The notes under the pieces: generated by a model
Told to the model about the DNA's origin: nothing
Database searches by the model: none
Seen by the model: only the letters and a program-made list of their open reading frames with translations
Translations under genes and position numbers: made by a program
Part shown: in pieces, positions 1 to 64,000 of the stretch
Layout: every line of letters starts with the position of its first letter
Numbering within the stretch: position 1 is the first letter of the stretch
Assembly: GCA_949130485.1 (NCBI GenBank)
Contig: OX422183.1
Span: 8,212,636-8,276,635 of the forward strand
Direction: 5' to 3'
DNA from: Agelas oroides
Lineage: Eukaryota; Porifera; Demospongiae; Agelasida; Agelasidae
DNA: 64,000 nt

Positions 1-203
1 TCATTCATTCACAAGTGTTTAATTATACCCACACGTGCCCCCTTTCTGGAAATTACAGTACAAATTTAGCACGCCTGTGACACTATGAACAGAAACTATT
101 CGCTTGTATAGCACATATCCAAAAGGATCAACTAGAGTTCCGGCCAGATTAAAACTACATAATGCATGGAAATGTATGTGCAGAATAGCATGCTACAGTG
201 GCA

Positions 204-3200
204 TTAAGTAATACTGACAGCTTTTCTCTCTTCTTCACCCTTGCTGAGAGTACTATTGTTTTCTCCAGATAAGTTGGTAGGTGTTGGGCAGGACATCTTG
301 GGAGACTTAGAGGATGATACTGAGAGAGACTTCGATGATTTATTGCAGGAGAACTTTAAGAACAACTTCTTCCACTGCTCCCTTGCTTGTGGTGCACGGA
401 CCACATGGAATATGAAAATTAGTAGTCCCTGAGAGCTGATCAGGATGCTAAAAAGGATCTGGAAGGTGAAGGTCAGCTCCTTTATGTCTGAACTAGTTGC
501 CAGGAGGCCAAATCCCCAGCCTAACCCAAACAGCAGTGAAAGTCCCAGAACAAGGAAGAAAATCCGTTTTAGTTCTCTCTTGTGATGCATGGAGGAGACA
601 TTCTTTCTGTTCTTCACAAGACAGACAATGATGGTGATGAACATGGCCCAGTTAAAGAGATAGACTGCAACAAATGGAAAGATGAGACCAAACCAGAAAG
701 GGTACATGATAACCCTGCAGCTGTGGATACAGAGAAGGATATAGGCTAGCATGCTGCTTGTTTTTGTTTTGTTCACACAGAAGTGAACACTGGATAGTAT
801 GAGAAAGAGACTTGTTGGCAGTTGTTGCACACTATCACTCACTAGAATGGATTGACATAGTGGCGATAACCAGCCCCTGCTGATATTCCAACAACCACAA
901 TTGGAACCACTGCAGTACAGAATGCAGAAATGGTATTGAAGTTCATTTGGTTTTTGCATAATCTCGTGCCCAGCTGTCCACACCCACCGGGGGATATGGA
1001 CGGCTAGGCACAAAACTATTCTTTGCACTGTAGGCCTACTGATTGAGCAAATATATACAATGTCATGTGAAGTTCTAACTTGCACCAGACAACAGCAGCT
1101 GCTACAGGAACAAAGTAGGTTGATATTTGACCTAGCACATTCCTGACCAATCTCTGATACAGAAATAGAGCCTCCACTGCTGTCCAGCCGAAGAAGACGA
1201 GCATGAAATATTGCAGCAGAGCTGCTACTACCCCACAGAGAGGAGGGACAGTGGTGACAAGACCTGCCACTATGAAGGTAACATATACACCAATCAGTGA
1301 GCAGCTCAAGTTGATTAGCAGCTGCCCATGGATGCCAGCTGAGCCTTGTGCAGAGGAACCGTGCTTCCTGTATAAAATATGAACATAATGGTAGCTCTCT
1401 AAAATTACATAATTTTTGGAAACAGTGCATAGATGGTTACTGTCTTAGGTACAAAATGTACCTTAGAGTATATAGTCTTGTTTCCAGGCCTTCCCACCGT
1501 CCAGTTTTTGATCGCTTACAGTATCTCCATTTTTGCATACAGCAAGTGATCAAAAACTGGACAGTGGGAAGGCCCATGCCGTAATGCTTTCTGCTGTTTT
1601 CCAACAGCGCTGTTGAAAAATTGTGTTTCTCAAGGCCTCCTAAGTCCATGAGACAAGCCTCAAAGCTAGCTTCTTGGGGCTCGTTGAGGCTTCTCCGCGC
1701 TGGCTCATTCTCGGACCTGCTATCGCAGTCGTCGACCCACTGTATTACATAGTAACCAGGGGTCTTGGCAAGCACACATCAGTGATAGCTTTGTTCCCAG
1801 GCCCAGCCCAGCTCTCCATTGCCCGCTTCATGTGTGGAGAGAGCCTGGGAAAGTGGGAATAAGGCTACATCGGTCATACATGAAAAATCAGTGACAGGGT
1901 TAGATGTTATACAAAGTCGCCCCCTGCCAATACCAGGCCTCATTGGGAATGAGGCTACCTTAGATCACATGCTAGGGAGCTACACAATATGTGTTCTGTG
2001 CACTTCCTATCTATGTAGATGCTGAACAGTTCTCATACAACATTGAAGGCATTGTGATGACATATTGTGCTTTTTCACAAGTGCATGAGTCCAGAAGCCG
2101 AACGTTTAATGCAGTGCATAGTATGAATGTTAATTGCTGATGAAAACTAATATGTAAAACAGTGTACCTAGCTAAATACTGGTGCAAACCACTCATACTG
2201 CAACTTTTATGAATAAAAGTATATAGCAGCTTCCAGTTTTCTTACTTGAAGGCAGTGTATGTAATCACAGTGACCACCAAGCACAAAACAGAGATGGCAG
2301 TGCCAATATATGTTACGACTGCAAGAAATATGCCTCCAGGTTCATACACATCTCCTGGGTCGAGGTCCTGAAGTACAAATCATTCAGTAGTTAAGTCATA
2401 CGAATAAAACCATAGCTACAAGTTATGAATCAAGCCACACTGCATGCTTGATAGCCTGAACACAGCCTGCATGGTTCAGAATTGTGCACTTCACTCACAA
2501 ACAGAAGACCAAAGTGCCCAAGCTGTGTACACGCACAGTGTGTTGTTGCACCATCATCAGAGACCACCCTGCAGCTGTCTGTGCTCCACCTGCCATACTG
2601 CCCTGCACACAGACCAAGTAGCAAGTCATAGTAATTTACATACAGGACCACAATAATTGCATTCCTGAATGTAAATGTTGCAAACATTTCTGCATACATA
2701 TCATACACACAGCATCCAGAATTTCACCACATACATGTAGCACTTCCTGCTTGGCAATATAATCATACCTTTTCTGGCAAAGTTAGAGCACATTGCTGTG
2801 GATTGGGGTGGGATTTGGTCATCACAAGCCTGCAGCGATATGTACAAAGAGGAAATAGAGTTTCAAAAGTTTGGATTTCTAGTCAGAATGGTTACTTTAG
2901 TTGGATTTTGTAAAGTCCATACATGTAGTATGAAAACTGCACAAACAGTTCGTACACATTGTTAATAACAATCTGAGGCTTGGGTTATCATTTAGAATTT
3001 TTGATGACTGAGCAGGGGCAGATCCAGAGACTGAAGAAGGTAGGGGGGGGGGAGCATACATAGAGTGTGGGGTTGGTGCAGCACACATAGCGCACAGTGT
3101 TCTAGGGGGTCTGGGCAAATTTAGACCATATGAGAGTGCTTCTGAGGCCGTTGGAGACCACCATAACCACACAAATTTATGGCAACTGGAGTGTTACTAA

Positions 3201-5071
3201 GGCGATTCATCTTATTCGTTGTTTCTTGGACCTTCAGAATCAGCCTTTGTATTTTTGGCACTGCCACAGAACTGTCTCTTGGGAGCTGCAAATTTGAGTG
3301 CTTTATGTTTGCAGGACATGAAGCAGCGATTCATATAGAGATATGCACTGCATCGGAGTAGCAACGTGCACTAAGCGGGCGGTAAACCTCTGCATTTTGC
3401 GCTCGCTCAGTTCCAAAGGGGGGGGGGGTATGCATGGGCTCCCATGCCCCCCTCCTGCATCTGCCCGTGCTGAATCATATGGTTTGTTATTGTATAGACA
3501 CCCTGATGGTATCTTTTTTCCACACACCATTCTGAACTGCTGAAAGGCCAGTTGTATTTCTCCAGTAGACATACTGATGTTTGTAACACTGCTGTTTACA
3601 TCCACTCCAAGTATGATAGATCCAATCGCAGAGTTCTCACAGTTTGTGTCCAAGGTCAGAAAGAGTGCATTGGTAAGGAAGACATTGTAAACAATTCGTT
3701 GTCGTAGTGAGGCATAAGCTGTGTTGCCATCAAACAGTGACTGTGGTAACTCGACTGATGCTGTTGCATTAGGGAGTTGGTCCATCATAGTTACAAGAAC
3801 TTCCTTAGTTATTCCACTGGAGTTTCTGATAGCTTCTTCAACAGGACCCAAGTTGACACTGAAGGATTCCCTAGAGAAGCTTTCAGGATTTACGTCTCGC
3901 AGTAGGAGGGCAAAATTGTCAAGAGGAAATGCCAGAGTGTTATTGGTAGAGTTGGCTGGTATGGGAACTGTATTGGCAAACCTCCTTAGACTCTGAAGTA
4001 ACCTATATATACATTTATAAGTAGGGAAATACAAGTCAGTACGTCACAACAGAAGCCCAACTATGCTAAAACATGCATGGATGATTACAATGGAAAGCCA
4101 GAGGTATACAGTAAGGATCAATAACATACATAGTGCCAAGTTTTAAAACACCTTGTAGAAGTGTTGGCTTGGCGCTGGCTCTCAAGAATGTTATCTGGAA
4201 TGGCTTCCAGGAGGTTGTTTATCAACTGCAGGTAGTTCCCTCTCACCTGTGCAGGATGAAGGACCATGTGACCTCTTTACTGGTATTTGATAGGAGTTCA
4301 TCATTTGGATATATATTGAGCACTTTTACTCTTGAAAACTTTTATCACATTGAGCTGAATGGATAACCTTATCACATCATAGTAATAATCATTATACGTA
4401 TTTACTCCCCCCAGAAAATATTGCCCAAATTTCTAGTATGAAAATCTATATCGCTACCTCCTATGGTCAGAAATCTTTGGGAAAGTACCACATTTCATTT
4501 TGTCACAAGTTTCACTTTGCACCCAGTCACAACAAATCTTTTGAGGAGGTGAACTGGTGGCAAACCTCAGGTTGATTAATGGCCGCTGCTGTTAGTTCCT
4601 CCATGATGCTGGTAGCTACAATGATGGCAGACACCTCAAGTTCAGAGGCATTTGCTGTGATGTTGACTATAACCACTGCAGCACTCTCAGTGTCTGAAGC
4701 TATTTGCTGAACACAGGGAGAAAATGTGGAATGTGATCACATGTACTCCACTAGTCCCTCACCCACACACATACACACACAATAGCAAATATTCTTGCCT
4801 GTGCATGACCTGTTTACCTGGCTAACTTCACAGAGGTGCAGACTAGTGACACTCAGCCCACACCCACTAAAGTCAACACTGAGCCACTCTGCTTGTGCTG
4901 AGCACCTACGCACTATCATGCCTCCTGAAACACCTGCCATTTCTTGGCATGATCTGAGTCCAGAACAGGACAGAGTTTGAAAGCTACCAGCAACTGTGTC
5001 TGTCCAGTTGTAGCTTATCCCACTTCCTGGAAAGAGGGGGTGGTGGTTTTGTGTAGGACAGCCTGTCAGAG
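204..5071 (-). CDS. Adhesion G protein-coupled receptor, copy 1 (HRM-GAIN-GPS-7TM)
   Basis: Family B2 (adhesion) seven-helix receptor at the plasma membrane; ligand unknown. Exons read on the minus strand: about 4818-5071 (HormR-like, Cys-rich, with GISYNWTDTVAG and RRCSAQAEW), 4566-4706, 4152-4246, 3528-4002 (GAIN domain), 2769-2829, 2644-2664 (21-nt microexon), 2499-2602 (GPS: W-x3-SC and CACTQLGHF), 2246-2367 (TM1), 1084-1367 (TM2-4), 843-909, and 204-720 (TM5-7 plus a Ser-rich tail, TAA stop). Phases agree at every junction from 4818 leftward. The 5' limit of the HormR exon and any exon further upstream, including the signal peptide, are not resolved; 5071 is one of three possible acceptors. 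The 1084 exon ends at a GC donor where copy 2 has GT. A MITE (3013-3469) lies in an intron. Family assignment is firm; the 5' end is uncertain. Confidence 0.85.
1487..1575. repeat. Foldback element in GPCR1 intron
   Basis: Inverted arms GGCCTTCCCACCGTCCAG and CTGGACAGTGGGAAGGCC enclose a short loop, with further pairing through TTTTTGATC/GATCAAAAA. Related foldbacks lie at about 22424-22510, 16427-16500 and 39585-39650, usually next to the motif CCTGGGAATGAGGCTA. No coding potential. Confidence 0.7.
3013..3469. mobile_element. MITE-like element in GPCR1 intron
   Basis: It starts CAGGGGCAGATCCAGAG and ends near CATCTGCCCGTG, which is a degenerate terminal inverted repeat. Flanks are CTGAG on the left and CTGAA on the right. 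The same element sits at the same place in the second GPCR copy, so it inserted before the tandem duplication. It has G-rich and C-rich inner ends and no convincing transposase. Confidence 0.6.
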
Positions 5072-5614
5072 CTGCAGGACAATGAGGTAAGGAAGTAGTG
5101 GCAGAATATGAATAGTCAGTAGCCGATCGTTCAAACACTTTCAAATAACCCAGCTATAAATCAAACCATCTCCTAACTTAGCTGTCATTAAGAGTTTCAA
5201 TCTAGCTGATGAGTACAGTTTAAGTTACCAAAGATTGGAAAACCTTGTTGTGAAAATAATTTTAAAGATTAACTCTTGAATAATTAATTATATTGATAAA
5301 AAAAGTTACTCACATACACATGTACATGTGTGTGAGTAAAAGATTAACTCTCACCACAAGTACAGAACCTCAAGTCTTCCTTGTGGTATATACGTACATT
5401 TGACTCTACAATGGATTTCCTTATGGTAGCTAATTGTTTCCATGTACTTGCAGCACCATGTATGCCAGACCAGAGTTAGATAACCTCACTACACCACCTG
5501 ACTGACTTGCAGTAGATCAGTTGGACACATTAAAAATGATTTACATGTGAAACACATTATTTATCCACAAAATTTTGAGTACTATTCAACTAGAATATAT
5601 TGATATCACTGGCT
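5072..5614. other. No gene recognised
   Basis: AT-rich sequence between the GPCR1 HormR exon and a MITE. Undetected 5' exons of GPCR1 could lie here or further right, but no motif supports one. A small palindromic stretch of ACATACACATGTACATGTGTGT type lies near 5311-5333. Confidence 0.4.
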
Positions 5615-5622
5615 GTGTCAAA

Positions 5623-5918
5623 CAGTGGCGTACGTAGCCAGGATGAGCAAGTTACGTGAGTACAGTATGGGTGCACTCAGTGCGTGCATAACACGCATCT
5701 GCTTGGGGACCATGAGCATGCTCCTGCCTTGAGATCTGAGATCGCTTGTTTGTGGCCACAAATACCATTCTTTCAATCTTTCCTGTATGCTACATGAAAC
5801 TTACGATCACACATGCTAATAACTGATCTTTGACCTTACATTATATTTACCTGGGCACCATGCAGCAAATTTTACGTGGGCATAGGCTCGGGTATGCCTA
5901 GGTGTAGCTACGCCACTG
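5623..5918. mobile_element. hAT-type MITE, 296 bp
   Basis: Ends CAGTGGCGTACGTAGCC and GTGTAGCTACGCCACTG form terminal inverted repeats. The element is flanked by an exact 8-bp target duplication GTGTCAAA at 5615-5622 and 5919-5926. An 8-bp duplication with CAGTGGCG termini is typical of non-autonomous hAT elements. No ORF of note inside. Confidence 0.85.
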
Positions 5919-6019
5919 GTGTCAAAAGGAAAGTTGTCATTGCGTATTTGGTGTGGCATAATTCTTCTTGAGGCGGACCCATTATTCACAGCTTTAAATC
6001 ACCTATAATTATCATAGGC

Positions 6020-6411
6020 AGCAGAACCGGGGGGGGGCAGTGGGGGCAGTTGCCCCGAGATCCCGGCGCACGAGTGTCGAGTCTCGCTACATTGTGGCCC
6101 CGCCCCAAGCTCAGTCGGCCTCAGCACTTGAAACTCAGAAGTTTGGACTCTTCAGCAACGGCCACTGCATGGCATGTGGACGTCTATACGAATTAGAGTC
6201 ATACATGCGAAGATGTACAGATAACAATGATAACTGTAGTGCCGCTTTGGGCCAAAAGTGGCCTCAGAAGCAATCTCAGAGCATCTAATTTGCAAAATTT
6301 TCCTGGGGGACATACCCCCAGACCCCCCCCCCCCCCTAGCATGTGCGTGCTTACGCACGCACACAAATCGTTGGCCCCCCCAATCTCAAATGTCTTCTGC
6401 CGCCATTGATT
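6020..6411. repeat. Degenerate transposon-like element with G/C-rich inner ends
   Basis: Possible inverted ends GGCAGCAGAA and TTCTGCCGCC with poly-G and poly-C stretches just inside. The inner end resembles the sequence near 25540-25580 (CATGCCCCCAGACCC and similar). No clean target duplication was seen, so the boundaries are approximate. Confidence 0.4.
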
Positions 6412-6585
6412 ATGCTGTCATATTACACCCAGCCAAGTCCAGTGTACCCAGTGATAGTACACATATGCAATAAGTTCATACAAGTGCTACACAGGCTCCT
6501 GATGTAAGACTGAGAATTTGCAGAGCACTGATTAGGCCCCTACAACTGTGACTTGGGCACCAAAGTCCCATTTGTCCACTCCCAG

Positions 6586-6589
<4 letters not shown>

Positions 6590-6631
<42 letters not shown>

Positions 6632-6639
6632 TGCACACA

Positions 6640-6707
<68 letters not shown>

Positions 6708-6736
6708 CACACGCATGCACGCACACAGCACGCACG

Positions 6737-6774
<38 letters not shown>

Positions 6775-6782
6775 CACACACT
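6590..6782. repeat. Microsatellite (AC)n / (GCAC)n
   Basis: Dinucleotide AC runs flank a long tetranucleotide run of GCAC type, with ATGC interruptions. The open frames reported across it (poly Thr-His on one strand, poly Val-Cys on the other) are artefacts of the repeat. Confidence 0.97.
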
Positions 6783-6899
6783 AGGTTCATCACTTACTCT
6801 TTATGAATACCTAAGACATAGTGTAAAGTGGGGGAGCTCTAACACCAACCATATGCAGACATCACTGTCCCTATTTTTGCTTGAATGCAGGTGGACAAA

Positions 6900-7330
6900 T
6901 CAGCAGGGGGTTAGCTTAGTATCTAGCTAAACATAGTGTGGAAGCCTAGCTAGGTTAGGGCAAAAGTGGAACAGGGAACAGGCAATCAGAGTTAGGTGCA
7001 CAATCCAACTCCTAATAATAAGCATAGCCATTGCATGTATTCTGCCAACCTGTGGCGGGTCCTAATTGGTGGTAATTGAAGCCATTTAGAGGCAAGATGA
7101 TAAACAAAGCCAGCCAACTTCTATATATGGCTATAGAACAGGCCCGTCTATAATTATAATGTTGACTGACTGGGCAGAAGATGGCCAATGCTACTAGCTA
7201 TTATGCATATCTATATCTGAGTTGTGTAGGAGCTAAGAACACCCTGCAAAAACCTTTTAGAGATGTCAGTCAGTGTTGTAAAGAAGTGCCCTTACCACAA
7301 ATCTCCGAATCATGTGGATGGCTAAATGGG
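6900..7330. repeat. Sequence repeated near 42,930-43,200
   Basis: The stretch around 7090-7300 (AAGATGATAAACAAAG, GGGCAGAAGATGGCC, GAGTTGTGTAGGAGCTAAGA) recurs with small differences at 43,030-43,190. A shorter related piece is near 35,385-35,440. It is non-coding as far as I can see and is an interspersed repeat of unknown type. Confidence 0.6.
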
Positions 7331-8207
7331 CAAAGTCAAAGTGTACACAAGATTGACGAAAACTTTGCACCCTTGAAACTGCTCCCTCTACCTGATAATG
7401 CCAAACAACTAAAATTTTAGTCTCTCAGCTAAAATGAAAATTTGCACCCTCTCGAAGGCTCCACCACCCAGTTTCGGAAAGCTCAACTCAAAACTACTCA
7501 CGCTTTTCCCCGCTCACCTCTAAGCCAGGGAGCTATGGCCACAAACCTACTGCCTGTCGTTGCTCCTAGGATGGAGCAAAGTTACACACATTCCTGCTAG
7601 CATAGAATCAGATGGGGCCTTCAAGCCTGAAAAGTCAGCTTTCTACAGTACCTTTGCCAGACAACTGTGCAATGACACCTGTCTTCCAGGATAGCTCTCA
7701 GCCTTTTCAGCACATTCACAAACATTCAAGCCCACTCCAGCAAACTTTATGAAAACAAATGGCCAACCATCACATCCAATGAGCTAGAAAATCTTAAGTG
7801 TTGGAGGATTTCTTCAAAGTTCCGCCCAGCCACATGAAAGTGCCGCCAGACTACTACAAAGAGCCACAGGCCACATCAAAGGGACATGCCCCCCTTGTTG
7901 ATTCTGGTTGCCGCCGTGGGAAAATGTAAACAAGCCAATGAATTTCAATAGCACCATCATGGTCACCCCAATTATCCACGGAGACTATACAGGGCCAAAC
8001 ATTTGCCATCACGAAATGGGACCTATGGTGACACAGGATTTTACAGTGGCCAAACTAGCTATCGGTAGGAAAACCTTGAATTGCCAATCGGCCGATTCTG
8101 ATCATAATTGGGGTGACCATGATTACAGTGGATATATGTGAGCAGCGTTTGTCACTTTTAGCATCTAAACATTGATGCTGGCAGGACTGGTTCAGAGTGA
8201 AGTACTA
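7331..8207. other. No gene recognised; part is an inverted copy of 43,540-43,620
   Basis: About 7975-8060 matches the reverse complement of about 43,540-43,620 (core GGCCAAACATTTGCC, CCATTTCGTG on the other strand). I see no domain in the remaining sequence. Confidence 0.45.
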
Positions 8208-11200
8208 TCACATTGTCACACCTCTGGCTAGTATGAAATTCGAGTCAAATGGCCTCTTTGTACATGTATGAACAATCAACAAACCACATCTATGCATGTT
8301 TGAGATCTGGTTCAGCATTTCCAGACCTTCAATACTGGATACTGCCACATTGAACGGAGGTTGGGTGTGAACATCCACAAGGATATTTCTTCCCTCCACC
8401 CTCGGATTGTCATTTACAAAGTTCACAACAGGTTGCACTGCAGAATAATGTCAAACTTGATAATGTATACCATTTTGCTAGCAAGCTTTACAGGGATAGC
8501 AGTTGTGCTATGTTAGTGAACACACAGCCAAATCCATTCACATAATATTGTACCAGGTAAGCTGACATCTACAATAGAGCTACTATAAAAGACACCATGT
8601 ACAGTAGTAGCTAAGGAACTCACTATCAGTGGGGACAGGTACTGTAGGAGTGTCAGTAATGATCTCAGTAGTAGTTGGTGAGGGGGCCTCAGTAGTGGCC
8701 TCAGTAGTAGTTGGTGACGGAGGCACAGTAGTGGCCTCAGTAGTGGTTAGTGAGGGAGGCACAGTAATGATCTCAGTAGTGGTTGGTAAGGGGGTCACAG
8801 TAGTGGCCTCGGGAATGGTTGGTGAGGGGGCCTCAGTAGTGGCCTCAGGAGTGGTTGGTGAGGGGGCCAGAGTAGTGGCCTCGGGAGTGGTTGGTGAGGG
8901 GGCCTCAGTAGTGGTCTCAGTAGTGGTTGGTGAGGGGGCCTCAGTAGTGGCCTCAGGAGTGGTTGGTGAGGGGGCCTCAGTAGTGGCCTCAGGAGTGGTT
9001 GGTGAGGGGGCCTCAGTAGTCGGTGCTTGTTGAGTACACAGATTTGCTTCACAATATGGCTTGTTGCTTGGACAGCTGCTGCAAGGTGTCCCACTTTCAT
9101 AAGGCCGTTCTCCTTCAATATTTCCACTAAACAAACAAGCAAAAACAAAAAACAGCAATATAAACATTTCAACAGATGACACAATCAACAAAGATACTTT
9201 AACTTGTGAACAAGTACCAAGAATAGGATTGGAACAAAGTAATGGTGCCAGTGGACCAGTGGCGTAGCCAGGTCACAGACGACGCCCGGGCACTGCACGC
9301 GTTTGTTTTGTTTGTTTGCATGCTCCCCTAGTAATTTTTTGCATCTTAGAGGTAGCTACTCAGATTGTTCTTGAGACTATTTTTGAAATGCCGTCGGTCT
9401 TGAATCGCAAGTAGTTCTGACCATAGATAGTACAGTACGGACTGTATTATCTATGTTCTGACCCATGACTTCGGCATACGTGCGCGCAGTACAGGTCTTC
9501 ACCAGTATTAAATGCCAAACATGCGAACAGTGAGGTTAAGAGAGCATAGCAAACTTCATCATTGCAAATAGTTATACAACGAAAGTACAATGTTCAACTG
9601 TTTTCCGGACGCTGACGCCCGGGCCTGGGCCCGGGTGGGCCCGGGTTTGGCTATGCCACTGCAGTGGACAAACACGACCCAACCAATAGCATTTGCAATA
9701 TTCAACATCTTGTGGACTAAACTAGTTGCAGTACTTACCCTGGTCCAAAGTTGCATATGAAGAGTATTGCATCCCTAAATTGGGATCCAGCACTAATATT
9801 AACTGTGGGACATCTAACAGCACCACAACCCACATTGACCGTATTGTGCCAGACAACCTATACAATACAGAAAGAGAGTGGTAACATGTTGGAGTATATA
9901 AAACATGCATGCAGCTATATAGTATATAGCCTCATTCCCAGGATGATGACATGTTTTACTATAGTCTAGCCTCATTCCCAGGATGATGACATGTTTTACT
10001 ATAGTCTAGCCTCATTCCCAGGATGATGACATGTTTACTATAGTCTAGCCTCATTCCCAGGCCTAATGTAGTCTTGTGCCCAGCCCAGCCCACGCGCGCC
10101 TCCCGGCGAGACACTTGTGAGAGGGTGGGGTCTGGGGATGAGACTACGCCCCATGCAGCCCAACTTCCTGCCACTTGCAGTGGGGATAGCCTGGTACAGA
10201 ATCACATGTGCGTGACATCAAGATAGCTCTAGAAAGGATGGAACGTAGAAAAGACTAGTGTCTAGAGACAGGCATAAAATCCACTACTAAAGTTTAACCA
10301 TTTGCATCACAGTTCCAAACCTACACTGCGGCACTTGTGAAGGTCTAGCTAGCCATACTCATAACACCTATCAACTGCAGTGTAGTCACAAACCCAGATC
10401 CGATGTTGTAGCCTTGAGCCATACTCCAAAATATTGTGGAAGAGGAATTACAACACCCAATAGGCAAAACATGTATTCGTTAATTATAAGTCTGCACCAG
10501 GCAACAATGAAACAGTATAGTGAAAGTCTTAACGCAAAGTCCACATGGTCGTGCGTATGTGTAACAGTTACTAATGGTTTTCTTTCTCAGGCCACTAGTG
10601 CGGGAAATCAAAGTGCGCGGGCGGACGGGGCCCAGAGCAGAGCGAAGGTAACAGGTAACTTCCCACATGTACCTAGTTGCTGTCACACGCACCAAGCGTT
10701 GAACGTGTAGTCTAGTTGCTCGAACAACGTGCAAAACGTCGTCTTTCAGTCCTTGCCACCAGACCCTCCCCACTGCATACAAGCGATGGGAAGAGTGAGA
10801 TTAGCTAGTTGCTTGCGACCACAACAATGTGCACTTACTTGTGTGTAGTGGCCACACGCGCCGCCAGTTGGGAGAGGGTTACACGTGTTTGTAGCATAGT
10901 CATAGTAGGAGGATTCTGCATTAGCCCAAGAATCAACGATGAAGGATGTGTAGTTCACTGGAACCCTCTCGCCAAGAAAGATGTTTTCACCGATGAAACT
11001 GAAGGAGGGGGAGCTGACAGTAGTACTGTGCCCAAATTGACAATTCAGAGAGTATGCCTGTGCAATCCCAGCAAGCTCTTCATTGTACATCTGCAAGTGA
11101 AAAGGCGGATTGCAGGGAAATAATAATATCATAAAATCAAAAAATCAGTGAACTGTAGCTGACATCTGACATGAAAGCACCATGGTACATAGATTAAATG

Positions 11201-11386
11201 CAGCTATTAGTAATAACTCACGATTACTTCCATGTTTGTTGCAGTAGGCATAACTCCCCTACGAACAAAGTTGTGAGCTCGAACAATCTCATCCTTGTCT
11301 GCAGCAGATATGGTTATTGGAGTCTGTGCTGCCACTCCACAAATAAGAGCAGTGAAAAGTACAGCTGCAACGGATTCTTTCAACAT
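8208..11386 (-). CDS. Secreted CAP-domain protein with Thr/Pro-rich repeat region, copy 1
   Basis: CAP (CRISP/antigen 5/PR-1) superfamily extracellular protein. Exons: 11222-11386 (signal peptide MLKESVAAVLFTALICGVAAQ, then the start of CAP), 10839-11090 (GENIFLGER, CGHYTQ), 9739-9857 (VVWHNTVNVGCGAVRCP, CNFGPG), 8624-9126 (ERPYESGTPCSSCP hook region, then a stalk of about ten 12-residue APSPTTPEATTE-type repeats), and 8208-8437. Phases agree at all junctions and give about 422 residues if the last exon ends at 8208. The CAP1 motif HYTQ/VVW and the CAP2 motif are both present. The repeats are likely O-glycosylated. The final exon (NPRVEGRNILVDVHTQPPF) is unrecognised and its 3' limit is uncertain. 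An upstream Met at 11422 is possible, but the 11386 start gives a clean signal peptide. Copy 2 keeps only the first two exons. Confidence 0.85.
8650..9030 (-). repeat. 36-bp tandem repeat coding for Thr/Pro/Glu stalk
   Basis: About ten imperfect 36-bp units (GTGGTTGGTGAGGGGGCCTC on the plus strand) within CAP exon 4, all keeping the frame. Variation between units is mostly conservative (Glu/Val/Ile at the variable positions). Confidence 0.9.
9257..9661. mobile_element. hAT-type MITE in CAP1 intron, 405 bp
   Basis: Termini CAGTGGCGTAGCCAGG and TTTGGCTATGCCACTG are inverted repeats. An exact 8-bp target duplication CAGTGGAC is present at 9249-9256 and 9662-9669. It lies in the intron between CAP exons 3 and 4. 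It is related at its ends to the 5623-5918 element but differs inside. Confidence 0.87.
9921..10060. repeat. 40-bp tandem repeat, about 3.5 units
   Basis: The unit contains CTCATTCCCAGGATGATGAC and starts at about 9931, 9971, 10011 and 10050. The units are nearly identical, so they arose recently. It lies in a CAP1 intron and carries the CTCATTCCCAGG motif also found at foldback elements in this window. Confidence 0.9.
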
Positions 11387-12674
11387 TATGTTAGAGTAAC
11401 ATACGGTGTGTTCAAAACACATTCAACTTGCTGACACTGCATGGTGCCTCTTAAATAGTGATAAGGCCACCTGCTGGAAAAGTTGGAACAACTCATTATC
11501 AGTTATTACAGCAAGATTGTGCAGTGGTCTTTGATGTGGAGCAGTTGTAATGATTCAAATAATGTGCGGCACAATCATTCTTGGCACAACTCACTGGAAC
11601 TCAAACTGTCCAACTTGGTGAACCGATGATTACACTGTGCTTTCTATGCCACTACCTAATGTAATATGGCTACCAGTATAAGAATGTAGCTGTATACACA
11701 ATTTAGGAAATGGGTATGCACTTGCATTCCTGAGCAACAAATGGCTTGATTCCCAGCAGGTATGTAATCAAACTGTTTTTGGTCTAGTCCCCTTTTTAGC
11801 TATTTTTTAATGTCAAATTGGTGCAGTTACAAGCAACTCAATTAGACCAGTTTAGTCGACCTTGCAGGTTACCCAATTTGAGCCTTGCACCCTATGAAGA
11901 CAAAGGATGGCAGCAATGTCAAAAGGAAAGTGATTTTGGCTAATTTCCTAGACTGTTATGTATTACCCTAGACTGAGGCCTGCAATTAACAGTGCCAGTT
12001 CTGTGTGTGACATAGGGGAAGCTGTTACTAACTTACGTATATTAAACTGTTAAGTGGCTATAGCCTATCCCCACATAGTACAATGTGCATACTTACTACA
12101 ATACAATGTAAAACAAACATTGTGGTACATGTATGTACTTCTGATAGCCATGCTGTTAGGGTCATGCCTACACAGTGTATACATACTGCTACTTTCTTGA
12201 TGTGGCTATTGACTGCAGTTTGGACATCTCTGTTACTGTGTTATATCTTCCTATCCCTCCCTCCTCCCTTTCCCTCTTTCCTGATGACAACTGGTGTGTG
12301 GTCTCTTCGAGTACAAGGCACTGGTAAATCCTTTACAAGGATATCAGGAGAAGTATAGCCAATCCCATCCCTCCCAGCAAATTGCCTTCATTTAATAACA
12401 CCGTTCAGAATGTCTAACTCGATCTTAATCCATTCTGATTTCATAAATCAAAATGGTGGCTTTTCAATTTAAAGAGGATGCTACTAACTTTTCAGTGTAG
12501 TTGTTATCTATTGTAAACAGATTCCTTGTAGGTGAAAAATTTAATTAAACAACCACTGACACTGGTACAATAAAAGTCTGTAAAAATGTAAACTAAGTTA
12601 GAAAGAGCTTGTGTATGTGTGTATGTATGTGGGTGGATTGTGGTTGGGGGGGGGGGGGGGAGGAGGTTAGTAAA
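11387..12674. other. Intergenic region between CAP1 and receptor 1
   Basis: Holds the CAP1 upstream region and the 3' flank of the receptor gene. About 12,090-12,360 matches 34,180-34,440 and about 12,365-12,600 matches 35,725-35,970, as expected of the tandem units. A poly-G run is at about 12,647-12,660. No further gene seen. Confidence 0.6.
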
Positions 12675-15600
12675 TCAGTGCTCTACAGGTTTATATGCCA
12701 CATTTGCTCTCAGCTCAATCCTCTGCACTGGGTCATATGCTACCTTCTCTCTCAGATTATTCTCTGTCCCACTGGTGACATAGTCATACTCTGGATCTTC
12801 CTGCTGCTGTTTGTGGGAGGATAACACAGCTTTAAGTCGTGACTGATGCTTGCTGATACAGTGGTACAGCAGAACTCCAGCCAGGCCTCCAACAACAAAT
12901 GCAATGGTACTAGTCACTGCTGCTGTAATTTCCAATGTATTACCGGTAACTGTGCTGAGGGTAGTTGGTGTGATACCTAATGAAACAATAATGATGGTAT
13001 TGTTGTGCACTCAGTAGCTGAGAAAAATAGCAACCACTGCTTTGCGACAGAGGCATAAGGCAGTGTTGTTTTAGTTTAATGTTTGAACTCATAGTACAGT
13101 TTTTGTTTAATTAGGCTGCAGGTTCAAACTGTTTTAGTAGTTAATTTAGTCATTTTTGGGTGATTTCAAACTAGTTTAGTTGTAGTTTTTAATTAACGCA
13201 CTAAGGCAACATCAATTTTTGTTTTAATAAGGTTTTATGTAATAGTTATATCCCTCCCTTGGGGGTGGTCGTTTTACACATTTGTGTCGGGCATAGCCCA
13301 ACACCAATGTGCAAGACCACACCCCAGGGAGGGATATAACTATTATATAACCTGTTACCTAGGCAACATCTCTGTTCAATAGTCTAGTTTCCAGCTATAT
13401 AGCATGTTGTACATGCAGTTAGTTGTTTAAGAGTGTACAAAATTAATTCAGAAGTATGAAGTGCACCCATCCCTACATGAACTGAGGGATGATAGTGGCA
13501 TACTGAATTATCATTCAACTTACGTGTAGTTGGAGTTGAAAAAGATACTGACACCACAGATACATTCAGTGGAATCGCATGAAGAGTCTTGTTCATGGTT
13601 TGTTTAAAGACAGCAACAGTGTATTCACCACTTTGTTGATGAAAACATCCCTCTCCCTCTGATCTTGGAATTTTATGACTCATAGTAGACTGCAGATCTT
13701 GAGGGGTGCGTAAGACTATAACACAACCCTTTGATACAGAACAGCTGACACAGATCTGGTCACCAGTCGTATTGATGCTTGCACTAGACCTTGAATTTTC
13801 TATGATGAAAAAATGATTATGTGTCACCTACTTGCATCCATTACATTACATTTTCACTATCAGCTGGAGCTCCAACTATCAGTTGCTCTTGGATCTTCTT
13901 AAGTACTTTTGCTGGAGAAATATGTTAGACAGAATACACATAGACTCACTGCAAAGTGCACTAAATGGAACACTATAGCGACAGTGTGGGTGTGGTATAA
14001 ATGGAGCTTTGTAAGAATGTTTACACATGACCTATACAGCTGAAAGCATAGTACCAGTGTATTCTGTGGAATGGACCTCGATCGGCTCAAAGGGAGTTGT
14101 TATTATACTGCATTAATGCTTATCATGTACCTACTACTGGCTCCAAACCTCCATCTGTAACAGTGATATTCTGTGGAACTATTGCTGCTCGTTCAGACAG
14201 GAGACCATTGTATTCACCATCAAACACCAGCATAGTGTAGTTGCCTTTAGGCACTCCATATATGGTCATGTTAGCGGTAGGAGCATGTCTGTTGTCTCGG
14301 GCTGCATAGGCAAATATCTCAGTCTGTGTTGTATTCCATGGGTGAAGGACAACCAGGCATCCAAGAGCTTGAGAGTTTGTGGCAAATGTGCAAATGACAT
14401 TTACTGCTCCTGGAGAGTTAGTGTTGACCCAAGCTGTTTTGATGTCAAATGTACCTTTGGAAAACAAAGAAATGATCAGTCGCATAATTGTGTCTTTAAA
14501 AGTTGCCATTACAATTTATAGATAAAAAATCTCAGTTTTTGCCCCTTCGTGACAATGCAGTCTGTATGTCCATGATACTTATATAGAAATACTCGCGAAT
14601 ATTGTTCCTTAGTACATGAATGCACTATGTACTACTATAAGGTCTACCAATGAATGGTAACAGAGTATCTCCGAGCATATAATCATGTCTTTATACAGGT
14701 TGTCCTACAGTTACAATTCATAGATAAAGTTTTACATCCTTTTACACCATTGCAGTCCCTGTATCCATGGTATTATATTCTTAGATAGTTAATTCCCTAG
14801 GTGTACATGAATGCATAATGGAGCTAGGGTCCACCAATGAATGGTACCATACTCAAATCTCCGAGCCTTAGGACACTCCTGTCTCCTTCCCCCACTTCCA
14901 TGGTCATGATATAGTTGTGATTGAACTGAAGTGTGCAATCAGTCATGTGGACAACCATATAGGAGATGCCAGTTCCTTCAACACCACCCAAAGAAGTGCT
15001 TCCAGTCATGTTGGTAGCAAACACTCGGCCATTACAAATATCCACAGAACTCTACAAACAAGAGGTAAAAACATATATGACATGCAGGTAGCTAAGTACA
15101 AATCAATAATAGTGCTCTAAGGGAGATGTGGTTCGTTGATTGTTCATGCATAGATCCAGGCCATGCAGGAGACATACCAAGAACAACAGCTTCACTTTGA
15201 TTTCTACGGTTGAAATGAATTCTACCTGCATACCAACAGCATCGGGAGCTGGTTCTATATATGTATATGTTGAGTAGACCATAATATCATACAATGATTG
15301 AAGATTGAAGATTTATCATTTGCTGGTAAACATGGGTTTGATACATTAATTGATTGATTGATTGACATTATTACATTAATGATACTTACTTGCATGAAAG
15401 GTTCCATTGACAAATGTCACACTCCCAATCCCAACTTGGTTAATTGCAAATACGGTGAACTCAAACAAGTCACATGGGCTATGGTTGGGTGCAGTGAAGT
15501 AGAACTGTAGCTCATACACACTGCAGTTGGTAGTGAGTGGAGCCCTCCTCCAGCTGATGTTGTAGACCTCCACACAGTACCAGAGATCAGGGTCTAATCT

Positions 15601-16692
15601 CGTGATGTCCAGGGAGAAGGGAGGGGTCCAGGTGAGGAGGATGGATGACCTCTGGGGGTGTGCTGTAAGGTTCTCTACTTCAGCTAGGAGACCTATATAG
15701 GGGGATATATAGCTTTAAAGGAATGACACTGTGAGGGGACCCTAACTAACAAAGGCAACTGGAGAAAGGATGCGTCACATGTAATAATTAAAAACTGCAT
15801 GGGCTACTTTCAAAAATCTCTTGTCCTGTGTACATCAAATGGTGGCTTGTAAGAGTTACGTAATGTTATTATTATATGATGGTTACAACTGCTTTGTCAG
15901 GCATCAGTTATTTCATTGCATCCTACCTAGATTATTAAACAGGTCATCTGACTCATCATGATCAAGGGTGAGGATTGCACAAACATGTAATGTCTATTCA
16001 CAATGCATAACATACCTTGAACTCTAAGAACAGCTGAGTCGCTAGATTCATTATGCGAGATAGGATCATGAATGGTCACCTCACACACCACAGCTGTGTT
16101 ATTGTACTCCACGGTAGCTGGAACTTTCAAGAAGGATGTCCTTCCATTAGAGCTAACTGTTATGTATGGTGTGCTCAGCTCTGTCAATGCATGGTGACCC
16201 ATTGACAAGCCAGTTAAGTGTGCCTGCAGTAACATTGCAGTTGAAGGTAGCAGTAGATCCCAGTGTGGCATTGACTGATGTTGGAATGCTAACAAATGCT
16301 GCAATATAAAAACAACAGGCATCAGTAACACAGCTGCATTTATTGAAACCCCATGATATAAATTGCCTCACAGACTCATCCGCTCTTTTATGCTTAGTCC
16401 AGATAGCTAGACTTTGGCTAGACTGTGGCCTTCCAACCATCCAGTTTTTGATCACTTGCAGTATGCAAAAACTGAAGATGCAGTAGGAAGGCCTGGGAAT
16501 GAGGCTATGGAACGACCCATTATTCCACGTCTATTGATCATGGCACAGTACATTTGAACTGGTGACTGGGTAGAAAGTAGCTAAGACTCTCACAGTGCAG
16601 CTACTTGAAATAGTAATACAGCTAGATCACTCACCAGCTTGAGTGGTCATAATGCCACCCAACAGGATCATAGTGGCAATGAGAAGTTGCAT
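12675..16692 (-). pseudogene. Ig/FN3 receptor with ITIM-like tail, copy 1 (frameshifted)
   Basis: Single-pass membrane receptor, paralogue of 36016-39784. Exons: 16635-16692 (signal peptide MQLLIATMILLGGIMTTQA), 16016-16298 (Ig domain), 15390-15692 (FN3), 15178-15254, 14835-15051, 14131-14454, 13524-13799, 12675-12976 (TM and tail). The Ig exon is 283 nt against 279 nt in copy 2: four extra bases lie near 16,196, in the plus-strand context CAATGCATGGTGACC. This shifts the frame and gives an early stop after the Ig core. All other exons keep frame and length relation to copy 2. The tail has VAYDPV and VAYKPV. It may be a recent pseudogene or allelic null, or the insertion may be a sequencing error; expression is unknown. 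Confidence 0.8.
13230..13353. mobile_element. Foldback MITE in receptor 1 intron, 124 bp
   Basis: Long inverted arms of about 38 bp (TAGTTATATCCCTCCC and GGGAGGGATATAACTA cores) surround a short loop. Near-direct repeats GGCAACATC lie outside at about 13,205 and 13,362. It is absent from the equivalent intron of copy 2, so it was inserted after duplication or lost from copy 2. Confidence 0.75.
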
Positions 16693-18001
16693 CTCTCTAG
16701 GCAACCCCTGTATGCATGGAGATCTGGTGTCCATGTGGTGATGTGTATACCTTTTTGTTGTTGTTCTCTAGGCGTAAGTAATCATAAACAAACCGTCAGA
16801 ACAATTGTTGAGTGCACAAAACATTATGATGTGTCCTTAATGCTGCAGTAAAACAAGTACAATTGACAGTAGGCACCTTTATCAAAACCACATCATTGTT
16901 TGGCAATGCATGTTTTGATCTCAAGGGACCTTCTTCAGCTATACAGTATGAGACACACCATAAACATGCACAGTGATTCTTTACCTAGTTAGGCTTCTTC
17001 ACTGGTACAAAGTATAACTCTATGCACATAACTCTGTATATTAGATACTTCCTCCTACTTTCAGTCTAAGTTTCAAGTAGAATTTCATACATAGTCAAGT
17101 AGAATTTCATACATAGTTACCTGGGTATTGTGAGCAGCACAGCGTATTGTAATAAGATGGAACACAATAGACAATGCACAGCCTTGCATCACATTGTATC
17201 AGTAAGAAACTCACCTATCCCTCACGTTCACATGATGAATGTATGCATGAGCTTGTCCTACCCACTCTTGGTACAGTGGAGCCCCTCCATAGCGGACACC
17301 ATTGGAGACCAACATTTTGTCCCTTATGGTGAGGTTTCTCTAACTTAAGGGCTTCTGGTGTATTTCCAGTATGCGTAATCGGGCTGTTGAGCACAACGTG
17401 GCTGCGTTTTCAGAGCTTTCTCTTGCTGTACGTTGACCGGGAAGGCTAAGCAGAGGCTAATATAGTACTACGAGTAACAGCACTAGTCAAGTTGTTAGCT
17501 CCAGCAGCGATGGTGGACAATCTTGCTGAAAAGGTCGACGAGTGTCCACTAAATTGGGGTTGTTAAGTATTGTTTGCGTACAGTTGGGAGTGCGAAAACT
17601 GTCTATTATACGGAGTAGTGGGGTGTCTGCTATTCAGGGGTTGCTTAAGTATTGAAGTGAATGGAGGGACAGTCAAGACTTTCGGAAGTGTACACTGTTG
17701 AGGGGTGTCCGTTAAGAAGGGTTCTACTGTATGAAGATACGTATGATGTAAAGTGCTCTATAGCGAGAGAGCAAAACTTAATTTTTGTAACTTAGCTGAA
17801 ATACTTCAATGCCCACATCAACCGTGTATAATGTAAAAGACCCAATGCTTGTTATGCCAGATGCAAACATCTTGCCTCAGCTGGAAATCACTGTTATCAT
17901 AGATAATAGAATGCGCACAATATTCGTAAATTACAATGTTTCCAATCCCTATACTGTTCTATTATCAGATTCTATGCTGTTATGAAGCAAAGTGCACGTG
18001 T
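16693..18001. other. 5' flank of receptor 1; no gene recognised
   Basis: About 16,700-17,010 matches 39,790-40,075, marking the upstream limit of the tandem unit. A short direct repeat CAAGTAGAATTTCATACATAG occurs twice at about 17,070-17,118. The rest up to 18,001 shows no coding signal that I trust. Confidence 0.5.
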
Positions 18002-18689
18002 CAGTGGCGGATCTAGAAATTTAGAAAGGGGGGTTTAGTCACTGGCGCGCTTCGCGCGCCGGAAATTTTTGGGTTGCCACGCCCACTTTCGGTCACGTGA
18101 ACGCATTCATATAGCTGGAAGGCCGAACCGAGGGGTCCGTCACAAAAGAAATCTCGTACACTGTCCGACAGTGCATGTTGTTTTAGTTAACTATAACTTT
18201 AACTAAATACATTTTAGTATGGCCTTTTTAAAATTTAGTTAACCAAAACTACAACTAACTACAAATTTTTGCTAAGCTGGGAACTATAACTACAATATCC
18301 AAGAACATACAAGAAGAAACCTGTCGGCAGAAATCCAAACTGAAATCCAGAAATCCACTGTGAAATCCAGAAATCCACTCTGAAATCCGAAATCCACGTG
18401 AAATCCAGTGGATTTCGAAATCTCGTACGCCGAGGCGCGCCGTGGCGCGCCGTGGCGGACCCCTCGGGCCGAACTGAATATCTCGAAGCAACTCTAGGCC
18501 TAGTCAAACGTCTGGAGATCAGTAAGGAACTGATACGTGAGTGTGTAACTGTGCCTGGTTGTTGTTGCTGCATGCCACTGCTGCATAATCATTTGATGGA
18601 CTCGTGCAGTTATGTACGCAAAATGCATTACTAGCCGCCAAAGGGGGGTGCATTTGCACCCCCCTTACCCCCCCCTAAATCCGCCACTG
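18002..18689. mobile_element. MITE family A, copy 1
   Basis: Terminal inverted repeats CAGTGGCGGATCTAGAAATT and TAAATCCGCCACTG are flanked by an exact 5-bp target duplication CGTGT (17,997-18,001 and 18,690-18,694). A second copy is at 26,794-27,459. The interior has short tandem AAATCCAGAAATCCA-type repeats, fewer than in the second copy. A 5-bp duplication would suit a hAT5-like or other superfamily; I cannot decide. Confidence 0.85.
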
Positions 18690-18714
18690 CGTGTAGTGAA
18701 AAAGTAAAAAATCC

Positions 18715-18790
18715 AGCAGTTGTCAGGAATTGAACCCAAGACACTTTGCTTGAGTCACCAGTGCTCTACCACTGAACTGCGTATGACAAC
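18715..18790 (-). repeat. tRNA-like sequence, probably a SINE head
   Basis: On the minus strand, A-box-like TTCAGTGGTAGAGCAC and B-box-like GGGTTCAATTCC occur at tRNA spacing, followed by a T run. The anticodon stem does not fold well. A sequence with the same B-box and downstream part lies on the plus strand at about 19,380-19,430. More likely a tRNA-derived SINE or pseudogene than a functional tRNA. Confidence 0.45.
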
Positions 18791-20860
18791 CAGACAACTA
18801 CAGTCACAATCCACCACAGTGCACTTTTTTTGCCGACGCAAACCCCGTTTTTGCTTTGACCCCAGAACCAACCAACCAACCATTGCATAATAATTATGTA
18901 ATTATAGTATACCGAATTATACGGTACAATTATTAACGTAAACAGAGGTACACAAAACGATTTATACGTGCTACGAATGGCTGAACACACGAGTTGTGGT
19001 AGGTACACGAAACAATTTACACGTGCTATGAATGGCTGAACACACGAGTTGTGATGCTCCTCCAACAAAGCGACAGTGCAGATGTGTAGCGGATTTGTTG
19101 ACTTTGAGTGAATACCATATCACTAGGCACTTGACCAGGTCCAAACACAAGTGACAGGCCACCGCCAGTGTAAAACTAAGAACCCTTGATGCCTAATTGT
19201 TTTCTGGGGACATGTACTTAGCATTGTCACACATTTTGATAGCTACAAAGTTGTTATGACAGTGAAAAGTGGCCTGAAAGAGTGGAAATTCCCTCATTGC
19301 CTTACTGAGGACTTTTTTGCCCCAAGGGGAATAACAACCAACAAACTTAAGTGGCTTTGCTATTAGATGCTTCAGCGAAGTCAGGTGTCTTGGGTTCAAT
19401 TCCTGGCAACTGCTGGCTTTTCACTTTCCTCTATGTACCTCATAACAGTGAAAATATCTCAAATGCTACATGAAGATAACCCCCCACATGGGAACTCATC
19501 GTGTGTAGTCAATAGAAATCACTGTAGATGCTTGTTTTTTTCTTTCTTTCTCCAGAGCATCGCAGTGCTGTGTGATCGAAATGCGATAGAACTGCGAAGA
19601 TATGGTGCTCCAGCTTGGTTTCCCAAGACTCCAAAACTCGTTCTTGTTCAGGCCTTGTGTGGAAGAGGTTAGCACTATGTGGTTGTTGTTGTTAATGTTT
19701 TTATGTTGTTGTTGTATTTCCCTTTTATTCACCTCTCAACATTATAACATTACATTCTCCCCGAGCAAGATACTACTGTATAGCGCTAAATTTTTTTTGC
19801 GAATTTTCAACCATTTGCAAAAATATTTCAACAAAAAGTTTTAACCCGCGACACACCGTTTTACGCTCTGACTGCAAGAGCGTCGATGGAACACATCCCG
19901 GGGCTAAGCTGCCGAATCTGCAAGGAACTCTCTCCAAGAAGATACCTTTGAAGTAGGCATTGGTGTGCTGACAGTTGCGAGCTCAAACGGATGACGACAG
20001 GGTGACGGTGCATGTTAGGATGTATGCCACACCCATAGTATATTACGTGTGTGGCGTGCAACAAATTTGCGAAATTATTTCAACAAAATCTTCAAAAATC
20101 ACTATTTGCAAAAAATTTAGCGCTATACGGTATGCATGTGATTTGTTTTTAGATGTTCAAGTGTTGAACCCTCTCCTATCTCCCTCACAGGTTCAATGTT
20201 CTTTTGGCTACTTCCGTGTGTGCATCCAAGGATACCTGACCCTGTCCCTCCCAGCAAACTGCCTTCATTTAATAGTGTTCAGAATGTCTAACTCAATCTT
20301 AATCTATTTTGCTTCATTCCTGTCTCTGGAATTTTATACATAGTAAATTCAACTGTTGGCTTTTCAGCTGGTTTCGAAGAGGGTTCAGCTAACAATTTGT
20401 TAGAAAATACTTTTGCAAACTATGTCATTAAAATGAAATTAAAGTGATGACTATTCATGTTTTAAAATGGTGGCCATCATTAGCTGACAACAATACTTTC
20501 ACTAGCCTTGTACCCAGGCTCCTCCCCATTTGTCTGCAGGGGATACAAGGAGCCTGGGTATGAGGCTAACTTTCACATGCATAAGCCAGTGACCATTTTC
20601 AATGCATAGTCTTGTTCTTAGAGTGTAAATTTTGTTCCTGGAAGCAAGAGATTGGCCTCACTTGCACCCATTAGAATGGCTTTTGTGGATGTTTTCACAT
20701 CAAAACCAAGTACCTGTAAGGTTAGTTTGTGTGGCTGTGAGAGGTGGCAGTTGGTTGGCAAGCTTTTGTCACATAATTATTGTACAGTATTATATGTGAC
20801 AGCATTAATGTACAGTGGGCATATATACTAATACATCTACTAGTGTTCATTTATTACCTG
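18790..20860. other. Repeat-rich spacer between the two tandem units
   Basis: Includes a local direct repeat (ACACGTGCTATGAATGGCTGAACACACGAGTTGTG type, about 18,965 and 19,018). The segment at about 19,680-20,340 is similar to 35,510-35,790. A foldback lies at about 20,513-20,575. No gene recognised. Confidence 0.5.
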
Positions 20861-21104
20861 TGTATGCGTGCCCCCTTTCTGGAAATTACAGTACAAGTTT
20901 AGCATAGTTGCCTGCATTTGTGAAGCTATGAACAGAAACTATATTCTCATGCAGTTGAAGTTAACACTCACCACCTAATTTTTTTCACTTACATGCACAT
21001 ATCCAAAAATTAATGCACTCTCAGTGATCAACTAGAGTTTCAGATTAAAACTACAGTTAGCAGTAGTGCAAGTAAATGTTTGTGAATATCATGCTACAGT
21101 AGCA

Positions 21105-24100
21105 TTAATTAATACTGACAGCTTTTTGCCCTTCTTCACCCTTGTTGAGAGTGCTATCGCTTTTTCCAGATAAGTTGATAGAAGGCATCGGGCAGGATGT
21201 TTTGGGAGACTTAGAGGATGACACCGAGAGAGACCCCGATGATTTATTGCAGGAGAGCTTGATGAACAACTTCTTCCACTGCTCCCTTGCTTGCGGTGCT
21301 CGAATCACATGGAATACAAAAATTAGTAGTCCCTGAGAGCCGATCAAGATGCTGAAAAGGATCTGGAAGGTGAAAGTCAGTTCCTTTATGTCTGAACTAG
21401 TTGCCAGGAGGCCAAATCCCCAGCCTAACCCAAACACCAATGAAAGTCCCAGAACAAGGAAGAAATGTCGTTTTAGTTCTCTCTTCTTCTTGTGATGCAA
21501 GGAGGAGACATTCTTTCTGTTCTTCACAAGACAGACAATGATGGTGATGAACATGGCCCAGTTAAAGAGGTAGACGGCAACAAATGGAAAGATGAGACCA
21601 AACCAGAAGGGGTACATGATAACCCTGCAGCTGTGGATAGATAGGAGAAAGATATAATGCCAGAGTTAAATGCTAACATGCTGCTTGTTTTGTTTTGCTT
21701 ACACAGAAGTGAACACTTGATAGTATGAGAACGAGACTACAATACCACGTTGCACACTATCACTTACTAGAATGGGTTGACGTAGTGGTGATAACCAGCC
21801 CCTGCTGATATTCCAACAACCACAATTGGAACCACTGCAGTGCAGAATGCAGAAATGGTATTTAGAAGTTCATTTTTTTTTTTGCATAATCTCGTGCCCA
21901 GCTGTCCACACCCACCAAGGGGATATGGACGGCTGGGCACAAGACTATTCTTTGCACTGTAGGCCTACTGATTGAGCAAATATATACAATGTCATGTAAA
22001 GTTCTAACTTACACCAAACAACAGCAGCTGCTACAGGAACAAAGTAGGGTGATGTTTGACCCAGTACATTCCTGACCAACTTCTGATACAGAAATAGTGC
22101 CTCCACTGCTGTCCAGCCAAAGAAGACCAGCATGAAATATTGTAGCAGGGCGGCTACTACCCCACAGAGAGGAGGGACAGTGGTCACAAGACCTGCCCCT
22201 ATGAAGGTAACATATACACCAATCAGTGAGCAGCTCAAGTTGATTAGCAGCTGCCCATGGATGCCAGCTGAGCTTTGTGCAGAGGAATGGTGCTTCCTGT
22301 ATAAAATATGAACATAATGGTAGCTATTATGTAAGTATTTCTAAAATTACATCGTTTTTGGAAACAGTGCATAGATGGTTACTGTCTTAGGTACAAAATG
22401 TACCTTAGAGTAGTCTCATTTCCAGGCCTTCCCACCGTCCAGTTTTTGATCGCTTACAGTATCTCCATTTTTACATATCCAAAACTGGACAGTGGGAAGG
22501 CCTGGGCATGAGGCTACCTTAGATCACATGCTAGTGAGTACTGCTACACAACATGTATTCTGGGGGTTGCACTTCCTGTCTACGTAGATGCTGAACACAA
22601 ACTGAAGCCAGTATTAATTCAGGTTCCCTTTTGGAACCCATTTCTCAGCATACCAGTAAAAGATGTCTCCTTCTACAACGTTGAAGGCATTGTGATGACA
22701 TTTTGTGCTTTTTTCATAAGTACATGCATGGCCCCATGAGTCCAGAAGCCAAACGTTTAATGCAGTGCATGGATCAATAGTATGAATGTTAATTGCTGAT
22801 GAAAACTAATATGTAACAAGCAGTGTACCTAGCTAAATACTGGTGCAAACCACTCATAGTGCAGTCCCTTGCCGCATGAATAAAAGTATAGCAGCTTCTT
22901 TTCTTACTTGAAGGCAGTGTATGTGATCACAGTGACCACCAAGCACAAAATAGAGATGGCAGTGCCAACATATGTTACAGCTGCAAGAAAGATGGCTCCA
23001 GGTTCATACACATCTCCTGGGTCGAGGTCCTGAAATACAAATCATAGCTACAAGTTATGAATTAAGCCACAGCTATAAAGGCTGCATGCTTGGTAGGCTG
23101 GGATCAGCCTGCATGGTACAGAATTGTGCACTTCACTCACAAACAGAAGACCAAAGTGTCCAAGCTGTGTACACGCACAGTGTGTTGTTACACCATCATC
23201 AGAGACCACCCTGCAGCTGTCCATGCTCCACCTGCCATACTGGCCTGCACAGAGACCAAGTAGCAAGTCATAGCAATTTACACACAGGACCACAATAATT
23301 GCATTCCTGAATGTAAATGTTGCAAACATTTGTGCATACATATCATACACACAGCATCCAGATTTTCACCACATTGCACTTTCTGCTTGGCAATATAATC
23401 ATACCTTTTCTGGCAAAGTTAGAACACATTGCTGTGGTTTGGGGTGGGATTTGGTCATCACAAGCCTGCAGGGATATGTACAAAGAGGAAATAGAGTTTC
23501 AAAAGTTTGGATTTCTAGTCAGAATGGTTACTTTAGTTGGATTTTGTAAAGTACATACATGTAGTATGAAAACTGCACAAACAGTTTGTACACATTGTTA
23601 ATAACAATCTGAAATATGAGGCTTGGATTATCATGTAGAACTTTTGATGACTGAGCAGGGGCGGATCCAGAGATTGAAGAAGGGGGGAGCATACAGAGTG
23701 TGGGGTTGGTGCAGCGCGCATAGTGCACAGCGTTCTAGGGGGGTCTGGGGCATGCTGCCCCACAAAAATTTGGAAATTTAGACCATATGAGAGTGCTTCT
23801 GAGGCCGTCGGAGACCACCATAACCACGCAAAGTTTATGGCAACTGGAGTGTTAGTAAGGCGATTCATCTTATTGGTTGTTTCTTGGAGCCCCTTCCCTT
23901 CAGAATCAGCCTTTGTATTTTAGGCACTGCCACAGAACTGTCTCTTGGGAGCTGCAAATTTGAGTGCTTTATGTTTGGAGGACATGAAGCAGCGATTCAT
24001 ATAGAGATATGTGCTGCGTCGGAGTAGCAACATGCGCTAAGCGGGCGGTAAACCTTTGCATTTTGCGCTCGCTCAGTTCCAAAGGGGGGGCATGCATGGG

Positions 24101-24890
24101 CTCCCATGCCCTCCTCCTGCATCCGCCCGTGCTCCTGCATCCGCCCGTGCTGAGTCATAGGGTTTGTTATTGTATAGACATCCTGATGGTACCCTTTTTT
24201 CCACACACCATTCTGAACTGCTGAAAGGCCAGTTGTATTTCTCCAGTAGACATACTGATGTTTGTAACACTGCTGTTTACATCCACTCCAAGTATGATAG
24301 ATCCAATCGCAGAGTTCGCACAGTTTGTGTCCAAGGTCAGAAAGAGTGCATTGGTAAGGAAGACACTGTAAACAATTCGTTGCCATGGTGAAGCATAAGT
24401 TGAATTGCCAACAAACAGTGACTGTGGCAACTCGACTGATGCTGTTGCATTAGGGAGTGGGTCCATCATAGTTACAAGAACTTCCTTAGTTATTCCACTG
24501 GAGTTTCTGATAGCCTCTTCAACAGGACCCAAGTTGACACTGAAGGATTCCCCAGAGAAACTTTCAGGATTTATGTCTCGCAGCAGGAGGGCAAAATTGT
24601 CAAGAGGAAATGCCAGAGTGTTATTGGTAGGTATGGAAACTGTATTGGCAAACCTCCTTACACTCTGAAGTAACCTACAAGTAGGGAAATGCAAGTCAGT
24701 CACAACAGAAGTACAACTATGTACGTATGCTAAAGCATAGATGATTGCACAATGGGTGGTATGGATCAATAACATAGTGTCAAGTTTTAAAAGACCTTGT
24801 AGAAGTGTTGGCCTGGTGCTGGCTCTCAAGAATGTTATCTGGAATGGCTTCCAGGAGGTTGTCTATCAACTGCAGATAGTTCTCCCTCAC
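21105..24890 (-). CDS. Adhesion GPCR, copy 2 (5'-truncated)
   Basis: Tandem copy of the 204-5071 gene. Exons with the same lengths and phases: 24796-24890, 24209-24674 (GAIN, three codons shorter), 23405-23465, 23286-23306 (21-nt microexon), 23141-23244 (GPS), 22908-23029 (TM1), 22013-22296 (TM2-4, normal GT donor), 21768-21834, and 21105-21630 (TM5-7 and tail). Similarity to unit 1 stops near 25,030. I find no equivalent of the HormR exon or of the 4566-4706 exon, so the copy has no visible signal peptide or start. The retained frame is open throughout, which argues for a recent loss or for use of a new 5' end. It could be a pseudogene; transcript data would decide. Confidence 0.8.
23656..24149. 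mobile_element. MITE-like element in GPCR2 intron
   Basis: Orthologous to the 3013-3469 element. It begins CAGGGGCGGATCCAGAG, ends CATCCGCCCGTG, and is flanked by CTGAG on both sides (23,651-23,655 and 24,150-24,154). This copy has a clean 5-bp duplication and a short internal duplication of the terminal CTCCTGCATCCGCCCGTG. Confidence 0.7.
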
Positions 24891-25029
24891 CTGTCCAGGA
24901 TGAAGGACGAATGTGACTTCTTTACTGGTATTTCAAAAGTTGTCATTCTTGGATATTGAGCTCAGTGAATGAACAAGCTTTTGAACACCTTATCATATCA
25001 CAGTAATAATCATACTTACTCCCCTAGAA

Positions 25030-26688
25030 ATGGGTGCAATTATTTTCCAACCGGGATACATTTGATATCCTATATATATAGCCTGTTCCCCAGGTGTTCT
25101 CCTCCTGTATAGTTTTACAGGCTACAGTTGGAGGTGGGGAAGTCCTGGGAATGAGACATATATGCAAGTGGGAAAAGGTAGTGTATATGGAACGCTACTG
25201 CACCATACAACTCCCTCACGCTCGCCCCACAATGCACTGCATTCCCCTAGTTATTCATTATTTGTTACTAGCAAACGCTATACACGCTCGGCAAATCCAC
25301 CGCGCTACGGCCATTAAAAGTGGGCGCGTCATTGCCCGGAGGGCGATAATGACAGTTGAGGCGGCAGGTCTCGAAGGAAGCGGGCGCTGATGCAAAACAA
25401 TAAATCCGGTTTGCCTGGCCTTATCCACGATGTTAGCTTTTTTGCCCGTCAACTTCAGCAGCAAATATGAGCGACGGGTGCGAGCTACGCTGTCTCAGAA
25501 GGCCCCAGAATGCACCTCTGAGCACCTAAAATTTCCAAAAAAATTTCTCGGGGGGGGGCATGCCCCCAGACCCTGGTGAGCTTACGCCCACCAAGTGCCC
25601 AGGTAATTGCTGAACTCTGGCTACGCCACCGGGTGCTATGCTCTGGTACCCAAGGGAGCTGAACGGTGGTTGTGTATGGAACAGAGCCATGAGTTGTTTA
25701 GCGACATAAGGGGGAGAGGTGGGGCTAGTAATGCTTGCTTCCACTTGTGAATGAGCCCCTCCCGTAGAAAAGTTGTGGATTTTTTGAAATGTGCATTCAT
25801 TTCGGTGCAGTCAAAGTTGTCCATTCCAAGAGTAGTGACAAACATGAGTCTAGCCTGACTTTGAGAGTAGCTCTGAACAAAAGCTGGCATAGATTGATTT
25901 GAGATACATTGGTGGTTAGGACGCTACCTACATGTACAGTGAGATGCGTCCATCCAGTGGCAATTTTGTGTTCATGAATATATTAATGAACCGCTAAAAC
26001 CCTTTTTAAAATTAGGCAAAGCAAGATTGCCCTAAAGCAAACCCTAACCCTGAAACTAGGAGTAACCCTGGTCCTGACTGTAACCCATGTTTATGTTTTC
26101 GTTAACCTCCGCCGAAAGACTTCACCGCCACCTTAAGTACTCACCGTCATTTATACACGAAACGAATGCTCATCAAAGCGCGCAGGTCCACGAACACTCA
26201 GGGTGTTGATAACTCGGACTGAAATCATACAGTCACACTAGCCTGCTGTCCGTTGCTGTGGGACACTATTTTCTGTCCATATGCATGCGCAGACATAGTC
26301 TCGTTCCCAAACCACTAACTGTTGGGAACGAGACTGGTACTCACCTTTGAACTATGCTGCAAGTATTGAGCTGGGATAAAGGTCTGGGAACGGGCTACAT
26401 TGGCTAAAGCTATACAGCTGGGGACATAGACAGCAAGAAAGGCCTGATCCTTCAGACTGAGTCCTAGCTTTGCAAACCAATTGTCACTCTGGTGAGACTA
26501 GGTCTGGTCCAGACAATCTACGCTGTGGGGCAGAGTAAAAGTCTAATACCGTTTAGGGGAGGGTATATTATCTATGGTTTAGTCTTTCCCTCCAAATTCA
26601 CGGGTTGTGATTACACAGGGCCATGCTTGAAAAACTAACCATCACATTGTAGCTGAGGAAGACTAGCAGTCAAAAAAGTTCAGAAACA
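25030..26688. repeat. Replacement segment in unit 2, repeat-rich
   Basis: Not related to unit 1. It includes a transposon-end-like stretch at about 25,480-25,635 and the segment about 25,625-26,120, which is repeated at 42,190-42,700. A perfect small hairpin AGTCTCGTTCCCAA/TTGGGAACGAGACT lies at 26,297-26,335. The repeated segment carries a minus-strand open frame (25,636-25,890) with FVQSYSQSQARLMFVTTLGM; the same frame is open in the other copy (42,193-42,465). I do not recognise the protein. Confidence 0.55.
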
Positions 26689-27623
26689 AGACTTAAAAAA
26701 CATTAAAAATGGAAAAGGATATAGGGATGGCATGCCAAAAAGTATAGAAACAAGATAGGGATGATATAAAAGTGAAGGCAAATATACAAAGCCCAGTGGC
26801 GGATCTAGAAATTTAGAAAGGGGGTTTCAGTCACCAGCGCGCTTTGCGCGGCGGAAATTTTTGGGGTTGCCACGCCCACTTTCGGTCACGTGAACGCATT
26901 CGAATAAAATATAGCTGGAAGGCCGAACCGAGGGGTCCGTCACAAAAGAAATCTCGTACACTGTCTGACAGTGTTGTTTTAGTTAACTATAACTTTAACT
27001 AAATACATTTTAGTATGGCCTTTTTAAAATTTAGTTAACCAAAACTACAACTAACTAAATTTTTTTGCTAAGCTGGGAACTATAACTAAAATATCCAAGA
27101 ACATACAAGAAGAAACCTGTCGGCAGAAATCCAAACTGAAATCCAGAAATCCAAACTGAAATCCAGAAATCCAAACTGAAATCCAGAAATCCAAACTGAA
27201 ATCCAGAAATCCACCGTGAAATCCAGAAATCCACTCTGAAATCCGAAATCCACGTGAATCCAGAAATCTCGTACGCCGTGGCAGACCCCTCGGGCCGAAC
27301 TGAATATCTCGAAGCAACTCTAGGCCTAGTCAAACGTCTGGAGATCAGTAAGGAACTGATACGTGAGAGTGTAACTGTGCCTGGTTGTTGTTGCTGCATG
27401 CCACTGCTGCATAATCATTTGATGGACACCCCCCTTACCCCCCCCTAAATCCGCCACTGAAGCCCCATCCCTACTCTTCTTTACAGTTTCTTAGTGTAAC
27501 AAAGATGTAGGGATTAATGGGGCTTTGTATATTTGCCTTCACTTTTATATCATCCCTATCTTGTTTTTATACTTTTTGGCATGCCATCCCTATATCCTTT
27601 TCCATTTTTAATGTTTTTTAAGT

Positions 27624-27625
<2 letters not shown>
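26689..27625. mobile_element. Palindromic element, 105-bp arms, interrupted by a MITE
   Basis: Arms 26,689-26,793 and 27,521-27,625 are reverse complements over about 105 bp (cores GGGATGGCATGCCAAAAAG and CTTTTTGGCATGCCATCCC). Between them lie MITE family A copy 2 and a smaller hairpin (GCCCCAT...ATGGGGC region at 27,460-27,525). The MITE target duplication AAGCC is the edge of the palindromic core, so the MITE landed in this older foldback element. Confidence 0.85.
26794..27459. mobile_element. MITE family A, copy 2
   Basis: Same termini as 18,002-18,689 (CAGTGGCGGATCTAGAAATT and TAAATCCGCCACTG) with an exact 5-bp duplication AAGCC at 26,789-26,793 and 27,460-27,464. About 27,126-27,255 holds five to six units of a 20-bp repeat (GAAATCCAGAAATCCAAACT type), against two or three in copy 1. 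The short open frames here arise from that repeat. Confidence 0.88.

Positions 27626-27666
<41 letters not shown>
27626..27666. repeat. (TA)n microsatellite
   Basis: About 20 TA units directly next to the right arm of the palindromic element and on the 3' side of the minus-strand LINE that follows. Confidence 0.95.
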
Positions 27667-27669
<3 letters not shown>

Positions 27670-27922
27670 GATAGGGTTAAATATTATATGAGAGTTACTA
27701 TTAATAAGTACACAAGTAATAAATTTCGTCAATAAGTCCTCTGTTCTCTTGTGGAAATAGCCGTACATCTCGTATAAAATTTGAGCACAATTTATCAGCA
27801 TCAGTGTAGGTTCTCCGGTATCGATTGTAATTAAAAGCATTAAAGCCAAAGGTGGTGTATGATAATTGAGGTGCTTCTGTGAAGATATCACGAATTAAAG
27901 GAATTCCTGTGGCTCTTGCTTT

Positions 27923-28796
27923 CTAACACAGCATACTTGAACGATAAATAACAATATTAAAGAGGCTTTGAAGGCTACTAATGCAATGAAGGATGCTAGT
28001 ATGACAATGCCAAGGAAGCTTCCAAATTTTTCTCAACAAATTGTTGAAAGTGACTTCCAGTGAGCGCAAACTAAAAGATGACAATCTCCACAGTGCAGAG
28101 CCATAGAGAGAAAGACAGAAAGTACGAAATAAGAGGGTCTTGACGGCAGGATTAGCGGCATAAAAGGTAGATAAAAGGCAGTTAGCTCTACGGCACATAT
28201 CTGTTTGAACCCTCAAAATATCAGCAGTATCAGATAGGTCCGAACGTAAGATATGACCTAGATGACAGGCTCTATCAGCCAGATTGAGAGTTTGGCCAGC
28301 AAACAGAAAAGTCGGTGATGTAGATGGGTTAGATGAGGAGCAAGGTAAGGAGAATCGAACAAGTTGTGTTTTTCCTGGATTAATTAAAAGGTTGTAATCA
28401 TTGGCAAATTGACAACAAGTATTGAGCATCATTCTTAAAGCTGAGGCAGAGGGAGCCAAAAGAACAATGTCATCTGCATACCCTATAGGGTATGCAGATG
28501 ACATTGTTATAGAGCTCCAACAAAATAGTGTGACCAATAGCAGCCAACAGCTTGAGATTCTAATCTGGTCAGTAATTCATCAATGAAAAGTATGGGTGAT
28601 AAAACACCACCACCATTAGAAACTGAGAAATTCTCTGAAAGAGTTTTATTCCAGAGAACTGCGGATTTGTGATCCCTATACCAGGAGAAAAGCAATCTAA
28701 TAATGGTTGGTGGGAGATGTTTCTCAAGTAGCTTGCTAAATTACTTGAGGTGACTGACTCGATCGAATGCCTTCGAGGCATGCATCGAGGAAGCAT
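27923..28796 (-). pseudogene. LINE B reverse transcriptase, C-terminal fragments
   Basis: Three overlapping frames carry the RT palm. 28,569-28,796 and 28,507-28,695 cover the region with HASKAFDRV (in another frame) and GGGVLSPILFIDELL. 27,923-28,537 starts at GYADDIVLLAP and runs through the thumb. They are separated by frameshifts and by an inverted 23-bp insertion at the YADD codons (palindrome 28,463-28,508). Not functional. Confidence 0.85.
28463..28508. repeat. Perfect 46-bp palindrome at the RT YADD motif
   Basis: Two 23-bp arms with no spacer, centred between 28,485 and 28,486 (ATACCCTA/TAGGGTAT at the centre). The right arm, on the plus strand, also reads Tyr-Ala-Asp-Asp. This shows that an inverted copy of the catalytic-motif coding sequence was inserted next to the original. 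Confidence 0.97.
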
Positions 28797-28900
28797 CCAA
28801 ACACATTAGAGCCATTAAAACAGTAGCAACTGATGACATTTTTAATTAGGCCGGTGCACATGTCAGCTGACATGCCAGGTTTAAAGCCAAATTGAAGAGG

Positions 28901-29755
28901 CTAGGTGGAGAAAGAGTCTCCATAGATGAGTAAAATGCACCACTCTAAGACCTTGCTCAATGTTGGAGCAAGAGCAATTGGTCCGTAATTATCAGAGCAA
29001 GTCGGGTCTTTCCCTGGCTTGGGAATTAGCTGAAGAATACAATCTCTTAAGAGCTTGGGAACATAGCCATGTCTTACAGCGGAAGTGAAAAGTTGACTCA
29101 AAGGGTTGCTGAGAATATCTTTGGCAAATATAAAAGCATCAGAAAATAGACTTGAACCATCTGATTTTCCTTTCTTGAGTTGATCAAGTGCATTCAATAC
29201 AACAGTAGATGAAATTTCAGAGGTTAGCAGGTCAGAGTTTGAAATGGAATCAGTGAGATCAGCAAGGAAACTATTCGTAGCTGATTGGTCAAGATCAGAG
29301 TTGAGTAACGAAGAGATCTTAGAGGAGAACATGCTGGAGATATCATCGTCAGTGGTGAGACCATCAATTACGTTACAACCAGAGAATTTGCTGTTACCAC
29401 GATTCTGACAAACTAGGTTCCAAAAATCATTGGTACGTGAATTGCACCAAGCCCCAGCCAGTTTCTCACTCTTGATATGATCAGCTTGTCTTTTGAGACG
29501 GCGGACTTCATACTTATAGCGGCTTTTAGTGTTTTTCCTAATTGTTGATAATACTCCAGAAGACGGACAGCCACACTCCTTCCATATTCTGTCCCACAAG
29601 ATAGCCTTTTGTCTGAGAGGTTTAGCTTTGTTATTCCAACCAGGAACTCTGCGAGCTTTGCAGGGCAGGATTTTGGGAAAACAGATCGATCGCCACAAGC
29701 AATTGATTACAAAAGTGGTCAATGATATGCTTGTGTGCTGAACATTGAGGATCAA
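28901..29755 (-). pseudogene. LINE B reverse transcriptase, N-terminal part
   Basis: 284 codons, including the linker and fingers region. Recognisable motifs are LLRDCILQLIPKPGKDPTCS and YGPIALAPTLSKVLEW, which correspond to the usual K-P-G-K-D and N-x-RPI-x-L blocks. It is in a different frame from the endonuclease (30,665) frame. Confidence 0.85.
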
Positions 29756-30665
29756 TGCAGGAGTGAGCTGAGCTGGAAAGTGAGGGAAGGTTGTGCTGAA
29801 GGAGATGCCGAAAATTTCTTATGTCATCCTCAGTGATCTTGCTCCAATTGATCTTCATGGATAAGGAATCAGAAGTTGAAGGTGTCTGACAAATCAAAAT
29901 AGGCCTAAGGTGTGTCGAGAGAGTAGAGCAATTCAGAGTGAAAAACACTAGAAGGTGATCAGAAAAGTTGTCAACAGAATCAATTGACATTATATTACTG
30001 ATAGTGTTCAAAATAGCTGAAGAACAAATAACATGATCAACCCAGGACTGGTGATCATCACGTCTGTATGTGAATGAAATATCAGAACATATATCACCCC
30101 TAACGAGATCAAAGGCTTGCGTGAAGCACTCAAGGATAGTGCGATTAGGGCTGACTTTAGCAAAATCAACATTAAAATCGGCAGCAATGATGACATGATC
30201 ATATGTCTGAGTTAATACTAATCCTTCCAATTCAGCAACAGTTTCTTGAAAAGTGGTAGTTGACTCATCTGAACCATAGTTAGTGGGTAGATAGACATTG
30301 ACAATGAGGATGGAGACAATCTGTTGATTGGAGGAGTCTAACAGTTTAAGCAAGAGTGCACAGAAGCGTGTTGAGCAAGATTTAAGACGGGAAATGGAGT
30401 GGGAGAATGATTTGCGAAAGAAAATCGTACAGCCACCATATGGTCTACCAAGAATCAATTCATCACCAGACATTCCACTAACAGAAACAGAGTGAAAGTC
30501 ATTACAAATATTCATTGTGGAGAACTGATCTTGAAACAGCCAATGTTCTTGAATCAAGCAGAAATCACATGATTTTAAAAGGTCATTTACGTAATCACAA
30601 CCAGATTTCCAACCATGACAATTATATGTACAGAACTTCAATGATTTAGATGTGTTACTGCTCAT
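29631..30665 (-). pseudogene. LINE B endonuclease (EEP-type)
   Basis: 344 codons. It starts near LKFCTYNCHGWKSG, with LIQEHWLF (catalytic Glu), VIIAADFNVDF (Asp-x-Asn), and SWVDHVI and NFSDHLLVFF (Asp-His). This order is that of the apurinic-like endonuclease domain of LINEs. The frame itself looks intact, but it is separated from the RT by a frameshift. Confidence 0.9.
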
Positions 30666-31710
30666 GACGAGCTACAGGAGGGCCAGAAGTTGTACCCATA
30701 GACTCAGCATCAGAAAGATCAACATCAGAGTTGTAGGAGTTATCAGCTGCCTGTGGTTGGGAGGGTTGGTGTGAAGTCTCAATAATGCGACAATTAGCCC
30801 TTTGAGGATGATCGGCCCTGAGAAAGAGCCTCTTATAAGTAGAGAATCCTTTGAGGTTTCTACATTTGGATAAAAGCAACCTCTTATCCCAATCACTGTC
30901 TAGAGTGATGAGTATGGGTCTAGGTCTAGTAGGAGCTGAATCATTGCCAGGGGGTTTACGCCGTCCAAGACGGATTGCATTACGGACATTGACCTTCTTA
31001 CCAATAAGATACTCTGATATCTCATCAATGGCTGATTTAGTCTCCATCAGGGATACTTCAGGTAAGTTAAAAGAATGATCAATTCAATAACTTGTGACCC
31101 TGGGTAGCCCCAGCCTTCTGTGTGGAAGAACTATGATGATGTCCAGCAGTGGAAGCCTCAGAGCTTGACGGTGCACTAGTTGAAGCTAATGAAGAGAGAG
31201 TTTTAATGCACTCAGAGAGGGACTCAAGTTGGATCTGAATGTTATTGGCAAGATCATCTGCAGACTTGTGTCAGCTGGTGGTAAAGAGAACTTTTCTGAA
31301 AGTTGTGAAACCACAGAAGTCAGGCAGTCAATGCTGGAAGTGTTTTCTGAAAGCTTTTTTGTAATCGGATCAGGAACGACAGGAGGAATTGAGAGAAGAT
31401 CTGTGGCTTCTACAAATATATCTGGAAGCTTGCTGGCATTATCAAGAGTGTCAAAAGCAACAATAATATCACCAAGAATGGCATCAGAAACTGAACGCTT
31501 GTCAGAATCTCTTCTGTTTTTAAATGAGAGACCAAGTTCCTCCTTGCAATGCTGCCAGAGAGATTTGTGAGCATCGACTAGAAGCGAGGAGTCAACAACA
31601 GAGAGAAGAGCATTGCGCAGACCACTTACATCACCTCTCAACCTGTAAGCTTTGATAAAAGCAAGCAGAGGGTTTGTCAGTAACGATAACAGAGGGATCC
31701 TTGTCGACAC
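30655..31710 (-). pseudogene. LINE B ORF1 protein, two fragments
   Basis: 31,186-31,710 (174 codons) and 30,655-31,047 (130 codons) are in the same frame but separated by stops. The second has VRNAIRLGRR...RPRPILITLDSDWDKRLLLSKC, typical of the nucleic-acid-binding domain of LINE ORF1 proteins. The first is acidic/Ser-rich and otherwise unrecognised. Confidence 0.7.
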
Positions 31711-32279
31711 TGCCTATTGCTCACTATGGCATTAAGGAGTCTTCGGAAGGCCTCTGTGAACAGCTGTGAGTTCTGTATACTCCTCCATTGTGAATAGGGG
31801 CAGGAGATTGAGATCGAGAGGATGAATGGATTGGTGACAGATCTCTAGCATTATCTGCAGAGATAGTTTCCTAATTGAGTGTTTCCATGATAAATAGAGC
31901 GTCTCCAGTTTTTGCTTTTTTCCTATATAGACTACCATAATATACCGTACGTTTCCATGTGTTTTCAGAAAGATGGTATGACTCAAGGCTGTTCAGTTGC
32001 CGCTTCATCGTTGGCGGTGACTCACTACAAGGACAACTGGTGAACTCTCTAGTGCCTGAAGCGATTTATTTACGCACGTATTTACGCGCATCCTTTCATC
32101 GCAGCGGCGTAAACCGCTTACGCATGCACGAGTTCCGCGCTGGTCCTCCATAAACAAACTCGCATAGCTGCAAGCACTGACCAGACTCGTTTGGAAAGCG
32201 GTGATTCTCAATAGCATCGAAGCTAGTGGACCACTTTCAAACGGTAGAGCACTTAAAATGTATAGTTAAGCGGTGTGTA

Positions 32280-32345
32280 TTTTGGTGGCCAAAAGGGGGG
32301 TTCGAGCGAACCCCCTGAAACCCCCCCCCCTGCCTACGGGCCTGT
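32280..32345. repeat. Transposon-end-like sequence at the CAP2 breakpoint
   Basis: GGGGGGTTCGAGCGAACCCCC is a short hairpin followed by a C-run and CTGCCTACGGGCC. It abuts the point near 32,345 where similarity with unit 1 resumes. Confidence 0.45.
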
Positions 32346-32429
32346 ACTTACTCGTGTGTAAGAGTGAGATTAGCTAGCGGGAAGAGTGAGACTAGCTAGT
32401 TACTTGCAACCACAACAATGTGCACTTAC

Positions 32430-32968
32430 TTGTGTGTAGTGGCCACACGCGCCGCCAGTTGGTGGAGGGTTACACGTGTTTGTAGCGAAGTCATAGTAGG
32501 GGGATTCTGCATTAGCCCAAGAATCAACGATGAAGGATGTGTAGTTTACTGGAACCCTCTCGCCAAGAAAGATGTTTTCACCGATGAAACTGAAGGAGGG
32601 GGAGCTGACAGTACTACTGTGCCCAAATTGACAATTCAGAGAGTATGCCTGTGCAATCCCAGCAAGCTCTTCATTGTACATCTGCAAGTGAAAAGGCAGA
32701 TTGCAGGAAAACATAAAATCAAAAATTCAGTGAAATGTAGCTTACATCTGACATAAAAGCACGATAGTACATAGATTACATGCAGCTATTAGTGACAACT
32801 CACCATTACTTCCATGTTTGTTGCAGTAGGCATAACTCCCCTACGAACAAAGTTGTGAGCTCGAACAATCTCATCTTTGTCTGCAACAGATATGGCTATC
32901 TGAGTCTGTGCTGCCACTCCGCAAATAAGAGCAGTGAAAAGTACAGCTGCAATGGATTCTTTCAACAT
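32430..32968 (-). pseudogene. CAP-domain protein, copy 2 (truncated to two exons)
   Basis: Exons 32804-32968 (signal peptide MLKESIAAVLFTALICGVAAQ) and 32430-32681 have the same lengths (165 and 252 nt) and intact frames as unit 1. The donor after CGHYTQ is intact (GTAAGT). No match to the exon with VVWHNT/GCGAVRCP/CNFGPG or to the stalk exon exists to the left; that space is filled by unrelated repeats and a LINE. The protein would lack half of the CAP fold, so this is probably a dead fragment unless it splices to something new. Confidence 0.8.
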
Positions 32969-33009
32969 TATGTTAAAGTAACAAGCAAATACAGTGTGTT
33001 CAAAACACA

Positions 33010-36000
33010 TTCAACTTGCTGTTTGAACTGCAAGACACTGGTGCCTCAAATAGTGATAGCATCTTAAGGCCACCTGCTGGAAAAGTTGGAACAGCTCATT
33101 ATCAGCTCCAATGTTATTACAGCAAGATTATATCAAAATAATAGCCTCAACAGATCTCATGCAGTGGTCTTTGATGTGGAGCAGTTGTAATAATGTGTGA
33201 CACAATCCTCCTGGCACTGACTCACTGGAAGTCAAACTGTCCAACCTGGTGAACATTACACTGTGCCACTACCTAATGTGATATAAAAGTGTAGCTGTAC
33301 ACAATTTAGGAAATGGGTATGCACTTGCAGTCCTGGCTCACTGGAAGCTAGGCTTTGGAGACAAAGGGTCAACTAGACATGTAAATAGCTTGTGTGTTGA
33401 AGAGAAACAAACATGACCAATAACTTTTTCTGGAGACAATTCACACTGCTTATTTTGGTGTCAGAGTATGCAGACACAAAATTACTTCAGCAGCAAATGG
33501 CTTGATTCCCAGCAAATATGTAATCAAACCATTTTTGGTCTAGTCCCCTTTTCAACCAATTTTTAATGGCAAATTGGTGCAGTTACAAGCTACTCAATTA
33601 GACCAGTTTAGTCGACCTTATAGGTTATTCAATTTGAGCCTTTTAGACTAAAATTAATATAGCACCTTGAAATTTACAATTCTTTGGTACTATCTGATTA
33701 GTAAGTCTGAATCTTGACATCTTGACAAAGTCTCTTTGTACAGAAGGAATAGTTTAGTCAGGTAGACTAACATTGGAAGCTCACAGTCTCAGGTTCAGCT
33801 GCACAAACATGTAAATTAGGTTAAGCAGGTGGTTGAGTTTATGTAGGCCTATTTACAGTAAGGTTACACTTCTTAATTTACACAGCATTATCCTTTGTGG
33901 GTTTCTGTCTAAGTGGGAGACTGTAACCAGAGAGCAGGGCAGAGTAAAAACTACTTCCATCTTGCACCCTACAAAAGACAAACAAAAGATGGCTTGATGT
34001 CAAAAGGAAAGTGATTTTGGCAGATCTGACTATTGTTTACCAGACTGTTAATATAATACCCTAGACTGAGACTTGCAATCAATAGTGCCCATTCTGTGGG
34101 GAAACTGTTGCTGACTTACGTAGCTATATTAAACTGTCATGTGGCTATAGCTTAACCCCACATAGTACAATGTGCTATACTGCAACACAATGTAAAACAA
34201 ACATTGTGGTACATATATGTACTTCTGATAGCCATGCTGCTAGGCTCATGCCTACACGGTGTATACATACTGCTACTTTCCTGACGTGGCTATTGACTGC
34301 AGTTTGGTATGTCTCTGTTACAGTATTATATCTTCCTCTCCCTCCCTCCTCCCTTTCCCTCTTTCCTGATGACAACCGGAGTGTGGTTTCTTCAAGTACA
34401 AGGCACTGGTCAATCCTTTACAAGGATATTAGGAGAAGTAGGAAGGTGAAGCTCTGCAGTCTTTATGTCTAGCCTTGTTCCCAGGCCGCATTATGACAAG
34501 AGTTGTTATCCCCACCTGTCACACTCATTACACCTATTGATAGAGCTTCTGATCGGTTCAAACTGCTTGCTGGGCTTCTGTGAATTGGAATGTGCTAAGT
34601 AGCTTTGTAAAGGCGTGATGAGTACTTGTGGGGAGGAAAAACAGTCCAGTAGTCTATTCCAAAGGAGATGGGGCCCAGAGGCTACAAGAATGCTGTGTCA
34701 CCAGAGCCCTCAGTTCCTCTTTGGGTGTCTGGGTATGAAACTAATTCCACACCCATGCAGCCCCCCCCTTGTCATGTGATGTATTAACTGTCACAATAAA
34801 TTAGGTGAGACCACACGTAAAGGAGCTAACACAAACAAAGAAACCACAGACTCATGCAAAAAAAAAAAAAATGAACAAGGTACCAACTTTAAAGAAATTT
34901 TTCTAAATTTCTGACATTGGGCCTTACATCCTTTTGTGGGCTCCAGGCAACATGCTAGTTGTCGTCTCAGACTGAAACCAACCTGCCTGAGCACCGATTG
35001 CTAATATTGGGTGATTGAAGCAATACTATACATAGCTACTGGATGAAAGGTCTGGAAGAGGCTATGTAGTCTCGTATGTGATCAGGCAGATATAACCAAC
35101 AGAAAATCCGTCTGGTAATATTGCCATGGGGTTTCGACGGAGTTGTTTGAAAGTGCCAATCAAGTTGCCAATTACTACAGAGGTTTTCAGGTTGTTTGTC
35201 AAACTGGACCAACTGTAAGTGCAAAGTCCACTTATTTAAAATAACCACTAATCAGATTTAACACTGTTCACTAAAGCTGCTTGTGTAACAATTTAATTAG
35301 TGGTTAGTTTAAACAAGTGGACTTTGCATATGGCACTTGTGCAGTTTCACTCTGACTTGTGCCCAAGCATTTGTGTGGATGTTAATTGAAGCCATGTAGA
35401 GGCAGAAAGGCAGCTAACTTCCATACATGTTCAGTGCTGACCCGCATTCAAATCCCTGCGTGTGAATGTGTGCAAAAGCCCAAGAAAGGTACACAATGTT
35501 ACCAGTGTTTAATGTTATTGTTGTGTTGTTGTTGTGTTGTTAACGTTGTTGTATTTCCCTTTAATCCCCTCTAAACATTAACACTCACCCTGTCTACCCA
35601 AGCAAGGTGCTATACATGTGATTTTTATTTTTTTTTGATGTTGAACTCCCCTCACAAGTCCAATGTTCTTTTGGCTACTTCCGTGTGTGCGTCCAAGGAT
35701 ACCTGACCCTGTCCCTCCCAGCAAACTGCCTTCATTTAATAACACTGTTCAGAATGTCTAACTCAATCTTAATCCATTCTGATTTCATTTTGTCATTGTA
35801 GCTAAATCAAAATGGTGGCTTTTAGGTTGATTCAATTTAAAGAGGATGCTACTAACTTTTCAGTGTAGTTGTTATCTATTGTAAACAGATTCCTTGTAGG
35901 TGAAAAATTTAATTAAACAACCACTGACACTGGTACAATAAAAGTCTGTAAAAATGTAAACTAAGTTAGAAAGAGCTTGTGTTTGTGGGTGGATTGCCGG

Positions 36001-36015
36001 GGGTAGGTTAGCAAA
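33010..36015. other. Intergenic region between CAP2 and receptor 2
   Basis: Corresponds to 11,430-12,674 of unit 1 but is more than twice as long. Extra sequence lies at about 33,340-33,480, 33,600-33,960 and 34,480-35,640. About 35,640-35,790 resembles 20,160-20,310. Inverted AGTCCACTT/AAGTGGACT segments lie near 35,226 and 35,318. No gene recognised. Confidence 0.5.
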
Positions 36016-39000
36016 TCAGTGCTCTACAGGTTCATATGCCACATTTGCTCTCAGCTCAATCCTCTGCACTGGGTCATATGCTACCTTCTCTCTCGGATTA
36101 TTCTCTGTCCCATTCGTGACATAGTCATACTCTGGATCTTCCTGTTTCCGTTGGTGGGAGGATAACACAGCTTTGAGTTGTGATCGATGCCTGTTGATAC
36201 AGTGGTACAGCAGAACTCCAGCCAGGCCTCCAACAACAAATGCAATGGTACTAGTCATTACTGCTGTAATTTCCAAAGTAGCATCTGTGCTGAGGGTAGC
36301 CGGTGTGACATCTGTGATAGAGGTAGGTAGTCTGATACCTAATGAAATACTAGCAATAGAGTTGCTAATTTGTTATGTCCTCAGTGGCTGAGAGAAATAG
36401 CAACTTCCGCTTTGTGACAGAGGAAATAGTCCAGTTTGTCTATACAGTATGTTCTGCAGTTAGTGGTTGTTACACCCCAAAATGTGAATTAAAGGATCCA
36501 TGTAGAATTAAAGGATCCGCGTAGTATAACTAACATAATATATCATACCCCAAGATGCAAATTAAAGGATCCGCGTAATATAATATAATTACACAGGCCA
36601 GAGGAAGCGTTGAATATCCAATCTGAGTTGATATACCTACGTACCACTGAATTCTAAAGTGTTTCAGCCAAGGAAAACCTGCAGCACTAACTTCTTATGA
36701 GCATCTTGGGGTGCGGTCTATGCTCGAAGATAGAAGTACTACATGAACTGAGGGATGATAGTGGTGTACTGAAATATGTATTGAAACTATATTATCATAA
36801 CATTATCATTCAACTTACATGTAGTTGGAGTTGAAAAAGATACTGACACCACAGATACATTCACTGGAATTGCATGAAGAGTCTTGTTTATGGTTTGTTT
36901 AAACACAGCGACAGTGTAGTCGCCACTTTGTTCTTGATGAAAACATCTCACTTCTGATCTTGGAATTTTATAACTCATAGTAGACTGCAGTTCTTGAGAA
37001 TGACGTAGGACTATAACACATCCCCTTGACACACCATCATCAGGACAGATAACACAGATCTGGTCATCAGTCGTATTGATGCTTGCACTAGACCCTGAAT
37101 TCTCTGTGATAAAAGAATGATAGTTTGTACCTACTCATATACATATGCATCATATTTCAACAAAAAGCTACAGTACAAACTATACTACAACTGGAGCTCC
37201 AGTAACCGTGAGCAGTTGCTGTTGGAGCTTCCTATTAAGTATTTTTTGCTGTAGAAAGAATTGTGTTGTTGGGTTAAATTTGAATACACATAGACTGGTA
37301 ATAGCTGCTAACTGCACTAAATGGAACACTAGCGACAGTATGGGTGCGGTATAAATAGAGCTATGTTGAAATGTTTACACAAACTACAGCTGAAGCCATC
37401 ATTTGTTGTTGCTTTTTTTTTCAAATGTTGTGTATTCTGTGGATTGGAGATCGACTCAAAGGAAGATGTTATATACTGCATTAATACTTATCATGTAGTG
37501 TGTTATATGTGATGATCAAGAAATTACCTCTTACTGGCTCCAAACCTCCATCAGTAACAGTGATATTGTGTGGAGCTATTGCTGCTTGTTCAGACAGGAG
37601 ACCATTGTATTCACCATCAAACACAAGAATAGTGTAGTTGCCTCTGGGCACTCCATATATGGTAATGTTAGCAGTAGGAGCATGTCTGTTGTCTCTGGCT
37701 GCATAGGCAAATATCTCAGTTTGTGTTGTATTCCATGGGTGAAGGACCACCAGGCATCCAAGAGCTTGAGAGTTTACAGCAAATGTGCAAATGACATTCA
37801 CTACTCCTGGAGAGTTAGTGTTGACCAGAGCTGTTTTGATGTCAAATGTACCTTTGGAAAACAAAGAAACGATCAGTCGCATAATCGTGTCTTTAAAAGT
37901 TGCCATTACAACTTAACAGATAGAACAATCCCAGTTGTTTGCCCCTTCGTGACAATGCAATATGATACTTATAGAAATACTCTTATTGTATTTTGAGTAT
38001 TGTTCATTAGTTGTACATGAATACCCAATGTACTACCATAAGGTCCACCAATGAATGGTACCATACTCAAATCTCCGAGCCTTAGGACACTCCTGTCTCC
38101 TTCCCCCACTTCCATGGTTAGGGTATAGTTGTGATTGAACTGAAGTGTGCAATCAGTCACGTGGACAACCAGATTAGAGATGCCAGTTCCTTCAACACCA
38201 CCCAAAGAAGTGCTTCCAGTCATGTTGGTAGCAAAGACTTGGCCATTGCAAATATCCACAGAACTCTACGTACGAACATATATTACAGGTAAGTGCAAAT
38301 TAATAGCAGTGTTCTAGATGTCATGTATAGATCCAGGCCAGGAGACACTGCTTACCAAAAACAACAGCTTCACTTTGATTTCCACGGTTGAGATGAATTC
38401 TACCTGCATACCAACAGCATCAGGAGCTGGTTCTATGTATGGGTTGAGTAGACCATAACATCATATGGCCAGTTACTAAAATGATGGAAGAATGTCATTT
38501 GGTGGTAAACATGGGATTAATGATACTTACTTGGATGAAAGGTTCCATTGACAGATGTCATAGTCCCATTCCCAACTTGGTTAACTGCAAATATTCGGAA
38601 CTGAAACAAGTCACATGGGCTACGGTTGGGTGCAGTGAAGTAGAACTGTGGCTCATACACACTGCAGTTAGTGGTGAGTGGAGTCCTCCCCTGGCTGATG
38701 TTGTAGACCTCCACACAGTACCAGAGGTCAGGGTCCACTCCAGTGATGTCCAGGGAGAAGGGAGGGATCCAGGTAATGAGGATGGATGACCACTGGGAGT
38801 GTGCTGTAAGGTTTCCCACTACAGCTAGAAGACCTATATAGGGGGATAGCTTTAAAGGAATGGTTATACCTTATGTGGATCCTAACTAACAAAGGCAACT
38901 GCAGAAGGGATGTGTCTCATGTAATAATTATATGTTGTCCATGTGGTATCTGAAAACTGCATAGGCTACTTTTAAAAATCTCGCGTCCTGTGTACATCAA

Positions 39001-39784
39001 ATGGTGGCTTGTAAGAGGTAATTTTATTATTATGTGACGGTTACAACTGCTTTGTCAGGCATCAGTTATTTCATTGCATCCTACCTAGATTATTAAACAG
39101 GTCATCTGACTCATGATGATCAAGGGTGAGGATTGCACAAACATGTAATGTCTATTCACAATGCATAACATACCTTGAACTCTAAGAACAGCTGAGTCAC
39201 TAGATTCATTATGAGGGATAGGATCATGAATGGTCACTTCACACACCACAACTGTGTTATTGTACTCCACTGAAGCTGGAACTTTCAAGAAGGATGTCCT
39301 TCCATTAGAGCTAACTGTTATGTATGGTGTGCTCAGCTCTCTCAACGGTGACCCATTAACTCTCCAGTCAATTGCGCCTGCAGTAACATTGCAGTTGAAG
39401 GTAGCAGTAGATCCTAGTGTGGCATTGACTGATGAGGGAGTGCTAACAAATGCTGCAATATAAAAACAACATCAGTAACACAGCTGCATTTATTGAAACC
39501 CCATGATAGTAATTGCCATCTTCAGACTGATCTCTTTTATGCTTAGTTCAGATAGCTAGAGTTTGGCTATCTAGACTGTCATAAACTATAGCCTTCCACC
39601 ACTTGCAGTATGCAAAAACTGGACATGCAGTGGGAAGGCCTGGGAATGAGGCTATGGATGGACCCATATTGATCATGGCACAGTACATTTGAACAGCTAC
39701 TTGAAATAGTAATGCAGCTCACTCACCAGCTTGAGTGGTCATAATGCCACCCAACAGGATCATAGTGGCAATGAGAAGTTCCAT
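36016..39784 (-). CDS. Ig/FN3 single-pass receptor with two ITIM-like motifs, copy 2 (intact)
   Basis: Eight exons: 39727-39784, 39174-39452, 38531-38833, 38356-38432, 38049-38265, 37528-37851, 36819-37103, 36016-36338. They total 1,866 nt, an exact multiple of three, giving 621 residues. Order: signal peptide 1-19; Ig-like 21-112 (FNCNVTAG...VVVCEVTIH); FN3 114-213 (ITWIPPF, WYCVEVYNI); an FN3-like region to 312; two related Cys domains (VICTF...LGCLVVLHP and QICVICP...RGCVIVL); TM helix (STIAFVVGGLAGVLLYHC); cytoplasmic tail. The tail has YDYV (Tyr585/587), VAYDPV (Tyr602) and VAYEPV (Tyr616); the last two fit the ITIM pattern [SIVL]xYxx[IVL]. Many NxS/T sites. Likely a cell-surface recognition receptor signalling through SH2 phosphatases or adaptors; that is inference. 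Confidence 0.88.
36480..36590. repeat. Short repeats AATTAAAGGATCC in receptor 2 intron
   Basis: Three spaced copies of AATTAAAGGATCC(C/A)(G/T)G(C/T)GTA at about 36,487, 36,507 and 36,552, with ACACCCCAAAATG/CATACCCCAAGATG before two of them. Local duplication of unknown origin, not present in unit 1. Confidence 0.6.
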
Positions 39785-40079
39785 CTCTCTAGGCAACCCC
39801 TGTATGCATGGAGATCTGGTGTACATGTGGTGATGTGTACACCTTTTTGTTGTTGTTCTCTAAGTAATCATAACAAACTGTCAGAACAATCTTAGAGTGA
39901 ACAAAACATTATGATGTGTCCTTAACGCTACAGTAAAACAAGTACAATTGACAGTAGGAACCTTTATCAAAACCACATCATTGTTTGGCAATGCATGTTT
40001 TGATCTTAAGGGACCTTCTTCAGCTATACAGTATGAGAAACACCATAAACGTACACAGTGATTCTTTATCTACAGACCT

Positions 40080-40599
40080 GGGGTTAAAAGCCTTGTGTAA
40101 GTTTTCAGTGTATACATACGCCATAGTACATAGCTGAACGACTGCTGCCTCAGCTAGATACTATTAATACTAATGATGACAAGAACATTTTAGTGACTTT
40201 TTTTAACAGTTGCCAGTGGCTATAATGATCACGGCACAGAACTCAATTTCCGTATCAGTATAAGAAGCGGCCTCGTAGACACAGAACAGTATAAGCTAAG
40301 AAAATGCGCTGAATCACTGTAACATTTAGTGATCTTCATAAAATTTGCTGGGATACTCACCCGACTTGCAACTGCAGTTACGAGGCGGAAGAAAATTTGT
40401 GCGCATGCAGGAGGAGAGGGGGAGGGGTTTACTCCCTCGGCACGTAAAAGCTGGACTCTGGACTGGATTCGTGGACTGGACTATGGGTTTTGGACTGAGG
40501 CGCTTGATGTAAGTGGCTAAAACTGTTGTTTAAAGTGCCCTGGGCCTTGGCGAAGGCATCTTAGGGGACAGTTCCAAACTGTTTTTAAAAACGCAGTGG
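40080..40599. other. Flank beyond the tandem unit; no gene recognised
   Basis: Similarity to unit 1 ends near 40,080. No convincing exon or repeat seen in this stretch. Confidence 0.45.
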
Positions 40600-40607
40600 C
40601 TAGAGAG

Positions 40608-40979
40608 TAGGCCTCCGCACATTATTCGGGAATTTCTTTGGGAATAATAGGTGCTCTTATAAAAGAAGAATAATTCGGGAATAATGGGGTTAAATTTGCC
40701 CAATCAAGGTTCAAAGTTCGAACTAACGGCCACATGCAGGCTGAGCTGAGCATGCATGGTGAGCAATGGAAGGGCACAAATCGCACGATAGCATGGAGTG
40801 ATGGTTCAATATAACAAACGTGGACTTCAATATTTGCATACTACGTGTAGTATTAATTGTATTCTTGTATGAGAAAGTTTCAGAAAGAAAAGAATAATTA
40901 CAAGAATAATAGGGGATTATTTTGGGAATTAGAGAATAGAATAATGGGAAGAAAAAAAGGAATAATGTGCTGAGGCCTA
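40608..40979. mobile_element. hAT-type MITE, 372 bp
   Basis: Termini TAGGCCTCCGCACATTATTC and GAATAATGTGCTGAGGCCTA are inverted repeats with one mismatch. Exact 8-bp target duplication CTAGAGAG at 40,600-40,607 and 40,980-40,987. The interior is AT-rich with GGGAATAAT-type repeats. Confidence 0.9.
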
Positions 40980-41350
40980 CTAGAGAGCCGGTGTCATGTG
41001 AGATTAGGGACCCCCATTTTTAGGCACCCCGGGTGACTAATCTCACGGGGAAATGTAAAATTTTGGGAACCCTGGGTTACTGATTTACATGGGAAAATTG
41101 GGACCCCGTCATAAGAATGGTCACGGCCCCCTGCCAAATTTCTGCATGTTTTTAAAACCCCATGAGAATGGTCACCCCATGCAAAATCCTAGTACATGTA
41201 CAAGTTTTGGACCCCCTCAGTAATAAGAATGGTCACCAAACATGCAAAAATTGACAAAATTACTTTGCTGGCAAAAACAGAACTTTTTTTTACTTTGGTG
41301 GCAAAAAACAATACTTTAAAAAACAGAGTGCACAATCTCATAAATTACAA

Positions 41351-41820
41351 TAATGCTTATTTACAGTTAGAACAAAACCAGTCATCATCAGGGGGCTTTA
41401 CGACTTTCGCACATGTATAGTGAAACCAGACACCACACTGGTCACACTGGATCATGTTCTGGAATGAGTCAGGTTTCTTGCATGGGCAGTACACAACAAT
41501 AACAAAGTTTTGTGAAGCTGGTCTAGTAACACAAAGTCTTTTACTCTATGGAAATCTTGTTAATTTCTTCTGCTCAAAGCACTTGATGAGGTGTGCTCTC
41601 AGACGACTCTCATTAAATGTCAGTAAGCCAATGTCACTTCTGACAGCTGCGTGGTATGCTGCTGCAATACTACTCTTGGTCCGGCATCGTTATGGATTGG
41701 GAGTCTCATTTCCTGCTGGAAAAGCATGAAGTAGGGAGAGAACTTTGTCGTGATGCCCTGTAGCCTAACAGAACTGTGTCTATCTTCATATCCCAGTCTG
41801 ATTGAAATTAAATTCTAGCT
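41351..41820 (-). pseudogene. Relic: gypsy-like integrase tail, Ulp1-like fragment and PHD finger
   Basis: Minus strand. First, an integrase C-terminal piece (IDTVLLGYRASRQ, then in another frame TKFSPYFMLF and EMRLPI). Next, FNESRLRAHLIKCFEQKKL, which resembles the C-terminal end of Ulp1/C48 peptidases. After one TAG comes a complete PHD finger: YCPCKKPDS, MIQCDQCGVWFHYTC, DDDWFCSNCK and then a TAA stop. From the Ulp1-like part to the end the frame is continuous except for that one stop. It looks like a shrunken transposable element of a type that carries integrase, protease and PHD modules (Ginger-like or gypsy-derived). The element ends were not found. Confidence 0.7.
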
Positions 41821-42184
41821 AGGGTCAATAACTTCTGATAGCAAACTCCAATTTTAATGAAACTAGTATCAGTAGATAGAGCTTTAAGGTGGCAGAGACT
41901 CCTGTACTTTCAAGGTCGACAAACCTGGAATCCAAGCTGATGGAATTCTTTGTCTTCTTAAAATTTTAGCAAACAGTCAGTTTTGGGAGTCTTCAACCGT
42001 TCACTGTCTGTGGGATTTTCCCCATTTCCTGTCGGCATTGGCATCCAATAATCAGTTTATAATTAAGTTAGTTAAGATGTGGCCTGGTGGAACCCCTCAT
42101 GTGGTGGTCGGAACTTTGAAGATAAGCTTAGATCGACTTAAAAACACAACAAAACAAAAAAAATGAAACACAAAAAAAGGAGTT

Positions 42185-42700
42185 TAGTAGTGTCAGTTGC
42201 TGTGAGTAGTGTGTAATGCCTCCTCCCAAGGAGCTGAAGAGTGGTTGTGTGTGGAACAGAGCCGTGAGTTGTTTAGCGACATAAGGGGGAGAGGTGGTGC
42301 TAGTAATGCTTGCTTCCACTCGTGAATGAGCCCCTCCCGTAGACAAGCTGTGAATTTTTTGAAATGTGCATTCATTTTGGTGCAGTCAAAGTTGTCCATT
42401 CCAAGAGTAGTGACAAACATGAGTCTAGCCTGACTTTGAGAGTAGCTCTGAACAAACGTTGGCATAGATTGATTTGAGATACATTGGCGGTTAGGACACT
42501 ACCTACAGTGAGCATGTAGATGCGTCCATCGAGTGGCAATTTTGTGTTCATGAATATATTAATAAGCCACTAAAACCCTTTTTAAAATTAGGCAAAGCAA
42601 GATTGCCCTAAAGCAAACCCTAACCCTGAAACTAGAAGTAACCCTGGTCCTGACTGTAACCCAAGTTTGTTTTCGTTAACCTCTGCGGAAAGACTTCACT
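42185..42700. repeat. Second copy of the 25,625-26,120 repeat
   Basis: High similarity over about 500 bp, including a conserved minus-strand open frame (42,193-42,465) with FVQSYSQSQARLMFVTTLGM and a telomere-like CAAACCCTAACCCTGAAAC stretch. Open in both copies, but no family recognised. Could be an exon of an unrecognised gene or a transposon piece. Confidence 0.6.
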
Positions 42701-44002
42701 GCCACCTTAAAAGAGCTACAAAATGCTACCCTTTTTTCCAGCAAGCTGTTTAGTACAGGTGCTGTAAAATTCACTTCGCGTAATCTTAATTTCCACACAT
42801 TTTTTAGCCCATACTTTAATTGTTGCTTGATGTGCTACAGCAGGAGAAATGCTAGAGTGCAGTGATGTACCTGAACATCACTTGTTACTATAGATACAAA
42901 GGGTGAATAAATGCAAACAAGATAGTCTCCACTCTACCTTTTTTTCCTACATTTCTGTAGTGACAGGTGGATATTTTTTTCCATATACGGACAGGAAGTT
43001 GTGAAATGTACACTGTAAACTACCTTATAGCCATGTAGATGCAAGATGATAAACAAAGGCAACCAACTTGCTGGGCAGAAGATGGCCATGCTACTATTGT
43101 GTATCTGTATCTGAGTTGTGTAAGAGCTAAGAACACCACGCAAAGCCTATTGAGAAACGTCGGTTGGTATTGTAAAGAAGCCCCATTGCCATCAAAAGTG
43201 CTGTGGAGGCATGGGATGTGCTGTAGTGCAGCAGGCCAGTAGCTAAGTGTGCACTTTACTAAAGTGTCAAGGTGACTTGTAGCTCAGTGAGGCTGTACTG
43301 TATGGGTAGTCTGTTGGCAGAAAGTTGTAGCTAATAGTTCTAGCTCATTAAGAATGTACCTACCCTAGCCTTTATGCAAGGCTCCAGAGCTGCAAGTCAG
43401 GATGAAGTTTGTGTGGTCACTGAAGTGTCGGCATTTTTGAACATAACTCAGGTTAGCAGTGGTTTTGAAAAAATCGTAATCTTCTCATCTTTAGCAAATC
43501 TATATACGTAAATACCTTCATGCTAAGATAGCTAGTTTGGCCACTGTAAAATCCTGTGTCACCATAGGTCCCATTTCGTGTTGGCAAATGTTTGGCCCTA
43601 TATAGTCTCCATGGATTACCTCTCAGGCTTAGTACTTTAAGTGAAGATACTCAATAATAACTGTATCCAGCTGTGGTGTCAAATTTCAGTAAGTCCTCTC
43701 AGGCTTGGAAAGAAAGGCTAAAACGTTGGTCCAGGACATACACTTGCACTTTTGTAGCTTTTCACTCATTACTATAATATATCTTTCCACTTGGGGTGTA
43801 ATTTTTATCAAGTTTGTTGCAAGAGGCAGGCAGGTACAACTAAGATAGCAAAGTTGGTAGTATAATAATATACAAAATAATACTAATAATAAATGTACAG
43901 AGCACAACTGCATGGGCTGACTTCAGCCTGTCTATGTGTAAATGCACTGGCAATTATTTACAATTATTGCTATAGAATTAACTGACACAGAAAAAAAACT
44001 AC
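42700..44002. other. Spacer with interspersed repeats
   Basis: Contains the copy of 6,900-7,300 (at about 43,030-43,190) and the inverted copy of about 7,975-8,060 (at about 43,540-43,620). It is the 3' flank of the kinase/RING gene. No gene recognised. Confidence 0.5.
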
Positions 44003-47000
44003 TTATGAGTACAAAGACAAGGTAGACAACCAAATTCTGTGGGTTACAAACCTTCTACAAGCTGGACAGTGATCAACACGTTGAGCACAATCCCAACAAA
44101 ACCGATGTCCACACAGGAAAGCGGTATTCCTTGGTTCCGTTAAGCATATTGAACAAAGTGGTACATCTCCTTTTTGTGCAGTTGGTACCGTAAATTGTTG
44201 AGCTATATATTGGGACAAGCACCAAAGTCAGAAAATACTCTACGACAACAATATCCAGCTGTACAAAACAAAAAGACTCACGCAGTCCTTCCTTGTGTTC
44301 AATAGGACTTTGGCACTCAAAACACACCTTAAGTCTCATAGCACATCCTGCAGAAAAAGGATACTTACCATAACCTGACCAAGGTCAAAAACATTGCGTA
44401 ACTTTTAGCTGTGTATATCATATAAACATGCATGGGCAAGGTATAAACAGAAGTGGGGTATTGATAATGTGACTTGTAAGCAACATGTTGAAATCAATCA
44501 CATTATAGATGTGGCATTCATCTGCATATCATATCCCATTCATGTTTGAAAATAAATTTGGTTCTTCAGTTCTCTAAAAACATTTGTAGAACAGCAAATG
44601 TTTTGAAGTCAGGTTTATTTTTCAGGTTTCGCAGATTAAAGATTTTTCCTCCAAAAGTTTGTCAGTTGTCAATGATGAAAGTGTGCATATCGTGCAACCA
44701 AATACATATATACCTTGCTCTGTGCCACTACTTTCATGAGTTGGGCTGTACCATTCAAGAGTAAGTGCTTGAATGGGAGGCCTACCAACATGAAATATGC
44801 CACTATCCATTGTTACTTGTGAAAATGTGGTGATATGCATGCAAAACAGGAATGAGCATGAAATATTGTGGAAACTGGTTTGTGAAGATATTCTGCCAAG
44901 AACGTCAGCCAGCAAAAAAATTTGTTATAAAAAATACAGTAGAAAGCATGGCAGCTATTGCTTCCAGTCAAGGCAGACCTCCAATCAAAGCAACCTAGGA
45001 GGGGGGGAGAGGATTCTGTGCATGAAAAGTGTTAGAGTAGGCACAACAAAACCATCCTCTGTAAACATTGTTGCACATGCAGTGCCTGTGAAACCAGACA
45101 TGGATTTGGACAGGAGATCTGCCTTGCCTGTGAAGTTGTTACTGTTTGCTAGTCCAAAAAGGTATATAGAGTCTGTCATTGGAACCACTAATCACCTTTC
45201 AGTTTGAAAACATATAGGTGCAACGATTCTATTGCAGATTTTGAATCAAATGCACGAAAATGACGGGTACTTCATTCGTCAAACAGCTTGTGAATCCATA
45301 TAGTGTTACATACTAGCTAGGGAAAAACTATATAACAATGCTACATACTACTAGCAAGCCAATACGTATACACACCACTAGAGCTAGCTAGCCAGTAACA
45401 TGCTACAAGCAACTATAGTTATGGCTCGCTCATCCAGAAAACTACAGCATAGTTGACCAGAAAACAAAAGGTGAACTATGATTTTTGCTCCATTAAAGTT
45501 ATCACTGCTTGTTTCCACTGTTTTATCAGCCAGATTTGTGTCACTGATGGACACTGCAAATAGATTCAATGCCAAGTGGTTGCTTCTCTCCACTTGATAG
45601 GGGTGATGTTGGGCTGACAATTACATTAGCAATGTGATGCTATATAGCCATTCTACTATGCAGAGACTGACAAGGCTAGCTAATGTGTCTTAGTCTAGGC
45701 ACTTAGCTACTCCAACTGAGTATAGTTTAGAGATACACCATACTGCCACTTTGTTATCAGTAACTATGACCATTATGGTGACAGTCACATGACTATTTCT
45801 GTAAGATATGTATGAGCCAGCATGATTGTCTCTACACATTATCATTTAACAGCACAGTTTGCCATATATTAACCCTTTAACTACGAATGATGACTATAGT
45901 CATTGAAATTCGGCTACATGTTATCAGTTGGTGCAATCCATTTTCAAGATAGGTCCTGCGCTAGCAGAAAGAGTGGGACGAGGGGAGGTGGGTGGGTGTC
46001 ACCCGGAGGGTGACAGTGCATGGCGGCTGTTGCAGCTGGCTGTAGAAAAGCCCTGGTCATTAATGTCAGGGGGGCCATTGTTCTGCTTTCTTGCACAAAC
46101 AGGCCTAGAAAACACTCCTTTCGCCTTGCCTTGTAGGGGCTCCATTTCTGACATTTCAGGCAGCTTTCAGTCCAGAGGAGCGCTCTCTGGTCGGAGGGCA
46201 CTGACTATCGAATGCTCGCTAATGAGTGGGTGTGGTCAAGGCCATGAACTTGTAAAGGAGATGTGGAAGAAGCTGTGGCTCAAGTCTCCAGGGCTAACTC
46301 ACAGCAGAAGACTTAGTGGAAATACAGGTGGAAAAAGGTGTGAATAGTCTAAACAAGACCTCTAGAAAATAATATTCAGTACTTTAAGTTAAGGGCTAAA
46401 AGATAGCTGGAGTCGACTGAGGCCTCTAGCTTGGCTGTTATAAGCAGACTTGCTTCCAATCCTCTGCTGTGGGTCCAGTGGCTCAGTGGTAAGAGTGTCT
46501 GACTAGTAATCAGAAGGTCCTAGGTTCGATTCCCAGGTGGATTTTTTTTCTTTCCAAAGCTTAAATCAAGTTTGTTCCTTCCATACACAGAACTTCCTGT
46601 AGTACATTTTCAACATTTTTAAGTGGAAGCTGTAACGAGTATGTTAATCAGTTGTGTATATAATCACCTGTCATTCTGTCATCACGTGACCCTCCTCGTG
46701 TACTCCCGGTCCTCTCTGATTGTACCCACTGATCGTTGTTGAACTCTTGTCCCTGTGACGAACGTCAGGCGCATAGATAGCAAGCCACAACACGTTACAT
46801 GGTGTCAGAGGTGGGATACCGCGTCCTCTGAGCGGTGATACAAGTCGATCACGATAACGATGGCGACGGGAAACTTCGCACTCCCGCCCCCAGTACCGCT
46901 CGATAGCCACAGCGACCAGGCCGGGGAGAAGTGGAAACGCTTCAAACGGGCCTGGGATAGCTACGTCCTCGCTACAGGACTGAACGAAAAGGACGAAGGC

Positions 47001-50000
47001 GTACAAGTCGCGACATTGTTGACGGTGATCGGAGAAGAGGCGCGGGAGGTGTACTCTACCTTTACGGGTTGGGCGGCACCTGGCGACGACAAGAAAATAG
47101 ATCCAGTGTTAGAGAAGTTCGGACAGTACTGTGAGCCTCCAAAGAACATTCCGTTTGAGCGATACAGATTCAACCGTCGCTGCCAGGAGGCAGGAGAGAA
47201 CTACGACCACTACCGCACAGCTCTCAGGAAACTCGCCGGAAACTGCGATTTTGGAACGATTACACCGGACGAAATCCTGCGTGACCGCCTCGTGTTCGGT
47301 ATTCGCGACGGGAAGACCAGAGAGCGTTTGTTGAGAGAACCGGCGCTGACGCTGAAGCGAACAGACGAGATATGCCGTTCTGCGGAAAGTGCAGTCACGC
47401 AACTAAGACTCGTGGATGATGGTCAGGGAACAGCTGTTAACGCCTTGAACACACCCCCTAAGTTGGCGCAGGGCTGCACCAACTGCGGCAGACGGCACGA
47501 CACTCAGCGGCGAGAGCTGTGCCCGGCCTTTGGCAAGATATGCCGCGGAAGTGCAAGAAACGAAACCACTTTGCAGCGAAGTGTCGGAGCAGGAACCAGA
47601 GAGCCCTCGTCCTGGACGAGACCGAGACACGGGATCCACCTGACGATGACGAGACATTGACACTCTCACTACCAGTCCATTGCCTGGATGACTCGCAATT
47701 CATTACACTCCGTGTCAGGTCAGGCAGCTACATCAGATTTCAGGTGGATACGGGGGCGCAATGTAATGTCCTACCAGTAGACACATACAAGAAGGCCACG
47801 GGCGACAAGACCCTCCGCAATGTCACTCACACCAATACTCGAGTCACAGCCTATGGGGGAACCACACTGCCGGTTGTTGGACGTGTGGTTTGGAGGGAAG
47901 CATCAGAGTACCGTCTGGACTGTCGGCTCGTAGACTCTCAAAAGATCCGTCCACTGCTCGGGCGCAAGGCATGCCTGGGCATGGAAGTCATCAAATACCT
48001 CGACAACGATGCCATCCACAAGCCAAAGACTGGTAACGCCCCTGTCCATAGTCTCGAACCAGCTGGACCTGTATTCATCGAACAGTTGCAAAGAGAGCAC
48101 CCTGAAGTCTTTGGGGCAGGAGTGGGTCGACTGGAGGGAAAGTACAGGATCGTACTAGATAACAGCATTCAACCAGTGCAGCACCCTCCACGCCGAGTTC
48201 CAGTCCCCTTGCGTGATGCTCTAAAGTGTACACTAGACGACCTTGTGCAGCAGGATATTATAGCACCTGTCCAGCAGCGATGGGTTAGCTCCATGGTGGT
48301 CGTGCCGAAGAAGGATGGCAAGCTGCGTATATGCCTCGACCCACGTGACTTAAACAAGGCCATCCGCGGGAACACTACCCACTCCCCACCATAGAGGACA
48401 TTGCGACACGCCTCCACGGTGCCAAAGTCTTCACGGTCCTCGACGTCCGCAAGGGTTTCTGGCACGTAGAGTTGGAAGAGGACTCCTCCTTCCTGACCAC
48501 TTTCAACACCCCTTTTGGGCGGTACAGGTGGAAGAGAATGCCCTTCGGCATCTGCTCTGCGCCTGAAGTGTTCCAGCGGAGGATCCACCAACTCATCGAA
48601 GGTTTACAGGGAGTGGAGGTCGTGGTGGATGACTTTGTTGTGGTTGGGTTTGGGGACACGCTGGAAGATGCTGTAAGAGACCACGACCATAACCTGGAGG
48701 CGTTCCTTCAGAGATGTGCAGCCAGAGGTATCAGACTGAACAGCAACAAAGTGCAGCTGAGAAGGCAGGAGGTGCCATTCATTGGGCATGTAGCAATGGA
48801 CAAAGGCCTCCAGGCAGACCCCACCAAAGTGGATGCAATCACACGAATGCCACCGCCCACAGATGTCGCTGGGGTCCAACGACTCCTGGGAATGGCCCAG
48901 TACTTGGCAAAGTTTCTTCCCCACCTCGCAGACATAACAAAACCACTGAGAGAGCTCACTCACAAGGACGTCGAATGGGTCTGGGACAAACCACAAGAGG
49001 ATGCGTTTCAGAAGCTACAGAAAGCCATTACAAACACCCCTGTCCTGAGGTATTACAACCTCGAGGAAGAAGCCACAATACAATGCGATGCATCACGATT
49101 GGGACTAGGGGCCGCTTTGATGCAGAATGGACAACCTGTGGCTTATGCGTCCAGCGCCATGACGGAGGCAGAAATCCAGATAGAAAAAGAACTCCTTGCT
49201 ATTGTGTTTGCATGTAACAGATTTGATATTTACATTTATGGCAGGGACAGGGTGAAAGTGGAGTCGGACCACCAGCCATTAGAAGCAATCATGAAGAAGC
49301 CGCTCAACGACGCCCCAAAACGTCTCCAACGTATGCTCCTGCAACTGCAAAAATACTCACTCGACGTCACCTACAAGAAGGGCAAGCTCATGTATCTGAC
49401 CGACACTCTAAGCCGTGCATACTTACCTGACGAGGTCACTGTAGCGGAAGTAAAGTAGCTGGAATCGATCGACCACACTGAGTCATTGGCTGTGGCCCCA
49501 GAAGACCTAGAGCGCCTCAAGCTGGCGGCATCACAAGATGTGGCAATGCAGGAACTACGGCGCATCATTCAAGAAGGCTGGCCAACACACAAAGCCGAAG
49601 TGCCAGATGCTGTTCGTCCGTACTTCGAGTTCCGAGACCAGATGACCACACAAGGCAGGCTAGTGTTCAAGGGCCAAGTCGTGGTAATTCCAGCAGCACT
49701 GAGAGCGGAGATGATGGCCAAGTGCCATGCCACGCACATTGGGATCGAAGGATGTGTCAGGCGTGCTCGTGAGTCAATGTATTGGCCACGCATGTCATCC
49801 GATCTCAAAGATTACATATCCAGATGTGATGTGTGCCTAGCTTATCAAAGTGCACCACATAAGGAAACCCTCATGCAGCATGAAATCATGGCCCGACCAT
49901 GGGCAAAAGTGTGTGCTGATCTATGCGACTTTAGGGGACGGACGCTCTTGGTCGTCTGCGACTATTTCAGTGGCTTCATTGAGGTGGAGCGTTTACACAC

Positions 50001-53000
50001 AACAACCGCTACAGCAGTTAGCAGGGCTCTGAAGGCCCTTTTTGCCAGATATGGTGTCTCCGACGTGCTAGTGACCGACAATGGGCCACAATTTGCCTCA
50101 GCTGAGTTTGTGTCTTTTGCCAAGAGATGGGGTTTCCAGCATGTTACATCGTCTCCTCACTACCCACAATCTAATGGTAGGGCGGAAAATGCAGTAAAAA
50201 CAGTCAAACGACTACTCACTAAATGCCAGGAGACAAGACAGTCGGAGTTCCAGGCTCCACTAGACTGGAACAACACACCGACGGAGGGGGTGGGGTCAAG
50301 TCCGGCACGACGATTCCTCGGCAGGAGATGTCGAACACTACTCCCCATGACAGAATCGATGTTGAAGCCAGCATACGATACTACAACAGATGCCCAGGCA
50401 TTGAAGGGCAAACGAGCCAAACAACCCTACTACTACGATCGCCAAGCTCGTGATCTTCCATAGCAGTGGGAGAGACTGTGAGACTGCGACTACCTGGGAA
50501 AAAGCAGTGGACGTCAGGGATATGTACTGGCACAGAGGGCCCACGAAGTTACACAGTTCAAGCGGGATGTACCGTGTATCGGCGGAACAGACGACATCTA
50601 ATCAAGGGTGGAGAACAAACACACCAGGAAGAACCCTCAGAGCCAAGTCAGCTAGATGATCCTGATTTGCCGCCATCACCACCTGCACCCGACCCGGCAC
50701 CACCAAACTTGCCAGAACCACAGCCACCATCGGCCCCCCCACAGGACAAAACTCCGCAACTATGTCGATCAACGAGACAGAGAACGACACCCGACTGGAT
50801 TACAACATATGTGCCATCGTAAGAGACTCACACCAGGAACAGCAAGTTACTCTACTAATGCATTTATCATTGGTACCTTGGTGTGTGTGTGTGTGTTCAT
50901 CTTTATATATCCTCATAGTGCGCATGTTTTACAAAAGGGGAGATGTAACGAGTATGTTAATCAGTTGTGTATATAATCGCCTGTCATTCCGTCATCACAT
51001 GACCCTCCTCGTGTACTCCCGGTCCTTTCTGATTGTACCCACTGATCGTTGTTGAACTCTTGTCCCTGTGACGAACGTCAGGCGCATAGACAGCAAGCCA
51101 CAACACGTTACAGAAGCAATATTATGTAGGGTATTCCATACAAGATTCTAATTATTAATGTTGGAAGTAACAATACCTGGGCAGTATTTGTGGTCACATG
51201 GCCTCAGGGTAACTGAGCTTGCCTCCTCTTTACACAATGTACACATCTCTACCAGCTTTGAAATGGTTTTAACTGGGTTCTGAAATACAATCATTAGCAG
51301 AATTTCATAATCATGAATGCACATCACACTCCATGAAAAATATCATCAAGTCAAATTGCTGGGCCACAGTATAAGTAATGGACAGTGTCATGATATACCT
51401 AGCCATGGGAATGAAGGCTTTGTTTACCAATAAGCCTTCCTTCACAATCTACACCATCCTTACTGTTCATAGTGATTCCCTGCTTGCATGATGTCACATA
51501 CACCATACGCCAGTATAAATGAAATTTGTTTTAAATGCTGGGCAACACGTGTGTGTGTGAGAGTACTCTTGATGGCAGTCTTATGTCAATTGACACTATG
51601 TAAGAATCGGGTTTTGTCTAAATCCCGGAGGGTCATAGTTTTTTTGACATGGAATGACCATTCTAATAATTCATACATCCCTGGGCACGGGAAACATATA
51701 CTGTAGAGAATGTATCAGATTCATGACGAAATTTATAACCACCCACATTTTGTAAAAACTTGACAGCATTATTGTAATTAAATACCCTGCAGATTGGACA
51801 CCTCTTGGCTCTTTGTGCACACTTGTTACACATGGCAGCATGGCCACAAGGTTCAATTTGGACATCAACAGAATTGTCACATAGATAGCATACATCAGGA
51901 TCAGAGTCTGTAGTGTGATAAAAATCGTTTTTCAGTGAGTAGCAAACTGGCAGCCTATGAAGTGAGCACATAGTCTAATTAGCTAGTGTACTTTTTAGAG
52001 ATATCTGCCAAGAGAAGCTTAAACAGTGATGGATGGCATGAGAATGGGGTTGTCTCCTTAGCTGACATGTTAACTATGAGACAGCTATCAGGGGAAAGTG
52101 CTTGTGAGAGTATGCTGAGATAATTGAACCCCGCAAGACTTTCTGTCAACTTTTTTAACTGCAGAGTTGTACCATGCCATTGGCAATGATGAGAAATGCC
52201 AGTAGTTGGTCTTGCTGACAGAAAATTTAGGTAGCTAGCTATATCTGTAATAACCACTGAATTCTATTCTCTAGAAGTCTTTTGTAAGCTATAGGAACTC
52301 CCTTTTTGACCATACTTTGACTTTTGCTAGGAATTAGCACTGGAAACTAGACCCAAAGGTACTTCCAGGCATATTCTACAGGTTCATGACCTTGACCACA
52401 CCCACCATTAGCAAACTTTCAATTGTCGGGAAAAGCTGCCTACAGTGCAAGAAATGGAGCCTCTACAAAGTGAGAAGAGCACTTTCTATGCCGATTTGTG
52501 TACCAAGGAAGAGAAATGACCCACCCAGTGTTGACCAAAGCCTTTCTATAACCACCACCCACTAACACTTGGTCAAACAAAGTACTCACTCACCTTGTAT
52601 ACATAATTACCAGAATGCTGTTAGGGGAGTTCTTTTTTTCCCCAATGTTTAATTACACAAATACAAGCCTCAGGTACTAGCTATGTAACTAAGTAGCTAG
52701 CTATTCAAATTAGTATTGGAATGACAATGACAATATTTGGAGGGGTAGCACTTGCCTGTAGCAGATGAAGTAGTTGGGGTAGGTGATGCAGACTGTTTAA
52801 AAGACTTAGAGCTCGTTTTGAAAGGCAAGCCCTTACCACCATCTTGTATCTAAGCATGAAGGGAAAAGAATGCAATACATACATGAAGAGGTAAGTATGG
52901 ATCGCTCAGGTGTACCATGGTGCACAATCTTACTTACATGCACAAGTCCAATGCTGAATTCAAAGTCAATAGCGCAAAACATCTCCAAAACACATTGTGC

Positions 53001-55277
53001 CATGTGACATCATGAAGCGTCACTAGCAAGTAGAATCTTTAGCTATTCAAACACACACAACCACTCAAAGCCATATGTACATAAGGCAAACAGGCAAAGC
53101 ATATTGCTGAACCCATGCACTGTAGTCATGCTTTTCTATGGCCTGAGCCACAACTAGGTTTCACACTATTTTGCTGAGATGTTACAACAGCATATAGAGT
53201 AGTTTGGTTCAGAGACTCCACACTATTAAAAATTACAACTTGTGACTGAGCTGACAATAATATTACACTCAAATTTGTATTATGGTAGCATACCCTTAAT
53301 GTATGTAGCTCTCTCTGCAGCCTGCTGATAGCAGCATCCTTCTCTTGAACTTGGCCCAGTTTAGCTTCCACCTCTGCTTGTAGCCTTTCCCTGTTACCCT
53401 AACAATAAACCACAAGTCAAATCTCCGTTAATTCATGCATGCATATATCTTCCTCCAGTTTCTTACCCTCATTGTTTGTAGCTCTTTCTGTTGCTTGTTG
53501 ATTTTAACATCCTTCTCTTGGAGTTGGCCCATTCTAGTCTCCATCTCTGCCTGCAGCCTTCCTTTGTCCACCTAACAACCAACAAACATAATTAATTCAT
53601 GATTGTGTATACATACTAGTTTCTTACTCGCAGTGTTTGCAACTCTCTCTGTTGTTGAAGAGCCCTCTCACGGAGTTCTGTACTTTGTCGCTGGAGTTGG
53701 GTATCCTTCTGTTGGAGTTGGTCATTCATCAGCTGTGCATAGGAGAATACCACAATATAGCTAATGAGTGTTAGCTTCATTCCCAGGCTCTCCCTAGTGT
53801 ATTGTGTATAGTCTTCCTATTTATCATTATACACATACATATTATGCACCCTACACATGTTCCCTACCTGCAGTTGTTGCACTTGTTGCTGCAGACGTCC
53901 AATCTCTGTGTCCTTTTCCCTGAGTACTCTCACCTTCTCCATATCCAAGTTAACCTTAACAATCTGGCCGTATGGCCCCTCAATCTGAGCCCTCACCGCC
54001 TTCAATTGTTGCAGTAGTTCTTCAGTAGAGGGTCGTTGAGCTGGAGTGTTGTGGAGACACTGGTGTACGAGCTGGGCAAGAGGGTGGTCCTCTCCCAGCT
54101 GGCCACGGAGCTGCTGGATGTAGCCCCTCCGACGCTCCACCTCAGACCGGCCCAAGAGGTGATCTGGATTCTGAGGGTCTGGATATGTGTGGGGGAGAAG
54201 GGAGCCTGGGAACACCTGGGAGAGGGAAAGGTACTATAACAATACGCCTAACAATAAATTTTATCACATGCCCTATCACTGCAATCTCAAGTATGTAAGA
54301 GTACAACAAAAGGTAGTACTACAATTCCTTATAAGGTAATACACCAAATCCCTTTGGTCAACCAGTTACATACCTGGGTTAACAGATTGAGAGTATGTGT
54401 ACCTAACTATACTACTGCGTTCGTGCATGAACACACTACTATATATAGTTATCACTACCTGTAGTTAATCCACTTTCTGACCTGTGTGAGTGTGAAGAGA
54501 GTGAGGTGACCAAATGAGAAGATGTCCAGGCGGGGACCATACCTTGAACCCTCCTCAAATGCCTCAGGGGGCATATAGACCATGGTACCAGGTAGATGGG
54601 TGAGGGTCCTGGCCAACTGGCCTGGTCGCAGGTTCACAATGCGAGCATTACCCAGGTCACTGATCTTGGCCACCAGTGATGATGTAAGGAGTACATTCCG
54701 AGCAGACAAATCTCTGTGCACAACAGGAGGGTTGCGTGTGTGCAGATAGAGCAGCCCCTGTGCCACATCTACTAGCAGTGATTGTTTGAGGACAAGGGGG
54801 AGGCCAGGTGCACCCTCCAGCAGCTCGTCCAGGCTGCTATCCAGTCGTTCCATCACCAACACTGGCAGTGCTGACCCTTCTAGGAAACACAGCCCCAGAA
54901 ACTGCACGATGTGTGGGTGCCGCAACTCCGCCATCACCTGCAGGAGGCCGTCATGCCAGTGAGGAAAGATATGTGCTGTAGCCTAGCTAGCTTAATGAAA
55001 CAAAACTGAAAAATATGAATCTCCTTTCTAGGTACTAGATGGGTATTACCCGACACTCTTCGAGGTATTTGCGCTCGATGTTGGCCACGCCGGCGTTGTC
55101 CCTCTCTAGGAGCGCATCGTGTAGCCGCTTGCCCGCGCACACCAGCCCGTTCACATCCAGCTCCTCCACGCTGCCGTAAGAGCCCACCCCCAGCTGCTTG
55201 CCCATGGGGCGAACATCGGGAAGTACGAACCGCTGCAGCTCGAGGTTGTATTGGAAAGCTTGTCTTCTGCCAGCCAT
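44003..55277 (-). CDS. Protein kinase with coiled coil and three C-terminal RING fingers
   Basis: Eleven exons: 55050-55277, 54482-54937, 53868-54215, 53628-53732, 53467-53571, 53294-53398, 52756-52849, 51786-51907, 51177-51279, 44282-44347, 44003-44202. They sum to 1,932 nt, giving 643 residues with every junction in phase. Kinase: P-loop GVGSYGSV (30-37), Lys50 in VCAGK, HRDLSARN (150-157), DLG 170-172 (in place of DFG), YMPPEA. These residues suggest an active kinase of tyrosine-kinase-like type. Coiled coil about 320-449. RING A CYLC...CGHAAMCNKC...CPIC; RING B CTLC...CDHKYCPGC...CFEC, split by an intron; RING C CSICLTEPRN...CGHRFCWDC...CPAC ending at the C-terminus. Triple C-terminal RINGs recall Mind bomb ligases. 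Likely a ubiquitin E3 controlled by its kinase; untested. One intron (after 52756) has a GC donor. Confidence 0.85.
44348..46470. other. Part of intron 9 of the kinase/RING gene; no exon recognised
   Basis: Long open frames on both strands at 44,797-45,207 show no recognisable domain. About 45,870-46,400 has weak inverted ends (TTAACCCTTTAACTA and TAAGTTAAGGGCTAA) and may be a degenerate MITE. Phase continuity between exons 9 and 10 argues against an extra exon here. Confidence 0.45.
46471..46543 (+). tRNA. tRNA-Thr(AGT)-like sequence
   Basis: A-box GTGGCTCAGTGGTAAGAG, perfect anticodon stem TCTGA/TCAGA around loop CTAGTAA (anticodon AGT), B-box GGTTCGATTCC, and a T8 run just after. The acceptor stem pairs over six bases only, with G-U pairs, and the T stem has a mismatch. 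It could be a real tRNA-Thr or a tRNA-derived SINE or pseudogene; tRNAscan scoring would decide. It lies about 90 bp before the gypsy LTR element. Confidence 0.5.
46631..46799 (+). repeat. 5' LTR
   Basis: 169 bp, TG...CA ends. It differs from the 3' LTR at five positions, all transitions (about 3%). Confidence 0.95.
46860..47660 (+). pseudogene. Gypsy gag
   Basis: Starts MATGNFALPPPVPLDSHSDQ. It has a capsid-like region (WKRFKRAWDSYVLATGL, CQEAGENYDHYRTALRKLA, ILRDRLVFGIRD) typical of invertebrate gypsy gag. The frame leaves the zinc knuckle halfway at about 47,540; the rest of the knuckle is in the protease/RT frame. That point is a frameshift, either mutational or a programmed -1 site. Confidence 0.85.
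47519..48394 (+). pseudogene. Gypsy zinc knuckle, protease and start of RT
   Basis: Opens with the second half of the zinc knuckle (CKKRNHFAAKC). It then has an aspartic protease with FQVDTGAQCNVLP and LLGRKACLGM, then the RT fingers (QRWVSSMVVVPKKDGKLRIC). It ends at a stop at about 48,392 caused by a frame break just after DPRDLNKAI. Confidence 0.9.
48395..49458 (+). pseudogene. Gypsy RT palm and RNase H
   Basis: Contains FTVLDVRKGFWHVEL, FGRYRWKRMPFGICSAPE, and the catalytic VVDDFVVVG (a V-x-DD box in place of the common YxDD). RNase H follows: IQCDASRLGLGAAL, EKELLAIVFACNRF, VESDHQPLEAI. It ends at an in-frame TAG (49,456-49,458); the same frame continues directly into the integrase. Confidence 0.92.
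49459..50463 (+). pseudogene. Gypsy integrase
   Basis: HHCC zinc domain (CHATHIGIEGC...CDVCLAYQS) and a catalytic core with D (CADLCDF), D (VTDNGPQF) and E (NGRAENAV). A C-terminal tail continues after another frame break at about 50,455-50,466 into 50,466-50,822, which ends Pro-rich (PPSPPAPDPAPPN). Confidence 0.92.
50944..51112 (+). repeat. 3' LTR
   Basis: 169 bp, same ends as the 5' LTR, preceded by the polypurine tract at 50,933-50,943 and followed by GAAGC. Confidence 0.95.
51908..52755. other. Intron 7 of the kinase/RING gene
   Basis: About 850 bp between the linker exon and RING A. Begins with the GC donor at 52,754-52,755 and ends CACACTACAG. No repeat or gene recognised. Confidence 0.6.
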
Positions 55278-55674
55278 CGATCGCCTTTGTATGTTAGTCT
55301 CGCGGAGCCAGACTCTCACACGAAAAGCGGGAGAGAGTCTGGTGACACTTGCATGATGTTTAAGGTAATTAAACAAGGTTAATCAACATTGAATACACAC
55401 GTGCGCATCGCCACACCTACTGTTCCATTTATAGCCCATATTACGCAATTGCAGCACGTTTTTCCGCCCCGAGCTGCCTGCTGCTCTGTTGCAAGTTTCA
55501 AAGCTGCTCTGCCCGATCTATTAAGGAAGCAACTGTTTCAAAATCCCTCTTACAATGGCAACTACTGACTACTCCCGATCACAACGAACGATCCGCCCAC
55601 CGTGACCGATCACTCAGGTGATCCTATGGCGTGTTATTAGTGTCAAAATTCGAACGCTTATACAAAATTTTGAT

Positions 55675-55825
55675 GAGGTCGGTCACTTACTCTATGAGGT
55701 CGGTCAATTACTCTATGAGGTCGGTCACTCACTTTATGAGGTCGGTCAATTACTCTATGAGGTCGGTCACTCACTTTATGAGGTCGGTCAATTACTCTAT
55801 GAGGTCGGTCAGTTAATGAGGTGGA
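55675..55825. repeat. 21-bp minisatellite upstream of the kinase gene
   Basis: About seven units of GAGGTCGGTCANTNACTNTAT. Two unit types alternate (CAATTACTCTAT and CACTCACTTTAT), giving a 42-bp higher-order repeat. It lies about 400 bp upstream of the kinase start codon, so it could affect its promoter. Confidence 0.93.
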
Positions 55826-55966
55826 CCATACGTCGCTAAACAAACTGAGGTAGCTAAAAATTTCACAATCGATGGTCTGGGACCGGAACGAGACAACCCA
55901 GTATTGCTGGTCGTCATGGCCATGTGGGCATGTGTCTCATCACGTGGTCAGACCTCCCCCCGCCCC

Positions 55967-56369
55967 AGGCACACCTCCCGTATCGAGTCGCAGAGATGGC
56001 ATCTTCAGTGAGCTCAGAGTTGTTAGAAGCAATCGTCAGAGTGTGTCAAAGGGTGCAGCGTCTAGTAGCTTCTTATGAGGAAGGCAGAGAACCAGATAAA
56101 CTGCTTTGAGCCCTGTTGAGTTCTTCAAGCAAAGTCAAACTCATACCAACTGATTCCAGAACGTTGTTGCTGCAAGCATTGATGGCCAGCAAAATACGAT
56201 GCAGTCTGTCGACGTGATAAACAAGACAGTCCAGTTTATCTGGTTCTCTGCCTTCCTCATAAGAAGCTACTAGACGCTGCACCCTTTGACACACTCTGAC
56301 GATTGCTTCTAACAACTCTGAGCTCACTGAAGATGCCATCTCTGCGACTCGGTACGGGAGGTGTGCCTG
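55967..56369. repeat. Inverted duplication, arms about 136 bp
   Basis: 55,967-56,102 and 56,233-56,369 are reverse complements with about one mismatch (CCCGTATCGAG against CCCGTACCGAG). The spacer is about 130 bp. Each arm carries the same short coding segment, one on each strand. Confidence 0.9.
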
Positions 56370-56396
56370 AATCTCGTTATGTACAGACTTGCTCAT
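56073..56396 (-). CDS. Hypothetical 107-residue protein (fragment)
   Basis: The open frame contains MASSVSSELLEAIVRVCQRV, then HVDRLHRILLAINACSNN and SVGMSLTLLEELNR. It is mostly helical in appearance with no known domain that I can name. It could be the N-terminal part of a larger gene or of a captured transposon protein. The last codons run into the other arm of the inverted duplication, so the true 3' end is lost or spliced. An in-frame Met before ASSVSS is the likelier start. Low certainty that it is a functional gene. Confidence 0.4.
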   Translation of the reverse strand: MSKSVHNEIQAHLPYRVAEMASSVSSELLEAIVRVCQRVQRLVASYEEGREPDKLDCLVYHVDRLHRILLAINACSNNVLESVGMSLTLLEELNRAQSSLSGSLPSS

Positions 56397-56399
56397 GAG

Positions 56400-57235
56400 A
56401 AAAAAAATTACGGGTTTACCCCAAATTTAGATTTTAACCCTCTTCCTACGAGATTTAACTTAACCGAATTTCTGCCTACTAACATGCATTCAGAGAGTAT
56501 GCAGCACATCAAGGGAGAAGAGAACAAGTAAGCATGGTATCAGTATAGTACTAAAACTAGTCAGTATTGAATGTCAGAAATGGGATGCATTTCTGGCAGC
56601 TGTGTACATGTAGCTAGGGGGAAACAGACTGATATTTCAGAACAGCCTCCAGCAGCACTGAAAAAAGCTTTTCTATTTCTATCCATGAGCCTTGACTGGT
56701 CAACACTCTTGCGTTTGGTGCACAATTAGTAAACCTGCTGTGCAATGCTATGGTGTGCATTTGTGCACTAGGTTGCTGTACACTGCAATCTAACTATGCA
56801 CCAAGGGTCAAACATTGTTGAAATTGTCGACGCTGTGTGTTGAAATCGTCGACGCTGTGTGTTGAAATCAGACTTAAAAACGAAGTATTTTATGTCTGTT
56901 CAATGTGTTAATGTTCCTATGCTAGAGGCAAAAATTTATTCTCAGACTGATTTTCAACTCAGACTTCAAAGGTCTAAGCATGGTAGCAACTGTGGCAGAT
57001 CATCAGAGCAACAAGTCATGCTGGGGCTGGGATAGTTTTCGACACCCAAAGCTATTGTAGTACGCGGGGAAAATCACGTCCGAAAATACATTGTAAAACA
57101 ACGCGTAACTTCTTTGCCGCCTCTTCCGAAAAGGAAAGACTAAAATACTTACGCCTTCCACTGGCCTTGCCTATGAACCCTTACCATGCTGCAGCAGTTG
57201 CCATATTTGGCTAGCAATGTGATAAAATACAATCA
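56400..57235. other. No gene recognised
   Basis: A short direct repeat (GAAAT(T/C)GTCGACGCTGTGTGTT) occurs twice at about 56,820-56,866. Otherwise unremarkable flank between the inverted duplication and a LINE. Confidence 0.5.
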
Positions 57236-57362
57236 ATTTTTTTTCAATCAATTTTATTATTTAAGTGACACGCATTGAAAATGCCCAGCCATGTTTTATG
57301 ACTTATGAGTCACTGTGATTGTAAATGTGTGGTGAAAAAAAAAAAAATGACAAAAGGTGAGG

Positions 57363-60185
57363 TTAAGTGTGATATAAAAAACTACAACGTAATTTATACA
57401 TTTTATAAATAAACTTAGCAATTATACAAGTATTAATTTCAGAGTTAAGAATATATAAAAACTTGTCAGTTATATTGAGGTGCATAAAAGTATGGTCTCG
57501 TTCGGTTATAATAAAGAACAGCTCATTTCGCAAGTTTTGTAGTTTACTACATTCCATCACAAAATGAAATTCAGTCTCAACTTTATCATTATTGCATAAC
57601 TTACACACCCTTTCCCCTAGTGGCACCTTAGGAATCCGATATCTACCAGTCTCCACTGCCAGCGGAAGGCACCCAGCACGCAGCGAAGCCATCGCCCATC
57701 TCTGGCCAGGGCCGAGTGGGGCCAACACAAAACCGGCAGTATCAGCACAGCTTTTAATTAGTTTGTAGTTATACAGTTTACCTCCACTTTCTGAGTTTCT
57801 AACTGGTCTATGCAGATCGTCTAACCAAACTCTTTCTGCTAGATGAATGAGTTTATTTTTTATGAAAGATAGAGTTGTGGTTACAGAAAACCCATTTGGT
57901 ATGTCTACTGAGAAAAGTGTAGGAACTTCAATAGTATTAACTAGTAGTTGTTTAACTTGCCAGCACCAATTCTTACATCCTGATTCAGCCATAGTCATAG
58001 ACCATTGGAAAACTGCATTTGCAATTCTATTAGAATTATAAGATCTTAGTCTAAACCACCATCTTATCACAGTAAAAGCATGTGTTATCCAAACAGGGAT
58101 CCATCCCATGTCCCCATAAAGGGCAGCAATGGGGAAGTTCTTCCCAACTCCTAGAAAATATCGCATAGCATTTCCTTGCATGGATTCTAAGGGACTGTGT
58201 TTCTCATAGCCCCATACACAGCAGCTGTAGTCTATTACAGGCGTGACTAGTGTTGAGTAAAGGTATGAGTATGTTTGCGCTGAGAATCCACCATTTTCCT
58301 TTGACTTGGCTATAAGACTTCCTAATGACCTCCTAGCTGCTAATGCAACCTTATCTACTACTGTTTTATGATCAAGATGCTCATTAATCCAATAACCTAG
58401 GTATTTATACTCACTGCAGTAATCCAATACTTGGTCATTATAATAAAAGTGGTACAAATGCTGTTTACGTCTTTTATGCCTGAAGTGCATTATTTTTGTC
58501 TTTTCAGCATTAATGAGTACATCATTCTCCGAGCACCATGCAGTAGTTTTGTCGATTAGTTTTTGTAAGTGCTTGGGATCTGAAGCCAGAAGTACAATAT
58601 CGTCTGCATAGGCCAGAGCAGGTACTGAAAAATCATCACATCTAACTCCAAGTTCACAAGCTTCATAGTCCTTAAGTAAGTCATTTACAAATAAACTAAA
58701 CAATGTTGGGGATAGTAAGCAACCTTGCTTCACTCCAGAATTTACATTAAACCATGGGGTATATTCCTTATGAACTTCCACTGAGCATTCAAAGTCTTGG
58801 TACATGCTCTTAAGAGTGTCTAGAAATAGTCCTCTTATTCCATATAATGAAAGTTTTCTCCACAATAGATCCCTATTTATAGAGTCAAAGGCTTTTTTAA
58901 AGTCCACAAAACAAGCGTATGTGTCATTGCCCTTCAGTTTACGATTAAGTACAATGTTGTGAAGAGTAAGAATGTGGTCTTGGCATGTTCTATGTGGCCT
59001 AAAGCCATTTTGAAGATCTGAAATAACCTCATGGGTCTCTAGTAGGAACATTAGGCGTCTATTTAGGATGGAGGTATAAAGCTTTAATACAGCACTTTGT
59101 AAGCTGATACCTCTGTAGCTGCCTGGGATGTGTTTATTACTCATGCCTGACTTGGGTATTGGGAAAATAACAGCTTTCTTCCATGCTGAGGGACATACAC
59201 CATTCTCAAAACAATAGTTAAACAGGTAAACAAGGAAATTAATAACTGATTCATGCTGTAAGTAACTTGGATCAATGCTATCAATTCCTACAGCTTTGTT
59301 GGTTGGTGCCGTTTTGAGTGCTTGGATGACTTCGTCCCTAGTGATAGGTTCATTGAGTTGTTCAGAGTCAGGTATGACATCTATCCTAGCTTCAGGACTG
59401 GGGTGAAAGCTCGATTTACTGGTATCTCTATTAAGTAATGTATTAAAGCACTCCATCCATTTGCTCAGTACAACATCCCTTTCAGAGGACATGTTACCAT
59501 CTTCTAATTGTACCTGAAGTGGGATTTGAGAGTCCTTTCTATTTTCAGAGATGCCTAATTTTTTTATATCCCTCCAAAATTGCTTTACATTTTTCTTTTG
59601 TTTTAGTAGCAATTGTAATTTGTTCCATTTGATGTATCTCCGCTTCTTACTTCTTACGGCTCTATCAAAACTGTGTTGTGCCCTTACAAACTCTTGTTTT
59701 AAGACTAGATTGGATTTGTTTCTTAACCAGGCTTTACAGGCCTTTCTTACTTTTGATCGTAAAACAGATAATTCTTTGTCCCACCACTTTTTTCTAGTTC
59801 TATTTCTATTTGTATGTTTCCTTTTGATGGGAAGTTCTTTAAGTATGATATTACTGAAAGATTGATATACCTGATCAATATTTTCTATTCCATTCTGGAA
59901 GTGCAAACTAAGAGCTTCTATACTAGCAGGATTGCTGAGAAAATCATCTGGTACTTGAACTTTTGGTAATCGTGTAGTTATAGCAGTATTGGTCTGTAAA
60001 CCATTTACACTCTTATTTGTATTGGGGGTTGTGTTATGTGATGTATGCAGGCAGAAGCTTCCACTCAAAACTGAATGGTCAGATGGAAATTTTTCTACAT
60101 CTATTTGATTCTGTGAAATTAGATCTGAAACAATCAATATTAAAGTTCTCAAACATCTTAAAGTGTTTGGTAGAGACAAAGACAT
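57363..60185 (-). CDS. LINE A reverse transcriptase (ORF2, C-terminal part)
   Basis: 940 codons. The start region holds the last endonuclease motif (FPSDHSVL). RT blocks follow: KKAVIFPIPKSGMSNKHIPG, SYRGISLQSAVLKL, QNGFRPHRTCQDH, CFVDFKKAFDSINR, GVKQGCLLSPTLFSLFVNDL and LAYADDIVLLAS (about residue 525). The thumb has KTKIMHFRHKR. The C-terminus has CKLCNNDKVETEFHFVMEC, a CCHC-type segment. The frame differs from that of the endonuclease frame to the right. The listed Met at 60,185 is not a natural start. It makes cDNA at the nicked target in target-primed reverse transcription. Confidence 0.92.
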   Translation of the reverse strand: MSLSLPNTLRCLRTLILIVSDLISQNQIDVEKFPSDHSVLSGSFCLHTSHNTTPNTNKSVNGLQTNTAITTRLPKVQVPDDFLSNPASIEALSLHFQNGIENIDQVYQSFSNIILKELPIKRKHTNRNRTRKKWWDKELSVLRSKVRKACKAWLRNKSNLVLKQEFVRAQHSFDRAVRSKKRRYIKWNKLQLLLKQKKNVKQFWRDIKKLGISENRKDSQIPLQVQLEDGNMSSERDVVLSKWMECFNTLLNRDTSKSSFHPSPEARIDVIPDSEQLNEPITRDEVIQALKTAPTNKAVGIDSIDPSYLQHESVINFLVYLFNYCFENGVCPSAWKKAVIFPIPKSGMSNKHIPGSYRGISLQSAVLKLYTSILNRRLMFLLETHEVISDLQNGFRPHRTCQDHILTLHNIVLNRKLKGNDTYACFVDFKKAFDSINRDLLWRKLSLYGIRGLFLDTLKSMYQDFECSVEVHKEYTPWFNVNSGVKQGCLLSPTLFSLFVNDLLKDYEACELGVRCDDFSVPALAYADDIVLLASDPKHLQKLIDKTTAWCSENDVLINAEKTKIMHFRHKRRKQHLYHFYYNDQVLDYCSEYKYLGYWINEHLDHKTVVDKVALAARRSLGSLIAKSKENGGFSAQTYSYLYSTLVTPVIDYSCCVWGYEKHSPLESMQGNAMRYFLGVGKNFPIAALYGDMGWIPVWITHAFTVIRWWFRLRSYNSNRIANAVFQWSMTMAESGCKNWCWQVKQLLVNTIEVPTLFSVDIPNGFSVTTTLSFIKNKLIHLAERVWLDDLHRPVRNSESGGKLYNYKLIKSCADTAGFVLAPLGPGQRWAMASLRAGCLPLAVETGRYRIPKVPLGERVCKLCNNDKVETEFHFVMECSKLQNLRNELFFIITERDHTFMHLNITDKFLYILNSEINTCIIAKFIYKMYKLRCSFLYHT

Positions 60186-60890
60186 AGTCCACTACTGATG
60201 CACCTTTAGATGAAACACAAGTATATTTGTTTGAATTTTCACCAAATCTCCCATTTAGCATGCAAAGATCACAATCTATCAGAAGCTCTAAAATTGTCCT
60301 ACCATGACTGTTGACAGGAGAATGGTCAATGGATAGCCTTGGGGGTATGACAGTGTCACAATGATCTAACATTTGGGTGTCTGGTTTGTCTGAACATCTA
60401 GCATTAAAGTCACCACAAATCATGAAGTTATCAAACGAATGGAGCTTTAGGACTAACATTCGCATTATATTGACAAATTCCAGGCTTTTGTCTCCCCTTG
60501 AGGAGTTGCTAGGTGGAAGATAAGCTACACATACTCCAAATGTTTCTGCCGTTGCAGTGTGTACCAGGCTAATGCACAGTATGTCCTCAAAATCTTTGCT
60601 AAGGATATTAACTGAGAAAGATTCTAAAACATAGTTTGCTACTAAAACCCCTACTCCCCCAGAACCTCTCCAGGCCTTTTTGTGTACACTCTTTCTGTTA
60701 TGTCCGAACCACATGTAACCAGGTAAGTTAATATTACCCTCATTACCACACAAATGGGTTTCTGTAAGACACAATATATCTGCTCCAGTTTTACTAATGC
60801 ATTCTAGTTTGGTGTTGTTACCATAAAATCCTCCCATGTTCCAACTGGCAAATTTTATTCTAACTGTACCAATGTCTGCCGATTTGTGTG
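60079..60890 (-). pseudogene. LINE A endonuclease (ORF2, N-terminal part)
   Basis: The EEP domain starts at IKFASWNMGGFYG, with DILCLTETHL, GVGVLVANYVL, MICGDFNARCS and VVDYVFVS. The frame ends at 60,079 by a break upstream of the SDH motif, which is in the RT frame. The same frame stays open to 61,332, but that part overlaps ORF1 and looks like its shadow (FFIQSPKS repeats). Confidence 0.88.
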
Positions 60891-60935
60891 CCAGACCCCC
60901 ACCCAACCCCTGCCCCAGACAGGACAATGACTCAC

Positions 60936-62357
60936 CTATGCCCTGGGCACCCCCACAGGCAGCAGAGGCACTGGCATCTTCCTCATCCGTTGGCTGACTA
61001 GGTTCATGGATGTGTTGTGGGACTGACAGAGCTGGTTGAATGGAACTGGAAACATTTGACAATGAGGATAAGGTGGTAGAAACTGAAAGGAGCTTGGGTG
61101 GTGATTGCTGAGATTGTGAAGATGCTGAGGAGGTGGAGGCTGGGCATTTGGGTGATTGTATAAAAAAGGAGAAGGCTGTGGATTTGGGTGATTGTATAAA
61201 AAAGGAGAAGGCTGGGGATTTGGGTGATTGTATAAAAAACGTGGAGGCTGGGTATTTGGGCAATTGTATAAAAAAGACTGGGAGCCAGAGCTCGTTTGAG
61301 ATGGAAAGTTGATTTTCCAAGGTAAGGTCCATGATCTTGTTATTTGTTCAATTGTTCCTTGGTTGGCTAGTAGTGCAAAGTACCACACCTGCTTTCCTTT
61401 GATTGTGGATTCTCGTCTTTCAATTCTAAAAGATACTTGGTTCACTCCTAGCTGAGCTATGGCATTTTCCACTTCTGTCTCGGTAGTTGTGAATCGGGTA
61501 CCCCAGATATAACGTACAGTTGGGCACTTGAACAGAGGAACAGTTACTTGGGAGGACTCCTCCCTTTCCACATGGTCACTCTCAGTAGATGCAGGTGAAT
61601 CCTCTAGACCACCATCTGCAAGGAGGTCAAATCGATTTCTGATTGGGATGGAGGCAGACACATCAGTATCACTGTTGGAGTCATCGATATTGTCATTGCT
61701 GACAACTGGTGTTGTGCTCCTCTGTTTTCCTTTTCGCTTCCTCTTTGCCGATTTCTTCTTTCTCTTGGATGAGGTGGGTTTGTCTCTTGCACTGCACAAA
61801 TCAAAACATGACTCCATAATGCTAATTCTTGCCTCAAGCTTTCCTATTTGCTCTTGTAGCACTTTCTGTTCATTCATCTTTTGGGTTCTTACATCCCTTA
61901 GATCTTGCTGAAGGCTGCATACCATGTTCTCAAGAGAGGTCATCCTTGCAAGAATTTCAGACCAATCAGCTTCTTTCTTAGCACATTCGATCTTGGTGTT
62001 ACTATCTGTTCTGTTGCACAAATGGCATATCCATGGTTCGCTGCTATTGCTCAGGGCTTTGTATGCATCATCACTGATATTGAAACAACGGGCATGAGCC
62101 CATTGCTGATGTTCTCCTTCGCAAAACAAAGCAGGTTCTCCTTCACATAACTCTGAGCGTTCAACTATGTCGCACCCGCAAGCAAAACAGCATTCATTTT
62201 CTTCATTCAGAGGCAACGAAGCTTCTTCATCATTGTAGGAGCAATCTTCATAAAGAGTTGTTGGATGGAGATTTACATCAGAATCCATGAGTGAAATCAT
62301 CTCTGCTTTCTTACAGAAATCAGCACAAGTAGGACTTACAATGTGTGTAGGTGACAC
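60936..62357 (-). CDS. LINE A ORF1 protein with PHD-like zinc finger
   Basis: 473 codons. Residues about 57-114 form a Cys4-His-Cys3 finger (CCFACGC, FCEGEHQQWAHARC, WICHLC), like PHD fingers of LINE ORF1 proteins. Then a coiled-coil stretch (about 130-180), a basic tract (KRKKKSAKRKRKGK), an acidic/Ser region, and a domain with RYIWGTRFTTTETEVENAI, which looks like an RRM-type nucleic-acid-binding fold. The end holds four copies of a 12-residue FLYNHPNPQPSP repeat and a Pro-rich tail. It probably binds element RNA. The frame is intact. Confidence 0.85.
   Translation of the reverse strand: MSPTHIVSPTCADFCKKAEMISLMDSDVNLHPTTLYEDCSYNDEEASLPLNEENECCFACGCDIVERSELCEGEPALFCEGEHQQWAHARCFNISDDAYKALSNSSEPWICHLCNRTDSNTKIECAKKEADWSEILARMTSLENMVCSLQQDLRDVRTQKMNEQKVLQEQIGKLEARISIMESCFDLCSARDKPTSSKRKKKSAKRKRKGKQRSTTPVVSNDNIDDSNSDTDVSASIPIRNRFDLLADGGLEDSPASTESDHVEREESSQVTVPLFKCPTVRYIWGTRFTTTETEVENAIAQLGVNQVSFRIERRESTIKGKQVWYFALLANQGTIEQITRSWTLPWKINFPSQTSSGSQSFLYNCPNTQPPRFLYNHPNPQPSPFLYNHPNPQPSPFLYNHPNAQPPPPQHLHNLSNHHPSSFQFLPPYPHCQMFPVPFNQLCQSHNTSMNLVSQRMRKMPVPLLPVGVPRA
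61135..61290 (-). repeat. 36-bp tandem repeat in LINE A ORF1
   Basis: Four units of GGTGATTGTATAAAAAAGGA type (plus strand) coding FLYNHPNPQPSP. They keep frame. Confidence 0.9.
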
Positions 62358-62399
62358 AGTATAAAAGTCAGTGAACTAAAAAAAAAAATTGTTTTGATG

Positions 62400-64000
62400 T
62401 TAAGAGGGTCTTTTACAATGTCTGAAAACACACACCTGGTATACACTTACAATGAGGACAGACAGTTAACAGCACACTATGCACACAAGATAAGCAGGGA
62501 GACGTAGTTAACCACTTACACACACTAGAAAAATAACAATAAAACAAAAAGATTATGCGTAGTATACCTCTTCTCAGTTTTGGATGAGGCCTTTTTAGCT
62601 ATTAGTACGCAGTGGTACAGTTACAGCTGTAATGCTCGCAGTAGTGGAGCCAATACAGCAAAAGCAATACTTCGACACGGTTTGACAAAGTTCGCACCTC
62701 CAAATGTACTTCTGGTCACAACGATTAGTAGTACCTATGTCTTTTGTAATACCTAGATGTCTATGTACTAGTAAGTAGATGAGTAGATGAGCTCTGCAGA
62801 TCGTGCGGCGTCCGTGGTATGGTAGTAACCGTTGATAGAGTACGCGTGGCTGGTCCAATCGAGGTGCGAAAGTTCACCAGAGCGGCTTGCTGTTGTAGAA
62901 AGTCAGCAAAACTGGTATCTTCAGGTTGCTTACAACAAATTGAGTTCAGTGATATACACTACGAGAGGATATCTGTAATGGGTTCGTCGAAACCGTCGAT
63001 AGTAGATGAGAGCACCAAATTAGTAATTGCAGTCATACGTATACCGATTATCAGACTTGTTTGCTAGTAGAATCCTTTTTCCGAGGATAGGTGCTTGAAC
63101 AGATGTATTTCTTTTGCTAAATCCCGGGTAGAGGACTGTTTGGAGTTACTATCCTACAGTTCTTATGTCTGCTGGACCTCTGTGCACGCAACTAGAGTGC
63201 AATGTTTCTTAAGTGTCCGAGCATTAATTAATTCCTCTATCTGTGAATTTGACGAAGTCCTTACATTTGTGTAATTACTCCATGCATGTGACAAATTTTT
63301 AGTGGCAGAATTAGCAGAAATCATGAAATTGTGCATGCTTTAGAGCTTCAAATTGAACCCTCACTATGCGTGCACATATTAAAATTATGCATACCTTCTA
63401 ATTCTGCAATGTCTTAATATACTACCTAGTTCGATTGCACCGTTAATGCTGTGTTCATATCAAGCAAAATTCTCATTCCTATACTGTCGCACTTGCATAC
63501 AAAACCAGTCTCATACTGCAAGCTCAGGATGTGCTGGGTAGGAGACTATGATACACTTCCCCAATTTATGCAAACAAGCTGTGCATATGAATATATTTAT
63601 GTGGTAAACTTCTTTACAGGCTAAATGGGAAAATAACCACATAATTATATTCATATCACAGCTTTTTAGTTTGTATTTTGCAAACAACAGTGAATACAAA
63701 CATCCTTCTCAGAGACTACATATAAGTTCTCCCCTAGCACCCTTTCAGAGCACCAGAGGACTCAGGACACACTGCGCACAGATGAACCTTCCCCTAGCAT
63801 CCCTCTCTTTGAGCACTGGAAAGACAGCATAATCAAAGAGAGGCTGGGTATACATTTACACCTTTACTTCAAGTGTTAGGCATCCCATCCGTAATCCTGT
63901 GCTATCATCTCCAAGCTGGATAAAGCTTGCCTTTGACTGATATTCACTTTTTCGATAAATACATGATTGTATTGTACTTTGCCTTACCTGCCCAGAGCTT
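62400..64000. other. No gene recognised
   Basis: Short open frames at 62,595-62,858 and 62,819-63,067 have no recognisable domain. A pair of similar segments (CCCCTAGCA(C/T)CC(C/T)T at about 63,732 and 63,791) is present. Nothing else stands out. Confidence 0.45.

Follow-up and report, generated by a model that had tools for sequence, protein, structure and literature searches.

The window, by which we mean the whole 64,000-nt stretch of Agelas oroides DNA that was analysed (C1:8,212,636-8,276,635 in an assembly of 259 Mb and 141 contigs), carries on its minus strand a predicted gene of 11 exons (Table 1). The exons sum to 1,932 nt and their phases close, exactly as had been claimed in a preliminary description of this DNA, and they encode 643 amino acids and a stop codon. 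The splice donors are GT in nine of the ten introns and GC after exon 7, where use of a GT at 52,836 as the donor instead would preserve the frame; the weights used in our splice-site scores are approximate. Exon 6 ends, and the linker exon 7 starts, in phase 0, and ordinary splicing of the two would therefore give a single 643-aa protein. Polyadenylation-type hexamers (AATAAA or ATTAAA) are present in introns 9 and 7 (ATTAAA at 52653), while neither was found in the 1 kb following the stop codon, so that transcripts might terminate early.

Pfam recognises a single uninterrupted kinase stretch (residues 26-298, 5e-31), in which the catalytic residues are present: K50, E74 (judged by eye to be the helix-C Glu), D152 of the HRD motif and D170 of the DLG motif. 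These features agree with the view, expressed earlier, that the kinase domain is apparently active. Equally, the three RINGs reported at the C-terminus were recovered by zf-C3HC4_3 in three stretches (4.6e-25); when exon 11 was modelled by itself with AlphaFold, the result was of low quality (pLDDT 48.6) and was set aside. The coiled coil placed between these domains was retained in part: the 35-aa exon units have the appearance of a coil by eye, but the Pfam coil matches are weak and fall below the cut-off. Exons 5 and 6 (edges included) are 76% alike over 120 nt and represent visible duplicates.

Table 1. Exons, domains and other features of the kinase-RING locus (positions in the window)
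Feature	Position	Strand	Description
Exon 1	55277-55050	(-)	kinase domain part (exons 1-3)
Exon 2	54937-54482	(-)	kinase domain part (exons 1-3)
Exon 3	54215-53868	(-)	end of kinase domain, then start of coil region
Exon 4	53732-53628	(-)	coil, 105 nt = 35 aa
Exon 5	53571-53467	(-)	coil, 105 nt = 35 aa
Exon 6	53398-53294	(-)	coil, 105 nt = 35 aa
Exon 7	52849-52756	(-)	linker; 94 nt; GC-AG donor
Exon 8	51907-51786	(-)	RING1 (C3HC4), CPICR; 122 nt
Exon 9	51279-51177	(-)	first half of RING2; 103 nt
Exon 10	44347-44282	(-)	second half of RING2, CFEC; 66 nt
Exon 11	44202-44003	(-)	RING3 and stop codon
Predicted TKL-like kinase domain	54006..55277	(-)	exons 1-3, aa 26-298; Pfam and PDB relatives
Putative coiled-coil region	53294..54005	(-)	exons 4-6 plus the end of exon 3; by eye
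Predicted chimera breakpoint interval	53150..53289	(-)	intron 6, 140 nt
Ty3/gypsy-type LTR retroelement	46631..51112	(+), opposite strand	in intron 9, 4.5 kb

Several other features surround this gene. Immediately upstream of it there is an array of 21-nt tandem repeats (55649-55837), and further on an inverted repeat (55966-56369) with 138-nt arms that are 99% complementary, overlapping an ORF without a Pfam match. This ORF (56073-56426) was rejected as a candidate upstream exon on two grounds, its overlap with the inverted repeat and the failure of its translation to match any Pfam entry up to E = 1. The regions 204-16530 and 21105-39471 contain minus-strand receptor-like ORFs, apparently forming two similar sets (ORF list, by eye); one of them matches a secretin-type 7TM domain (3.7e-8), and one fn3 and one I-set match lie below the cut-off.

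Origin of the RING half

DNA matches to another contig (C8) run in the same order and on the same strand from position 43,902, just past the stop codon, to position 53,150, within intron 6. They span exons 7-11 together with parts of the introns, and are mostly 73-85% identical; the comparison also shows some inverted, repeat-like matches. Exons 7-10 on C8 are identical in length to those of the window (94, 122, 103 and 66 nt), the splice boundaries match, and exon 7 has the same acceptor and the same unusual GC donor on C1 as on C8. In a genome search (E up to 0.1), exon 7 was found on these two contigs only. The C8 sequence upstream of these exons encodes ankyrin repeats (best match 9.5e-14) and the Mind bomb SH3 repeat, each of whose two parts was matched (5.8e-9 and 3.4e-7). 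A MIB_HERC2 domain (C8:6490456) is found on that strand another 33 kb upstream, and its link to the other pieces is one of strand and order only. As judged from these alignments, the RING tail of the window gene is a diverged copy of the 3' end of the C8 Mind bomb gene. The preliminary description had compared the triple RING with those of Mind bomb ligases, and our results bear this out and go beyond it, to a tail copied from the end of such a gene.

The window protein has a C-terminal RING array of the Mind bomb type, and the closest PDB chain to its RING3 is RING3 of human MIB1 (8v0d, 8.1e-8). RING2, with CFEC replacing CPxC, is probably structural and not E2-binding. On C8, the last readable open stretch before exon 7 (L066:2924-3106), taken by eye as the end of the ankyrin region and having no Pfam ankyrin match, ends in phase 2 by its single evident donor, whereas exon 7 starts in phase 0; one intervening exon is therefore absent from our reading of C8. 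No match to the four ankyrin and two SH3 pieces of C8 was found in the window (E up to 0.1), none of the 17 genome matches to MIB_HERC2 is located on C1, and Pfam detected neither ankyrin nor HERC2-like repeats in the window protein.

Other Mind bomb-like sequences also occur in this genome. One gene, on C17 and presumably MIB1-like, comprises RING pieces and MIB_HERC2. Another contig contains a tandem array of Mind bomb-like genes (C13:2301108-2470292, about 170 kb), in which eight MIB_HERC2 and eight RING1-like exons alternate strictly on the plus strand.

Intron 9 and its retroelement

Intron 9 is 6.8 kb long and splits RING2 between two zinc ligands. When exons 9 and 10 are joined, a PDB match of RING2 to BIRC7 (4e-5) crosses the junction. 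The join proposed earlier (51,177 to 44,347) thus rebuilds a RING2 and has matching exons on C8; the splice is very likely real, since C8 exons 7-10 share lengths and sites with those of the window. Mispairing of exons 9 and 10 was rejected, as the C8 copy carries both of them, 1.5 kb apart.

The retroelement inserted in this intron encodes reverse transcriptase and RNase H domains, is bounded by 169-nt LTRs with 5 differences between them, and is flanked by a 5-nt target-site duplication (GCTTC). Between two flanking matches the window measures 5.3 kb vs 0.42 kb on C8, although the empty-site alignment is itself weak. The intron is long, then, because the element landed there, later than the exon 9-10 splice arose. 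A tRNA-Thr gene (AGT) is located beside the element, also within intron 9 and on the plus strand (46471-46545).

The kinase half and its family

The PDB relatives of the kinase domain (best 60 of 2095 matches) are headed by an EGFR entry (1.7e-23), followed by TNNI3K (1.1e-21) and IRAK4 (6e-21); TAK1 and RIPK2 rank lower, among plant kinases and tyrosine kinases such as ITK and TYK2. This similarity ranking suggests a TKL-like kinase domain. Outside the sponge genome, a collection of prokaryotic contigs gave a single distant kinase match (28% identity) and a collection of viral contigs gave none.

Within the genome, the kinase-coil arrangement is that of a large family, with 44 exon-2-type copies among 141 matches. 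This set was defined by exon-2-type matches, excluding single-exon kinases and separate matches to exon 1 or exon 3. Since 117 out of 625 candidates were scored in the underlying search, the true family is larger. The commonest tail is Kelch: 26 of the 44 copies have one on their own strand at a distance of no more than 12 kb; this count was made with 77 of the 139 Kelch matches, and the other 62, tested against the 18 Kelch-less copies (the window gene included), added none. RINGs lie near only one copy, the window gene itself (21 of 23 RING matches used). The top exon-2 match is a copy on C22 (C22:317,246-321,919), with amino acid identities of 84.6%, 96% and 83% in exons 1, 2 and 3, respectively, and a Kelch ORF 3 kb downstream. 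The window contains no match to this C22 Kelch, and no Kelch lies within 12 kb downstream of the window kinase.

The join

Homology to the kinase family stops at about 53,289 (furthest 53288) and homology to the C8 Mind bomb gene at 53,150, an end also given by a second, separate search. A 271-base query spanning the join matched itself and C8 only, in a search that skips very common words. The window holds none of the C22 Kelch, C8 ankyrin or C8 SH3 pieces, which implies that each parent was cut at the join. The locus is, as read from the homology on its two sides, a chimera of two traceable parents, with exons 1-6 derived from the kinase-coil family and exons 7-11 from Mind bomb.

Selection on the two halves

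A comparison of the RING half with C8, over a stretch that stops before the altered C-terminus described below, gave dS 0.181, dN 0.105 and dN/dS 0.58 (bootstrap 0.34-1.04); with this upper bound the ratio is compatible with neutrality. Of the 11 differences in RING1, eight fall on the window side, two on the C8 side and one is unassigned (seven of the eight C13 copies were used for polarisation, the eighth differing in length). By these estimates the RING half is fast-changing. The chimera is apparently 'young', a description that follows from dS 0.18 to C8 and from the single genome examined. All 24 zinc ligands of the RINGs are kept, and there is no stop or frame break over the 11 exons. 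In simulations that take the C8 sequence as the ancestor and ignore indels, the probability that neutral drift keeps the 24 ligands and introduces no stop was 0.0007 (K=0.09) or 0.019 (K=0.05).

The kinase dN/dS between the window and the C22 copy is 0.153, and comparisons with ten single copies from the same genome gave 0.14-0.19, the lowest dS among the ten being 0.31. On the window branch, polarised with C22 and six other copies as references, the 342 codons compared carry 19 nonsynonymous changes and 32 synonymous ones (dN/dS 0.20); the ratio is somewhat higher than that of the C22 branch (0.199 vs 0.129), and some of the window branch may predate the join. Signs of constraint are thus visible in both halves, in the kinase as a dN/dS of 0.20 and in the RINGs as the full set of zinc ligands.

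The residues following RING3 are altered relative to C8 through a 5-nt length difference, so that the window protein ends in THRIWLSTLSLYS vs THRIRLFQ on C8 and KKIILFD on C17. In both MIB1 and MIB2 it is the last RING that is important for ligase activity (PMC6713736, PMC7815719, PMC5345843), and for this reason the altered C-terminus, with its lost Phe, may weaken the ligase.

Chimeric gene or chance neighbours

We consider it probable that this locus is a chimeric gene that arose when stretches of genomic DNA were duplicated and joined, i.e. by exon shuffling, and that it does not belong to an old family of kinase-E3 proteins. Its head, a kinase with a coiled coil originating from the kinase-coil-Kelch family, would have been joined within an intron to a duplicated Mind bomb piece consisting of the linker exon, RING1-3 and the 3' end. 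In the encoded protein, the coil would dimerise the chain, the TKL-like kinase would phosphorylate itself and its partners, and RING3 (perhaps also RING1) would recruit E2, enabling the chimeric enzyme to ubiquitylate itself or its kinase partners. Action on Notch ligands, as in Mind bomb, would not be expected, because the chimeric enzyme lacks those parts for substrate binding in Mind bomb for which we tested. The joined transcript, the kinase and ligase activities and the targets are what we infer from the predicted exons and domains, and it is plausible that phosphorylation and ubiquitylation are combined in one chain.

The two halves might instead be remnants of a decaying chimera, a truncated kinase-coil gene and Mind bomb fragments lying in frame by chance and yielding no single protein. 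The truncation of both parents at the join, the RING-half dN/dS with its upper bound of 1.04, the altered C-terminus and the excess of RING1 changes on the window side are all in line with decay, which we nevertheless consider unlikely in view of 11 exons without a stop or frame break, the conserved splice sites and zinc ligands of the RING half, and the low dN/dS on the window branch of the kinase. Conservation of the exon 7 acceptor and GC donor between C1 and C8 also argues against the presence of two working genes, one encoding kinase and coil and terminating in intron 6 or 7, the other a small three-RING gene that starts near 51,970. The end of exon 6 points the same way, as it is followed by a donor, and read-through would add approximately 50 residues without a recognised domain (by eye). 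Such a division is improbable in our opinion, even though the unspliced frame offers an in-frame ATG ahead of exon 8 (ORF 51974-51663), ATTAAA is available in intron 7, and the 18 of 44 kinase-coil copies that are Kelch-less within 12 kb indicate that a tail may be dispensable.

Both halves belong to repeated families, which could in principle have led to an assembly misjoin of a kinase copy with a Mind bomb copy. We regard this as highly improbable: the window copies are distinct from their relatives (see the C8 identities and the lowest kinase dS given above), the query spanning the join, searched with very common words skipped, revealed no shared sequence that could mislead an assembler, and the surrounding contig is 32.7 Mb long, with the locus 8.2 Mb from its start.

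Possible other tails of the kinase-coil head

The kinase-coil head might be a promiscuous 5' module that acquires new tails in this lineage via its phase-0 coil exons, mostly Kelch, in the case described here the RINGs of Mind bomb, and perhaps further ones. We put this forward tentatively and think it rather doubtful. The downstream DNA of three further Kelch-less copies was examined, and two of them precede other signalling domains on the same strand. One (C10:146990) is followed by DUSP and ubiquitin-like domains (C10:148001-155000), which we take to be USP4/15-like; it is possible that this copy and the downstream domains form a second chimera or that they are mere neighbours. The other (C10:8704589) is followed by an SH2 domain and a tyrosine kinase domain whose HRD motif reads HRN (C10:8705001-8712000), and a Kelch ORF is located 21.5 kb beyond it. 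No recognised tail was found in the DNA downstream of the third copy (C10:2451893). If the C10 pairs are joined transcripts too, this genome is assembling chimeric enzymes for signalling around a single kinase head.

Comparison with known systems

The predicted window protein resembles the C22 kinase-coil-Kelch gene in its kinase exons 1-3 and coil pieces, which have the same layout, and differs from kinase-coil-Kelch genes in having three RINGs in place of the Kelch propeller. With Mind bomb (MIB1 and MIB2) it shares the linker and the C-terminal RINGs; unlike Mind bomb, the window gene has no ankyrin, SH3 or MIB_HERC2 matches and has a kinase and a coil instead. The position of the coil also differs: in MIB1 the coil lies between RING2 and RING3, whereas in the window protein it would precede RING1.

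We know of no human TKL with a RING. In plants, KEEP ON GOING (KEG) has a single RING, located at the N-terminus. This Arabidopsis protein is reported to have RING and kinase in one chain, as predicted here, with kinase activity and self-ubiquitination linked, and also ankyrin and HERC2-like repeats, which Pfam did not find in the window protein (PMC5385374). We infer independent origins for KEG and the window chimera. The preliminary description knew of no kinase with this tail; our search of the open-access literature likewise turned up no description of a kinase carrying RINGs of the Mind bomb type, but KEG is a precedent for the combination of kinase and RING. Kinase-RING chains and triple Mind bomb RINGs are, accordingly, already known, while their union was not found in that literature.

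A functional connection between the two kinds of domain exists in human cells, where MIB2 binds the TKL kinase RIPK1 and the ligase activity of MIB2 restrains the kinase activity of RIPK1 (PMC7815719). There, the two proteins are separate chains, whereas in the window gene the E3 tail and a TKL-like kinase are predicted in one. At its present age the chimera still allows both parents to be recognised, together with portions of the introns and a breakpoint interval of 140 nt, so that exon shuffling as the source of a protein combining kinase and E3 can be put to a direct test.
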